From the NCBI GenBank assembly GCA_021030905.1, contig JAGFMI010000014.1, positions 310,001 through 374,000 of the forward strand: 64,000 nucleotides of DNA, given 5' to 3'. This DNA is from Pyrenula massariospora. Taxonomy: Eukaryota; Ascomycota; Eurotiomycetes; Pyrenulales; Pyrenulaceae. Both the position numbers and the translations under genes were made by a program. Of this stretch, positions 1-64,000 are shown piece after piece. Each line of letters begins with the position of its first letter. Position 1 is the stretch's first letter. Under the pieces are notes generated by a model, which was not told the DNA's origin, did no database searches, and saw only the letters and a program-made list of their open reading frames with translations.

Positions 1-331
1 AACTTATTGAACAACAAAATTCGTTTACAACCACTGGTTTGCAACGGACCGAGTCATCTACTACGGCATTGTGCCGTTGCACGAGGCTGGAGCACAGCAT
101 TCATGGCATCCTCCAGCCTGATTATTAGCCCTTCGGCCTTTCGGCTCCCAAGAGTTGCCATAACCTTTTGAGGGTCTATCCCAGCCTCGACCGCAGTTAG
201 CACCGTTTCTATTTTCCATCTCTATGAAAGAAAACAGGAGTTTCATCGCGTGAGCCGAAAATGTGTAGAAAGTCAAAGACTTCAACCAAATTTGAGATTG
301 CTTCGACGAACATCCAAAGTACTCCGCGGCC
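1..331. other. Upstream flank of the F-box gene, no gene seen
   Basis: No open frame with a recognisable product. The stretch probably holds the promoter and leader of the F-box gene. Open frames on the other strand look like shadows. Confidence 0.4.
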
Positions 332-1603
332 ATGCCAAATTCCTTACCCAGCCTACCCGCGGAAATCCTCGATCTCATCCTCAACGAGGTAGATTCCTCT
401 ACTTGGCTTTTGTTGAGACTTGTATGTCGGACATTGAACGAACGATCCTTCGAACGAACTGCAAAGACGTATTTCGCGGCTCTAAACACGGACTTGACTC
501 CTGAAAGCTTGGATCGGCTCCAAGCAATATCACAGGTAGAATATCTACGAATATATCCGCGAACCCTTGCCATAACCGGTCACGTGGAAAATCGCGGAGG
601 AAAAGCCTTTGGGCGAGGCTTCTCCTGGACTCGACTACCTAAGGGCCGGCTATTGAATTTAGAGCAGAATCTCTGTGTTCAATCACTTCAAAATCTACTT
701 CTCAAAGGCCTCCTGAACTGTAGGTCGATCCGGATTGACGGGAACCGGACAGGAAGGGATGACCACTATAACGAAGATCGAATCACAAAAAGCGATGTCT
801 TCGAATTTATCTTGAGTATCATTGCCCAGGCAGGCCTGGTCCTCCAATCTTTATGGCTCGATTTCTCTGGTGATGGTATTAATTTGAACCGGATCAACGA
901 GGAAGTCTGCAAGCAACAGAAGTTTCAATCAGCGTGGGCGAGACTTCGCGAGCTACGCTTGGAATATGCCCTCTACATCGGATCTGACTCGTACGACTTC
1001 ACGATGAATCTTCTCAGACATACCAATCGCCTCAAGAGCCTTTCATTTTATTTTCACTTTTCCCGCTCCAATGAGTTCCTATCTCAGCTGGCCGATTCTC
1101 AATACTGTCCGAAGCATTTAGAAAAATTCCAACTCATGAGGTCTAGCGTCGATGCTCCCGTCCTTTTAAAGCTTCTGCTTGCGTCATCCAATCATTTGCG
1201 CAGCGTAGTTTTTGATTACGTATTTTTCCAGGCTAGCGAGTCTCCCTGGCCAAACTTTCTTAGAGATATGAAGCATGGACTTTCTCATTTGGAAACCATC
1301 GATATTCAAGATTCAGGGCATAGAGAGCCCAAGGCGAGAGGCCATCATGCTATCACGTTTCCAGCCCTAACGAAGCTCCCTTTACTCCAGTCCTGCCGCG
1401 GAGAGAATCAAAGCGAACAACGAAACCTTCATTCTTTTGCTCCGGATTCCCTTCAAAGTCAGACTCCGGCGGGTCACTTTTCGCTACGACGCAAACGCCA
1501 CGTAAAAGCAGACCGTGTCTTAGGCGTCACGTACGAGGGTTCGAGCATGCCCGAGGCTCTTGAGCTTATGGCACAGTCGGTTGAAACTTTCTATTTTGGG
1601 TAA
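332..1603 (+). CDS. F-box domain protein
   Basis: A 423-residue protein. The N-terminus carries a typical fungal F-box (LPAEILDLILNEVDSSTW, then LRLVCRTLNERSF) at about residues 6-45, the segment that in this family binds Skp1 of an SCF ubiquitin ligase. The rest has no clear repeat, as is common in fungal F-box proteins that recognise unknown substrates. The ATG at 332 sits just before the F-box. A good intron can be drawn at 1600-1649 (donor GTAAGG, branch GAACTAAC, acceptor CAG); splicing it would end the protein four codons later, at 1662. A much better-looking continuation lies one base out of frame (1652-1744), so the 3' end of this model is doubtful. Substrate and role are unknown. Confidence 0.75.
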   Translation: MPNSLPSLPAEILDLILNEVDSSTWLLLRLVCRTLNERSFERTAKTYFAALNTDLTPESLDRLQAISQVEYLRIYPRTLAITGHVENRGGKAFGRGFSWTRLPKGRLLNLEQNLCVQSLQNLLLKGLLNCRSIRIDGNRTGRDDHYNEDRITKSDVFEFILSIIAQAGLVLQSLWLDFSGDGINLNRINEEVCKQQKFQSAWARLRELRLEYALYIGSDSYDFTMNLLRHTNRLKSLSFYFHFSRSNEFLSQLADSQYCPKHLEKFQLMRSSVDAPVLLKLLLASSNHLRSVVFDYVFFQASESPWPNFLRDMKHGLSHLETIDIQDSGHREPKARGHHAITFPALTKLPLLQSCRGENQSEQRNLHSFAPDSLQSQTPAGHFSLRRKRHVKADRVLGVTYEGSSMPEALELMAQSVETFYFG

Positions 1604-1649
1604 GGAATATTCAATCCGGCATGTTCTTCCCTGGAACTAACTACCTCAG

Positions 1650-2057
1650 ACTGGCCGGTTGAGTGGGATATTTATGAAGTCCGACCACGGGATATGGAAC
1701 GATTTATGGTTAAACTCGTATTTTTTTACGGAACACACGGTTAGACCAGAGTATTAGCAAGCACCCGTCGGTGTTACCAGAAGACGAACTTAACAGCTCA
1801 CTGTCAAGGTCCTCTATTACAATACTTGACGCTCATGAAATGTTTTGAGAATGGAGCCGCTTGCTTTACGGTCTATCATCTCCGTTTCCTCATTGCAGAT
1901 GATATGGCCGAGCGGTATAACATGTTCACGGAAGAATAGTAAGCCACATATGGATTCCAGACCGTCCTATCAGCAAGGAAGTCTGCCTATGTCTGATGCA
2001 ATAACCTTGAGTATGAACAAAGGTTTTACTTTGGTCCTGGAAACGGTCGAATTGTGA
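1650..2057 (+). pseudogene. Coding-like fragments after the F-box frame
   Basis: Three short open frames follow one another in different phases. One starts WPVEWDIYEVRPRDMERF (1652-1744), the next has SKHPSVLPEDELNSSL, and the third has MKCFENGAACFTVYHLRF and ends at about 1939. Their composition is protein-like, but no single frame joins them. A run of seven T lies at the first junction. Either this is the decayed 3' half of the F-box gene, or a homopolymer error breaks an intact one. Confidence 0.4.
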
Positions 2058-2096
2058 GGATTCGTAGCGTATCTCAATGGACAGTTATCTAAGCAT

Positions 2097-3108
2097 TCAT
2101 ATAGCTCCTATAGCTCTGGCATATTCCGCCAAAACGCTCCATTCTTTATCCCAAAGTGTAAGAAATGCTGGGATCCATCGATCATGCCATTCTTCGCCGT
2201 ATCGTGATGTATAACATGCTTTTGAATACTCCCAGTATTCCGGATACCAACCAGCTTGGCCCCAGTCAATAATGGCGAGAATTTGCGGAGGATTTGTCCG
2301 TGAAACCATAATATTTTCTCTATGAAGATCACCATGCGTCAATTTAGTACGACATGAGTCCGGCAGGTAGGGTCGGTATGGATCTTCGAATTCCGCGTAA
2401 TTTGGTATCCAGCTGAAAGCTAAGTCGGAAATCCAATCATGAAATGCTTTAACGTTGCGGAAAGGACCCGCGGGTGGGTTGCACTCGAAGATGTGGTCTG
2501 GAAGAGGACCACCGTTGACAGATCCTAAATTACGTTAGTACGAATATCAATTTAAACGTAAGTATCAAATTACCGATGGGCAATTTAGTTGGATCTTGCT
2601 CTAAGTCGCGGAACAATGTTACAATCTTGTAGAGCTGGCGACAAACAGCCATCTTGTCTGAGTCATCGAATGATTCCCACCGATCGAGTAAAGTAACGCC
2701 GTCAATCAATTGCATATAGATGAACGTATAGATGCCGTCAACCAGCCAGCCATATACCTCTGGCACCGGAACTCGGTCTTGAAACACATTTCGAATCAAT
2801 CGAAGGGTTTGCCCTTCGGCAGGTTTCACATGTGCGCCAAATTTAACCAGGAGACCCAACTCTTGAAATATCACGGGGTTTGGCTTTGGCAATTGAGCGT
2901 TTGGACATCGTTGTCTGACTTCTGCAGGAGAGGGCAAATTGTGATATGGCCCATACTTCTGGAAGAAGGAAGATTCCTCAAACAAAACTTCTTTCATGTC
3001 TGCATGAGGTGGAGAGGAAGGCTTGTCACAGATATTGAGCGGTGCGCTGGATGGCTCCATTGCAGCCCCAGAGACGGAGTAAGGGGGTGAAATCGAAGTC
3101 CAGACCAT
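2097..3108 (-). CDS. APH/choline-kinase-fold phosphotransferase family protein
   Basis: Two exons, 3108-2574 and 2524-2097, joined by a 49 bp intron (2573-2525) with donor GTAATT, branch TACTAAC and acceptor TAG. The joint reads LPIG-SVNGGPLPD. The kinase-fold signature is in exon 2: HGDLHRENI (catalytic loop with Asp and Asn), then IIDWGQAGWYPEYWE, in which the Asp of IIDW binds metal. This is the standard layout of the fungal aminoglycoside-phosphotransferase-like family, whose substrates are mostly unknown. The annotated ATG at 3108 lies inside a MITE terminal repeat, so the ancestral start may be the in-frame ATG at 3060 (MEPSSAPL) or the later MKEVLFEE. The gene faces the F-box gene. Confidence 0.8.
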
Positions 3109-3349
3109 CTAACGGGATTAGGTGCGATCAGCGCACGGCGTAATTATAAAGATATCTTTCTACAGAGTCTGTACAATAAGTTTTACACTTATTATACTTT
3201 GTTAAGTCTCTGGAACGTTCTTGCTGTATGATTATTGTATCTAAATATGTGTTGGTTTAACACAGACTGTTAACAGCTATTTAGGAGTTTGTTCACTCTA
3301 TGTGGGTGGACAATGACGTAGTGGTCCGGGCTTCGATTTCACCCCCTTA
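3080..3349. mobile_element. MITE with 26-28 bp terminal inverted repeats and TA flanks
   Basis: The left end, TAAGGGGGTGAAATCGAAG from 3080, recurs as its reverse complement ending at 3349. The arms stay alike for 28 bases (3080-3107 against 3322-3349) with three mismatches. Both ends begin with TA, as expected for Tc1/mariner-type target duplication, leaving a core element of about 266 bp (3082-3347). The interior is AT-rich and has no transposase. The left arm overlaps the first codons of the phosphotransferase gene. Confidence 0.7.
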
Positions 3350-4171
3350 AGAGGTTAGTTTGTGGGTGGCAGAGCTTCGGGTTGGGAGTCGAGTCTGTCC
3401 TTGGCTGCAGCCGAATCACACGGGATTCACTATCACAGCAGCTCGAGATAAGCTTGCCAACAAAGAAAGCTCAACGGGAAGACTTGGACCAAGAACGTGA
3501 GAGTTGTAATGGCAAACGATCGCTTGCGGACTTGTATGTATCAGAACCTGGCGCTAAGCCCTTTTCTAGTCCTCTACATAGGGTAGGTTTACCGAAGATA
3601 CCCTTGATCTAGTCACGTGACTAGAGATTTATCTGGAAAGGAGCCTGCTTTACGGATAACTCCAGTCCTAGCCCATAACAGTCCAGGAAACGAGCGCAAT
3701 CAAAATAAGCGGTACTTGTATACCGTGCTCTAGAACCGATAGCTTTAGAAAAAAAGCTGAATTGGGTGTTAAATTTCGGCCCACCGACCCTCTCTCATAC
3801 CACGCCTCGATCATTGCTATCCATCATGGCCTTACTTAACGCAGTGGATATTGTCCGCCTACAAGAGATACCATGGTGAAGCACAGGTAGGCTTAGAGAA
3901 GTGAAGGATTGGAGTAGGTCTGCAGAGCTACGGCTTAGAGCTGTTGAGCAAGTGTTCATGTCAGGCGCGGAACTGGCGCGTGAGAATAATTTTAGCGATG
4001 TTATCTATCGCTATACCTCTATGATACTCTGAAAAGGAAACAGACCGCCAACAGCAGTAGGAACAATAACGTAAGCCAAACTCATCACCATCACACACGA
4101 GCCCTTCGCCCGGCGCAACTCCCCTCCTCCTCCTTTCCAACAATTTCCCACCCCTTACGCAATCCTCCATC
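3350..4171. other. Intergenic region, no supported gene
   Basis: It lies between the start side of the phosphotransferase gene and the 3' end of the large disordered-protein gene. Apart from the E-box palindrome at 3608-3625 I see no coding or RNA signal. The last 100 bases are pyrimidine-rich on the + strand. Confidence 0.4.
3608..3625. promoter_or_regulatory. 18 bp perfect palindrome centred on CACGTG
   Basis: The sequence TCTAGTCACGTGACTAGA is its own reverse complement over all 18 bases. The core CACGTG is the E-box bound by bHLH and bHLH-Zip factors. It lies about 500 bp upstream of the phosphotransferase start, so a promoter role is possible but unproven. Confidence 0.45.
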
Positions 4172-7100
4172 CTAACCTTCCTCCTCCTCCACCCCACCCC
4201 CACTCCCCCTCACCTCCCTCGCCCCCGCCCCCGTCGGCGTCCCCTCAACACTAACAACCACCTTCCCCTCCCCCCTCGCCTCCCTCCTCTCCGGACTCAA
4301 GCTCCCCCCGCGCACCTCAACTCTAACGCTCCAACTCTCCCACCTTCTCTCCGTGCTCTCGTCCCGCTCCACTCTCATACTCTCCGTCCTCTGCACCCTC
4401 TCACGCTCTCTCGCACTCTGGATGGGACTGGACAGCACGCTCGGGACGCTGGCTGCTGCCGCCGTCGCGCGGGCACGGAGTGGTGTGGTCGGGACAGAAT
4501 GAGACGATGATGGTTGTGCGTGGGGGGCAGCAGCAGCAACGGGTGTCTGCGTGTGTTTGGTGGGGGACGCGAGGGTTGTGGACCGCCTTGAGGGCATGGG
4601 TACCGGCGCCGGTGAAGCAGTCGTACGAATGTTGACATGTACGGCAGCAGTGTCTTTGTCAGTGTGGGAAGATGTAGCACGCTGGATCTCGGTCTGCTCT
4701 TGACTGGTCTTATGGGAATCTGAGTGTTTATCAACTGATGCAGACTCGGCGGCCATTGCTTTGTCTTCGAACTTTTCGACAATTGGGGACATAGGAGCTG
4801 ACCTCGCTAGCGGGGCAGGAAGGACGATCGGAGGTAGCTCTGTAGGGACAGGTCTGGGGATATGTTTCATCGTCTCGGAACTGGGACTTGCTTCGTGAGG
4901 ATGCTGGTGAGCCTTGTGAATATTAAGACGCTGTGGCCGGGCGGAACTTTGTTCGAAGGCTCGAGCTCTCTGCTGTACGAGCGAGAGGTTACTTTGTTTT
5001 GAAGAGTCAATCTCGCTAGCTTTATCCCCACCCTCGTCTGGGCGATTCGCGTTCTTCACGTCTGAGAGGTTTTCCTTCTCTGCCAAGTCTCTTGCCTCTG
5101 CATTCTGCGCTGCATTCGTAACTTTAACCCGTGGCACTACGTCGTGCAAAACACTGTCATCTTTCGCTGAGGGCATGGTACTCTGTCTCGTCGAAGAGGC
5201 CTGCCCTTTCTGTGCCCTGGTAGAATGGAAACGGTCTGAACCGTCAATATTCTCATGATCGGCTGAGGTCTCTTCTGCTAAGTCGCTGGACGAGAAGAAA
5301 TTACCCAACTCTGCCTCTCTACTCTGCTCAAAATAGTTGGGTGAAGATACAATTCGTGTCACCTTTTTCCTCTGAGGCTCGGATTTTACCTTTTGTTGTT
5401 TCTCAAACGACTTGTGCCGCTCTGAGATCTGCCGTTGCAAGTTCTCAGTGCGTTCGCGAATGTTTTTTCTACTGTGCACTACCGCTTCCTTTTCCAGAGG
5501 ATCAGAGAGGGAGCTTTTTCGTTCATACATAGCTCGTCGCTGCTGAACATTGTTGCCTCTTTTGCCTTTGTCAACTAAATCTGATGTCCTAGCGGGGGTC
5601 ATTTCCGGAAGTTCAGCAGCATTCTTTCGAGGTAGCCTTAGTGGTGTAGATGCAGGTTTCTCTCCGGTACTGGAATTCTGTACTTGGTGGTTCCCTTCTT
5701 CCGCTGGATAGCCCTGAGCCTCTGCGCGTACCATCTTTTCAAGCTCTTCAGTTGCCCGGAGAGCGTCTCCTTGATGAACATGCTTGTGGTCTTGACTATC
5801 TTGTTCTATTGCCTCTGGATTTGCGAAATCGCTGTCATCATGTTTGCTCGATGCGTATATAACCTCGCTGACTTTTTGTGGCGGCGCCGGTGGTGTCTTG
5901 TCTTTCAAAGCTAGGCCCCATTTGAACGGCCAGATCCTTGGAGGAGACCTAGCAGGCGTGCCTGCATCTCTGATATCTCCTGAAGCTTTTCTCAGATTCC
6001 TAGTCGGCTTGTCTTGCATAGGTGGTTGCTCCTGGCGAGCCTGTGACGTAGCATTCTGGTGATGCTTACTCTGGAGTAAGTGGCGTTCTATAAAATGCTC
6101 TACATCATGACCCGGGCATGGCGAATGTGGGGCCGTGGAGAAAATGTCGGCTTCATGGTGAGATGGACGGCGAGATAGAGATTCTTGGTCCCCAGTCTTT
6201 GGGAATTGCGGTGGATCAGCCACACCTGAAGTCAGGGGCAGTGAGTAAACTGCCTCCGTAGATGTAGTCCGTTTGGCGTGAGCATTAGCAATGTGTAAAA
6301 CATTGTCATTGCTTCGCGCCTTTTGCTTGGCTTTTACGAGATTCTCTTGCGTTCCATCTTGCGTTGAGGGGATAAAGGATTGTCGCTGAGAAGGGTATAT
6401 GTAGTGATCATTTGTGGGTCCTGGGCGTACAGGAGTCGCAAACGATCTTTGGTCAGTGATGGCCGCTGAAGTCCCCATTTCCGAACGCTCGTTCTCTGAG
6501 GACCTGCTTTCGGCTTTTCGGTTAGACAACTGAGCTTTGCTATGCATATAATGCATAAAGTGGTCGGCATTTGTTTGAAGTAAACTTTCTCTCGTAGGAT
6601 CACTGTCCTGGATCTGATGGAAGTCCCCATGATCCTTGCCCTGCAGCCTCGTCTTAGCGGTTGTCGAGTCCGCCCTCAAAGGCATAGAATAGCTCTCAGC
6701 TCGACGATGGCCCGATTTCTGCCTTGCACCCTGACGTTGTTGTGTAGAAAGATTGCTCGTCTTCTCTGAATTTTGATGCGCTGACGAGGTCGTACACTCT
6801 TGCCCCTGCAGTCCTTGATGTGCACGATGGTAGTCATGATAGGGATTTCGAACATCCGCTATGTTTTCTGTGCGAGCCTTGTACCGTTCCTGACCATCAT
6901 CGTCGTGCTTACCAGATCGGCTTGAAAAGTCATCTTCGCCAAGGCCATAATCGTCTGCTTCAAAATAACTCTTGGGCTCGTGAAGAATTCGGGAAGTAGC
7001 ACTTCTTTTTGTAGGCTCATGGGTATTATGTGAATGCTCGGGATAGCCTTTCGTACGGTGCTGACGTTCTTCGCTGTAGTAGGATCCAGGTCGCTCGAAA

Positions 7101-8062
7101 ACAGCGGCTCTGTTGCGGACCGGGCTGGACTCAACCTGTAAATCATGGAGCATATGTTTAGCTTTTTCGAGTATGCGAAAGTCAGAGAAATCCTGTCCGT
7201 CCTTTTCGAAGTCGAATTCTTCAAGCAGGCGTGGTGAGCTGGCAGCTGTGTTCAATTTCCTCCCTGTGGAAAGAGCGGACTCGCTTCTCAGTTCTTGGTA
7301 TCGTCTTGCATCTCTGCTCCTTTGTCGAGTATTCCCTGGGCGATTATTGCTGCGACGGTTGATGATTGTCTTCTCCGGTGAGTATCGAGGTGTTCGGTCA
7401 TTTTGAACTGATCTTGCACCAGAATGTTCTAGGCTTGAGGCAATCGGTGAGAGACCGCTTGTTTTCTTCTTTGTCGATGATTGCTCGTCAAGAGCATCAT
7501 CGATCATAGTTTCGAGTTGGTCCAAAACGCTTTCGCTCCGCTCAGAATTCTTCGCGTGTCTTTCGTAGTAGCCCTCCTCTGACTGTGTCGTTTCCTTGAT
7601 AGATCGAAGATGGGAGCGGATTTCTTGGATTTCGTTTTGAGATTCTTCACTAGAAATATTCTCCCTGTATTGGTACCTTCCAGATGCGTGCTCATAATGT
7701 CCTGGACTTCCGTGAGAACGGTTGTAGGCCGCGGTCCGGCCTCTTTCAACGCCACCACTACCAGAAGGACGATTGTAGACTTCTTTTTCCTCCCAAAATC
7801 CTTCAGGACACCATTGATGGGTCGGAACGCCAACGGGAGGGAGATTGTCGCGTCTGATACCTTCATTTCCGTCTCTAGACACCCGAAAAGCTGGAGACGC
7901 AAAGCTTGACTCTGGTCGCCTCCCTCGGCCAGCCGTTACTCCGGCTTCAGAGCTGGTTGTCATGACCCGCCGGGGTGGTGGGAAATCAGCAGTGGGAGTT
8001 TCAGGACGTTGCGCATTTTGTAGGGCCTGGATCCGCGAGGAGACTGATCGGATAGGTGGCAT
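4172..8062 (-). CDS. Large disordered Ser/Arg/Glu-rich protein, function unknown
   Basis: A single open frame of 1296 residues from the ATG at 8062 (MPPIRSVSSRIQALQ); the longer frame begins with a GTG and was not used. The protein is low in hydrophobic residues and rich in Ser, Arg, Glu, Gln and His, so it is probably mostly disordered. One short hydrophobic island, IWPFKWGLAL near residue 704, and one charged helical stretch around residues 845-880 (RENLQRQISERHK-like heptads) could be conserved contact sites. The C-terminus is rich in Pro/Ser/Ala, then Arg/Glu/Gly. There is no signal peptide, membrane span or enzyme motif. I do not recognise the family. A cytoskeletal or septation scaffold is one guess. 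The intact frame over 3.9 kb supports a real gene. Confidence 0.7.
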   Translation of the reverse strand: MPPIRSVSSRIQALQNAQRPETPTADFPPPRRVMTTSSEAGVTAGRGRRPESSFASPAFRVSRDGNEGIRRDNLPPVGVPTHQWCPEGFWEEKEVYNRPSGSGGVERGRTAAYNRSHGSPGHYEHASGRYQYRENISSEESQNEIQEIRSHLRSIKETTQSEEGYYERHAKNSERSESVLDQLETMIDDALDEQSSTKKKTSGLSPIASSLEHSGARSVQNDRTPRYSPEKTIINRRSNNRPGNTRQRSRDARRYQELRSESALSTGRKLNTAASSPRLLEEFDFEKDGQDFSDFRILEKAKHMLHDLQVESSPVRNRAAVFERPGSYYSEERQHRTKGYPEHSHNTHEPTKRSATSRILHEPKSYFEADDYGLGEDDFSSRSGKHDDDGQERYKARTENIADVRNPYHDYHRAHQGLQGQECTTSSAHQNSEKTSNLSTQQRQGARQKSGHRRAESYSMPLRADSTTAKTRLQGKDHGDFHQIQDSDPTRESLLQTNADHFMHYMHSKAQLSNRKAESRSSENERSEMGTSAAITDQRSFATPVRPGPTNDHYIYPSQRQSFIPSTQDGTQENLVKAKQKARSNDNVLHIANAHAKRTTSTEAVYSLPLTSGVADPPQFPKTGDQESLSRRPSHHEADIFSTAPHSPCPGHDVEHFIERHLLQSKHHQNATSQARQEQPPMQDKPTRNLRKASGDIRDAGTPARSPPRIWPFKWGLALKDKTPPAPPQKVSEVIYASSKHDDSDFANPEAIEQDSQDHKHVHQGDALRATEELEKMVRAEAQGYPAEEGNHQVQNSSTGEKPASTPLRLPRKNAAELPEMTPARTSDLVDKGKRGNNVQQRRAMYERKSSLSDPLEKEAVVHSRKNIRERTENLQRQISERHKSFEKQQKVKSEPQRKKVTRIVSSPNYFEQSREAELGNFFSSSDLAEETSADHENIDGSDRFHSTRAQKGQASSTRQSTMPSAKDDSVLHDVVPRVKVTNAAQNAEARDLAEKENLSDVKNANRPDEGGDKASEIDSSKQSNLSLVQQRARAFEQSSARPQRLNIHKAHQHPHEASPSSETMKHIPRPVPTELPPIVLPAPLARSAPMSPIVEKFEDKAMAAESASVDKHSDSHKTSQEQTEIQRATSSHTDKDTAAVHVNIRTTASPAPVPMPSRRSTTLASPTKHTQTPVAAAAPHAQPSSSHSVPTTPLRARATAAAASVPSVLSSPIQSARERERVQRTESMRVERDESTERRWESWSVRVEVRGGSLSPERREARGEGKVVVSVEGTPTGAGAREVRGSGGGVEEEEG

Positions 8063-8653
8063 TCTTTGACCGGACACTTAATCAGCAAGATCTTTGACAT
8101 CAATAGCAAGGGAGCGTTACCTCTTTACGACCGCAATGCAATTTCGATCACCTTGAAGTAAGTTTTGGCGATGTTTTAGAAGCAATAAGCAGATAGAACT
8201 GGACAACTCGAACAGCTTGTGCCACAGCAACTAGTGTCAAAATTCATACAGTCCCTATATGGGGGTAAGAAAGGGAGGATGTACTATGTTATACCAACTA
8301 GAACAGAGCACAGGGTTGGAGAACACAATAGACAAGATCAGAAGCGATGCTCGAGTGGTCCCGATCGATCAGACGTGGAAAGAACGACTCGACAATGGAT
8401 GGCGGCATACGTAGTAGCCTTCCAGGATTTGGATCTTACTTAGTTTCATTTCTTGGTGAATTTCAGATTTGAGGGACATTTCAAGATTCTAGATATTCTT
8501 GCGTATGGCTGAAGGCGGTGTCAAGAGGGTATGGTATACCCGTTTCGCGTTGACTTCCCAAGGGCTAGTGCAACCAGAGAAAGCTGTAAAAGTGATTTCA
8601 ATATAGTCTACAGAGATCTCATGAAGTTTCATGTGCCTGTCAAGCAATCTATT
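8063..8653. other. Intergenic, 5' side of the large gene and 3' side of ATP16
   Basis: It holds the leader and promoter of the disordered-protein gene and the 3' flank of ATP16. The open frame at 8219-8443 has no family resemblance. No RNA gene seen. Confidence 0.4.
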
Positions 8654-9445
8654 TTACTTCATAGACGCTTGTAAACTCTCCAGAACCTACAGCGATTAGT
8701 GGTAGCTCAGAAGTACTGACAGCGGGTTCAAACCTCAAGCTCTATCTTCGCTTCTGCAATGTCCTGCTCGCTCCCGCTTCCTGACGCAATCTTTTGAGCT
8801 TCGCTGATCTGTGACCGGACGGCGTCTGCACTGAAGTCTTCCAATGCGTACCCTTCCACCGCGTTGATACTCAGTTGAGAGTTGGGCTGCACAATGGCGA
8901 AGCCACCAGATACTAGGAATCATGAAGATGAGCGATCCCAATCTGTGGAAAATCTTGTGAATACTTACGGAAGAATTGCTTGCTGCCGCCGCTCTCCTCA
9001 ATGACCTCGACCAGTCCCGGCTTTAGCTGTTCGATCGACGGGACGTGGTTGGCCAAGACACCCATTTCACCAGACTCGGCAGGGATATTGACCTGGACTC
9101 TGTCACATGAGCCTTGTCAGTGTGGGATAGTGAAAGGACGGCGTGAGAGCTCGATCGTATCGCGATGAGAGCCGGCTCGACTCACACATCGGTGGATTTG
9201 AAGATTGACTGAGGGCCAGCGGTCAGTGACGATGTCATAACAGTAGCTGAAAGATTGAATGTAGGATGCGAAGAGCAAGAGAAAGTGTAGTGCTCAAGCA
9301 ACCCTCAACGCACCTGATGAGGAAGTGTTAGGGATAGCTTGATTTTGTCGGACACAGCATCGGCGTAACCACGGTGTTGGATGGGATGTCGCAGCGATCT
9401 AGCACTGAATCTGCCCGCCGCTCGAGAAAGTCGTAGACAATTCAT
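8654..9445 (-). CDS. ATP16: Mitochondrial ATP synthase F1 delta subunit
   Basis: Five exons: 9445-9314, 9208-9186, 9099-8969, 8912-8734 and 8686-8654, giving 165 residues. The N-terminus (MNCLRLSRAAGRFSARSL) is Arg/Ser-rich without acid residues, a matrix-targeting presequence ending near RGYADA. The mature part follows the delta family (homologue of bacterial epsilon): KIKLSLTLPHQ, STDVVQVNIPAESGEMGVL, HVPSIEQLKPGLVEV, SGGFAIVQPNSQLSINAVEG and a C-terminal helical hairpin ending LEVLESLQASMK. The subunit sits in the central stalk of F1Fo. Exon 2 is only 23 nt. The last exon is easy to miss because reading through its intron (GTTTGA donor, CACTAAT branch) gives an early stop after ELEV. Confidence 0.93.
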
Positions 9446-10148
9446 CTTGGAGGGTTGATTTTCTAAGGTCGGAAGATACAGGATTCAATTCGCTCGAGGA
9501 AGCTTGCAGCAGCGGAGGTCGACAGCAGCAACGGAGCCTTGCCGAATGAGGATTAGCCGACCAGAGGTTCTTGTGCAGCTTCATGCTATCAGCACTTGCA
9601 CGTATCTTTTCTACGGTCACAGTCAGGAGGGAGGTCATGCGATTACGAACGTGCAGAGTATATTAGACACAAGATTTTGCAGTGACATGCTCGAACCCGG
9701 CATGTCTCGCATGAATCGTGGAAATCATCGGAAACATGTTGAAATAGATTCAAGATTGTTGACTGATGAATACTTGAGCATTTAAGCATCCTCAAAGAAG
9801 GACTCTTCAGAAGCTCGTCCACCTAATCCACGACATAAGATAGGATACCTTCTCAAGGTCAAGGGAAAGCGCCTTTCGCGGCGGACCATTTCCTCCAACA
9901 TAGCCCCAGAGATCTGGGTTCCCACAGTTCCGTAAGGCAAAACTCCAATCCAAACAGATTTATGCTGCCCCTTCCCATCAAAATCTTCCAACAAGAGGTA
10001 TCAAGACATGTAAGAGATTCGGTAAAGTCATCAGAATGATTCGAATTGCGCTCTTGGCAGACGTCAAATCTGGTGTAATTTTAAACAAAATGGGACTAGT
10101 GAGTGTACAAGAAGTGAAGTGTAGTGTGAATTAGGAGGGCTCGCGCCG
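9446..10148. other. Intergenic region between ATP16 and the zinc-finger gene
   Basis: It holds the promoter of ATP16 and the 3' end of the zinc-finger gene. Short frames here show no family features and mostly lack an ATG. No tRNA or other RNA is evident. Confidence 0.4.
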
Positions 10149-11886
10149 TTAGCAGTTCGCAGCGCCATGGCGTCGGCGGCGACCCCGATTGCCGCCTTCA
10201 GGTCGCTGCGCAAGCACTTGTCGCAATTCAGGATCATCCCGATCTTTATCAACATGATGCACTCGGACATGTCTGTACATAATACATTAGCTTTGTGTGC
10301 TTCGTAAGACATCTTGAGAATGCTTGCCTCTGGAGATTGTCAGGTCGAGGGTATTTATGCTGCTGATCGGGACAAAAAGGGCACACGTAACCAGGGGAAT
10401 CGTGTACCAACCCGTGTCTGATCATCTCGTTCTTCCTCTTGAAACCTTTTCCTCCGTATGACCGGGGACAATTTTCGACGGGACAGAAATGTGGACGGCT
10501 CTGCGAATGGACATTGGCATGAGAATTAAGAAGGTACTGTGTTTGAAAAGGTGCAGCTGTACACCCGGGGTGGGTGCATTTGAACGCGGTGGAGGTAAAG
10601 GGTCCGTTGGGCGGAAGCGGTCCGTTGATAAGCTGTGGACTCTCCCCCTCAACACTCATCCGATGATCCTGCACATTAGGCGTGGGATAGGCGCTGCTAG
10701 GGCTCTCCCCTGTCAGGGTAGAAGTGGAAGGAGTCGACGTGGTATCTCCGGCTGATGGTGTTGAATAAGGAGGTTCAATTTTTGGAGCAGGTCTCCAATA
10801 GTTAGGATGGCTCGGCAACCCAGGTGGAGACATAATAGATGTGTCCTTAGACGAAGCAGGCGATGGCTGAGAATAACTGCTCGGAGAAGGCCCTGGATGT
10901 TGAGGCATAAAATGCGGTGGTCTTGATATTACTGTAGGCGATTGGGCAGATAAATGATAAGCCGGACTTGCACTGCTAATGCCATCGGGTTCCGTAAAGT
11001 TGCCTAAAGCTGTCTGCAATGACGGTAGACTTTGGCCATTATCGCCAGAATGTGTAGACATGGACCTCGGAGGTGATTTTTGTAACGCAGGCAGCGTGCT
11101 GCCGTCCGGCGCATCTGACCCTTTGATTGCGAATTTGGCCAGATGTGGAGAAGTGGCAAGTAAGGTATCCTCCTCTTTACTGTCATCTTTCTGGCTGCTG
11201 CTGGTACTGATCTGGCTAGGCTGCTTTGACAGGGGTGAATGGAGCTGTAGAGGTTCTGAAGAAGCTGCTGCGTCTTGGGGCCGACGTCCATTGCGCTGCA
11301 CTGCAGTATCAATGGAGGCATTTTGACCCTGAGGACCAGATAACTCCTTGGCCGTCGAAGCAAGTGACTGATCCTTTCCAGCGGCGGCCGAAGCCTCCTG
11401 ACTCGTCAATACTGCCTGGGCTGCCTGAGCCGTTGGAACAAGGTCTTCCTGATACTCCGTTTTCACGCTTCTCATTGCCTTCACAGATGAAGTTTCCTCC
11501 GGAGTATCCTCCTCCAACTCCTCCGACTCCTCCGACTCCTCACCCCACCTATCGTCCAACGCCCTCTTTCCTGCCTCTTGAGCAATGTCGGGGTTGTTGG
11601 GAGCTAAGTAGCTTATTAGTACCGTATCTCCCTGGGATGGACGGATTCTAGTCTTCTTCCGCCGCTTCTTGGATCTCTTACGAATCTCCCCAGAAGAAGC
11701 AGGGGTGGTTCCGTCGGCCAGTGCTTCGGATCGATCTCCCTCGCTGCTAGGAGACGATGTGGACGACTTCTCGTGGATAAATGGAGGCGGCGTTTCTTCA
11801 GTCCTGTAATTTGGCTTGATCGGCTGTAGCCGCGGTGAGGCATTCAAGGCGTCGTCCGAGTCGTAGTAGCCGGCGGACTCGATCAT
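10149..11886 (-). CDS. C2H2 zinc-finger transcription factor
   Basis: Two exons, 11886-10328 and 10272-10149, giving 560 residues. The first 430 residues are Ser/Pro/Gln-rich and disordered, with an acidic patch and a basic KKRRKKTRIR nuclear signal. Three fingers follow at about residues 435-530: CTHPGC...H/H, CPVENC...RHGLVH, and CPFC...QRHVRVHH. The last finger gets its histidines from exon 2. The intron (10327-10273) starts with GC, not GT, after CAGAG, and ends GTACAG. Without it the frame runs into a false end (RQAFSRCLTKH). The tail DKDRDDPELRQVLAQRPEGG is characteristic of a conserved but poorly studied fungal C2H2 family. The start is the ATG at 11886; a GTG nine bases upstream was not used. 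Confidence 0.88.
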
Positions 11887-11898
11887 GTCATTCACGTG

Positions 11899-11918
11899 CC
11901 CGCCACATGTGTGGCGGG
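11899..11918. promoter_or_regulatory. 20 bp inverted repeat just upstream of the zinc-finger start codon
   Basis: CCCGCCACA and TGTGGCGGG are perfect reverse complements separated by TG. The pair lies 12 bases from the start codon of the C2H2 factor, so it could be a dimeric operator (possibly autoregulatory) or a leader hairpin of the mRNA. Neither is shown. Confidence 0.4.
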
Positions 11919-14184
11919 ATGGGCGGACCTCTTATCACCACCGTTTGCGGGCCCCCCCTCAAGCCAAGCTGATCCGCTTTGCCAATGCTCTAATGGTTGA
12001 TGACTTCGACGACGGTACACGATACTTCGTTCCCGTCGGTGATCCGGGGAAAAATCACTAGTCCGGCTCAACCGTGTAACTTCAAAGAACAATTAGCCTT
12101 ATGCTTCACGGAGACATATAGAAAGCGTGAATTGTGATGAGTTGAAGGAAAGAAAAGGAAGAAAGGTCGTCATATGAATTATAAAAAAGGGAGGACGCGA
12201 TAATCTGAGTATTGAAATCAGGATTTGTAGATCGCAGCAACTTGAGGCCGTAATGTCCCGAACCACTGCCTCAACGAATGACTGAGCACTAGCTTCGCTG
12301 GGGCTGACGTGAAGGGAGTTTGCGCCGCAACCATGACAAATTGACAAAACAGATTATTGACAGCTTCGATCGCTATAAAGACAAAGACAATAAAGTTGAA
12401 CGGGTGTGTCGCAAAATGATGATCGATATCGTTGAAACAGCACCGACGAGGTGGCACAGGCAGCATAACGACAAGAACCCATACTGCGGATCATGGTACG
12501 GTGGAAAGTGGAGGTGCGATGTATGTACCCTCCGTATGTCGTACAAGTCGTACACAGACTAGATAGGAAAAGATCACCGAGGAAAAATTCAACATACCAG
12601 AGGCTCAACGATAAAGCTGCGGCTCTTTCAACGAACAAAACGCTCCACGAGAAGGTGCATGCGAGGTTCTTGGGACGCGAATCCGGCGATCGCGTTGCGG
12701 GACAGCTTTTAAGAGGGGCGGCGACGGATGGCGAGGTGCCCGCGTATTCAGCGGGGGCGGTGCAGCGAAATGGCTCGTGTTCGTCCGTCAATGCAAGCTG
12801 ATTAAAGATACTCTCGCCGTGATACTTTGATGCCGGCAGCACCGTTAATCTGTGGTCGACGAAGGCGAGCCCAAAAGGGCGATTCCGCCACGTTAGAAGA
12901 TGCCGTAGCTATCGGGTCGTTCTGCTGTGCTTGTGCGCGGCATCGGATCTCGTGGGATGGGGAAGAGATGCGGCGCTGCGGTGGGGGGGTGTTGATGGTG
13001 GAGGAAGATTGGAGGGGTATGGCCAGGCTAAGAGGTCGACGGTGGCCGGAGTGGTGTGGAAGAAAGAACGAGGAGCGAGGAAAGCGGGGATGCGAAGTTC
13101 TACGTTTGGCGATGATTTCGTTTTAGTAAGAATGAATGCTGCCAGTAGTCTGGGCGATGTCTCTGGTTGAATTGGGACGTTGACTCGAGTGTTGCACACC
13201 GGGGAGGCTGACAACGACGGGCAAGCCACCTCCCCAAGCCGGCACTATGCGAGGAGGAGCCAGGGCCTCTTCGGGTGGACCAGCAGGCATCCTGGTGCCC
13301 GGGAGGCCTGTTTGGAGGCCGGGGATAGGGTGCGGCTCTCAGGTCGGTGCAGCGTGCGCTCCGCACTAACCCCTTGCACCCTAGAGCCACGGGCGTCGCG
13401 CTGAAATCCGCCCCCCCTCCAGCCCCCCAATCACGCTGGCCATTTCATCTCGCTCCCAAGCTACGACCACCCCACCACCACTTCTCCCTACCATCAGCAG
13501 CCAACCACGCCTCTGCTTGTCCTCTTGAAACAGGCCTTTTGTCCATCGGCATTGGAGGTTCCTGGCCACGACGCATGCCATGTTGGCACTACTGACAACG
13601 AAAGAGACATCTTTTCGAATAGTTGATGCATTAATGGCTTCCCGCGCGGCGACTTCTCAGACATCCAATCAGCCGCGTCCAAAAATACGCTGATAACCAA
13701 AGTCCAGCTTGGTGTCGCCCATCGAAGGATGCTTCTACCATCGGGAGCTTACTCTACGGAGTAAATAGCCCATGCCCTCCGCCCAACGGCGTTGTCATAC
13801 TCCCATGCTCGTCGCTGCCAGACTTTCCGGTCTGTCGGGCTTTTGTTTCAATGCCAGCAAATTTGGCCCCTTCCTTCCGCATCCCTCAATCTGGCCCCCC
13901 CCAAAATCGCATCTCCAATTTACCAATTTGGCTCTCGTAAGATCCTCGATGAGACCTGTTGACTTTTGACGAAACCGAACTGATCGTTGGAGGATCGACC
14001 GGATATGCCGTCGCTATTCTTGCTGGCTTCGATCAAGTGCTGATTAGGAATCCAGCGCTTCCCCAGCCCAGAGCGGGTTGACCTATTCAGGCGCTCTGAC
14101 AAGCTGGATAGATTACATGTCTGGCGGTGAGTCTGAAGGAGCTGACAATGCAGCACTAACATCCTGGATTGCATTGCAATTTGC
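11919..14184. other. 2.3 kb region without a supported gene, upstream of the zinc-finger gene
   Basis: Fungal transcription factor genes often have long upstream regions, and this fits. The open frames here (for example 12354-12842 minus and 12909-13229 minus) overlap each other on both strands, show no family motif and look like GC-driven shadows. A poly-C run occurs near 11946. No tRNA or repeat array seen. Confidence 0.4.
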
Positions 14185-15214
14185 TTAGGCGCTCCTCAGC
14201 AGCGGCTCGTCTGAGCCGCTATCGCTGTCTTCGATTTTTTCTTTTCCTGCATGCCTGTAGATCACATAGTGCTGGAACATGAAGATCACATCGAAGAAAA
14301 TGCTGACGTTGCCCAGTCCGAACTTGACAGGGTTGCCGGTGAGCCCACTCCAGTCCTGTTGTAAACTCGAGTCAATTAGAAGCTGCAGTATTGACAAAAT
14401 ACCGCCGCTGAAGTCAAGCAATATCTGCCAGATACTCCATCCTACCGTGGACTTTCGAAGGTAATTTGCCCGCACTTGAGGCATATACTTTACCACGGTA
14501 ACTACCAGCTTGACATAGCTGAATGTGTACATCTGCTGCCATCAACGACGCGATCTGAGAGGACGATCAGCGCGACTTACAACATCGATCCAAGCCCAAC
14601 CTTTTGGATCATTGCCACCATCTTTGCTCTTGGATAGCACCAAGAAGATAGTGATCAAGACGGCCAGTATACTCCCCCAGACTATTCCAGCGACGGGCTT
14701 CAGGATCCGCTGTGATTTTCCTACTCTGAATCCCCACAATTTTGACCAGAACTGGCTATACACGATCAAGCAGAGGATGACCGCATGGACCGCAAAGGCG
14801 ACATCGTTGAAGCGGACGGTAGGTTCGGGCGCTTTGGGGTTGCGCGCAGCATATTGACTCCTAATTTGAGGAGAGTACAGGAAAGCAGTAGTAGAGATCG
14901 AGTAGCATACGAATCCGACCACGTTCAATGTCGGGAAGTCGATGGTCAGGCCGTGAGTTGACTTGCGACGGTAATTCAGTATAGGCTGGGGATAGAAACT
15001 CAAGCTCCAGCAGAGAACGCTTGAAAGGTTGTCAGCTGTTCGATCGCAGAACGTTAGGACGTTGGTAACGTACTATATCCAACCGAAAAGGCTATCAGAT
15101 CTCGTTAGCGACGGTACTTCTTATCTGTCGGTCCAAGACATGACCGTGCAAGGAGTGGAGCTCTTACCGAGAGACTGCTTGGGCCAAGTGGACGAGCTGA
15201 TCAGACTTTTCCAT
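14185..15214 (-). CDS. Cystinosin/ERS1-type PQ-loop vacuolar transporter
   Basis: Four exons, 15214-15168, 15091-15074, 15019-14581 and 14532-14185, giving 283 residues. Seven hydrophobic segments are expected. Both PQ loops are visible: [20 protein letters not shown] (Pro-Gln at residues 32-33) and [20 protein letters not shown] (186-187), the second followed by LLDFSGG with the conserved Asp. This is the pattern of cystinosin, which exports cystine from lysosomes or vacuoles with protons; yeast ERS1 is the relative. Exon 2 is an 18 nt microexon (LFGWIY). The tail has an acidic Ser cluster ([12 protein letters not shown]), resembling a dileucine sorting signal. It is divergent from the b561 gene, 683 bp apart. 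Confidence 0.9.
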
Positions 15215-15897
15215 GTCTTCGAGCTCTGAAAGAGACGACTATAGCACACGCGTGCAAAGCTTGCAGGAAGACATGACTGACAATTCTCGAGCCCCCTTCT
15301 CAGCGGAAAGGCTCATAGACATCAGAAAGGTGCAAGGTGTCCAACATGAACAGCCTTGCAGCCCAGTGATCGTCACGGTGGAGATGCAGCGCGGGCGCCA
15401 GTCTCTTCACAGTTAAGGCAGGCATCGCAGTGAGCCGTTGCCCGGGACGAGACGCTAAGCTGGATCGGCAAGGTGCAAACACCCCGCCGCCCGCCTTGCA
15501 GCCCGAAAAACCGGAAAATCGAAGAAATCATCTTGAAGCTTGTGTAGATCGGGAAATTCTAGATCCTCTGTTCAGCTTGCTTTACCCTTGTCTTCACAAA
15601 GTATTCATCCACATTCCTGCGAAAAGCCTGTTCCACAATCGGCGTTGCCCATAAACTCCCGTCTCGAGCGGTCAGATAACTTACTGCAACTGTGAGCTCG
15701 GCCTCCGCTGTACACATCATCAGTCCCCGCAACATCCCTCTGCAAATCAATTCAACCGCCCACCACCCATTCCAGCACTTGAGACAAAGTCACGGCGCAG
15801 TCTGGATCTGAACAGATGATTCAGTCTACTCGATACTAGGAGGTGTTCCTCCAACAGATCTCGCGAAGGACTAGGAATTGTCAATTGGCCGCGAAGC
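15215..15897. promoter_or_regulatory. Divergent intergenic region between cystinosin and b561 genes
   Basis: 683 bp that must hold both promoters. No supported coding frame. No clear TATA box or palindrome was picked out. Confidence 0.4.
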
Positions 15898-18442
15898 ATG
15901 TCTCCATCACCGCAACTTGCTCCTCCAGGGAGCAGCACCTACGACTCGGATACCATGTATGTAGGAGATGGTACCTGGGATTCGTCGAGGAACAGCTTTC
16001 TCTTGCCAAACCTGGTGGGGCTCAATTTTGCAACAATGAGATACAATGGTATGGACGGACGGCGAAAACGCAAAGAGAGACTGTATGCTAATAGATTCAG
16101 GAATGGGGAATCGATTCTTTGCGATGACCGGATACCACCCATTGATACTGGCCCATGGCATTCTTGCTGCCCTTACTTTCCTCGCTATTGTTCCCGCTGC
16201 CATTATGATTGCTCGATTTTATGGTCGCTCTCCGTTCTGGGCTCTTCGACTTCATATTTGGTTACAGATCTTCACATTACTACTTCTCACTGTAGTCTTT
16301 ATATTAGGTTTTTTCGCTGTTGGACCAACAAGAAGTTTGACGAATCCGCATCACGGTATCGGCGTTGCGATCTACGTACTCGTCTTGTCCCAGGTGATAT
16401 TTGGAGGATGGGTGCATCGGAGGGAGAAAAAGAAAGCCAGAGTACATCTTCCCTTGAAGCTGGTCATTCACCAATGGCTTGGTCGGACGATCGCACTACT
16501 TGGAATCATCCAGATAGCTCTTGGACTGACATTGTATGGATCGCCCGAATGGCTCTTTATCCTATACGCACTGGTGGTGTTCTCCTTGGTCGTGATATAT
16601 TTCGTACTATCTTTTATGCATCAAAGGCGCACATTCAACTACGATGCCCGTGGCAGTTATGTCTCGGGGACAGAAGTGGTAGAAGACCGTCGAGATCGAA
16701 GGCACAGCAGCGGGCTTGGCCGACTGGCTGCTGCCGGAGCTGCCGGAGCTGGTCTTGCAGCGCTTTTCAATCGCCGCAGATCCAAATCAAGAGATCGACG
16801 TCATGATCAGAGTGTTGTGGGAAGCGAAAGCTATAGCTATGGGTCATATCTCTCAGATGAAAAGACAGAGGGAACTCACCACGGCATCGGTCATCGTCTG
16901 CTGCAGGTTGGGGCAATAGGCGGAGGACTGGCAGCAGCAAGGAAGCTCTTTGCGCGAAGACGGCGGGACGAAGATTCTGATTTGTCTACTTACCGACCGC
17001 CGCCTGGGGGAAACCAGCAATTTACAACGGTCACTGACTCTCGCATTGAGGAGGGCAGAAGACCTGTCACTCCCATGGCAACTGGCGCTGTTCCTCCTGG
17101 AACAGTGCCGCCAGTTCACACCACGCCACCTCGACATCCTCTTGCTCAACCTCCGATGACTCCCCACCACCAACGTAGCACATCATCTTTATCATACGAC
17201 TACTACTCCTCCTCCCCCTCCCGCCGCAGTGACAGGCACACCTTCCGCAACACTCTAGCCACAGCCGGCGCGCTCGCTGCACTCCGCCAAATGTTCAAAG
17301 GCCGGCGTCAACGCAAAGAAGATCGTCGCGTTGAAGAGATGCGGCAGCAGGAAATCGCCCAGGAGCGCCTTGCCCGCGCCAACTCCAACGCCCAAGGCCG
17401 CTACACCGGTGACGGCTTCGTGCCACGCCGTCAACACGGCCGACACGGTTCCGATGATCAATCTGCAACTTCATACTCCGAATCCCTCCTTGATGATGTT
17501 CAGCAACGTCGCCATCACGGCGCCGTACATGACGGCATCAACCCTGCGGTCCCTGCAGGCGTTGGTGCGGCAGCTGTCTCAGCTCTAAGCGATAGGGACC
17601 GGATCCGTCCTGTGGGTACAGATCCAGTCGTTGCTGGCGGCCCTACAGTGCCTATCACGGATGTGCCACCGATTCCGCCAGCTCACCGCGACTCCTCAGT
17701 CTCCTCCATCAGCCACCATGACACTCAAAGCCATCCTATCCGTGATGAGGCAGCCGCCGGCATGGCAGGTGCTGCCCTTGGCGCCGCTGCTGCAAATCAA
17801 TCACGCAGACGCCGGGCGTCGAATCAAAATACAGATAGCATGGGCTCGCAGCCTGTGTCGGTGAAGGTGAAAATGCACAATGATGGACGACACGTCACGT
17901 TGCGACGTTTGACAGAGGAAGAAGCCACCGCTCAAAGAGAGGCAAGACGACTGCAGAAAGATCGAGATCGGAGAACAGGAGCCGGGCGGTCGAGCAGCGG
18001 CCGCCGAAGAAGAAGAGGCAGCAGTCTCAGCTCCACCGACAACGAAGACAGGCGCTGGCGCAGAACAGAAGAGCACGAACGCAGACAGGCCGAAGAAATA
18101 GCCGCAGCCCAACAACAAGCAGCACAACCCGGCCCATCGGGCCCCACGCAGATCCCACCAGGGTATAATATTCCTCCACCCCCACCAGGCCCTCCGCCAG
18201 GAGGACAGCAACCGTTCACGAGACCCCCAGCTCCAGCGGGGTCGTCGTCGTATAATGTGCCGCCTCCGCCGCCGATTCCGGCTACGGCCAGCGGGGTCAC
18301 GAGTCCCGGCGAGGTCACCGGGACGGAGGCCAGTGGGGCGACTGATTATGCGATGAATCGGAAGAGGAGAAGGGCGCAGCGGCAGCAGGCGAGGAACGCG
18401 GAAGCGGCGCGGGGAGGTGGTGGTGGGGTGGAGTTTACGTGA
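15898..18442 (+). CDS. Cytochrome b561-type membrane protein with long disordered tail
   Basis: Two exons, 15898-16048 and 16101-18442, 830 residues. The branch point TGCTAAT lies too close to the TAG at 16094, so the CAG at 16100 is preferred; it restores MRYNGMGNRFF. Residues 62-200 form a b561 core with the expected heme-ligand histidines on successive helices: LAHG (His69), RLHI (His102), PHHGIG (His135) and IHQWLG (His174). Such cores pass electrons across a membrane, typically to ferric iron or monodehydroascorbate. There is no DOMON domain. From about residue 210 the protein is a 600-residue tail rich in Arg, Ser, Pro and Ala, with GLGRLAAAGAAGAGLAAL and RLLQVGAIGGGLAAARKLF motifs repeated before basic patches, then polyproline. 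The tail is probably cytosolic. Substrate unknown. Confidence 0.82.
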
Positions 18443-19398
18443 TACGTCGATGCTGGGAGGAGCGACCGATTTTGGAGCTGTGAGAGGTAGGGGTTGTGCC
18501 TTGCATCATAATGGGATCTAGCGGTTGTAGGAGCGGATCTTTGTCTGCATGTTGGCGGGTATAGGAGGCATTTTGGCGGTGTTTTTTGAGAGCCTCTGTA
18601 GGTTTTGGGGATTTGTATATTGTGGGAATGATCACATAAAAGGCCTATCTGGTTGGTTGGCACGATCTTAAGAGAAAGAGATTTTCCCGCATGAGCGTGC
18701 TTGCAACAGGCTATCCAGATGAATATGAACAGAGCTCTTCTTTGTTTATCAGAAATTGATAGGAATGGGAATGTCGTTGCGTAGCGACGTGTATGTGTCC
18801 ATTCCTTTCCGTGCGCTGCATGGAAAGAGGATAGTGTCCAGTCTTTTAAGTATGCATTGTGTGACCTATGATGCTATCTAATCGCTAGAGAAAGAAGAGC
18901 CTCATTGGACAAGTCAACGAGGAATAACGGCATGGCATCGAGCAAATCTGGTATTTTATACGGATCGTGTTGTGTTCTGCTGGGTCTGGTGCATATCTAT
19001 GGTGGGTTGCGGTGGATTTTGTTCTGGCGGGCAATTTATTCGTATTCGTAACAAGATACTATACCTAATAAGAGAAAAAAAGGCGTCCATGGTCCCCCGG
19101 TGATAGGTCCAAACAAGCCGTCAGTCCACATGATAGTGACCTATTTATTCTGTTCCAGCAAACACGAACATGCCGTCGCGTAGACGGCCCGATGAAATCC
19201 ATCTATCCATCATAGTAGTCCCTTGCTTGCCAAACACAATCTGCAGTTTCATATCACAAACAGAAAAAGACACTCCTCTAGAGTAGTCTTTCGAATCCCA
19301 TGCTGCTCATCATCCACCAAAGAACTCATAACCCCAGACATCATCTCCTCCCAACCATCCTCCGCATACCCGCTCCCACTCAATTTCCCTCTCTCTTC
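18443..19398. other. Convergent intergenic region, no gene seen
   Basis: It lies between the 3' ends of the b561 gene and the next minus-strand gene. Open frames are short shadows. Likely 3' UTRs. Confidence 0.4.
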
Positions 19399-20447
19399 TC
19401 ACTTAAAGTCCTTAACACTCCAAGTCAGCCTCCCCTCCCGGCTCGCCTCTAGACTCCCACTTAGATCCGTCGTCCCCCCACACGGGCAGTCCTTCGCGCA
19501 CTTCAACGCTCCCTTGGGGTTGTTCTGCGCGAGGCTCGTAGCCGCTGGGACCATCTTGCTGTTTGGGCGCGTGTTGAAGGAGGGGGCGACACGGGGCGCT
19601 GCTGCGCGGCGGGAGCGGTGGTGACGGTGGGGGTGGCGGGTTGGGTTGGTGAAGTGGGGGTAGCAGGGGGTGGGTGTGTGGGATTTTATGGGGTTTGGAT
19701 GGAGGCCATGGGGATAGTGGGGGGTAGAGGGTTGAGTGGGGATGGAGTAGTATGCAGTGGAGGGAGGTGGGTAGGTGGTGGTGGGTGGTGTGAGGAAGAA
19801 ATTTGACTGTACAATGTTGATTTGACGTGTCGGATATATTGTACTAAGCGCCGCCATTGTATTGTGCCAGCCGGATGGTTGCTGGTTGTCAGGGCTGATT
19901 TTAGGCATTGATACTGCGACTGGCTCAAGCGTTGGAGGATCATTTTGTTCATCTTGGACAGTGCTAATGAGAAGTATTTAGCACGAGCAAACGTGGGATG
20001 TGTTAATGAAGTAGGGAATGCTCACATAGCGGACTCCTTGGGTAGAGGCGGAGTGGTGATTTCCAAAGATGAACGAGATGCTTGCTCAGCATTATCGTCC
20101 AAGGCATCGACATGTTCAAGAGATGGTACGCTTGAGTCAACAGAGCTGCCATCCTCCTCAAGGATTGTAGATAGACTTGGTGCCTGTGTCACTGCCAAAG
20201 TCGGAGCACGGCGGTGGAGTGAAGAGGAACCGGTCTTGCATGTATTTTCATTAGATTTAGATCGATGTTGAGACGGTTTACGTGCTGGCTGTCGAACAGG
20301 CTGGCCATTTCTTGTGCCAATAACCCCGGCTGTGTTTGCAGTGCTACCATCATGGCTAACTGGCTTGCTGTCGGGTACAGAACCTTGACGGAGCAGCTCG
20401 CCTAAGGTCATCGCTCGGCTGTCGGATCTTGGATAAAAAGTCGTCAT
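19399..20447 (-). CDS. Unrecognised Ser/Pro/Thr-rich protein
   Basis: Two exons, 20447-20026 and 19963-19399, joined by a 62 bp intron (donor GTGAGC, acceptor CATTAG), giving 328 residues and the joint KESAI-TVQDEQNDP. The N-terminal half has MTLGELLRQGS and a basic RKPSQHRSKS stretch, then an acidic Ser-rich part. The C-terminal half is low in complexity (Pro/Thr/Tyr), and ends with a short Cys motif, CAKDCPCGG. No known domain. The open frame continues a little upstream of this ATG without another ATG (Ser-rich, back to about 20516), so a further 5' exon is possible. The splice signals argue for a real gene. Confidence 0.55.
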
Positions 20448-21529
20448 GTTCGTGAGCCCGAGTGATGGCACCGATGGTCCAGAGGCACTGCTCGCACTTG
20501 TTGATGAGCTTTAGAATATGATAAATTAAATATGCACAGAAAGGGACGAAGATCTCAAACAAAACAGGACCCTCAGATTGTCACGTGGTAAAGGCAGGCT
20601 TAAGTAGGCTGCAGCAAGTTTCGTTGTTTGCTTAACAACAGGCAACGAAATTATAACAGTGACAATGACCTCTCCGGGAAGTCTAAGTGAATTGCGGCAG
20701 CCTACCTAAAAATCATACATGCGCGAAAATGTATGAAGGAAATCAGGCAGCGAGGACAAAGGGCTCAAGCAGCCATCAGGTGATGGACAAATATACTCCC
20801 GAATCTTGGGATAACTTTGGAACGATAAACGCCCAGATGTGATGAATGAAAGTTTTGAACGAGGCTTTGCCTATTCCGTCATAATATCAACAGACTTCGG
20901 GGTGAAGTTACGGTCGCTGCCGTTGTTCAGTGGGGCGCAATCATTATTGGGGATGAACAATAAGACAATCGCCGCGATTTTCATTGGGAGAAGATGGTGA
21001 AAAGCGCTCACCAGAGAGATCCGCTCAATAACAATGATGTCGTCGTGAAGATGCAAGCCCAATAAAGTACTCCTGCATACCTGTCTCATTCAGGCCCTCA
21101 AGATTTAAATGAATGTTGGTTTTCCTGCTTGGATTTTCAAAAAGAAACCTAGGCCGAGCTCGCATCTATGAAGACATTTCTCGATCTATAAGTAGACGCA
21201 GGCTTTTGTTTTGTCCCATATCACCGCTGTGTTGACGACGCGCGTTGCCCGTTACCCCAGCCCATGCTGGCCGAAAACAAGCGGTAATGGCCTTGTTCGT
21301 ACCGGGACGACGATCCTTTCTGGCTGGCAATGGGCGGACTGATCTTTAGGAGATCCGAATCTTGGCAACGCTTTCTTCGAAGACGATCTCATCAGATATC
21401 CACCAGCTCGAAATGTTCATGTTGTTCCTCATACAGAACAAGCAGACTCAATACATCTCCCAGCCACTGCAATCATGATCCAAGTTTCCACGCTGTTAAT
21501 ATCCACATCAGCCTGACAACTCTGTCAGG
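20448..21529. promoter_or_regulatory. Divergent intergenic region, about 1.1 kb
   Basis: It lies between two divergent unrecognised genes and should contain both promoters. Only short frames without features are present. Confidence 0.35.
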
Positions 21530-22318
21530 ATGAGCAATCGACAGACACCAACCTCGTTTAAATGCGGATGGCAAAATGAATGCCCAGGGCACCTTCATAC
21601 TATCCGCTTCCAAGATGTAGCGCGAATTGAAGACGATCAATCTTATGCCGTTCCTGACTTTTTCATGCCGCAATATCTCCAGGGGAAAGGGGACGATTCG
21701 GATGAGAGTCCAATACCTCCCGAGTACCGAATTCGACACCATTTCCAGAATTCAGAGTCATATCCCTACCACGCCTATCAGGTATCGCAATTGCTTCCGC
21801 GACCGGGAGGAACCCATCCAATCCAACAATATTTTGAAGCTCAAGAGAACACTCAGATTATGGTCTCACCAGAAGCCAAGCAAGTGAACCCCCCAAACCA
21901 TTGTGATTACGATAGTGGACAGCAAGAGATTGCGGGGAATAATGTGAACAGAGACTGGCAAGGAGGGTTAACGCACACGTATGAATACGTTGAAGATAAT
22001 GACTTTTCATCACCCTACACCCGGAAGCAGCGACTGAGAGATGTTCCGCCAACTCATCATTATGCATACCAGGATTGTCCATCTTACCCTCCAGCTCCTT
22101 TCCCGAGTCCACACTATGAGTTTCACCACGGTGCTGAATTTAATGAGCTTCTCCATCCAGTCAATATGGCAACGCAGGTATGGACACGGCTACGCAAGTG
22201 GGCGAAAGATGAAGACGAGGCCGAGCCTGATAAACGTCTCGCTCCAATTAACATGTCGACTCATGTGTGGAGACGGCTGTGTAAGCTGCGGAAAGAGGGC
22301 GATGAGTTGAGAAACTAG
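21530..22318 (+). CDS. Unrecognised 262-residue protein with a duplicated C-terminal motif
   Basis: An uninterrupted frame from the ATG at 21530. The first 200 residues are rich in Tyr, Pro, Gln, His and Asp and look disordered. The end holds two copies of a 21-residue unit: PVNMATQVWTRLRKWAKDED (from residue 210) and PINMSTHVWRRLCKLRKEGD (from 239). The shared core is N-M-[AS]-T-x-V-W-x-R-L followed by a basic then acidic stretch, probably a short amphipathic helix. No signal peptide or membrane span. The internal duplication argues that it is translated. Function unknown. Confidence 0.55.
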   Translation: MSNRQTPTSFKCGWQNECPGHLHTIRFQDVARIEDDQSYAVPDFFMPQYLQGKGDDSDESPIPPEYRIRHHFQNSESYPYHAYQVSQLLPRPGGTHPIQQYFEAQENTQIMVSPEAKQVNPPNHCDYDSGQQEIAGNNVNRDWQGGLTHTYEYVEDNDFSSPYTRKQRLRDVPPTHHYAYQDCPSYPPAPFPSPHYEFHHGAEFNELLHPVNMATQVWTRLRKWAKDEDEAEPDKRLAPINMSTHVWRRLCKLRKEGDELRN

Positions 22319-22697
22319 CGTAAGAGCCTAATCATGGTCTTGCACACGAGACAGCCTCTGGCTCTCCTCAATACTAGATTATAGGAGCTTTTCTGCTGAA
22401 CGTGAAGAACGTTCAATTTTGAGTGGAGGACGAGGCTCGAAGTTGCCGAAATGCCGGAAAATAACGGCCCCTTATTGGTCAACTAATTACTACGCGCAAC
22501 CTGAGCTTCTGCATCTCACTTCTTTTTGCCGTGCATGTTTCGACCGACAAGGACCCAATTTGAAACTCATATTTTCCTTAAAACGATTGATTATTCTTTA
22601 CGTGCGTCGTAGTCCTCTCAGGATTCAAAGATCATTGGCCCGTATGAAAATATTGCAACAAGAGGATGTCTTGAACGAAACCTCCCCGAGACTGGCT
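22319..22697. other. Short convergent intergenic region
   Basis: It separates two convergent genes. Nothing recognisable. Confidence 0.3.
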
Positions 22698-23102
22698 TCA
22701 GAAGGGTATGGACTTTTGTGAAGCATGCATTGCCATTATTTCTCTGTCTCTCATCTCCGAAATCAGCTGGAGCTCTTCTATGGAAGACTCGAGGTTGATC
22801 AGATTCTGAGTTCCGTACCTTCTAGCACCGACCCCTGCATATGCAGGCATCTTTGTCTCTCGACTTGCTGACAGACGGTCATGATTCGTTAAGAGTTGCT
22901 TCAAATACCATCGGGACCAAAGCTGACGCGCTATGATTGAGCTTGTAGGCTGTCTTAGTAAGGGACCGATCTGCTTTCGCACCCGTTCATTCTGTTCAGC
23001 AATGTGCTCCATGTCATCCCAGCTAAGGGTTAATGGATTGCCTTTGAGCTTGCCGAGCAGCCTGTCCAATTGTGCATACATTAAAGCATCTGATTGCGCC
23101 AT
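22698..23102 (-). CDS. Small helical protein, unrecognised
   Basis: A 134-residue frame from an ATG at 23102 (MAQSDALMYAQLDRLLGKLK). It is rich in Leu, Glu, Arg, Gln and Met with heptad-like spacing in the first 60 residues and again near the end (LINLESSIEELQLISEMRD), suggesting helices or coiled coil. No motif is known to me. Upstream in the same frame there is a stop and no acceptor, so this start is reasonable. Weak support. Confidence 0.35.
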   Translation of the reverse strand: MAQSDALMYAQLDRLLGKLKGNPLTLSWDDMEHIAEQNERVRKQIGPLLRQPTSSIIARQLWSRWYLKQLLTNHDRLSASRETKMPAYAGVGARRYGTQNLINLESSIEELQLISEMRDREIMAMHASQKSIPF

Positions 23103-24551
23103 AATTTCTTCAAATCTCTCATAAACGTCAAGTTCAAGAATGGAGCGGTGTCACTCTGCACCAAAAGTACGGACGAGCTCTTGCCAAAAGCCAATAACCT
23201 ACACGGCTCTTGATCTTTTTAGGACGTTCTTGAAGCTTTTTTGAAGTAAAGATAGCTTCCCACCAGCCATATGTATCCCATCTAGCGACTTCCAATCAAT
23301 ATTTCCCTTTGTGTAGCTCCTAATTGTCTCATGTCTTCTTTGTAGAAGTCTTTCTCCCTGCACTACAATCTCCTTGTTGCCTAGCACCGGTCTGGGAAAT
23401 GTGCGACGCAAAACAATGCCTCCATCGGATGTCGACAGGTTTTGTCTCAGAAATTAGTTGGAGCATTAGTGTGGCCGTTTATTATTCAAGGTATGTCAGA
23501 GGGCAAACCGTCAGAGATGGGTCATCTCGCCATTTGGTACATTGCCTGCGTAGCTGTCAAGCGATCGGTTCTATGGACAGCTTGCATTGCTACTCAGAGC
23601 CTTCTAAACGTCCTGGATCATATCTACACAGTCTTTACTCCCGAAAGGCGTACAATTTGACCACCTTGCTATGCGCATTTATGTTGGTCCTGCAACCGTC
23701 AATTTCTGCTGGATGCTACTGCAAGTCATTGGGTGTTAGTATTCAGAATTTCGACGGCTACTCGCAAAGTCTGGGACACGGAAGCTTACCTAAAGTTCTA
23801 TAATTATTAGATATGAAGGTAAATAAAAGGCCAGTATATCTTCAAGTCGATGAGTCACTCTCGGTGGGGGTATGCCTCGCCGAGTCGTCTTCCACACGCC
23901 TCTCCTATCAAACTCCACATTCTTTTCCAGGCTGACCTAATTCACTTCCCGCGTCTCCTCGACCGCTTCTTCCCTTATGTCATTCCTGGAGCTAAACGTC
24001 TTCTATTTCACCTAGATAAAATAGCTTCAGGTGACGACGTGGCCTCGGTCCGTCTTCACGCCTTTTGGAGGCTAAGATTCTGTCTAACGAGGATTCTTTC
24101 AGGTTGAGATTTCTTTCCGGTCGTAGATGGATAATTCTGGTTCCGACTATACATCCAGCCTTGCTTGATACTTTATTGTGATCGCTCTAGCCCTCGCTTC
24201 CGCAGACAGAGGCGGTTTCCCCTGAAGTGTCAACCCCGTAGTGACGAGGAAAGATGAAGTCGAGCGCAGATGCAGGAAGAAAGAAAGCATTGCAAAACGA
24301 GGGTAGGAACAACTGCAAGCCAATCATTGACAGGGTGACGCTTTCCCCAAGACATAGCTTCACCGCGCCTTCTTCGACGCGCTCCTACACCGCGTCTTTC
24401 TTTGTTAATCTCCCATATACGCTTCTTACTTCTCTCCATCTCTCCATCCCATCACCCATCGCCTTTGTTCCCCAAATCTCACTATCGTTCTTTGTCAATA
24501 AATCCAATCCCACAGCAAAACACGCAAACAAAGCAACCCACATCCAAGCTC
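23103..24551. other. Intergenic region with the leader of the DUF2293 locus
   Basis: 1.45 kb without a supported gene. The last 300 bases are CT-rich on the + strand, a usual feature of filamentous fungal promoters just upstream of transcription starts. Some open frames between 23324 and 23803 look partly coding but do not assemble. Confidence 0.4.
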
Positions 24552-24704
24552 ATGCCGTCCACACAATCCGAATTATTAGCCGACAGGATCATTCACTGGC
24601 TCTCCGTCGTCATCTTGGCGATTCTCACGGCTTTTCTTGCGCTCGTTCTGCGTTTGCTCGTCGACCCTTGCTACGCCAAAAAGCTGGACTCCTGTACTGA
24701 CTAG
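24552..24704 (+). CDS. 50-residue single-span membrane microprotein or upstream ORF
   Basis: ATG at 24552 to TAG at 24704. The product starts MPSTQSELLADRIIHWL, then has one hydrophobic span (about residues 17-38, LSVVILAILTAFLALVLRLL), then VDPCYAKKLDSCTD. It ends 23 bases before the ATG of the DUF2293 gene on the same strand and so probably lies on the same transcript. It may be an upstream ORF that limits translation of the main frame, or a small membrane protein in its own right. A spliced alternative in which it is intronic cannot be excluded. Confidence 0.45.
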   Translation: MPSTQSELLADRIIHWLSVVILAILTAFLALVLRLLVDPCYAKKLDSCTD

Positions 24705-24727
24705 CTAGACGTGCCTAGTATATTGAG

Positions 24728-25748
24728 ATGGGTTCTTATGACGACGAAGACGAGTACAAGGAGGAAGAGGTGTTGATCGTCGACAACGAGAGGGCAGTCA
24801 AGCGGTTGAGGTTACCGGAGGATTATGTGTTTGTGCCGAAGGGTATGTTCTCTCCTCTTCTTTCAGGAAGCCTAGGTTTAAAGCTGTAGCTGACGAGGTA
24901 TGGTGTTCAGGAAATGTCTATGTCACTCGCCATGTGTACGCCCCCCTTTCTGCTCCTCTACTGCGTGCCAAATAGTATGACTAAGAATGACTATCCAGCC
25001 GCAAACTCACACTTGAGAGCGATAGTCGCCTCTACCGAATCGAAGTACGTCTCTTTCCCTCCACCCCTTCCCAACCTCCCTACCCACCTCCTTAACCACC
25101 CAAACCATATCACCCCAACCCAATTCCTCCCCTACTAACCCTTCTCCCTCCCATCAGACGCCCCACCACCGCACCCTCGGCCTCGCCTGCCCCGACTCCA
25201 TCCACACTATCGTCCTCCACCTCTCCGCCCAAACCCAGACCCACCGCACCGCCACCGTGGCCCGCAAAGACGCCGCCGACCTCTCCCACGCCCGCACCAC
25301 TCTGCTCAACCTCTTCCCCTCCATCCCCATCCCCTCAATCACGCCCATCCTAACCCGCGCCTTCGCCAAGGGCAGCGGGTGCGTCGGCCGCAGCGGCACG
25401 ATGAGTATTGAAGACAGAGTGCGGCTGGCGGTGTGGAGCCACGTGAGGCATACGAAGACGGGGTATGAGCAGATGCTGAGGCGGGGGACGGGGAGGGAGG
25501 AGGCGAGGAGGGAGGTAAGGGGGGGGATTGAGAGGGTGGTGAGGAGCTGGGGTGGGGGGGATAGGGAGGTCAAGTTTAGTGGGAGACGGGGGTCGGGGGG
25601 GAAGGTTGGGAGGCCGGTGAAGATGGAGACGAAGATGAAGACGAAGACGAAGACGGGGGGGAGGGTTGAGAAGGTTAAGAATAAGAAGGGTGGTGGGGGG
25701 AGGAGGGGGAGGAAGAGGTCGACAGTAATGAAAAGAGGACGACGGTGA
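24728..25748 (+). CDS. DUF2293 domain protein
   Basis: Four exons, 24728-24842, 24911-24935, 24999-25044 and 25158-25748, giving 258 residues. The joints give LPEDYVFVPKGNVYVTRHVRKLTLESDS and YRIETPHHRTLGLACPDSIH. The DUF2293 core then shows KDAADLSHARTTLL, ILTRAFAKGSGCVGRSG and HVRHTKTGYEQMLRRGTGRE, which are the family landmarks. This fungal family has no established biochemical role. The tail is Lys/Gly/Arg-rich (KMETKMKTKTKTGG and GGGGRRGRKR), suggesting nucleic-acid binding or a nuclear location. Two of the exons are under 50 nt. The third intron is strongly pyrimidine-rich with branch CTACTAAC. Confidence 0.82.
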
Positions 25749-26159
25749 GGTGGGTGGTCGCTGCCTATCTACCTACCTTTTTGTGAGGTGCTGTGGAGGA
25801 GCGGCGCAGACTGAGTGGTCATTACTGTTCAAAATGCCTTGCCTTGGCTTGTCTTTTCTTGTCGGAGGTGTTGGGGTTTGGGATCATCGACCGACCAATG
25901 GACGGATCGACAGACCGTATCAAGATTCATTTTCTTCCTCATTCTCATCGGATCTTACAAAACAGAGCAAAGCAGATCATCGATTGATTGCAGGAACTAC
26001 ATTACGGACTTCTCGAAAGGCTTGGACGTTGGGCTGGTTGGTTGGGAGGAGTCTACTCTTTACTTTGCTATGGGTATTGTGCTGTATTATAAGGGCATTG
26101 AGTGTGACTACATACACGGTGGATTCGGGCTTGAGGACCGGGAGAAGAGAAGGGGAAGT

Positions 26160-26206
26160 ATGGGTGTTAGTATTAGTGTTGGTATTGGTATTAATATTGA
26201 TATTCG
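26160..26206. repeat. Degenerate TTAGTA/TTGGTA hexamer run
   Basis: Successive GTTAGTATTAGTGTTGGTAT-like units form an imperfect short tandem repeat. On the minus strand it reads as Asn-Thr repeats. Confidence 0.5.
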
Positions 26207-26782
26207 TTGTATAGCACAACGTGTTTTGGCATTCGTTTTACGGTGGTGGTGGTGGGGGGGTGTGGGGTTAGAGGGTTGAATGGATGGATGGGAGGAGTGC
26301 GTTTAAGAGGTAGATAGATATGTATGTATGGGTACTACCTTTTGAGGCTCATTGAAGGCAGGTGGCAAATATCTACAGAACCAGGAGCAATCTCTAGAGA
26401 TTCATAGATACAAAAGGGTTCGGTAATATGAGAGAAACCAGCCAACCAACCAACCTACCTAGGGAGTAAGGGACATTCATTTTCGTTGTCGTGCGCAGAG
26501 GCGGTGTGATGTGGTGCGGTTGGGTGTTGGTCTTTTGTTGGGCTGGGCGAGGAGTGTTTTCAGGCTGTGTCATACATAGTTGGGGGGTAGGAGGTGATTT
26601 GGCAAGGTAGGGATGATGAGAGGGGTCTGGGAAAGGACTCGTACAGTAGGATAGGTGGGAGACCGAGAACGGGACGACGACGAGATAGTGGCGCTCTCTT
26701 TGCATGACGACTCTATCTAGATCTGGAGGAGTAGGCGAGGCCCCTATCTAGCGGCAGCCACACGTGCTTGCATGGAGGGAAG

Positions 26783-26990
26783 AGTGTGATTAGATTAGAT
26801 TGAAAACAGGGTACTCATGGCTGGACGTAGCATGGTAGAGTCAGGAAGGTACCTCTGCGAGCAAGAAAAAGAAAAGGTACTGGTGTAGGGAATAGTGTGA
26901 TTACATTGGAAATAGAGTCTCCATCGCAGGGCGTAGCATGACAAAGGAAGGAAGGTACTCTGCTAGGAAGAAGAAAAGGTATCGACAGAT
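26783..26990. repeat. Two diverged tandem copies of a ~105-110 bp unit
   Basis: Both copies share, in order, AGTGTGATTA, GGGCGTAGCATG or GGACGTAGCATG, GGAAGGTAC, CTCTGC and AAGAAAAGGTA, offset by about 106-111 bases. They are noncoding and diverged by substitutions and small gaps, so the duplication is not recent. Confidence 0.6.
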
Positions 26991-29900
26991 GATGCATAGT
27001 GCTTATTACCTTAGAACGCCGTCAAATCTCTGACGGCTCGTTGTATCCAGATTCGACCTGCCCAGGCTGGATCCTCTGGCCCCCTTGTGTAACCGTTACA
27101 ACAACAGATGAGGCTCAAGTAGATGTACTATGGCAGCTTACCTCTAGAATCCTCTGGGCAATTTCCGGGGCGGTCCGAAACTAGGTCGCAGATGGCATGC
27201 GGTATGTCCATTTTCCTTTGTGGGTATTCTTATCACTGACTGGCGAGACGGCTTACCGGGACCGTCAGCATGCTGCCAGAGTCTCGGGTCCTCGTTGCTC
27301 GGGAACATGTGGGGAAGATGGTGGCCGGAAATGTAACCCTGCCATTATTCTTGGATGTATGATCGTAAGACCGGGGGCTCCCGTTTTCTGCTGTGTGATG
27401 AAAAGGCTAATTTCGACAGAAGTCTAAGCGTAGATTGCTGCGACAAGGCTTTGAGGGGTTTTCGACAGCCCTGTTGCCGAGCGCGGTCATGAGAGAAAAG
27501 CGCCTGGGCGCTCCATCAGCTCGGTAGGTTGTGAAATATGACTTGAAGCAGACGTCGTAGCAAGCGCTGGTGATTGCGTCAGAAGTCCGGTATGACGAAG
27601 GAACACAGCGTAGGCATAATCTTTGAGGCTCTTGTCACGGTTGAGCCAAATGAGCAAGCCGTGATACCCGCTGAGTTGAACATCGATAGTATCTAAACGT
27701 CGGACCACGCAGTTAGCCTTGCTTGCCACTGCGCGGGATGTCTTGCAATTGAAAAACGTAAGCGGAAGACCGATCTGGCGTATCTGAGATCATGTCGAAG
27801 GCAAAGAATGCATCATTGCAAGGGTGTCGAAGGCGACAGGTAAGGCTAGAATAGCATCGCGCTAGAAGGCGGCAGGAAGCGGAATGCCTGTCCGCGGCTG
27901 TTTTACCAAAACAAGTTAGCGGCATGCTCTTGCGCACGCGGCGAATCACCCAGGCTTGGTGCCGAAGATTTGACAGGGGCCACTTTCCAGACCACTCAAG
28001 TGTTCAAGGGGACGGAGATGAAAAGCTCGTGTCAAGAGCGCCATTTTGGTATCACGACGCGCGCTACTGTTTGTCGGAAACGCCCAGCACAGTGGCAGGC
28101 TGCAAGGTTTCCTTTCGAGGATGGTGACACCGGCCATGTGTTGTCCGCCCTTGGGCATGACTCGAGAACATTTCATGGAACTGTAGGCCAGTGCGTAACG
28201 TGCGGGGATGACCATCGCTTTTGGGGGGGGCGAGGAGAGTTACTAGAAAATATTGACAGAGATTCCAAAACGGTCGGGGCAGACAGATGTCTCCTTTCTG
28301 TTTGTGACAATGAGTATGCCGCGCTGCTTTGGACGCTGGTGAGAAAGATAGAGCAAGAAGGAAATATCAAGATCTGATCCCCTTATTGCACGTGGCTGCA
28401 ACTTCTGATAGTAAAGGAGCCTGACGTAGAAGCTAGATGCTCTCATCCCTGTTAGTGTATCAGATGGATCATGTTCGTCGTTAACACTCAAGATGCACAC
28501 AACCGGCATCCGGTTTAGGGTTGTCATAAAAATTGTTAAACTTATGCCGAGCTTCCTGAAAGGGGACTGAGCGGCGCTGTTATATGCGTGCATCGTGCTG
28601 TCACTTCTGCTTTGCTGCACATAAACCATGGCGCAGATAGTCAAGAGTGGGGCCAAAAAAGCAATAGCGAATTGGCCATATCTGTTCGTGCCACAGATGG
28701 CGATGATCCGATTCTTTTCGAGCTGCGATCTTGATAACAGTGCGGATGTGGTTGGAACCTCAATGCCTGTATGTCATCGACATAGGTACGAAGCGGCGTA
28801 TCATTAGTTTGCCGAAATAGAGTTCCATCTCCACCGACTCGAGTTTGACGCTTCGGCGCCCGCGAAGTTTGCGCACGAGGACTCTTGGTGGGCATCTAAA
28901 ACACGGCAAATGTGTGGCCGAAATGTCGCAAGACTCTGGTTCCGAGAATCTTGAAAAGTTAAAGGAGAGTTGTTCAACAACGACCGGCATCCTCAATGAG
29001 GGAAGTAAGTTGTGCAATTGCGTAGAGGCCGACAGACATGATGAGCCGCGTGAGAGATGATCTCGAAGCACGGCCGAGGTTCTGGCAGCTGGTGCAGGTG
29101 GAGGCGATCGGCGCCGCCTACGCTTGCCACCGACGGGCCAGCAATTGGCGTCCAGCACGATGAAACGCTACCACGGCGGCACTTGGCCTGGACTGAGCGA
29201 CGTGCTCCGGAACCAAACACGTAATCCCTCGAAAGATCCTTCCTCGAGCCTCGCTCATCCAGAATATATTAGATAACATTGAGGATGATTGTGATGGTGA
29301 GGGAGAACGCAAGGGGACTCGGCGAGCTGTCGCACGCTGTCTCAGAGGTACAGCCTCTTTCAACGGCGACGCCGTGTAACCTCCAACATGATATCCAAAA
29401 GAGGGCGAGCCATGTGATAAAATGGAAAAGCTCTAGAAGCTCATGAAACGGAGCCAGTGATGGTGGTCGCACTATTCGCTTGGGATGCAGGTCTCTGGTG
29501 GCGACGATCACCGTGGGGGAGCTCGGTCCACCCCGTGGATGGTGCAGTGCGCCTGCGCGCCTGCAAACAACTCCAACCCCTGTCGAGAGAAATTCTGGTG
29601 GTGTGGCAGACCCTGTCAGGCGTGAGAAGCGGACGACGTTTCGGCTGCAGCCATCTTCATCCTGCAGCGTGGGCGGGAGACTCTGGGAGGTAGAAAAGAG
29701 TGTCTCGGGCGAGATGAATTGAGAATTGAGGTTTCTCGAGAGTCGCGTGCCTCGGCAGTGGCAACCAACATGCAGGGAGAACGCGGACGGGATGGTTCAG
29801 CTGTGCACCTTTTATCTCCGATTTAGAGTATCAGATAGCGAGCATATCGACACTGTTTGCGTCAAGATCTAATCCTACTACAAAACTCCGCCAATTAGAC

Positions 29901-30239
29901 CATCAATGGTCTGACGGAGAAGAACTGTGAAACACTGTCTTATTATTTGTTGTAGATCTGCCAACACTTTTGGACTCCCGATCATATCTCCAGGGGTATC
30001 TTGCTTGCTGCGACTCCCCTCTAAAGGAATGCCTTTCCATTGCAACGCGACCTCTTGATGACTAAATGAAATATGCTGATGCCAGATCTCCTCCATCGCC
30101 TTGCTAGATGCCCAAAACATGCTATCTAGATTAAACGCATTCCTTCAGTCGACCACTGCGGTAAGGTACATACAAGAAAATGAAATGTGTTCGTAATGAA
30201 TGTGGACGAGTCTTAAGATTAGTCCCCTAGACCATAACT

Positions 30240-31944
30240 TCAAAATTGAGGAGACGGCGCATTTTGCCTCGGCGCGTACGTCGACTTTGGATCCCACTCT
30301 CGCCTACTGTTTGAAGGACTATGCGGCCGAGGCGTAGAAAAGCTGTTGAGTGGCTTGCGATACGCAGCTTCCCGCCCAAAATAGTCTGGCGCTTCTCGTG
30401 TTGGGGGTGAGAAGCCGTTTGTAGATTCTGGACTCCTTACAGCAGGCTCTGGAGTCTTGAGCGTTGGCTGTGGGGTTGCGCTGAGCATTTCGTATGTTCG
30501 AGGATCTGTCGACAATCGTCGTGCGTCTCTCGACACAAATTCGTTGTTTCGGCTAAAGTGCCGCTTAAATAGATCGATCCAGCCCAGAACCATGGACCAA
30601 CGACCGAGGAAGAGGATAGCCCAGAAGCCAGTCAGCTATAGAGTATTGTTAGTCAGAGTAGTTGAGATATTTACGAATGCACGTACCGATAAGAAAATGA
30701 GCACGGCGAGAATACTACCCTCGCTTGCCACCAGATGCTTTGCTAAAGGAAGGCATTGGGTTTTGTCCCCTTGTGTGAGACCCAAGCAGCTAACCCACGG
30801 CTCTACTCTGGTAAAATCGGCACTGGTGGCCTGCAAATTACTGTCCATGGAGAGCAGCACCGTAGAAAATAGTACGACATTGAAGATGATGAGTAAGACG
30901 ATTGCCACGCCCCTCCACTGCATTGCGAGAACTTTCTTGACTCGACGATACCTTTGGCGGGCAGTGACCGTCCGAGTGCTGCCTTGGTATGATGGTAATC
31001 CAGAACTGGCGTCTGTCGTTGTCTTATCATCCATGAGCGATCGAAGATAGACATGTACGCAGTATCCCAAGGTGACAAGCTGAATGACGAGGGCCGAGGC
31101 CGCAAATGCAAGCAAAGGGGCCCAAAAGTCAGGCAGACTCTTATCATGATTGATGTGACACGTGTTTCCGAACCGGAAAGAGACGCCTGTGAGACTCAGC
31201 GCAATTGCCAGGCCTGCAGCTGGTATGCCCCATCCTAAAATGATAGCAGACCAGAAGAATTTGACTCCAGGTACAATTTGCCAGCATATTTGGAGATGGA
31301 GCGTCAATGCGCGAGCGAATACCCATAGTAGCGCTGCCCATCCACCGAAAAGGAGAAAGGCACCGCTGAAAGCGCATGTCATATTGCTGTGCATGTCGTT
31401 CGGGGTGATTTCGTTGTGACATTGTTCGGGTTTTGCTGCCTCTGGAATAACAAAGGCAAGCTAGGAAGGTTGTTAATCGAAGAGTTAGACAGGAGCTGCA
31501 ATAGTGCGTGCTTACTTCCATGAACAGAACACTAACAGCTAAGCAAATGCTTAGGTAATGGCGATGAGTCCATTTGATCGGCAAGATTGCAAAAGAGAGG
31601 AGTAAAAAGACCGTCGTAATCAAGGCAATTACATTGACCCAATCGGTAGCCTCGGTTCGTTTCACGAATCCTGCGGAAAGGTTAGATGTCTGGTTTGAAT
31701 AGCAATGACTTTGAGCTGACCATCGGAGTACACCCAGTCTGTTATAGGACAGGGCATGCAACAGGAAAAGTTGCCAAAAGGTGTAGTTGCTGGCTGGCAG
31801 AAGCGGCCGGCGATGACTGTGTGCATTAGCGGAATGTTTTTCAGTTCGGGACAAGTAGTGCGTACATCCACCGTGATCTGGAAAACTGGACTCTTGGAAG
31901 AAAGGGACCGGGCAGATTCCCCGGAGCTGTTCGACGGTTGTCAT
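30240..31944 (-). CDS. Seven-helix receptor, Frizzled/Smoothened-type fungal family
   Basis: Five exons, 31944-31872, 31816-31721, 31670-31516, 31460-30687 and 30635-30240, giving 497 residues. A short Cys-rich outside part (ICPVPFF, GRFCQP, FSCCMPCPITDWVYSDG) precedes seven hydrophobic helices, starting at VNVIALITTVFLLLSF, YLSICLAVSVLFME, MTCAFSGAFLLFGGW, FFWSAIILGWGIPAAG, FWAPLLAFAASALVI, WRGVAIVLLIIFN and [16 protein letters not shown]. The loop before helix 5 has SFRFGNTCHINH. The 117-residue tail is Ser/Pro-rich, probably a cytosolic regulatory region. This layout matches fungal proteins annotated with the Frizzled/Smoothened membrane region; ligand and partner are unknown. The first intron (31871-31817, branch GCTAATG) must be removed or the frame loses the CCMPCP motif. 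Confidence 0.75.
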
Positions 31945-34925
31945 TATTAATGGTATGCTTGTGTCTAGAATCCGATGACTATGTCCTCCTCTTGAAAATG
32001 CTCATAGTCTTCTTCATCAATTTGTCATCCCGCAATGTTGTTCCTGCAACACGACTGACGAGTGAAAGGAAGATGAAATGAAGTCGCCCGTGTATATAGG
32101 ACTTGAGGTCACACGAAGTGAATATTAGGATTTGGTCGGGGGAAGAAAGAATTGAGAAGAGTGGGGAAAGAGACAGGACAAGAGAGGAAGGATGACAGAG
32201 ACGGAGATATTAAAGATATTACGGAGCCTTGTGGAGTTCGCTTGATCCCCACGGTCGGGGCCAGTCGCGTGTGTGGGCGTCGTACAGCGCGGAATACAAG
32301 GCAAAAGACCCATGTGCTGGGGACCACCCCAGCATAAGGTCAATCCATATCGGGACTGAGTGAAAGACGAGGAGATGAGACAACGATCCAAGGAGAATGT
32401 GAGACCGCCCTCCTCCTCGTCACTCGATTGCCGCGGTGCACGTCAGTGGTTCCTGGGGAGCCGGTACCGCCGCATCAGTTAACATACCTTGCTGGCTGAA
32501 CCAAGTACGAAGCCGGCGGCGGTAGAGAAACGTGACCGGCAACAGGAGTGGCACGGAGGGAGACTGGGGCAAGAAGAAAAGCCTCAAGGCTGAGATCTAA
32601 GTGGCTGAAGGAAGACGAGCTAAGCCGCTACTTACGATTTATTCTTTAGCAAGTCCCAGCAGTTCCGCTGGAGTGACCGTGGTACTGGATAGGGTGGGCT
32701 TGGCAGCGGTGGTGATGGTAGAAGGCAAAAAGAAAAAGGCTGTAGGGCGAGGCCAGACTGTTTCGGTGAAAGCGAAAAGGGAGGCGGCACCGAATGGCAG
32801 TGTGCGACCAGGATTCGGCGAGGGCGCGCCAGCTGCTTCGGGGAGGCCCCACGCCGCCATCTGTTCCCGAACAAACCCCCAGAGCCCGGGCCTGGGCGAT
32901 CATTCGTCACCGCCAACGCCCCGAAGAGTCAGGCACATCCGGGGCCTCACCCACTGCAGAGCCTGGTACAGGGGGGCTCCCACCTCGCTAGCGAGCACGC
33001 TAGAGCCCTCCCCCTGGCTTGCTCGGAGCGACAGAGCGGCCAAGCGACTACTCGGGATCCCCGTCAATGCCACCCCTGCCCACGGCGATTTATATGCATT
33101 TGGCCCTCGCCGACCTGCTCTCCCCACGCGATGCACAGCCGCCGCACAGAACAGTGTCGCGTGCAGTTGGGTATATTGTCGCAGAGCCAAGCAGCTTGAC
33201 ATACAATCTGGGAGTTCCCTACGCCGCACCTGACAGTTGGGAGCCTCGGTCATGCATGATGATGCAGCCTGAGGAATCCGTCTGCCCTGGTCAAATATGC
33301 AGCTCTCTGAGTCAAGACTGGGCTGAAGTAGGATGACCTGCAGGAATCCTTCCGACCCCAGGATATTAACGACAGAGCCTGGACGTCAAGCTGATCACTG
33401 CAGCGACTTCTGCCATTAAGGCGGCCGAGGATCTGTCAGCGATATAATCAGCCGCGGTCAGCCTGCTGTGTTCCGCAGGGCAGGATCCGTGTCAAACATG
33501 CCTGTTGGCGAGGGATTCATTGTGTGATACAATCATTTCCCTGCCGGACAGACTTGACCAGGAGGTGGTGTGCAGAACCTCAACACTCGACCCTCCACCA
33601 GTCGAGGCACAGCCGAATCACTGAGCGTTCTTGCGTGGCGATTATTTATATCACATGTTCCTTTTGCCGCGGTAATGCGACGGCTTGTCGAAAATCGGGT
33701 CAGGCCTTCATCCAGGTTCTTCGGGATAAGATCAATGGCATAGGCGATACGCGAATGCGATCTGTACCACTGACTCGTGTACATATTTATCACCTATGTA
33801 TCCACGCTCCTCCTTTGCACATGCATGAGTATCAACAGGGGTGGTAAGCGAAGGCATTTTGGGCCTCAGCGGAAGCAGCACGACATGGCGGCCACCCGCC
33901 AGCCTGTCGGGTAAATATTGCGGGCCGTACCACCTTTCCGAGGGGCACAAATGGCACACGGATTGAGATCCTGACGGTCGCTACGAACTCTTCAACCAAG
34001 AAAAGGTGCATCAAGTTCGCTTGATCTGGGCCGAAGAGCCTTATTACAATGTAGAGAGTGGCCCTATTTAGTCGGAAGCGTTCATGGCGCTGGATAAGAG
34101 TAATAGATGACCTCATAATATATGAAGGATGCCACCTTGATTTTGTCTGTCGTTGAAGTAGGGGACACTTCGCACCTGTGGCACAGCGCCGATCAAGAAT
34201 TCTCCGATTTAGCATCCATTTGTCTCACCAGACGCTCTCTTGTCGTCAAAACAACGTCGTCCCTTCTCGCGCCTCAGACATGAGCGGTTTGTACCTAAAT
34301 ACCAGGCTCTCGGGGTTGAGATCCAGGGGGAACCTGAAACCCAATGGGAGCGAGTTATAGTTTGCTGGCGGCCGTCGTCAATTTTGATAGCATTTCTGTC
34401 GCACCTAAATCCGTTGAAGATGGGGCGTTGGGTCAATCAGAAGATTTATCGAAAATATAGGGCACAGGCACTTTCATGCCAATAGGCAGGCAGGATTGCC
34501 ATGTCATCCTACACACTTTTTGGAAGAATGGTCGCATATGATATCCGTTCATCGAGGGATTTCCGTCGTTTTGAAACTCTCGTCATTGTAAGGGTAAGTA
34601 CTTAAAGTAGTGGAGTTGCGCGACAATCCACCTCTGAAATCCAGCAGGAATGGCTTAGTAGGGTCTCTGCCTATGCCCTTGAGTGAGAGGTGCCCAACTG
34701 ACAGCATCATCGTACAATACTTACAATTTGTACTCCGGTGGCCGTACATTCATCTTTGTGTGCTGACATGTCTGGAAGAGCGTAGGTCAATATTTTGGAG
34801 TATCGTTGTCCTGATGACCCTTGGAAATTTTGCATTGACGACTTCTATAAAAGACTTGATAATGGGTCCATTCGGCTAAAGGCTGTAACGGGCCTGAGAA
34901 AAGTAGCGGCGGCCACGATTTTGCT
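31945..34925. other. 3 kb region without a supported gene
   Basis: It lies upstream of the receptor gene and downstream of BET5. The longest frame (32601-33233) is in GC-rich sequence with counter-frames on both strands and no family signal. On the minus strand near 34830-34580 short exons could be joined into a ~53-residue frame, but support is too thin to call. No RNA genes seen. Confidence 0.4.
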
Positions 34926-35724
34926 TCATGTGGCATTGAGGACGCGATCCTAGATGGCCGGGTCAGCTGGTCGTATCAAATAAGAGAGCATTAATAGTAC
35001 CACGAAAGAATCCAAGCTGAGTTCGAACAGCTCATTATTTACGCCTATCCCTCCGGGGTGTTCGACCGGCGATAGAGGATTCTTGACCACATATTCGACA
35101 TAGATGTTGACATATATCTGCTGAAGAGCGATACGCATGGAGTTGGATTTTGTGTCAGTTAACATTACGAACTTGGTGTTGGTAGGTGTTTCGAAGTAGT
35201 GTAATTTGTACTGTGAGGTACGGTACGAGAGGAAACTGCCATTTTCATATTCGTTAGCCTGAGAATAGGAGGCATTTGCATACTTTAACATGTAGAAATC
35301 TCAACATTCTTCCAAAAGAGAGCCATTCCTGTGACTGTAGGTTCGTTCAGTTTCTTTTTGTGGCCGAACATAAATTTACTTCATTGCTAACAGGTTGCAC
35401 AAATGATTCTTCCACATAGCGAATGTTATACCTATCATCATCGCCTCCAATCTTTCGGACTATGTTCCTCAGAGAGAAAACGGTGCCGAAAATAAGCTTT
35501 GCGTCATCCTCAGCACTGAGCGCTGAACGCGGAGCGGGTCCATTCGCATTAAGAGTCTGTGAATCTGATTGAGGCTTAGATGTCTTTGCTGAGCTTGACA
35601 GCGTTTGTGGGAGCCAGCGTCGTTTGTAAATGCACTCCGCTTGCGGCGCGATTAGATAGCAGTTGGCAATTCGAGTTGGTAGCTTACCGTGTCGATCGAA
35701 GATGTAGAAGGAATACACCACCAT
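34926..35724 (-). CDS. BET5: TRAPP complex subunit Bet5 (TRAPPC1)
   Basis: Four exons, 35724-35688, 35639-35432, 35235-35001 and 34949-34926, giving 167 residues. It follows the sedlin/Bet5 longin-like fold: MVVYSFYIFDRHAECIYKRRW, a 30-residue insert rich in Ser/Ala, then LSAEDDAKLIFGTVFSLRNI, DDDSFLSYRTSQYKLHYFET, FVMLTDTKSNSMRIALQQIY, NPLSPVEHPGGIGV and NELFELSLDSFV. Bet5 is a core subunit of the TRAPP tether, which activates Ypt1/Rab1 in ER-to-Golgi traffic. Intron 1 is 48 bp and keeps the frame open, so it can be overlooked. The last intron (GTACTATT donor, TAG acceptor) is inferred because it replaces an odd hydrophobic tail by the short end VDRVLNAT. Confidence 0.92.
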
Positions 35725-36051
35725 GATGTGCACAAAGAGGCTATCAAGGGGTGATCAATACTTGCGTAGACTCCTTGGAGCCATGGAAAATTAAAGGTCG
35801 AGAAAGCTCTATGTCGCTGCAGATGTGTTTCGCGGAAAGCTTGGACCAAGAGCAAGGCTGACTTATCGATAGACCCGCTCATTGGGCTTGCCCCATCACA
35901 CCCGTCTATCATAGGCTCTCAATCAGCCTGACGGAAGCTGTCAAAGTCTATTTCCTACCCCGGTTCAGAAGCTCGTACGGGAGTTCAATATTCCTAGATC
36001 ATCTCTGGGCTTGGAAATCTCCATATCCCTTCTTAAAATGCTTGGATTCAG
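35725..36051. promoter_or_regulatory. Divergent promoter region of BET5 and the CaMKK gene
   Basis: Only 327 bp separate the two start codons, so the genes must share this region. An upstream ORF overlaps the kinase start. Confidence 0.5.
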
Positions 36052-36061
36052 ATGGAGGTGA
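36038..36061 (+). promoter_or_regulatory. Seven-codon upstream ORF overlapping the kinase start
   Basis: ATG at 36038 to TGA at 36059-36061 encodes MLGFRWR in the +1 frame relative to the kinase. The kinase ATG at 36052 lies inside it. Ribosomes using the first ATG would terminate past the main start, so it could lower kinase translation. Confidence 0.5.
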
Positions 36062-38806
36062 CTGAATCGCCTGTGGAAGCATCTCCCACAGCAAAAACGC
36101 CGCTAACCTCCGTGCCAAAACGAGAGCCTGCCCGCCTTGTTCCCTCTCACGGCATTTCTATCGATATCCAACCCCCGCCTTCAGCTTCCGGTCGGCCTAG
36201 CCTAGTGAAGCACGTGTAAGAAAATATGAGCTTTCGCTGAGGTTGATGAAGTTGACGTGGATCTAGGTCCACTCCTGCCTATGAGAGCCCGATCAGGCAC
36301 CACCGTCGGACAGCCTCCGCACATCGTCAGGTGAAAGTTCGTAACCACAGAGAAAGACCGTCTAGGCTTGCAATTGATATCGAAATAGGAATCGCTCAAT
36401 GCTCGGTCTGAATACGTCACCAGCGAGGATGATGGCGCCGCCCAGCACAGGATCAACCAATACATAATAAAGCAAGAGATTGGACGAGGTTCATTCGGTG
36501 CAGTCCACCTAGCTGTCGATCAATATGGCCATGAATACGTAGGTCATGAATAAGGCCCATCCACGTGGATAGAGAGAGCCTACTAAGTCTCGTTCTTGCA
36601 GGCGGTCAAAGAGTTCTCAAAATCGAGATTGCGGAAACGAGCTCAGTCCCATATTCTTCGACATCCTCGAAGCCAAAGACGTGCTGGGCACCTTGCAGCA
36701 GCTGGAGGTGAATTCAATTCACCCTTGCACCGAGATGGCGCAGATCCAAAAAGCAGGACTATGGCTGGCAACTCGATTGACTTGATAAAGGAAGAGATTG
36801 CTATCATGAAGAAACTGAATCACAACAATCTCGTTGCTCTGATCGAGGTCTTGGACGATCCCGCTGAAGATTCCTTATACATGGTAATGGAAATGTGCAA
36901 GAAGGGCGTGGTCATGAGGGTTGGCTTGGATGAGAGAGCTGACCCTTACGAGTACGAAAGTTGCAGATGCTGGTTCCGAGACTTGATATTAGGCATCGAA
37001 TACCTCCACGCACAAGGCGTGGTCCATCGTGATATAAAGCCTGATAATTGTCTACTTACAGAAGACGATGTCCTCAAGATTGTTGATTTCGGCGTCTCCG
37101 AAATGTTTGAGAAGGACTCGGAAATGATCACAGCCAAGTCAGCTGGCTCGCCTGCTTTCCTACCTCCCGAACTCTGCGTGGCTAGACATGGTGATGTCTC
37201 TGGAAAAGCATCTGATATTTGGTCTATGGGGGTGACCCTTTATTGCCTCCGATATGGTCGAATACCATTTGAAAAGGCTGGGATATTTGAGCTTTATGAA
37301 GCCATCAAGAATGTTGAGCCACAACTTCCCAGCGAGGAAGATGAAGACTTTCGCGACCTGATCCACAAAATATTGGAGAAAGATCCCAGAAAGCGAATTA
37401 CAATGAGTGACTTGCGCGTAAGTCCTGTAACAATTGATGAACTTTCCGAATTTGACCCAATCCCTTTAGGAACACTCATGGGTTACAAAGCGTGGCGCAG
37501 ATCCTCTTTTATCGTTCGACGAAAATACCGCTGACTTGGTTGAGCCTCCAACCGAAGAGGAAATGAACAGAGCAATAACAGGGAATATGAAGAATCTAAT
37601 AACTGTGGTATGTATTTTCGGCTCGTTATTTTGAATAGTCGCTTAAACTCGCTCGTGTAGATGAAAGCCGTTCGCAAATTCAAAAGCCTCATTGCCCACA
37701 AACGTCCACCAACAATGTCCTCGATACTTGGAGATGAAGATCGATCTCGATATTCTCAGCCACCATTGGACATGCATGCACCGCGCATGCAAAGCCACAG
37801 GACTCATAGCCTCGACGTGTATGATAGGCGCCCCATTGAAGGGGCACTAACTGTCGAAGGCGTCCATAGACACATGAGTGAAGATGAAGAGCCTGGAAAA
37901 CGTCTTCAATCGCTTCAAATCGGACGGGACGAAGAAACCGGCCGTCCGGCGTCGCATACCATGCCATCGCGTTTCCCTAGTGATACCTTGTCCCCTCCTG
38001 GTGATGACGAAGATTTACCACCATTTAGACCAGATGCTCCTCTTGTTATCGAGCCCCCCCACGCCTTCACATTTGACGTTCTTGGACATCGTGGACATGC
38101 CCACGATCCTTTAGAAGATCACCTTTACCTTCGAATTGGGCCTTCAACCTTTGCGGGAGTCAGCCAAAATGAGGCTGAGAGTCGCGACTTTATGCCTGAC
38201 GATGACATCTACGTTGTCAGTGAAAGTCCGGGAGCTGCTGACGTTGATATCTACGAAACAGCGTACCGAGACGAGATCGAGCGGATCAAGGCACGTCTAC
38301 GCGAGGAAGGTAAAACCGAAGAACCTCAAGTGTTCCTCAACAGGAGAGTGGACGCAAGACTCATGGCTATTGGCGGTCTGGCGGGCCGTTTGATGGCTAT
38401 GGGTGAAGAAGGCATTGAACGAGTTGGTGACTTGAGAGCCATCAAAGAAGGCCGTGTCAAAGTTTCGGGTATGAGTAAGGTTCTTCGCTCTGCTGCAAGG
38501 GAAGAGTACGAAAGACGCCGGGCCGAACGAAGAGCGCGTCACCATGTAGTTGGCCACGGTCAATCACCAGAGTCTAAGGCTCCACCTCTGGAAAAAGAGC
38601 AAACTGCAGAGTCGACGGAGGCGGCACCTTCAGAAAGCTTGAAAACGTCGGATACGCCGCTCGAGCACCATAGGAAGCGGTCCTCACTCACCTTCATGAC
38701 AACCAGTCCCTTGGCCGAAAGGGCCTGGGAGAAGAGCAAACAAGCGAGGACTTCTTTCAAAGATATGTTTGGCCGAATAAAAGAGAGAAGCAGTGGTAGT
38801 GGGTAA
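36052..38806 (+). CDS. Calcium/calmodulin-dependent kinase kinase-type Ser/Thr kinase
   Basis: Six exons, 36052-36215, 36267-36336, 36389-36538, 36602-37417, 37470-37607 and 37661-38806, giving 827 residues. The catalytic domain has GRGSFGAV (110-117), AVKEFSK (Lys131), HRDIKPDN (270-277), VDFG (Asp290) and DIWSMGVTLYCL. Between the ATP lysine and the C-helix lies an Arg/Pro-rich insert (RLRKRAQSHILRHPRSQRRA), the mark of CaMKK and of yeast Sak1/Tos3/Ssp1 relatives, which activate CaMK and AMPK/Snf1 kinases. NARSEYVTSEDDG before the domain and TADLVEPPTEEEM after it are also family traits. The long C-terminus is acidic and Ser-rich. The second donor may be GTGAAA at 36331 or GTTCGT at 36337; the latter keeps the VKE residues seen in relatives. 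Confidence 0.88.
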
Positions 38807-40370
38807 GAGTTTTACATACTGAGAGTTTCTTAATCCGCATATGATAGGCCATGGTTCGCCTTTTGATTCTATTGATGCAGGCGGGCACTGCACCCAAGTT
38901 ATATGGTGCATAGAATGATAGTAAAACTCATTGGAGGGGCGACTATGCGGTATTTCAACGATTCATGATCAATGGTCTGAGGTGAACGTGCAAAATTCAG
39001 GAGTTTCTAAAGCCAATGTCTATGAAATGCCGACTTGTGGCTGGCTTGCCCTGTGTGGGGAAGGGGGTCGCTCAATCGTCAGATGCCATACTCTGCGGCG
39101 TTGCAATCATGGTTGGAATTTAACAAAAGTACTGGGACAGAGACTCAAGCAGAGCGACTTCGGTCAAGCCTTCAAGAGAATGGAAACAAGCCTTCACAAT
39201 GACTAAATGTACATGTATCATTGTCAGCCCGCGAAGAGCAGCCCCAGGTCCGGCGTCAGACGCCAAAGCTCTAGGCAATCCAAGCCCTGAGGGACGCCTA
39301 TGTCGCTTCTGCTTCGGGCATGCTACCCGGCACCCTTACTTGTACGGACCGAATGCACTACGGCAAGGACTTAGAGACACATGTGAATTGTCTGCCATGT
39401 TAGTACTACAGGCGGCCGTGCTTGCGATAAGATGGCATGCAGAGTGGTAGATAGGTGTGCAGGTTGGACCAGTAGATACACATGTCCCTGCACTGGTAAA
39501 TCGATGTTCCTTGATGGCTAAATGACTGCACGCTTGAAAACTCTCTTCCTGGCGCTGGTACAAAAAGATCAAGAAATTACTACCGTTGCTCCAATTCACT
39601 GAACATATACTGGATCCGATTGTGGTCATTTGCTGGTCCAGATCTAACTGCGAGAACGGCCAAGTGTTGTTGGGAAATGGTAGGAAAAGGTGCTTGCTAT
39701 CTGCCGAGATTGAGCCGGGAGGGCCGTACAATCTATCCGTTCAAGGGACCTGAGATGACCGTTCAGCCAAGTCGCCGAAAACTAAACAAATAGACATTTA
39801 GCTCGTGCTCCAGATTGCAATCACTATTTCCTTAAGCATCTCCTTTTTCTGCACCTTTGAGTTCTGCAACAGTGTAATATCTTCTGCCTAGATTTCTTTC
39901 TGCTTGTTTTGCTGCTAGGGGAAGGGGCAGTGCCTGGTGGGCTCGACGAGTTGGACTGCTTTGCTTTTACATCACGACCAGCATTACAACTTGAAAAACA
40001 CTGTCACATCATTGCGTAATAGCGTGCAGGGACTCATGGTGAGAGTGCTGGAGCTTCAGATGCTTGGAGAAGCACAACCTTTGGGTCTCTACGAACTGTC
40101 CCGACACTGCAACCTCCGTCGGTGGACAAGCTACTTCGCCGGTATCACAACCTCAAGTGAATACAGTGCTTGACTGTCAATCATTTATCGGGATTTGCGC
40201 ACGTCTTTCACCGCTGTCTGACCCGCACTGTTAGCATTGTCGTTGCGGATCTAGGATTTTGACGCTACGCCAAGAGCAATCTCAGTCGTCGTAGCTCCAG
40301 ACACCACGATCTTTTCCACGTCTTCACCATCAACTCTGGCCCGCAACGGAAACCGCGAGAGGAAACCACG
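38807..40370. other. 1.56 kb intergenic region upstream of SET2
   Basis: It contains the kinase 3' flank and the SET2 promoter. The frame at 39336-39731 minus has no supporting feature. Nothing else recognised. Confidence 0.4.
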
Positions 40371-43300
40371 ATGGCGCAACTTGTAGATGACGATGATACC
40401 ATCGAGGTCAAACCTCGACTTGATGACTCTGATCTTGAAGATGGCATGGACTCAATCAAAGTAGAACCTGTCAAGGACGAGCCCACTCGCAGTGGCTCGA
40501 GCTCTCCGTCTCTTCCACCCTCTAAAATCAAGGGCAGCCGTTCATCGTCCGCGAACTCGACCAAGTCGCACAGCACCACCTCAACGCCAATGGAGAAGAA
40601 AGAAGAAGTCGAAGCAAAGATTGGCGGTGATGTTACGCTCAAGATGGAGCCAGGCCAACCGCTGAAGCTTTCACGATCAACCTCACAGAAGATTGCTGCA
40701 AGACCACCGCCGGTTTTTGATCATCTGCCTGACGCCACCGCTGAAGCGACATCTACATTTGCTACGATGGAGTTTTGTACTTATTCAAATAAGTACTTAG
40801 GCTACACTGAGCATGCCATGGAATGCGATTGCTCGGAAGAGTGGAGTAAGTTCGCCATCCCGCTTTAAACAAGCTTGTATGGTTCATCGCTACGACTATA
40901 CTGATTATTGCCCGTTGCCTAGGCTCTGTGACCAAGAGTAATCATGCTTGTGGGGAAGATTCGGACTGCATCAATCGTGCCACCAAAATGGAGTGTGTCG
41001 GCGACTGCGGGTGCGGGTCCGAGTGTCAGAACCAACGATTTCAGCAACGACAGTACGCCAGCGTGTCCGTCATCAAAACCGAGAAGAAGGGCTACGGTCT
41101 TCGCGCCAATGTGGACCTGCGTCCGCATACGTTCATCTTCGAATATATCGGAGAGGTCATCAACGAGCCGCAATTCCGCCGACGCATGATCCAGTATGAC
41201 GAGGAGGGAATCAAGCACTTTTATTTCATGTCCCTTAGCAAAGGTGAGTTCGTGGACGCAACGAAAAAAGGGAATCTGGGTCGCTTCTGTAATCACTCAT
41301 GCAGCCCCAACTGTTATGTCGACAAATGGGTGGTCGGGGACAAGCTCCGAATGGGAATCTTTGCCGAGCGGAAGATCAGGGCCGGCGAAGAGCTCGTCTT
41401 TAACTATAACGTGGACCGCTATGGCGCCAACCCCCAACCCTGCTATTGCGGCGAGCCCAACTGCACCGGATTCATCGGCGGCAAGACCCAGACAGAACGT
41501 GCCACCAAATTATCGCATGCGACCATCGAGGCTCTCGGTATCGACGATGCCGACGACTGGGACACTGCAGTTGCCAAGAAGCCCCGTAAGAAGAAAGCCG
41601 GCGAAGACGACGAGGAATATGTCGACAGCGTGCAGCCGAAGTCGCTCGATGCCGATGGGGTCACAAAGGTCATGGCTGCGCTCATGCAATGCAAGGAGAA
41701 ATGGATTGCAGTTAAGCTCTTGTCTCGAATACAGCGCTGCGACGACGAAAACGTGCGGAATCGGGTGGTCAAGATGCATGGCTATCAAATTCTCAACTCG
41801 CAACTTGCAGCATGGAAAGATGACTATAACATCGTTCTGCAGATTTTGGATATTCTTGACACCTTTCCTCGGCTTACTCGGAATAAAATCGTCGACTCAA
41901 AGATAGAAGCGACACTCCAGCCTTTAAAAGATTCAGATGATGAGCGAGTATCACAGAAGTCTTCCAGACTACTTGAAGAGTGGTCGAAGTTAGAAATTGC
42001 TTACCGGATACCACGTAAGAAGCGTGATCCCAACGATAACAATACACCCCAGAAGGAACGCTTCGAGCGCAGGGAGTCCGGTCACGAGCGCAAACGATCT
42101 CGTTCTCGATCAAAATCAAGATCAAAATCACCACCCCGCGGCCCATCGGCTTCCTCTATACCATCGGGGCCTAGAGCTGGCATACCACAACGTAACAACT
42201 TCTTCCCACCTCGTCCACCTCCTTTCCATCGGCCGCCTTTCAACCCACTTCCCAAAGGCTGGTTTTCAGCAATCTCGGAAGGGAAGACATACTACTATTC
42301 CTCAGACGGCAAAACCCAATGGACAAGACCAGTCGCGCCAGCTGCCGAACCTCCACCACCGCCAAAGCAACCTTCCAATCAAGATGTTCTTGCGTCAATC
42401 ATCAATAACATCGTGACAGAGAAAGAGAAAGAGCGTGAAGCCAAGACTTCTACCCCGACCTCTGCGCAAGTCGCTCCTGAATCAAAACCTAAAAAGGAGG
42501 AGAGATGGAAATCCTTTGACGAGGACAAAAAGAAAAGGCTGTACGAAAATACTGTAAGTGGCATTGGATCCTGGTTTACTTCATTGTCTAATAGCTTTAG
42601 CTATTCCCTCATGTCGCCCACGTTATGAACAAATACAAGGGCAAAATACCTAAGGATGACCTGAAAAGATTCGCAAAAGAAGTGAGTACTTGACTGCATC
42701 TTGGTGTCAGAGTGTAATGTTGACCGCTCTAGGCCGCCAAAAAGCTTGTCAACGCCGATTTCAAGGCTGGCAAGGTAGAAGATCCCACAAAGATCAGCGA
42801 GAAGCATGAACAGAAGGTCAAGAAATACTGCAAAGAATTCTTTGAAAAAGCCGCCAAGAAACACAGAGAATACGAAAAGAAGAAGCTTGAGAAAAAGGCA
42901 CGACATGCGAAGGCCGCGGCCAAAGCGGCCGGACAGACGCCCGGCGGCGTTGCCGCACCTAATGGTGATGCCTCGCCAGCAATGAAAAAGGAGGAAGATT
43001 CCGACGACGAGGATATCAAAATGTCAGACATCGAAGACAATGACGACGCTCTCGCCGATAAGAAATCCTCCCCGGAAACCCCAAGCTTAAACGGCGACAA
43101 CCTCAAACGCAAGCGCGAAGGCACCGACACCAACGCCCTGGAAACTCCCGACACGTCGCCCTCGAAGAAATTCAAGTCCCACTCCCCACCACCGCCTCCA
43201 CCTCCTCCTGGTCCCCCGGCCGAAACACCGACGGATTCTGTCAGTGCCTCGCCGATGGAGATGCACCACGACGAGGCACAGAGTGGGTTCGCGACCAAGT

Positions 43301-43506
43301 CGATGGCGGATGTGTTGGCCAGTGCGCAGCAGGATGGCGACACGCCGGAAGCGGAAGAGGAGGATGTACATATGGCGGGGGTGAAGGAGGAGGAGGAGGA
43401 TGTTGAATCTGCGATGCATCTAGATGGAGCGAATTCGGCGCCCGTTGTGAATGGCAGCAACGACACTCAATCAGGCGGGCATATCGATGACGATGAAGTT
43501 CGATGA
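40371..43506 (+). CDS. SET2: Histone H3 lysine-36 methyltransferase Set2
   Basis: Four exons, 40371-40845, 40923-42553, 42601-42681 and 42733-43506, giving 986 residues. Order of domains: acidic/Ser-rich N-terminus; AWS Cys cluster ([28 protein letters not shown]); SET domain with KKGYGLRA (about 213-220), [12 protein letters not shown] (278-289) and ELVFNYN; post-[11 protein letters not shown] (332-339); a helical Set2-autoinhibitory-like region; a basic RS stretch; WW domain [17 protein letters not shown] (about 600-628); and an SRI region ([17 protein letters not shown] to [11 protein letters not shown], about 690-780), which in yeast binds the phosphorylated tail of RNA polymerase II. An acidic/basic tail follows. 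Set2 trimethylates H3K36 during elongation. All catalytic motifs are intact. Confidence 0.95.
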
Positions 43507-44166
43507 CACCCGGGCCGCTTCCTTGACAGTAGCCTCTGCGTTCTTGGATTTTCTTTGCAGCATTTCATTTAGCGACATTTCTCTGCTTTTGCTTTTCCAA
43601 AAGCGTGCCGTCGTCGTCGTCGTTGGCTGTTTTCAACCTTGGAGTTTTTACGGAGCATCTCAACCGTGTTCCGTCGTTGTACCAACAGATCCGAGCTCGA
43701 TTCGGGCTCAATAAGAGAGAGAGAGAGGGAGGAAGAGGGGTGGGCAAGCATCGCATGGCCGGCGAAGAAGAAAGCATCTATCATATCATACTCGATATAC
43801 CGTACCTTACCTACCTATATAATTTCGAGCCCTTGGGCATCTTGAGTACCGCGTATGTTCTGTACTGTGCATACACCCGCGTCTTTTCAATGCCTTTACG
43901 GTAGGTGAAGTGTCTTGCTGCTGTGATCTATAGCCGTTTTTGCACGGGGGTGCTTCGACCATCACCGTCTGCATAGGGTAGTTGGGGTTTTCTTCCGAGT
44001 TTGCTACGCAGATAACGGTCTTGTGTACAGGATCATGGAGCGAGACCGGGTAAATCGTATAGCATCGTGGGATGCGATACAAAGCCCCGCGGGATGGGGA
44101 AGGCTTTTATTGATCCTTTCTACAATCCCTTGCAGACTTTTTTTTTTTTAATTCGTATCTCGTTCA
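43507..44166. other. Convergent intergenic region of SET2 and TIF6
   Basis: 660 bp holding both 3' ends. It contains a short GA-repeat (near 43713-43726) and a run of eleven T (near 44139). No gene seen. Confidence 0.5.
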
Positions 44167-45143
44167 TCAATAAAAGCTCTCCACCATCGCATCCTTATCC
44201 TTCCCCGCCACATTCCCCGGCGCATTCCCCTCCCCAAGCCGAAACACGGACTCCACCACGCTCAGCTCCGTGGCCGTGGTGTCCATGCCCGTGACCGCCA
44301 TCCAGTCATTGACCACCATGCCCGCACCCACAACGGGGCTCCCCCGGTTCACGCTCCCCGCCACCAGCGGGACCTGCAGCAGGCTGCTCAGCTCGTCCTG
44401 GTCCTGGATCGGGGTCTTGGGGTGGACAAGCCCGCCGTTGTTGGACAGCGACATGTAGCTGCCCGTCAGGACGTTGGAGGCGATGGTCTGCCGGAAGACC
44501 TCGACGCCGAGAGTGTCGGCGATGATCTCTTCGGTCTCGCGCTCGAGGTCTGGGTGGACGAGGGCGACGTGGTCATTGGTGGAGATGACGTTGCCGAGGG
44601 CGGAGAGGCGCTCTTCGATGCGCTGGATTTTGACGGTGTCGGGGAGGGTGTTGCGGAGGTGGGAGAGTTCTTGGTCGGTGGTGGAGGTGGGGACTAGGAG
44701 GCCTTTGCGGTTTCTGCAATTGGATGGTGAGTTTGGGGGTTGTTAGAAGGGGGAGGAGGGGGGTTACCCAGCGGTTAAGCGGCCGACTATTCGGGTCCCG
44801 GCTATTGTGGCGTGGCAGATGGGTATTACGTCTTGCAGCTCAGCTTCGAAGACACTACCATATTGTTAGTGGATGTCCCACGGAAACGTCTCTGGCAAGG
44901 CCCTTGCTGGTCGATTTTGGTGTGGTGCGCGGCAAGTAGACCTCGACCATTAGAAGAAAGGGTGGCAGTGTACCTGTAGAAATTTTCTGAAGCTCCTATC
45001 GAGACAAGAGCGAATGAATTTGTAAGGGTTGCGAAGACACCGACTCTAGAGACGTGGGTCAGCAAAGCTCCATAGTCAATCGAATGTCGTGGTGGTGTGG
45101 TTCCTTACTCGTTCGAATTCTCAAATTTTGCGCGTACGGCCAT
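44167..45143 (-). CDS. TIF6: Eukaryotic translation initiation factor 6
   Basis: Four exons, 45143-45109, 45045-44974, 44854-44768 and 44713-44167, giving 246 residues, the usual family length. Joints give [37 protein letters not shown] and [20 protein letters not shown]. Later landmarks are [56 protein letters not shown] and [20 protein letters not shown]. The protein forms a pentein ring that binds the 60S subunit through Rpl23, blocks early joining with 40S, and is needed for 60S biogenesis in the nucleolus. Intact. Confidence 0.96.
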
Positions 45144-47360
45144 GATTGCGGTATATTATGTATTCACGGGTCAGGAAAAAGAGCAGACAGCAAGTAAAGA
45201 CTGTTCGCCTGAGCTGTAGGTTTGTGCGCGCAAGGTGTAGCGAGATCGTTGTGAGGTGCAGTGACGAGGTTGACTATCTACGGCGGAGACCGTTCTTTTT
45301 GTACCAGGCGCAATCAGACGATCTTCCCAAATTCCTCGGATTAAGTCTGTGGCGGTGATGGTGTGGCAGGAGGGCATTCGGAATTGGCAGTCATCACGGT
45401 GAGAGTCATTCTGTGTCTCAACGGCGGACATGTCCACCAAAATTCTGTGCCCCACCCATGGCTGAGCTCCGCCCCCGCTATGCCACTTACAGACCTCTGG
45501 TGTTCTTTACAGTAACTTAGGAGTCATGATTGTCCAGAGTCATGCAAGCGTATGACTAACTGCAGTGCATGCAGGAACCGCGTCAAATCACACCGTGACT
45601 CTTCCAGCTTGACCTGGCGCGGGAATTGAATGCTTCATCTATGATTGGTGGCAAGTCTACCAGAGAATTCTTAGATCAAAGAGACCAATTTGGCTTTTCT
45701 GAACAGAAAAGGTTGATTATCCTTAGCCTTCACTACAATGCTCTTTGCCGTTGGGATGAGGCATTTCAAGAGATTGGCGAAAGGACAATCCGCGACAGAA
45801 ACTTTAAAGAAGTATAACACAGCAACGATATTGGTTCCAAAGCTTCCTAATACTCGACTGTCAGGGTCATTGATACTTAGTTTGGTCTCTTTCGTCAGAC
45901 GCACTTTTGAAACTGTCTACCATTTCTCCCAGGCGCAGCAACAGCGTCACTCAGGGCTGGAAGCTTGTAATTCGATGCCGTGTAACTTCGACGCACATTG
46001 ATCATGATCAGACGGCGAGGACATGCAACGCTTATCAAACTTTTGCTAACTCTTCAGACAGTGCCTCACCACATCCGAGTTCTCGCATGTTATGGAAGCA
46101 TTGAGGCTTCTTGACGTGCTGCTCGAAAAACTCAAAGATCCCGCCATTTCAGGCGAACTAAGGTCAGGATAAGACTCCAGCCAGTCATTCTGAGAAAAAT
46201 TTGTCGACGAGGGACAGGTTTCCTCTTGTCCGTTGGCCTCAGTCGAGATCTCGTGAACCGAGCACGGATGTGCTCTGTCTAAAGCATCCAGCCTTACGAG
46301 GCATTCGTCTTCCGGTCTTTTGGGTATGCTCTCGGGAGCCACTGTCCACGCGCTTTTCTCAAGTTCCTCGTGGACCATGCTGTAGATGGAAGGTTTCATT
46401 GGCAACCTAATCGACTTATTGGTAAACGCAACCGCCACTGCGTTGCTTAATGAAGCAGGTCCATAACTCGATTATGTGCTTAAGCAGCATGAGGATACCA
46501 ACAGAAGCTAGGGTGTCATACACAAGCCAGGTATATCGGAAAACGTGTAGGAGTTATTTCTTATTTTCTGCTTAAATCATGTGTTATCTGGTGAAAAATG
46601 GTTGCAAAAGTCGGCTTTAAGCCTCTACGGATCCATGATTCTTCGATGAGGCCGCATTATAGATTTGCTCATCTGATTTCTATATAGCTATACGCTTCTT
46701 CATCAGAAATACTTTTGGGGTATCATCGCATAAAAGGGGAGGAATGCCCTGTTGCAAGCTCTACTCTAGTTCCCAACCCACGACACAAACGTATCAGAGC
46801 CAAGGCAATTTCGCAGCTTTTACTGGATCGACAGCACTTTGATCTTCTTGGTCTGCTATGACGTCAGCTTCGACAGCGGTAACTCCCTCGCGAATGCCAA
46901 CATGTTCATTCACTTTGGTTGTAGAGTTTGTCATGTTTAGCTGACCTTTAGAATACACCTTTACTTCTAAAAATCGGCTCGAAGCTTGTGATTTCCGATT
47001 GAATGAAAGGTCCGGCGTTTCCCAGCTCATGCCAGCCACTTTAACAAGCAGCTTGCAACTAGTCAGGAAACCTAGTTTCTGGTGTAATTTCATTCGCTGC
47101 TTTCTTGCGCATATCCAGGGCTACATGTTACGTAACCATCCTTCAGCATGATCGTGTCGAAGCCTCTGGTATGGGCATCTTGCAGTGTAGCTCTGATCCA
47201 CTCGTCAATATTGACTCCAGCACACTGGAGCGTCCGCACCCCTTCCTTTCTTGAGACACACGCAACGAGGAGACCTTACATTCCAAGGACCTGAGCGGAT
47301 ATTCTGGTTGATTCAGCTTGTCCACTAATTCGCAGAGTCCAACGTCCTTCGGGTCACACA
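45144..47360. other. 2.2 kb region without a supported gene
   Basis: It lies between the TIF6 start and the DUF7730 gene and marks the passage into the accessory block. Frames at 46046-46438 and 46794-47093 (both minus) are open but show no motif. Parts near 46450-46750 are AT-rich. Confidence 0.4.
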
Positions 47361-48365
47361 TCAACGACCTATATAAGTTATACTTTCGTCATATATTTCA
47401 CCCTTCCCATACTTCTTTTCCCACTCCTCCACAAGCAACAACAAATCTACCCGGTTCGCCTGCCTTCCTTTGGACCCATCCACGGAATTTGTAGATTCTG
47501 AGAGCACGCCATAGCTGCATCTTAGTAACAGACTTTCGGGTCTTGTCAAGTGTGTCAGCAGCGGCTGGAATATCAAACCCTCGTTGCGTATCCAGGAAGT
47601 TGACCAGAATTTGGATAAGATTACGTCCACGAAGACCTCCTGAAGACCCTGCATGGTGGCGATGTTTTTGAAGGTGCTGATCCAGGCTCGATCGTGCTTT
47701 GAGAGGGGTGCGCGACCGGCCAAGTGCGCAAGTGAAGAGGGCAATTCTTGGATGAGCCGTGTATAGACGTAATTGCCTTGGTCGATGCCGATGGCGTCAG
47801 CTTGTGCCTCTCGGTACGAGTAGACTAGTGGGGGTGGGCTGTTCATTTTGAAGCTGATGCGGAGATTCCGAATAGAGTGTATGAATCCCGGATGGAAAAG
47901 CTGGGGGACGTGACTGTAGCGTAGATCAGGGTCGAATATGTGGAAAATGGTTGATAAATGCATGAGATGTATTGTTTCGTTGTATATACGGCGGCATGTT
48001 AGAGGTAGTGCTAAGATGCCTCTTGTCGGCTCGTTGCCGTGCTCTTTAACATGCGGCAGAGCAATGCAGTCCCATGAGCATGCGATAGAAGGGTCATTAT
48101 GGCAGGCAAAGCTCTTAAGCTCACCGCCATAATTGAAGAAGTGAATCAGAGTCGTGCTGAATGTGAAAATGTATATCTGCTCACGGATTTCTGACGGTAG
48201 ACAGCTGAAGAATGGAGATGCAGACTGAAGGCAAGCCGAATTAGGTGCTAGAATAGCGGATTTCGCATCAGATTTCGATGTCTCTTCGACTTTGAGATAT
48301 TGTTTGAGATAGTCTAAAATTACCGCCATGATGTTGAATTCCGGGACGTAGGTCCTGTAGGTCAT
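47361..48365 (-). CDS. DUF7730-type fungal protein
   Basis: A 334-residue single-exon frame. The segment FFSCLPSEIREQIYIFTFST followed about 60 residues later by ILALPLTCRRIYNETIHLM is the hallmark of the fungal DUF7730/F-box-like group: an F-box-like helix and a conserved Leu-x-x-Thr-Cys-[RK]-x-[IL]-Y-x-E motif. Members are numerous in filamentous fungi, often beside HET and NLR genes, and none has a defined role that I know of. The C-terminus (VDLLLLVEEWEKKYGKG) is helical. It lies in tandem with the two large signalling-type genes downstream of it on the same strand. Confidence 0.75.
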   Translation of the reverse strand: MTYRTYVPEFNIMAVILDYLKQYLKVEETSKSDAKSAILAPNSACLQSASPFFSCLPSEIREQIYIFTFSTTLIHFFNYGGELKSFACHNDPSIACSWDCIALPHVKEHGNEPTRGILALPLTCRRIYNETIHLMHLSTIFHIFDPDLRYSHVPQLFHPGFIHSIRNLRISFKMNSPPPLVYSYREAQADAIGIDQGNYVYTRLIQELPSSLAHLAGRAPLSKHDRAWISTFKNIATMQGLQEVFVDVILSKFWSTSWIRNEGLIFQPLLTHLTRPESLLLRCSYGVLSESTNSVDGSKGRQANRVDLLLLVEEWEKKYGKGEIYDESITYIGR

Positions 48366-48919
48366 GCGAACAGCTAAGGCTTGATATAAAGAGTTTCTCT
48401 TAACGTTGCTCCTAAGCTTTGCGCCGTCTCTGCTAGAGACATCAGGCTATTATCACGACAGCTCTAAGGTTCGCATACGAAACACGAGTCGTGATCGCAG
48501 AAGTTTTATCAACCTCCTTTGGGACTTTTACTTGGATGAGCCACGTACCATGGCACAGGCTGCTGCGTAGCTTAGCCTAGCACCTTTTTGGCATAGCGTA
48601 CAAAAGGAAGGTAAAGAATACTCGGGTGATGATCTTACATTATGATTTCAAGATACCTCAGTCTAATCGATTCTAAGCTTGCGAGATCAATCAGGCTTGC
48701 TTCTTAAAGCTTTTCCGTCTTCCTCGTCACCACCGGCGTCAATGTCGTCCTTCCCCAGTCGCCCCTACACCACGAGGCTCCATCTCTCCAAAAGAGGTTA
48801 AAAGCTCCCCATCGAGCGTTCGCCGTGGAACAGTAGAGAGCGTCTGCAATGCATATCGGCCGCAGCTGTCGGTAAGAAATGGCTGCGTCCCATTTCCAAC
48901 GTAGACCCTCCCAAAACTC
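48366..48919. other. Intergenic region
   Basis: 554 bp between two minus-strand genes; probably the promoter of the DUF7730 gene and the 3' UTR of the hydrolase-kinase gene. No other feature seen. Confidence 0.4.
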
Positions 48920-51832
48920 TCACAATCGACACCCATATTCCACCACCTCGAGTACCGTCTGTTGGAACGCCATCGTAAGCTCCGTCTTCTGCCCATCGTC
49001 ATATTCCACCCCAAAGTCCCCCGTAAGACACTTCCTCACCGCCTCCGCATACCTCGTCCCCATCTTCTGCGGCAGCTCCCCGCCCGTCGCGGCCAGCTTC
49101 TGGACGGTCTTCGCCAGCGACTCTCGCGTCGGCGCATACCCGGTCTCGTCGAGGCGTTTCAGAGCATGTCCCAGGAATGAGTTGACTACCCGGGGAATGC
49201 CGATCTCGAGTAGAACAACGCCCACAGCGTAGAGGTCGTCTGTCTTGGTGAAGCGGCGAGAGGGTGTTTGCTGTCGCTGCGGATGCCGGTATAGATTTTT
49301 CCTTAGCTCGAGGGTTTTTGTGATGTCTGAGAAGTCTTCCTCTTCGCGGGAAATCTCGAAGCCGCTGAGGTAGGCGATGTATTCATTTCGCGCGGGATGA
49401 GCGACGTTTACCTCGTCTTCTGTAAGCGTGGTAACCGGCGCGAGCAAAATGTTTTCCGGCCGGATATCCTTATGAACCCAGCCCCAGCAGTGTAGGTGGA
49501 GGATGGAGGTGCAGACCGCACGGGCCAGTTTAAATCGTTCTTGAAGCGTTGGTTGATATGTTCCCGAGTGTAGCATGTTTTGGAGGGTGCGAATGGTATC
49601 AAAACCAGTGCCGTCTTCGTGGCCTGGGATTCTGAAGAGAAGGGAGAAACTGCCAGTCTCAGGATTTTCGAGATATCCAAGGCACTTGAGCATGCATGGG
49701 TTTGTAGTATTCTCGGAATCTGTTTCCTTACCATCTTGGAACTCAGCTGTTAGACGCTGTAGGACAAGCACTAGCTGCTCTAGTTGCCCTTTAGCCCTCT
49801 CTGCGGCTTCGTTTCCCTTATCCACTATACTATATCCCCTTCCTACGTCCTGCCTAGTGTCTCTGTAGCTCCTTTTCTCAACAATCACAGCTATAGGTGT
49901 TACAGAGCCGTCAGGATAGTAGTGTTGGATTCTTGGGGCCGACTTTACTTCATGATGGTCCAACCTCCCGGCCAACGGAGTGCTCCTCTGACTTTTTAAT
50001 TTGGCGGACCGGAGCCCTATCTCGCGCACTGTCGCCTTCGATAGTCCTGCAGCCCTTGCGGAATCCAGGTCTCTAATCTGTCCAAGTTTGTCAACGTCTT
50101 CAGCACGTAGTAAAGCAAGTAACATAATTCGAAAGACTTTATCCCTACAACTAATCGAACTCTCTTTGAGTCGAACAAGGTTTGAAGGCTGTAGGAGGAA
50201 GGAGTAACGGCTTGATTGCCGTACACGGGCTACAAAATTTGCTTGCCCTATTTCATCAGATATTCCGGTCTTGCTGGTACTGAACGCACGTCTGTATTCT
50301 TCAGAGAGTTCCTGAAAAGGGAGATACTGAGATTCAAGCTCCTGGATGAAATCCGAGATCGCGGTCATGAAGGTATTGGGATGGTGGGCATGAATTAAGA
50401 TAGTCATGGACTTATTCTCGTTGAGGAAATGTCGAAATGCATCGAAGAAAGAGAGAGCGCCGTTTAAGGTGCTGATCACGCGTCGCTCATCCCGGTATTC
50501 CATGAGGCCAATGATACTGGTGATTGATCTACCCATGTCACAAATCAGCCTCAGAGCTTTAGACGCACCAATCCGGTTGACTTTGGCCTTGATATAGGCC
50601 GGGCTATCTTTTGCGTGATCTGCAAGGTGGCTCTTTAGTTCCTGATATGCTGAATCTCGCTTTGAGAGTTTCGCAATCATCGAATGATTTTTGTGGATAG
50701 CGATCCTGGTCTCGTTTACTGTGTACAAGCAAGCAGAATTCGGAGTGACCATCATTTTTGGGGGCCCAGTCCGTTCCCATGAACCTGGATCATTAGGTAG
50801 GCTCTGAGAGGTAGGCGTGGACTCCAACTCGAAGCAGCTAATGATTTTGAGGTTCTCGGACACGCTTGCAAATTTTTCGTTGAGGTCGCGGAGAAGAGTT
50901 GAGTTCTCTCCAAGGTCCGTTATTAGCCCATGTCCTGGGCTTCCACGAGTCAGCTCCTCCAAAGACTCAATTTCAAGGCCTCGATGAGGCGATCCGAAGA
51001 AGACGACCGAGTAAACGCGATTCAGCAGCGCATCGAATTCTGGGTCATCTGAAAATTCGACAAGCAGCTGTAAATCAGTGAGTAAGTATCCTCCCCCAAA
51101 AGTGGGCAAGAGTCTCAAGGATATTCAAATCGAAAGCATTACCTGCTTCACTATCAAGCAGCCTAAGCTATGTCCCACCAGAATTAAAGGGCGGGACCCC
51201 TAGTTCGTCAGTATTGGTCTATTATTGGCTAGAATAAGATACGAACAGAACCATTCGAACCAAGGTAGTCAAACAAGCTATGTGCGAAAGCATTCGTGAA
51301 GTCTTTGAGTCTAGCACTCGAGAGGGTTTTCTGTAATTTCGAAGGATAGCCGTAAATGTGAGTCTGAGCGTTCCGTAAATCATTAGGCAAGGCGTCACGC
51401 AGCCACATGGACCCATCCGGAGTTTGCCACGAAGCGAAAGGCTTGCCTGCTATGCCTGTTATTGCAACGACGCTTGTACCGCGGATTAGTCTCTCTCCCA
51501 GCGTTCTAGGAATGGATTACATACTCAACGGAATCTACGTGAGAGGCAACTTTGGCCAACGGAGTAAAGCCATCGAAATCCTCATCGAGTAGATATGTCT
51601 TTCCACGGAAAGATATGGACGATCCCGAGAAATATTTAGCGGCCACATCATTGGGAATGGTAACAGATGCCGTCACTGTTTCCTGATGGGAGTCCCGTAA
51701 GCTTGCAAAGGATGTGGTTATTTTATTCCAATCGTGTTCAAGTCCAAGGCTTTCCAAAAGAGCCTGAGCCGTAATTCCTGGATCAAGAGCATCGATTCGG
51801 AACGTCCTGAATGGAACCTTCGGCGAAGCCAT
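48920..51832 (-). CDS. Alpha/beta-hydrolase fused to a degenerate kinase domain
   Basis: Four exons, 51832-51525, 51472-51247, 51199-51143 and 51067-48920, giving 912 residues. Residues 1-100 form a small module (PFRTFRIDALDPGITAQALL) of the sort found at the front of fungal NLR proteins. A SERAC1/DUF676-like lipase fold follows: VVAITGIAGKPFASWQT, nucleophile elbow GHSLG (Ser189) and FFGSPHRGLE (222-228). The middle 400 residues are helical. The C-terminus is kinase-like: LHLHCWGWVHKDIRPENILL keeps His-Lys-Asp (729-731) and Asn736, but the metal-binding DFG is replaced by LSGFEIS (765-767), so catalysis is doubtful. It lacks a NACHT or NB-ARC domain. In fungal NLRs such hydrolases are N-terminal effectors, so this looks like a stand-alone effector-plus-sensor. 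Function inferred. Confidence 0.82.
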
Positions 51833-52233
51833 GGTAATCACGATACCAGGGAGTTGTGGATAGGCAGATATTAATGTTCTATACCCAGCTCGAGATGGCG
51901 CACCGCGTCTAAGTGCTTTCGGGATCTTACAACGATGGCGGTGAGCGGTTTCAGAGCGCTTGTCAGATGGTCGCAGCGCAGCCTGACGAGAGCACGTGAT
52001 ACAGATGTACTACTACAGTACCGATATGACGGCACTAGGCAAGCCACTTCATTGGCCGTTTAACGCCAAATCAAATCTTTGTGTCACCCATCCAGATGTC
52101 TACTTACGTCAGAGAAATGAGCACCATATTTCAGACTGGGCCTTTAACGAAATCATACTCATCCGTGACTTCGTTGATCACATGGGATTAGTACCTGCAA
52201 GTTAGTGATACCGATGTCCGAGTATATGTACCT
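51833..52233. other. Intergenic region between the two fusion-kinase genes
   Basis: 401 bp between genes in tandem on the minus strand. A CACGTG E-box lies near 51992. No gene seen. Confidence 0.4.
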
Positions 52234-55200
52234 TCAATCTTTCCGAGCCTCGTACAAGACATCCCAGTGTCCAGTCCAGAAAGGTTGCGTCTCCGGGGCC
52301 TCTAGGAAATACCGGTCGATTTCTCGATCCCAATCCGGAAGAAAAGCTTTGTCCCAGGACCGCGGACCGTAAGATGAATAGTTGTAACTCACGCCACAAA
52401 CCTTTTGGGCTTGCAAAGCTCCCTTGTCCTTCAAGGCTTTGAGGACATCGATGCATCCAAAATATTGATTGACTTTTCAACACAGAGTTAGCTCAAGTTC
52501 CCCCAGCACCTTCTATTGCGCTGCTTACGTTCATGCATGTTAGTCTCATACAGGATCCGTGAGGCTACATCCAGTTAGTTTAATAGAAAACGGAGGACTG
52601 GCTGATTTCCTCACAAACATCACTTTCAGTGAAAGGTCTCCAGAATAGTGCTTCCTGAGCTTTTCGATCCTCGAAAAGCACATGACGGTGCATGAGAGCC
52701 TCCAAATTGAGATTTCGTTGTGAGAAAACGAATTGTCGTCGATCTCGCTCCCATCGGACAATGCCATCAACAAGCCAAGTAGTCATCCAGCGTTGCCTCG
52801 TCCACTGAGCCTTTTCAAGGGCAACATCCAACGCAGTTGCTCCTCTAGCGGAAACACTGTTAATATCTTCCATCAGGGACATCAAGAAATTGACCATGAG
52901 GGGATTTGAGTTATCGCATGAATACATCAGTGCAGTCATACGGTCCTTCCGTGACATCGAATTTCTAATGTAATCTTTTTGCTCGAACAGCGGCATCCGC
53001 TGAAGGTGTCTCTGGATAAGCCGAAGACATTGCTGATCAGGTATTTCTTCATTGTGACAAGCATGAAGAAGGAATCCGCAACCGTCTTCATCCTTTACAT
53101 TTTGGTTAGCATCCATGTCTAAGAGCCACTCAGAGTAAGCTACGGCAGTATATTGGCCGTCTTTTGATGATTTGTTTTGTATTGCATGAAGTAGAGGAGT
53201 TTCTCCATACTCGTCCGCGATTTCGAGCAGCCCAGGAGATACTGAAAGCAGCCTTTGAGTCACATAACGAAAATCCAGCACCTGACGGGAGGCAATAGAA
53301 TGATGCATAACGCTCTGACCCTGATAATCTCTAACGCTGATATCCGTCGTGTGGGCCAAAAGGACCTCGAAAACGGACCCGAATGTCTCCTTATAAGGAA
53401 GTATGCGACCGTCCTTAGCTACCCACTCGTGTAGGGGTGTATCTAGGAAAAAGTCTCGAACAGAGTTCGCGGAGGCGCCTCCGTTTAATAGCGCCAGAAT
53501 TGCCCCACCATTTGAACAATGTGCAGCGTCGATAATGGGGCACGTTTTCGATGAGCCAACCACCTTAGAGTTAGAATCTAGGTCTCCTCCTGAGGATAAT
53601 AAGAGTTTTACACATCGCTGAAGCTCCAATACATGGGTTTTCCATGATCCGTGGTACGCCCACCACTTAAAACCCAATGACATATGAAAAAGGCTATTAG
53701 AGTGATTTGAATTGACTGCAAGCATATGCATTGGACTGGCTCCTCTTTCATCCAGCCGATCTGCTTTCGCATTCCTCAACAAAAGATGTTGAACCATGAG
53801 ACTATCACCGCGATACGCCGCCATGGACAGACTAGTCTGCGCCGATTCGTTTTCACGGCCATCAGGAGAGTCAACGTCTGAACCAAGAGCAAGAAGCACG
53901 TCACAAGCTGATGGAGAGCGCGCGAAGGTCGCCCAGTGTAGAGGCGTCCCAGCTGGCCAGTGAAACGGGAAATGTAACCAATTAATAGGTACTGTATGCT
54001 TTCGGTCTCTATTCTGTCTTGTCAATTGCCCGACCTGAGCACCTTTGGCAATAAGTAAATTTCCAACATGCTTATGGTCGCGATCATTGAAATTGAATAG
54101 CCAATGTAGGCACGAGATGCCGTGAACAGATGAGCAAATGCTAGCATCAGCGTTGAAAGCAACTAATATCAAAACACAAGCCACGTTTCCTGCAAGGCAT
54201 GCTTTGTAGAGTGCTGTCTCACCTAGACTGTTTACCGCATTCACATGAGCGCCATGACAGAGCAATAATTTGAGAAGGCTTACGTCTCCAAATGCAGCAG
54301 CATAATGCAGTGGTCGATTCCCGTCGCTGTCTAACTGCGATTCGAGAGAGTCTGTCAGATCTATGGAAGCAGATCCGGCCGCAAACCGAGACATCTTGCT
54401 AAGTTGGACTGCGGACATGCTCTGATTGTATCCGCCGTTCCTAACGAAGTCTTTGCGAGCTTGTTCTGCTGCAGCGGGATCAATTGAACGCAGGTCTTCC
54501 ATCGCAATTAGAGAACCAGTCATTGCTCCATTATAAAGCCATTCTTTTGCTTCGTCCAGTCCTGGCTTCGAAGAAAATTCAGGAATTGCTTCCAAGAACC
54601 TTCGAACAATTGCCTGGGCTGGAATGCTAGACTTGCGCGCGGCTTCAACAGTGTACTCAACCGCGCGCGTACGATATCCAGGGATAGGCGAGCTTAACAA
54701 TCTTATCGCCATTCCAAAAAGGGTTCCGTGACTAAAGTGCGATCCTTTAAAAAATTTTGGGTCATTGTATTGCAACTCTAGCTGACTGAGTGCGGCGCTG
54801 TCTAGAAATGAGTAATACGAATATTCGCTACCATAAGGACGAATAGCGAGTGCATGTTCCGGGGAGCCGGTGCTGATCGGCAACTGACGGTTAGCAAGCC
54901 TGGCGTTCTCGTTAGGCAGAACTTCTACATTGGAACAAAAAACAAGCTTACCAGTGGTGGTAGCTTTCAGTGTTACATTCAAGTAAGTGTGGAGTGAGCT
55001 CAGGCCGATTTTCAGGCCGCCGGTTCAGCAATTTACGAATAAGATCTCCTAATTTTTTACTTAGCCGTGCAGAAAGGTTTAAATTGTTAACATCGAAGAT
55101 AGGTTGAGTAGATAGGAAGCCAGAATCTTGTTTAGCGGCAGCGGGCACTGGATTCCCGAAGTATAGGAACATCGACATAATCACCAGGCCATAAGCGTAG

Positions 55201-56068
55201 GCGTCGCATTTCGTTAACAGTTTAGCAGGGAAGTCGGGCCCGTCTTGGGAATCAGACATGGTCTCTGGAGGCAGCCAATCTCGTGTGCCACGGTAGACGC
55301 GATAACTTTTGACATACCCGTCAAGACTGATGCATTGGCCGAAATCGCTCAATTTTGCCACGTAGGGGACGCGATCATTATTTTGTTTGAATATTAGTAC
55401 ATTCGATGGCTTCAGGTCCCCATGTGCTAGGCCGGAATCATGCACGCATTGAAGTCCGGAGGCAATGTCGAGTCCAAAATGATGGCGGATATCTGCAGGC
55501 GTCATTGTCGAGGTGCTGATGTCACCTCTTTGTAGAAAAGCTCTAAGAGAGCACAGACCTTTCTCTACAATCAGAGTCGGGAGTCGGAGGTTTAAGTCGC
55601 TGGTAGGATAGTCGTAGCCCCAAGCCACGAGGTCAACGACATTTCTGTTCAATCTTCGAATTGGATCGCACAGAGACGCGATCTCCAATTGAATTGTTCT
55701 CAAGCGGGCCCGGGCTTCCTGATTCTGCGGCAAGACGGCTGGCACTGACTCAAACACTCTCACGCGTTTGAATACAACGCGCTCTTCGAGTTCGTAAGCG
55801 TCTTCGAAGACATCAAACTGAGCACCGCCCCCAATCCACTTCCCACGTCCCGAGAGACTGGGAGCGCGTAGATGGCGTGGCCCGTCGACCCCAAGTTTTC
55901 CAAGATCGGCCACCATGTTAGATAGGAATGTCAGAGCTTGTTCCCCTGGACCATCTGCACTGAGCGCTTGTGCCAACGTACAAGATGACAGGGAAAATCC
56001 GATCTAGACCTATTAGACCACGAGCGACAATGCGTTTCGGATTCTGTGCTTACTGTGGATAAATCCAT
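52234..56068 (-). CDS. Protein kinase-ankyrin repeat fusion protein
   Basis: Five exons, 56068-56054, 56003-54952, 54899-52615, 52564-52529 and 52472-52234, giving 1208 residues. The kinase at about residues 55-350 has GGGAQFDVF, a candidate ATP lysine (VVFKRVRV, Lys84), HGDLKPSN (Asp201 for the catalytic base, Arg of HRD replaced by Gly), LSDFGQC (225-227) and GTRDWLPPE, so it could be active. A helical linker follows, then eight or more ankyrin repeats, such as DGNRPLHYAAAFGDVSLLKL and LGETALYKACLAGNVACVLI. The last exons encode a distinct block (KVCGVSYNYSSYGPRSWDKA, DWDREIDRYFLEAPE, FWTGHWDVLYEARKD) unknown to me. The first exon is only 15 nt; joining it restores an ATG, since the larger frame begins with TTG. 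Likely a cytosolic receptor-like kinase; target unknown. Confidence 0.82.
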
Positions 56069-56633
56069 GACCGGCAGCCCACCTTAATATGAACTGTAGC
56101 TGATTCTCAAATAGATTTGTCGTGTACCTGGCCCGCAACCTGGAGAAGAAATGGTACCTATTGGGGTTGCGCCTGAGCGGAGCCCTCGGCTGCCGGCACG
56201 ACGATATTCCGAGATATCAACGGCGGTTGGACGTATACCTTATCGCCAGATATCCACGCCGCCGGCTAACCGAGACGCTGAGCGCGCTCGCATCTCCGCT
56301 CTCATAATCAAAACTCTGTCCGGACGGAGTGCTTAAGGCATGGCCTCCCTGATTGCGTGCCCGCTCGCTACGGGACATTCGATGTGGAAAGAGGTAGCAA
56401 TGGTGGTGTGGGTGTGGGGTGCTGCTGTAGCGGCGTAGACGCCGTATGTATATGGAATACGCTGCTGCTCGCGCTACTGGGAGGGGCATATAGTGGTAGG
56501 GCAGCTGCGTACTTCCTCGTACAAGGCTCTGTTCTGGCTGCTGCGACATGGCTACGGCCTATTCTGATCGAAGTCGCCTCAGAAGCCTGTCGGCCGGCTC
56601 AGCTCTACCACCGAAGCCACCACGACCACGATC

Positions 56634-57640
56634 ATGACCATGACCGCGGCCGCTATGACGACGAGTCTGACCTCTAGCTCTAGCAGCTCGATCCAGCGCG
56701 ACATTACGAACAACGCCGAGTTACTAGCGAACGCGCAGAGCATACTGTCCATGATTCATACGGCTAGGCCGAAGAATACAAATCTGGTGTATAGTCCTAA
56801 GCAGAAGGAGTTCCAGGTATGGCTAGTCAGTCATTAGGAGTGTTTGGACCTTCTCTACGTTCCGCTGACGCATTATTACTACTACCCCTAATTCTGACCA
56901 CGCGTGCCTGCAAGCAGAATCAGCATGGCCGCCTCAAGACAGCGGATGCAATGCACAATCAGAGGCCGGTCATGTTTATGCTAGGCGAGCTGGCTTTCTA
57001 CTGCTGTACCGCTGAACTTTCCAGACCTCAGCAGTCGATCTACCTAATACGACCTCCGGCTGATCAAAGCTAGCGGCTGTGTAAGAGTCTTGCGTATAAC
57101 TCACATCGCGACGAGTTTTTAACGTCATTCAGCAACGACGACATCACATCGGTAAAGAAGATGTACGTCGGCTGTAGCTCCGGCACGAAGACAGCCGAGC
57201 TGAATGGCGTTTAACGAGGACCAGATCCGCCGTTCCGGCCGTTGAAATCACGAGTAGACGATCTGCTGCAACCTGAACTTGCTGCAGCACAAGTTTATAT
57301 GCTCTATGGCCGGCCACCCCCCTCAGTTCGAGATCAGCCGTGGTGCCATTACGCCACCGGACGAGCTACTGTCGATGATCTGGCCCGATCTGGACATCTG
57401 AAAGGGCGGCTTCAGCCTACAGCAGGGCGAAGTAAAGGACCGGGCGGCGAGCGGTCGAGCCAGCTGTCGGTTCTGAAGCACTCCCTGCCCGTACTTGCAG
57501 ACTTTCTGCCGTTGATCGATGTGCGCAAAAAAGCAAGGGGGTACAGGCTTGAGCTTCACCCTCAGCCAGCAGCTGGCTGCCGAGTCAGAGCGCACACAGG
57601 CCTTGCAGCTGCAGCTGCTCACGTCTAGCACGCTCATCCT
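56634..57640 (+). mobile_element. Decayed Crypton-like (tyrosine recombinase) fragment
   Basis: One frame at 56634-56837 reads a Ser run, then AQSILSMIHTARPKNTNLVY followed by SPKQKEFQ, which resembles the start of fungal Ndc10/Crypton proteins (R-P-x-N-T-x-x-x-Y-x-P-K-Q-x-E). A second frame has GRLKTADAMHNQRPVMFMLG and GELAFYCC, like the central part of the same proteins. The two lie in different frames with at least one stop between them, and no recombinase catalytic residues were found. No terminal repeats are expected for Cryptons. Family call is tentative. Confidence 0.35.
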
Positions 57641-57807
57641 ACGGCTCTATGGGGTGCCCCCGGCGCTGCTAGCGCTCTCATTGCGATTGCAGTAGGCACA
57701 CCAGGCACGTGCGATTGGCTTGAGTCCACTGTGTCACCACGGGTTTCTGCCCTCGGTCAACAATCGGCGATTCATGCGAATCTTTCTCCTCTTGCTTCCG
57801 GCATTTC

Positions 57808-57833
57808 GCCTTTTGCCTTTTGCCTTTTGCCTC
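57808..57833. repeat. Three tandem GCCTTTT units
   Basis: The 7 bp unit GCCTTTT repeats about three times in a row within a pyrimidine-rich tract. It is a simple-sequence repeat. Confidence 0.6.
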
Positions 57834-58722
57834 CATGCTGTCGGTGGTCAATATCATGTACACCCATGTTTGAAATTGGCAAATACGGCTGTCTCTGGCA
57901 TAGTGGAAAGTGCCAAAACCAAATCAGACCATCGAAAAATAGGTGACAAAGCTGATGATTCCTCGCCACCTTTGATAGAACTCTGTATCTATGACATTAA
58001 CACTCTACATCTGAACGCCTAATAGCGACTTTTAGGCGACCTTTTGGCGGTCTTTGGCCCTCTGATCCCCGGCGCGACAACGACTACCCTCACCTAATCT
58101 CTACTACCGCCATTAATTTCAACACATTTTGTGGCAATTGATTTTTTTTACCCAGGTCTGACTTTTTGGAGGCGTTTTTGAATATGAAAACCAGGCAATC
58201 AACACTTGAATTTGGTTTCGAACATCCGCGGGTGGCCTAATACCATCCTCATGCCAGCCTTGCAGCCTTTCTTCGCCCCGTAACGAGCGTCTTCGCGTGA
58301 GGTACTAAAGGATGCTCATATGCCTAAGGCATCCTAATTCCGCCTAAGATATTTTGAAGATCCTGCGACACATCCTAGCTACGTTTTCCAGAGCAAATGG
58401 CGCCTTGCATGCTGTTACGAGACCAGTCACCTTCCCGTTCCTCTGCACGATCTACACTCCACGTAAGCCGTATTGCTGAATATCGTTGCATTAGGCAGCC
58501 GACCTTAGTAGCTATAACGAAGATCATGATCAGCAATAACTTCGCTGGTCCTACTGACCGGGCTAGAGCACGCTCGCCACTGCAGAAGTATCTCGCCGAG
58601 GTGTATGAAGCAACCTTCGCAAAGGGTGGCTTTTCATTAAGAAGACCGCGCATTAAGTGAACTTAGTTACTCCAACAGTTGTGAGCTCGAAGATCCATGA
58701 GCGTAAGCCAACTCGATTGTCC

Positions 58723-61700
58723 ATGGCGAGTACAATAAGCCAGCGAACCTCAAATGATTACACCGAAGCTTTGGAGGGGTTGCTCGCAGAGATCCAATTA
58801 CTAGACCAAGCCCATGCTTCAAGTCGATGGTCGCGGAAAATAGCTTATCGGCTACAACCCTTTATCGCTTTTATAGAGCGTTATTCACCTGCTGTTGATG
58901 TCGGAATCCAAGGAGCACTCAGCCCTGCTGGTATTATTTGGGGCTGTCTGCGTGCAATCATGGTGGTAAGCCCATTGCTTTGCTGATACTTCACTCGACA
59001 GCATCCTCCAATGCTATATACTTACAGTTTCGACCGTTTCGCAGTCTCTCAGATCCTTCAGCCAGTATCTAGAAAGCTTTGTTTCTACAACTGAACGCCT
59101 TGGAATGACGTTGTCAATTTATTGTCAGTATGAGACTATATTAGGACAAAACTCAGCATTCCGTGATTCTTTATCTTGGGTTTACAAAGACGTGCTTGCA
59201 TTTTTGAAACATTCCAAGTCTGTTTACTGCAAACCAGGCATGATCTCTTCAACTTATCGGTGATGGTAGCAATTAATTGTCCGTAGGTATTCTACTATTT
59301 ACCTCTACCCTTTGGCGGGACTTTGATACCGAGTTTCATGATGTGCTCCAGGTCATCCGCAGACGCATCGATATACTTCGAGAGCAGACGACCTTCACTT
59401 ATCGGCATAATCTGATACAACTCATTCAGAAGCAAAATCAAGTGCTGATAAATATTTCAGAATCAGCAGCCATTGAAAAACTGCAAACAGAGGTGTGTTT
59501 CCTAAGTATTTGTGAACCATGTCCCTAAAATCGGCTTAGGATCAATTTCAAAAGTGGCTCGGTGCCACTTCTGCGTATGATTTTCTCATCCAGCAAACCT
59601 CCAAGAAACTCTGCTTTAGCGGAGATTGGCTATTCTCTTCTAAGGAATTTCATAATTGGCGTCGGTCAACACAAGGATTCATGTGGGTAACCGGACCTCC
59701 AGGGTCTGGTAAGACCGTCTTAAGCACCTCTATCGTTGAGCACCTCCACGCCGAATCATCGGAGATTGTATCGTACTTCTTCTTCGATTTCTCAAACCCA
59801 GAATGCTCGACATTACTATGTGCATGTGCGACCTTGATCCACCAATTGGTTTCCTGGGAATGTGTCATACCTGAGCAGCTCGAAAAGGCTTTCCGACATT
59901 CTCAGAAATTGGCCGGCAAGAAGCTGTCGGAGCAAGAGGCTTTGGATGGTCTCCTTCAGACTGTCGACAGCACTACACGTCAAATCTCGATTATCCTTGA
60001 TGGACTGGATGAAAGTCCAGAGCCAGCCAAAATCGCACGCTTCTTACTGTGTTTTAAGAGTCGAGTCAATGTCAAGATGATCGTTCTTAGTCGCGCTGTT
60101 CCAGAAATTAGTACCGCTTTGGGAGAATATCCCACCTTAGCGCTTAATTCTGTGAGCAACAAAGATGACATCTACGCTTACTTGCACCATGTTATTCCTG
60201 AAACTGGAGTCGAGCATACCACTTGGACGCACGAAGAGATAATTGAAAAGCTTCACCGTGGCGCTGACGGGACGTTTTTATGGGCGAGCTTGATGGTGGA
60301 TGCCCTGAAAGCAGCCATATGCCCAAGCGAGATTGACCAGATCTTGAACGAGCCTTATCTGAATGTTGAGGGTATGTACATCAAATCTCTACGTCAGTCA
60401 TCACGCAAGAGCCCAGCCGAGCAAGAGGTTTTACGGCGGCTGATATACTGGGTCTGTTGCTCCCAAAGGCCATTAACATTAGTGGAGCTTCAAGGAGCTA
60501 TAGCAACATCTCAGAAGCATGGCACTTTTGATCCAGCTAGAAAACCCTTCAGTGTTGTAATACAGAAATTGTGCTCTGCCTTTTTCACCGTTGAGCCCCA
60601 CACGCAGGTTGTCAAGCTAGCGCATGCGTCTGTCAAGGATTTTTTCCTCAGAGCATCAGAAGACAATGAAATCTCGCCCTCCACGGCGAGATTTCTGGTA
60701 GAGAAATACCAAGGTCACCAGAACGTTGCTGTCGAATGTCTGATCCTGCTCCATACAACACTTCATGCCTCTGGGGATGCTAGGCCGAAGGAGGTTGAGC
60801 CTCTCACCTATTATGCATGTTTCCATTGGCTTGAGCACATATTGCAGTCGACACACACGCAAGAAGTCGTTTCTAAAGTCGCGTCATTTCTAGGATGTGA
60901 TTGCCGACAGCGATGGATTTCGAGTTTCTTATTTTGGCAGAAGCGGGAATTTCCACTTCAGAGATTACTGTCCCTTCGAACTCAGCTTTTTGCGTGGCTA
61001 TGCCTGGAACCTTCGAGCAAACTTCCTAATTATATGGACTGGGCTTTCGACGTCGCCACATGCTTATTAGAGCTCTATCGAGACCAACGTCTTTCGACAG
61101 ATTCTAACGGAAATTGTTACAACAAGACAATCTATAGTCCAGACACTCTTTGCCACTTTGAGATTATGATGGTCGTTCGGGATCTATCACGACATTTTAC
61201 TCAGACCAATAGAATAACAGACGCAGTCAACTTCTTCAAGCGTGCACTTGCCGAAGAGGGAGGCGTCATATCCAAAAGTCCAGATAAATTGATATCGGTA
61301 TGGCTGATGAACACGCTTGGCATTCTTCTTGATCAAGAGGGTGACATAAATCAGGCGACGAAGATGCAGGAGGATGCCATGCACACTTTAGGCCAACATA
61401 ATTCCACTCTCAACCATTATCAGATGGCAATATGGACCAAGAACGAACTTGGTCGTATGTATCGCCACCAGAAACGCTATGCGGCGGCGGAGCAAATGCA
61501 TCTTGAAGCTCTAGACGCCTTAGAACGATCTCCTGACATCCATAGTTCTGCTGAAGTTGAGATCGCCTGGACACGCAGTACGCTCGCGCGCGTCTACCGC
61601 TTCCAAAGCCGCTTCGACACCGCGATCGAGCAATCAACCGCCGCGCTGAGCATCCGCAGGCGGATTTTAGGCCCAGACCATCCGCACGTCTTGTGGCTGC

Positions 61701-62014
61701 AAAGCGACATTGCGCAGTGCCATGCCGGTAAACGGGACTACGCGACTGCTGTCGCACACCACAGGCAGGTATTCGAGGCTCGGCGGAAGGTGCTAGGCCC
61801 CAAGCACCCCGATACCTTGTGGACGATGAACAATCTTGGCATTATGTTAGCGATGACCGGAACACTGGGGGTGGTGGAGTCACGGGCGATTCAAAGGAAG
61901 GCGCTGAAATATCAGGAGGAAGTTCTCGGGCCAGAGCACCTGCACACAAAATGGACCCGAGAGATTTTGGAAGCGGAACAGACTGAAAAGGTCGTCGCAT
62001 CAGGCTCTTCGTGA
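58723..62014 (+). CDS. NLR-type STAND protein: DUF7708-NACHT-TPR
   Basis: Four exons, 58723-58965, 59045-59237, 59287-59492 and 59540-62014, giving 1038 residues. The N-terminus (ALSPAGIIWGCLRAIMV, FSQYLESFVSTTERLGMTLS, SWVYKDVLAFLKHSKSVY) is DUF7708-like, a helical domain common at the head of fungal NLRs. The NACHT has Walker A GPPGSGKT (266-273), Walker B SIILDGLDE (about 364-372) and a winged-helix-like part with HASVKDFFLRA. TPR repeats fill about residues 765-1030 (RRRILGPDHPHVLWLQSDIA, RRKVLGPKHPDTLWTMNNLG). Such proteins oligomerise on sensing a ligand and trigger incompatibility or defence; that role is inferred here. Intron 2 (59238-59286) begins GC, after CCAG; without it exon 2 runs to a stop. 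The adjacent TPR protein is convergent. Confidence 0.88.
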
Positions 62015-62919
62015 TCTTCTTAGGACGACATTTGATTTGATACTGCTCAAGAGCGGTCTTGGATGACAAGTCTGTTCTACAGCATGTTTATCTCTTGTTG
62101 AAAAGAACGGTACAATTCCTCTTGGCTAAATGTAGGTAAGGTGCAAGCTCGGCAAAACACTGCCAAAAGTAGAGTGAGAGAGGAGTTGGAGACCAGACGC
62201 ATTTACTTCTACTCCCAGGGAGCTAATAGCCAAAGTTTGATGTCGAAAACAGAAGAGATGCTTGAAAGTTATGAGTTTCGAAAATATTGTCCTTGACGAA
62301 GTAAGGCACCATTTAGCTGCGGGCAAAACAATTTCATTTTCAGCATTCCTACTTGCAAAGCCGAATCTTGACATCGAGGCTATAGCACTAGCAATACAAC
62401 AATGGAGTTTTCAAACGGGATTTCGATCATTGCTAAGCCTCAAAATATGCGTAGACATTATTTTAACCTTGGAGGAGGTTTTGACCGCCGGGGCCTGTAT
62501 TCTTTACAAGCTCTTCGCTTTCCCTGAGATCCCGCAGGTAACAGTCACAAATACATAGTGTACCATACACTCGCTGGTTTTACTCGCGGATGGCTTTCCT
62601 TCTTGGCTTGCAGTGCCGGTAGACCCTGTGCTCACAAGCATATGTTATGTGCAGACGGGGATTATCCACCAGTCTCGCTCGGCCAAGGAAACCTCAGCCA
62701 AAGGGTACGACCAGAATTCGCAGATCTTCGCACTAGCGCTGAAATGCAGTTCAGTGCAGCGTAGTGTGAATTTTCGAGAGTCAACTGTACTATACTGCAG
62801 GATTGCAAAACCCTAGGTGCGACGCATCACGGCGGAAAGGCTTACGGTAGAGTCATCCTGTCATCCCTGATCTGTTGTCACTCTTGTCGTTCTTAATTGC
62901 AATTAAATGGTTAAAACAT
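62015..62919. other. Convergent intergenic region between two TPR genes
   Basis: 905 bp. A 98-residue frame at 62262-62558 (+) has helical composition but starts and ends without support. Nothing else seen. Confidence 0.4.
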
Positions 62920-64000
62920 CTACCGCACGTGGTCGGCATTTGTCTCAGATAGGCTAGCCGCTTGACGCTGAGTGGCAGCTTCTTGCCACATGCTTAGTTG
63001 TTCCAGCATAAACTCTTTATCTCGATCGTCAAGGTCAAGGACGAAAGGGTGTTCAAGGTCAAGCGTCCAGTTACGGTCTTTGTAGTATTCTTTCATCCGT
63101 TGCACAGTCTTCCCGTGTTTGTTTTGCATTTCCAGCACATTAGCGAGGCTAGCTATGCTTTCTAGAGTGGAAGGATGCTGATCCCCTAACACCCTTCTTC
63201 TTATTTCCAACGCTTGTACTTCAAGCTCTTCAGCCTCGTTGAACCTGTACTGAGGTATGTACGATGCCCTTGCCAAGTTCGACATACTAAGCAGTGTATC
63301 GGGATGCTCATCGCCCAACACACTCTTGCTCATTCCAAGCACTCGGCTCCCGAGCTCTTCCGCATCTTTCCACTTCCGTCGATGAGAGTATGTCACTGCC
63401 AGATTCCTTATGATGTTGAGGGTATCGGGATGCTTTTTTCCAAGGATCTTCTCACGTAGCCTCCAAACTTCAATTTCAAGCTCCTCCGCTTTATCTGACT
63501 GGCCACCATTTGTAAGACATGTTGCTAGATTGGCCATACTAGTTAGTGTGTCCGGATGCTCACCACCAAGCGTTCTAAGGCACGTCTGCAGAACTTGTTC
63601 ATTAAGCTCCATAGCTTCGCTGTACCGGCCCTGGCTGGCAAGTACCGATGCGAGATTGTGCGTGCTACCAATCGTGTATTCGTGCTCCGCTCCCATTGCT
63701 CTTGGGCTTATGTTCATTACTTGCGTACATAACTCTTCAGCTTCTTCCAACAGACCTTGCTTGCGGTATGTGAGTGCCAAGTGAGCTACGCTAGTCAATG
63801 TCCGTGGGTGGTCGTTCCCAAGCATCCTCAAGCTGATCTTCATTGCTTGCATCTCCAGCTCTTGAGCCGTCTTCCATTGGCCTTGATCCTTCAGTAGAAG
63901 CGCAAATTCAGACATAAGGCCTAAGGTTAGCTCATGACCCTTTCCAAATACCTCTTTCATGTCTTCAAGCTCTCTCTGATAAACTACCTGGGCCCTTTGT
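62920..64000 (-). CDS. TPR-repeat C-terminus, probably another NLR (partial)
   Basis: The frame is open to the window edge, so the 5' part is missing. About seven 42-residue kinesin-light-chain-type TPR units are visible, each with a core like LGxxHPxTLxSxxNLA followed by GxxxEAEELxxxV: for example LGGEHPDTLTSMANLATCLT, LGKKHPDTLNIIRNLAVTYS, LGDEHPDTLLSMSNLA and LGDQHPSTLESIASLANVLE. The units are very alike, which suggests recent expansion or conversion. The end (LDLEHPFVLDLDDRDKEFML) is typical of the tails of fungal NACHT-TPR or NB-ARC-TPR proteins. Whether a nucleotide-binding domain precedes it cannot be seen. Confidence 0.75.
   Translation of the reverse strand, partial: QRAQVVYQRELEDMKEVFGKGHELTLGLMSEFALLLKDQGQWKTAQELEMQAMKISLRMLGNDHPRTLTSVAHLALTYRKQGLLEEAEELCTQVMNISPRAMGAEHEYTIGSTHNLASVLASQGRYSEAMELNEQVLQTCLRTLGGEHPDTLTSMANLATCLTNGGQSDKAEELEIEVWRLREKILGKKHPDTLNIIRNLAVTYSHRRKWKDAEELGSRVLGMSKSVLGDEHPDTLLSMSNLARASYIPQYRFNEAEELEVQALEIRRRVLGDQHPSTLESIASLANVLEMQNKHGKTVQRMKEYYKDRNWTLDLEHPFVLDLDDRDKEFMLEQLSMWQEAATQRQAASLSETNADHVR

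What the first reader, a model, noticed from the sequence alone, without database searches (positions are those of the whole stretch)
47361..64000. Accessory block of receptor-like and kinase-fusion genes next to housekeeping genes
Five of the supported genes here are multidomain signalling types: hydrolase-pseudokinase, kinase-ankyrin, DUF7708-NACHT-TPR, a second TPR protein, and a DUF7730 protein. The preceding 10 kb holds BET5, SET2 and TIF6. The shift is abrupt and a mobile-element fragment lies inside. NLR families are established fungal incompatibility and defence proteins; that the neighbours act with them is inference.
Basis: partly seen in the sequence, partly recalled or inferred. 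Interest (0 to 1): 0.75.

Follow-up and report, generated by a model that had tools for sequence, protein, structure and literature searches.

The report
Fungal receptor gene neighbourhood with kinase fusions
Next to ordinary housekeeping genes, this fungal DNA carries a small group of genes that look like self/non-self alarm receptors and possible partners, including one protein that appears to join a lipase-like enzyme to a dead kinase resembling the animal cell-death protein MLKL; whether the genes work together is not known.

Summary
The gene content described is real. I built four complete gene models: DUF7730 (A), hydrolase-pseudokinase (B, 912 aa), kinase-ankyrin (C, 1208 aa) and DUF7708-NACHT-TPR (D, 1038 aa). 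A fifth, TPR gene (E) is cut by the window end. A decayed Crypton-like recombinase remnant lies between C and D. SET2, TIF6 and a Sybindin-family (BET5-type) gene lie to the left.

Only D passes as a complete fungal NLR. A is single-domain, E shows only TPRs, and B and C lack a nucleotide-binding domain. GC3, codon use and RIP indices give no sign of a separate origin. No fungal genome could be searched, so 'accessory', presence/absence and co-evolution are untested.

The point beyond ordinary is B. Its kinase-like domain has GFE where kinases have DFG, as MLKL does. Its activation segment finds MLKL as the six best of 26 solved-structure sequences; the same segment of C finds none in 59. C, a kinase with its catalytic motifs kept, ends 401 bp upstream of B on the same strand. 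A kinase-to-pseudokinase relay is imaginable but unproven.

The parts
47361..48365 (-). Gene A: single-exon DUF7730 protein, 334 aa; probably not a signalling protein
   Evidence: DUF7730 1.6e-29; 2EXR 0.023, below cut-off
48920..51832 (-). Gene B: hydrolase-like domain (GHSLG at 187-191), helical region (about 360-575), pseudokinase (HKD at 729-731, GFE at 766-768); 912 aa; exons 51525-51832, 51247-51472, 51143-51199, 48920-51067
52234..56068 (-). Gene C: protein kinase with catalytic motifs kept plus ankyrin repeats; 1208 aa; exons 56054-56068, 54952-56003, 52615-54899, 52529-52564, 52234-52472
56568..57692 (+). Remnant of a Crypton-type recombinase in broken reading-frame pieces
   Evidence: 2 of 6 pieces match PF16787 below its cut-off
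58723..62014 (+). Gene D: complete NLR, DUF7708-NACHT-winged helix-TPR; 1038 aa; exons 58723-58965, 59045-59237, 59287-59492, 59540-62014
62920..64000 (-). Gene E: TPR protein, 359 aa visible, cut by the window end
   Evidence: TPR_10 5.6e-61
44167..45104 (-). TIF6, nearest housekeeping gene (frames 44167-44742 and 44829-45104)
   Evidence: 4e-56; 0.0059

Best explanation
The block is a loose neighbourhood of fungal non-self-recognition genes, of the kind already known as NLR clusters. Shown by sequence: D has the parts of an NLR in NLR order. Inferred: its TPRs sense a ligand, the NACHT domain exchanges nucleotide and oligomerises, and DUF7708 passes the signal on. C (ankyrin sensor plus kinase) and B (hydrolase-like domain, helical region, pseudokinase switch) are NLR-like proteins in which a kinase-type domain stands where an NLR would have its NTPase. 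A is probably an unrelated member of an expanded fungal family. The genes most likely gathered by birth-and-death evolution in a tolerant interval; they do not look like a transferred island, and working together is not required.
For: D carries Walker A and B and all domains. SesB-like hydrolases and protein kinases are both listed as N-terminal domains of fungal NLRs and ANK/TPR as their repeats (PMC4986451, passages). Clustering is common: 602 of 2349 NLRs in 272 clusters, only 16 of them made of paralogous copies (PMC12258605, passages). Block genes do not differ in codon index (0.834-0.844) from the four window genes outside the reference set (0.826-0.846).
Against: Only one complete NLR is seen; E counts as a second only if an NTPase lies beyond the window. 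Repeats of C, D and E reach only 19%, 20% and 41% identity over 100 aa (ungapped), against the 85% that marks highly conserved NLR repeats (PMC4986451). D and E are convergent, not a head-to-head pair. No expression, strain or sister-species data.
Confidence: 0.55

Rival explanations
1. Chance neighbourhood: A-E belong to large, unrelated fungal multigene families that happen to lie side by side; kinase, ankyrin and TPR proteins here do not serve recognition.
For: A is a single-domain family; B and C have no NTPase; no compositional boundary; repeats not of the fast-evolving class.
Against: Three multidomain fusions within 15 kb, one a complete NLR, and architectures close to lists of fungal NLR parts.
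Confidence: 0.3
2. C and B form a relay: the ankyrin-kinase C senses and phosphorylates B, whose MLKL-like pseudokinase then frees the hydrolase to damage membranes and kill the cell.
For: C ends 401 bp upstream of B on the same strand. B has GFE as MLKL does, MLKL gives the six best of 26 matches for its activation segment, 0 of 59 for the same segment of C. Some fungal HELL domains are joined to kinase/pseudokinase domains and such pathways are often two- or three-gene clusters (PMC12881547, passages).
Against: With the longer B query IRE1 and GCN2 come first and MLKL tenth. The segment was chosen after MLKL had been seen. B keeps HKD, MLKL has HGK. B's helical region has no sequence relative and the models are unusable. 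C's nearest solved kinases are DMPK-like, not RIPK.
Confidence: 0.1
3. The block is cargo of a giant mobile element such as a Starship, or was brought by the Crypton-type element.
For: A recombinase remnant lies inside; a putative NLR was found on one Gaeumannomyces Starship (PMC12134995, passages).
Against: No DUF3435 match in 47 Pfam queries, some overlapping; no repeats of 40 bases or more in the window; no compositional shift. Cryptons are only very distantly related to Starship captains.
Confidence: 0.05

Closest known systems
Fungal NLRs with TPR repeats (e.g. NACHT/TPR and NB-ARC/TPR proteins of Podospora anserina, PMC4986451)
   Same: D: variable N-terminal domain, NACHT-type NTPase, TPR array
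   Different: N-terminal domain is DUF7708, not seen in the part of that paper's domain table shown to me; repeats not highly conserved internally
Fungal NLR clusters as defined for Sordariales (PMC12258605)
   Same: One NLR and a possible second (E) within 40 kb and fewer than eight genes
   Different: E's NTPase not seen; B and C have none and would not be counted
MLKL pseudokinase, and fungal HELL-kinase/pseudokinase proteins (PMC12881547)
   Same: GFE for DFG; activation segment closest to MLKL among solved structures; a region in front of the pseudokinase predicted helical, at very low confidence
   Different: Hydrolase-like N-terminus; HKD kept; no sequence match of the helical region to the four-helix bundle
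CryptonF transposons (PMC3212892)
   Same: Pieces match NDC10_II; yeast Cbf2/Ndc10 is reported as CryptonF-derived (passages)
   Different: Broken; no GCR1_C match in the six pieces; ends not sought in detail

Membership tests
Fungal NLR (gene D) | Central NACHT/NB-ARC NTPase with Walker A and B | tested here: met
   NPHP3_N 6.9e-37, NACHT 8.1e-7; GPPGSGKT at 266, IILDGLDE at 365
Fungal NLR (gene D) | C-terminal superstructure-forming repeats | tested here: met
   TPR_12 4.4e-37, four stretches
Fungal NLR (gene D) | N-terminal effector or signalling domain | tested here: met
   DUF7708 31.8 bits, cut-off 25; a distinct N-terminal domain, its function unknown
Fungal NLR (genes B and C) | Central NACHT/NB-ARC NTPase | tested here: not met
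   no P-loop NTPase family and no Walker A pattern in either
Highly conserved NLR repeat class (C, D, E) | 85% internal repeat identity over at least 100 aa | tested here: not met
   best 19%, 20%, 41% (ungapped; C by its earlier model; E only in part)
MLKL-like executioner (gene B) | Pseudokinase lacking the DFG aspartate | tested here: met
   GFE at 766-768 aligned to MLKL's GFE; a stray DFG at 881-883 lies far beyond that segment
MLKL-like executioner (gene B) | Four-helix bundle / HeLo-type membrane domain | tested here: inconclusive
   no sequence match; models of pLDDT 33.1 and 39.9
MLKL-like executioner (gene B) | Phosphorylation-triggered oligomerisation and membrane damage | not testable with these tools
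   needs experiment
Alpha/beta hydrolase (gene B N-terminus) | Curated family match and catalytic triad | tested here: inconclusive
   DUF3089 0.0027, Abhydrolase_6 0.019 and others, all below cut-off; GHSLG; Asp and His not assigned by any search
NLR cluster (PMC12258605) | Two or more NLRs less than 40 kb and fewer than eight non-NLR genes apart | tested here: inconclusive
   D is one; E is cut by the window end before an NTPase could appear
Starship cargo | DUF3435 captain | tested here: inconclusive
   no match in 47 Pfam queries; not every frame was scanned and the right side lies beyond the window
CryptonF remnant | YR/NDC10-type protein with GCR1_C domain | tested here: inconclusive
   two of six pieces match PF16787 below its cut-off; no GCR1_C match
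Accessory genome | Presence/absence variation among strains or sister species | not testable with these tools
   no genome held; no fungal genome collection offered

The most novel reading that the evidence does not exclude
Genes C and B form a necrosome-like pair in which an ankyrin-receptor kinase activates an MLKL-type pseudokinase, but the executioner is a lipid hydrolase where MLKL has a four-helix bundle: a cell-death relay with the MLKL switch joined to an enzyme, in a fungal defence island with an NLR.
Probability: 0.1. Interest if true: 0.8.

Novelty: new variant of a known kind. Interest (0 to 1): 0.4.

Why it matters
Whether fungi have regions like bacterial defence islands is put forward as an open hypothesis in PMC10197012 (passages). 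A stretch with an NLR, a receptor-kinase fusion and a hydrolase-pseudokinase fusion is a candidate for testing it. If B and C prove to be a relay, an MLKL-type pseudokinase switch would be shown to control more than one kind of executioner. If not, the block is one more ordinary NLR neighbourhood.

Tried and rejected
Whole genome of the window: none held. Viral contigs: B, no pattern match; D's long exon, seven pattern matches, none confirmed. Prokaryote genomes for B: 16 pattern matches, none confirmed. These collections are not fungal, so this says nothing about how rare B is. A, C and E were not searched there.

Structure prediction of B residues 341-912 and of its helical region alone, each from one sequence: mean pLDDT 33.1 and 39.9. 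No fold search was run on models of that quality.

Foreign origin by composition: GC3, codon index and RIP indices show no shift (3 of 128 bins in the whole window have a composite RIP index above 0). The codon index used seven window genes as its reference, which favours those seven. Searches used the earlier, shorter model of C.

Amyloid signalling: simple RHIM and PP patterns, written from recall; no RHIM core in B, C or D, one loose PP-like match in C at 642 inside the ankyrin array, taken as chance.

First model of C ended at 52580 (1128 aa). It was replaced by one with two more introns and a longer C-terminus (1208 aa), because both introns have GT-AG ends and lengths near the others. 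The added piece has no Pfam match and no RNA evidence backs any intron.

Bacterial defence libraries: C's kinase exon matches MADS6 kinase models (8.7e-25; 5.5e-7, far under its cut-off), read as general kinase similarity.

Literature: DUF7708 in 0 papers. The search for fungi, pseudokinase, hydrolase domain, NLR, ankyrin and MLKL gave 9 papers with at least five of six terms (listing only); no title or abstract start there describes a hydrolase-pseudokinase fusion in fungi. (listings) likewise show none in what was listed (15 of 137 and 2 of 2).

Full report
What was asked. No whole genome is held for the window and no collection of fungal genomes was on hand, so what follows rests on the window, family libraries, solved structures and papers.

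Gene models. Stop-to-stop frames were listed and the block genes spliced by hand with frame-keeping introns. A is a single exon, 47361-48365 minus, 334 aa. B has four exons from 51832 to 48920 minus, 912 aa. C has five exons from 56068 to 52234 minus, 1208 aa. D has four exons from 58723 to 62014 plus, 1038 aa. E runs from 62920 on the minus strand past the window end; 359 aa are visible. Of ten introns nine are GT-AG and one (the second of D) is GC-AG; lengths are 47-79 nt. I chose all of them; there are no transcript data here.

Domains. A: DUF7730, E 1.6e-29, with a 2EXR match below cut-off. B: kinase-like C-terminus (PK_Tyr_Ser-Thr 1.7e-5, just above its cut-off; Pkinase 1.8e-4 and DUF7580 1.8e-3, both below theirs) and an N-terminal part that meets only sub-threshold alpha/beta-hydrolase families: DUF3089 0.0027, DUF726 0.0088, C2orf69 0.0099, Abhydrolase_6 0.019, LIDHydrolase 0.033. 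It has a GHSLG elbow at 187-191. Its best solved match is a serine hydrolase at E 0.83. That these families share the hydrolase fold is recalled. The hydrolase call is therefore inferred, not proved. C: Pkinase 2.4e-21 and ankyrins 1.4e-33, on its two long frames. HGD, the later asparagine and DFG are in place; the glycine-rich stretch and lysine (residues 62 and 84) I assign from recall, and the helix-C glutamate was not assigned. D: DUF7708 1.5e-7, NPHP3_N 6.9e-37, NACHT 8.1e-7, TPR_12 4.4e-37 and a winged helix 0.3 bits under its cut-off. E: TPR_10 5.6e-61.

Surroundings. TIF6 is at 44167-44742 (eIF-6 4e-56) with a weak further piece to 45104 (0.0059). The SET2 frame is 40850-42628 (SET 1.9e-24, AWS 4.7e-9, WW 0.0079). 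A protein kinase is at 36587-37534 (2.6e-49). A Sybindin-family gene, fitting BET5, is at 34953-35754 (2.5e-19; 0.001). Between TIF6 and A, four frames scanned gave nothing above chance: one without a match and one with two weak ones (Ntox6 0.088, GST_N 0.15), two without a match. The far left has an F-box-like gene (0.0014, below cut-off) and an APH gene (1.2e-13).

Mobile element. Of six reading-frame pieces from 56568 to 57692, two match NDC10_II, in order and on one strand (E 9.3e-4 and 4.8e-3, both below the curated cut-off); two have other chance-level matches and two have none. Yeast Cbf2/Ndc10 is reported as derived from CryptonF elements, which encode YR and GCR1_C domains (PMC3212892, passages). 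I read the remnant as a dead Crypton-type recombinase. Starship captains carry DUF3435 and are only very distantly related to Cryptons (PMC12134995, passages). No DUF3435 match appeared in 47 Pfam queries, some overlapping.

Is it a distinct island? GC3 of block genes is 0.453-0.549, against 0.377-0.849 for eleven other window genes. The codon index is 0.834-0.844 for the block, 0.826-0.846 for four genes outside the reference and 0.850-0.885 for the seven reference genes, which favour themselves. RIP indices are unremarkable. So there is no compositional sign of a separate history; this neither proves nor excludes presence/absence variation. Repeats of C, D and E reach at most 19%, 20% and 41% identity over 100 aa without gaps, far below the 85% that marks highly conserved repeats (PMC4986451, passages).

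The pseudokinase. In B, HKD and the following asparagine are kept but DFG is GFE at 766-768 (alignment with IRE1). A stray DFG string at 881 lies far beyond that segment. MLKL is reported to have GFE for DFG and HGK for HKD (PMC5104457, passages). With the 82-residue activation segment the six best of 26 distinct solved sequences are MLKL, E 7.5e-4 to 0.11; the other 20 are IRAK4 at 0.45-0.49. I chose that segment after MLKL had appeared with longer queries, so its E-values flatter it. With the C-terminal 227 residues IRE1 (1.2e-4) and GCN2 lead and MLKL is tenth (0.0028; 60 of 184 shown); with 396 residues MLKL is tenth of 11 (0.0084). As a control, the matching segment of C finds DMPK, MRCK, ROCK, PAK4 and others and 0 MLKL in 59. 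The helical region between hydrolase and pseudokinase has no relative by sequence (chance-level matches only), and both predicted models are unusable.

Mechanism. Most likely, D senses through its TPRs, oligomerises through its NACHT domain and signals through DUF7708; C senses through ankyrins and signals by phosphorylation; B is an enzyme held by a pseudokinase switch. These are inferences from families. C ends 401 bp upstream of B, and B 554 bp upstream of A, all on one strand; D lies 2654 bp from C, divergent; D and E converge, 905 bp apart. Fungal cell-death pathways are often two- or three-gene clusters, and some HELL domains are joined to kinase or pseudokinase domains (PMC12881547, passages). 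A C-to-B relay is thus a fair hypothesis, at about one in ten.

Against what is known. Fungal NLRs carry SesB-like or PKinase N-termini and ANK or TPR C-termini (PMC4986451). Alpha/beta hydrolases are among the four largest effector families (PMC9815663, passages). In Sordariales 602 of 2349 NLRs lie in clusters (PMC12258605, passages). An analogy to bacterial defence islands has been offered as a hypothesis (PMC10197012, passages). The block fits this picture. B's combination of domains was not seen in the listings, which is a weak statement. Hence: new variant of a known kind, moderate interest.

Noticed in passing
59238-59286: The second intron of gene D is frame-consistent only as a GC-AG intron among the donors I tried; the other nine introns of the block are GT-AG.
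   Followed up: partly
54952-56003: C's kinase exon matches the bacterial MADS6 defence kinase model of PADLOC (8.7e-25), probably general kinase similarity.
   Followed up: no
30639-31460: A minus-strand frame matches secretin-family seven-helix receptors (7tm_2 7.2e-9; Dicty_CAR 9.1e-4, below cut-off).
   Followed up: no
296-3108: An F-box-like gene (0.0014, below cut-off) and an APH phosphotransferase gene (1.2e-13) at the left end: a second non-housekeeping patch.
   Followed up: no
57804-57832: Short tandem array of TTTTGCC, 4.1 copies, beside the recombinase remnant.
   Followed up: no
44167-44742: TIF6 has GC3 of 0.849, the highest of the 16 genes measured (next 0.576), as might be expected of a highly expressed gene.
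   Followed up: no
62241-62555: An open 105-residue frame between D and E without a Pfam match; chance or a small gene.
   Followed up: partly
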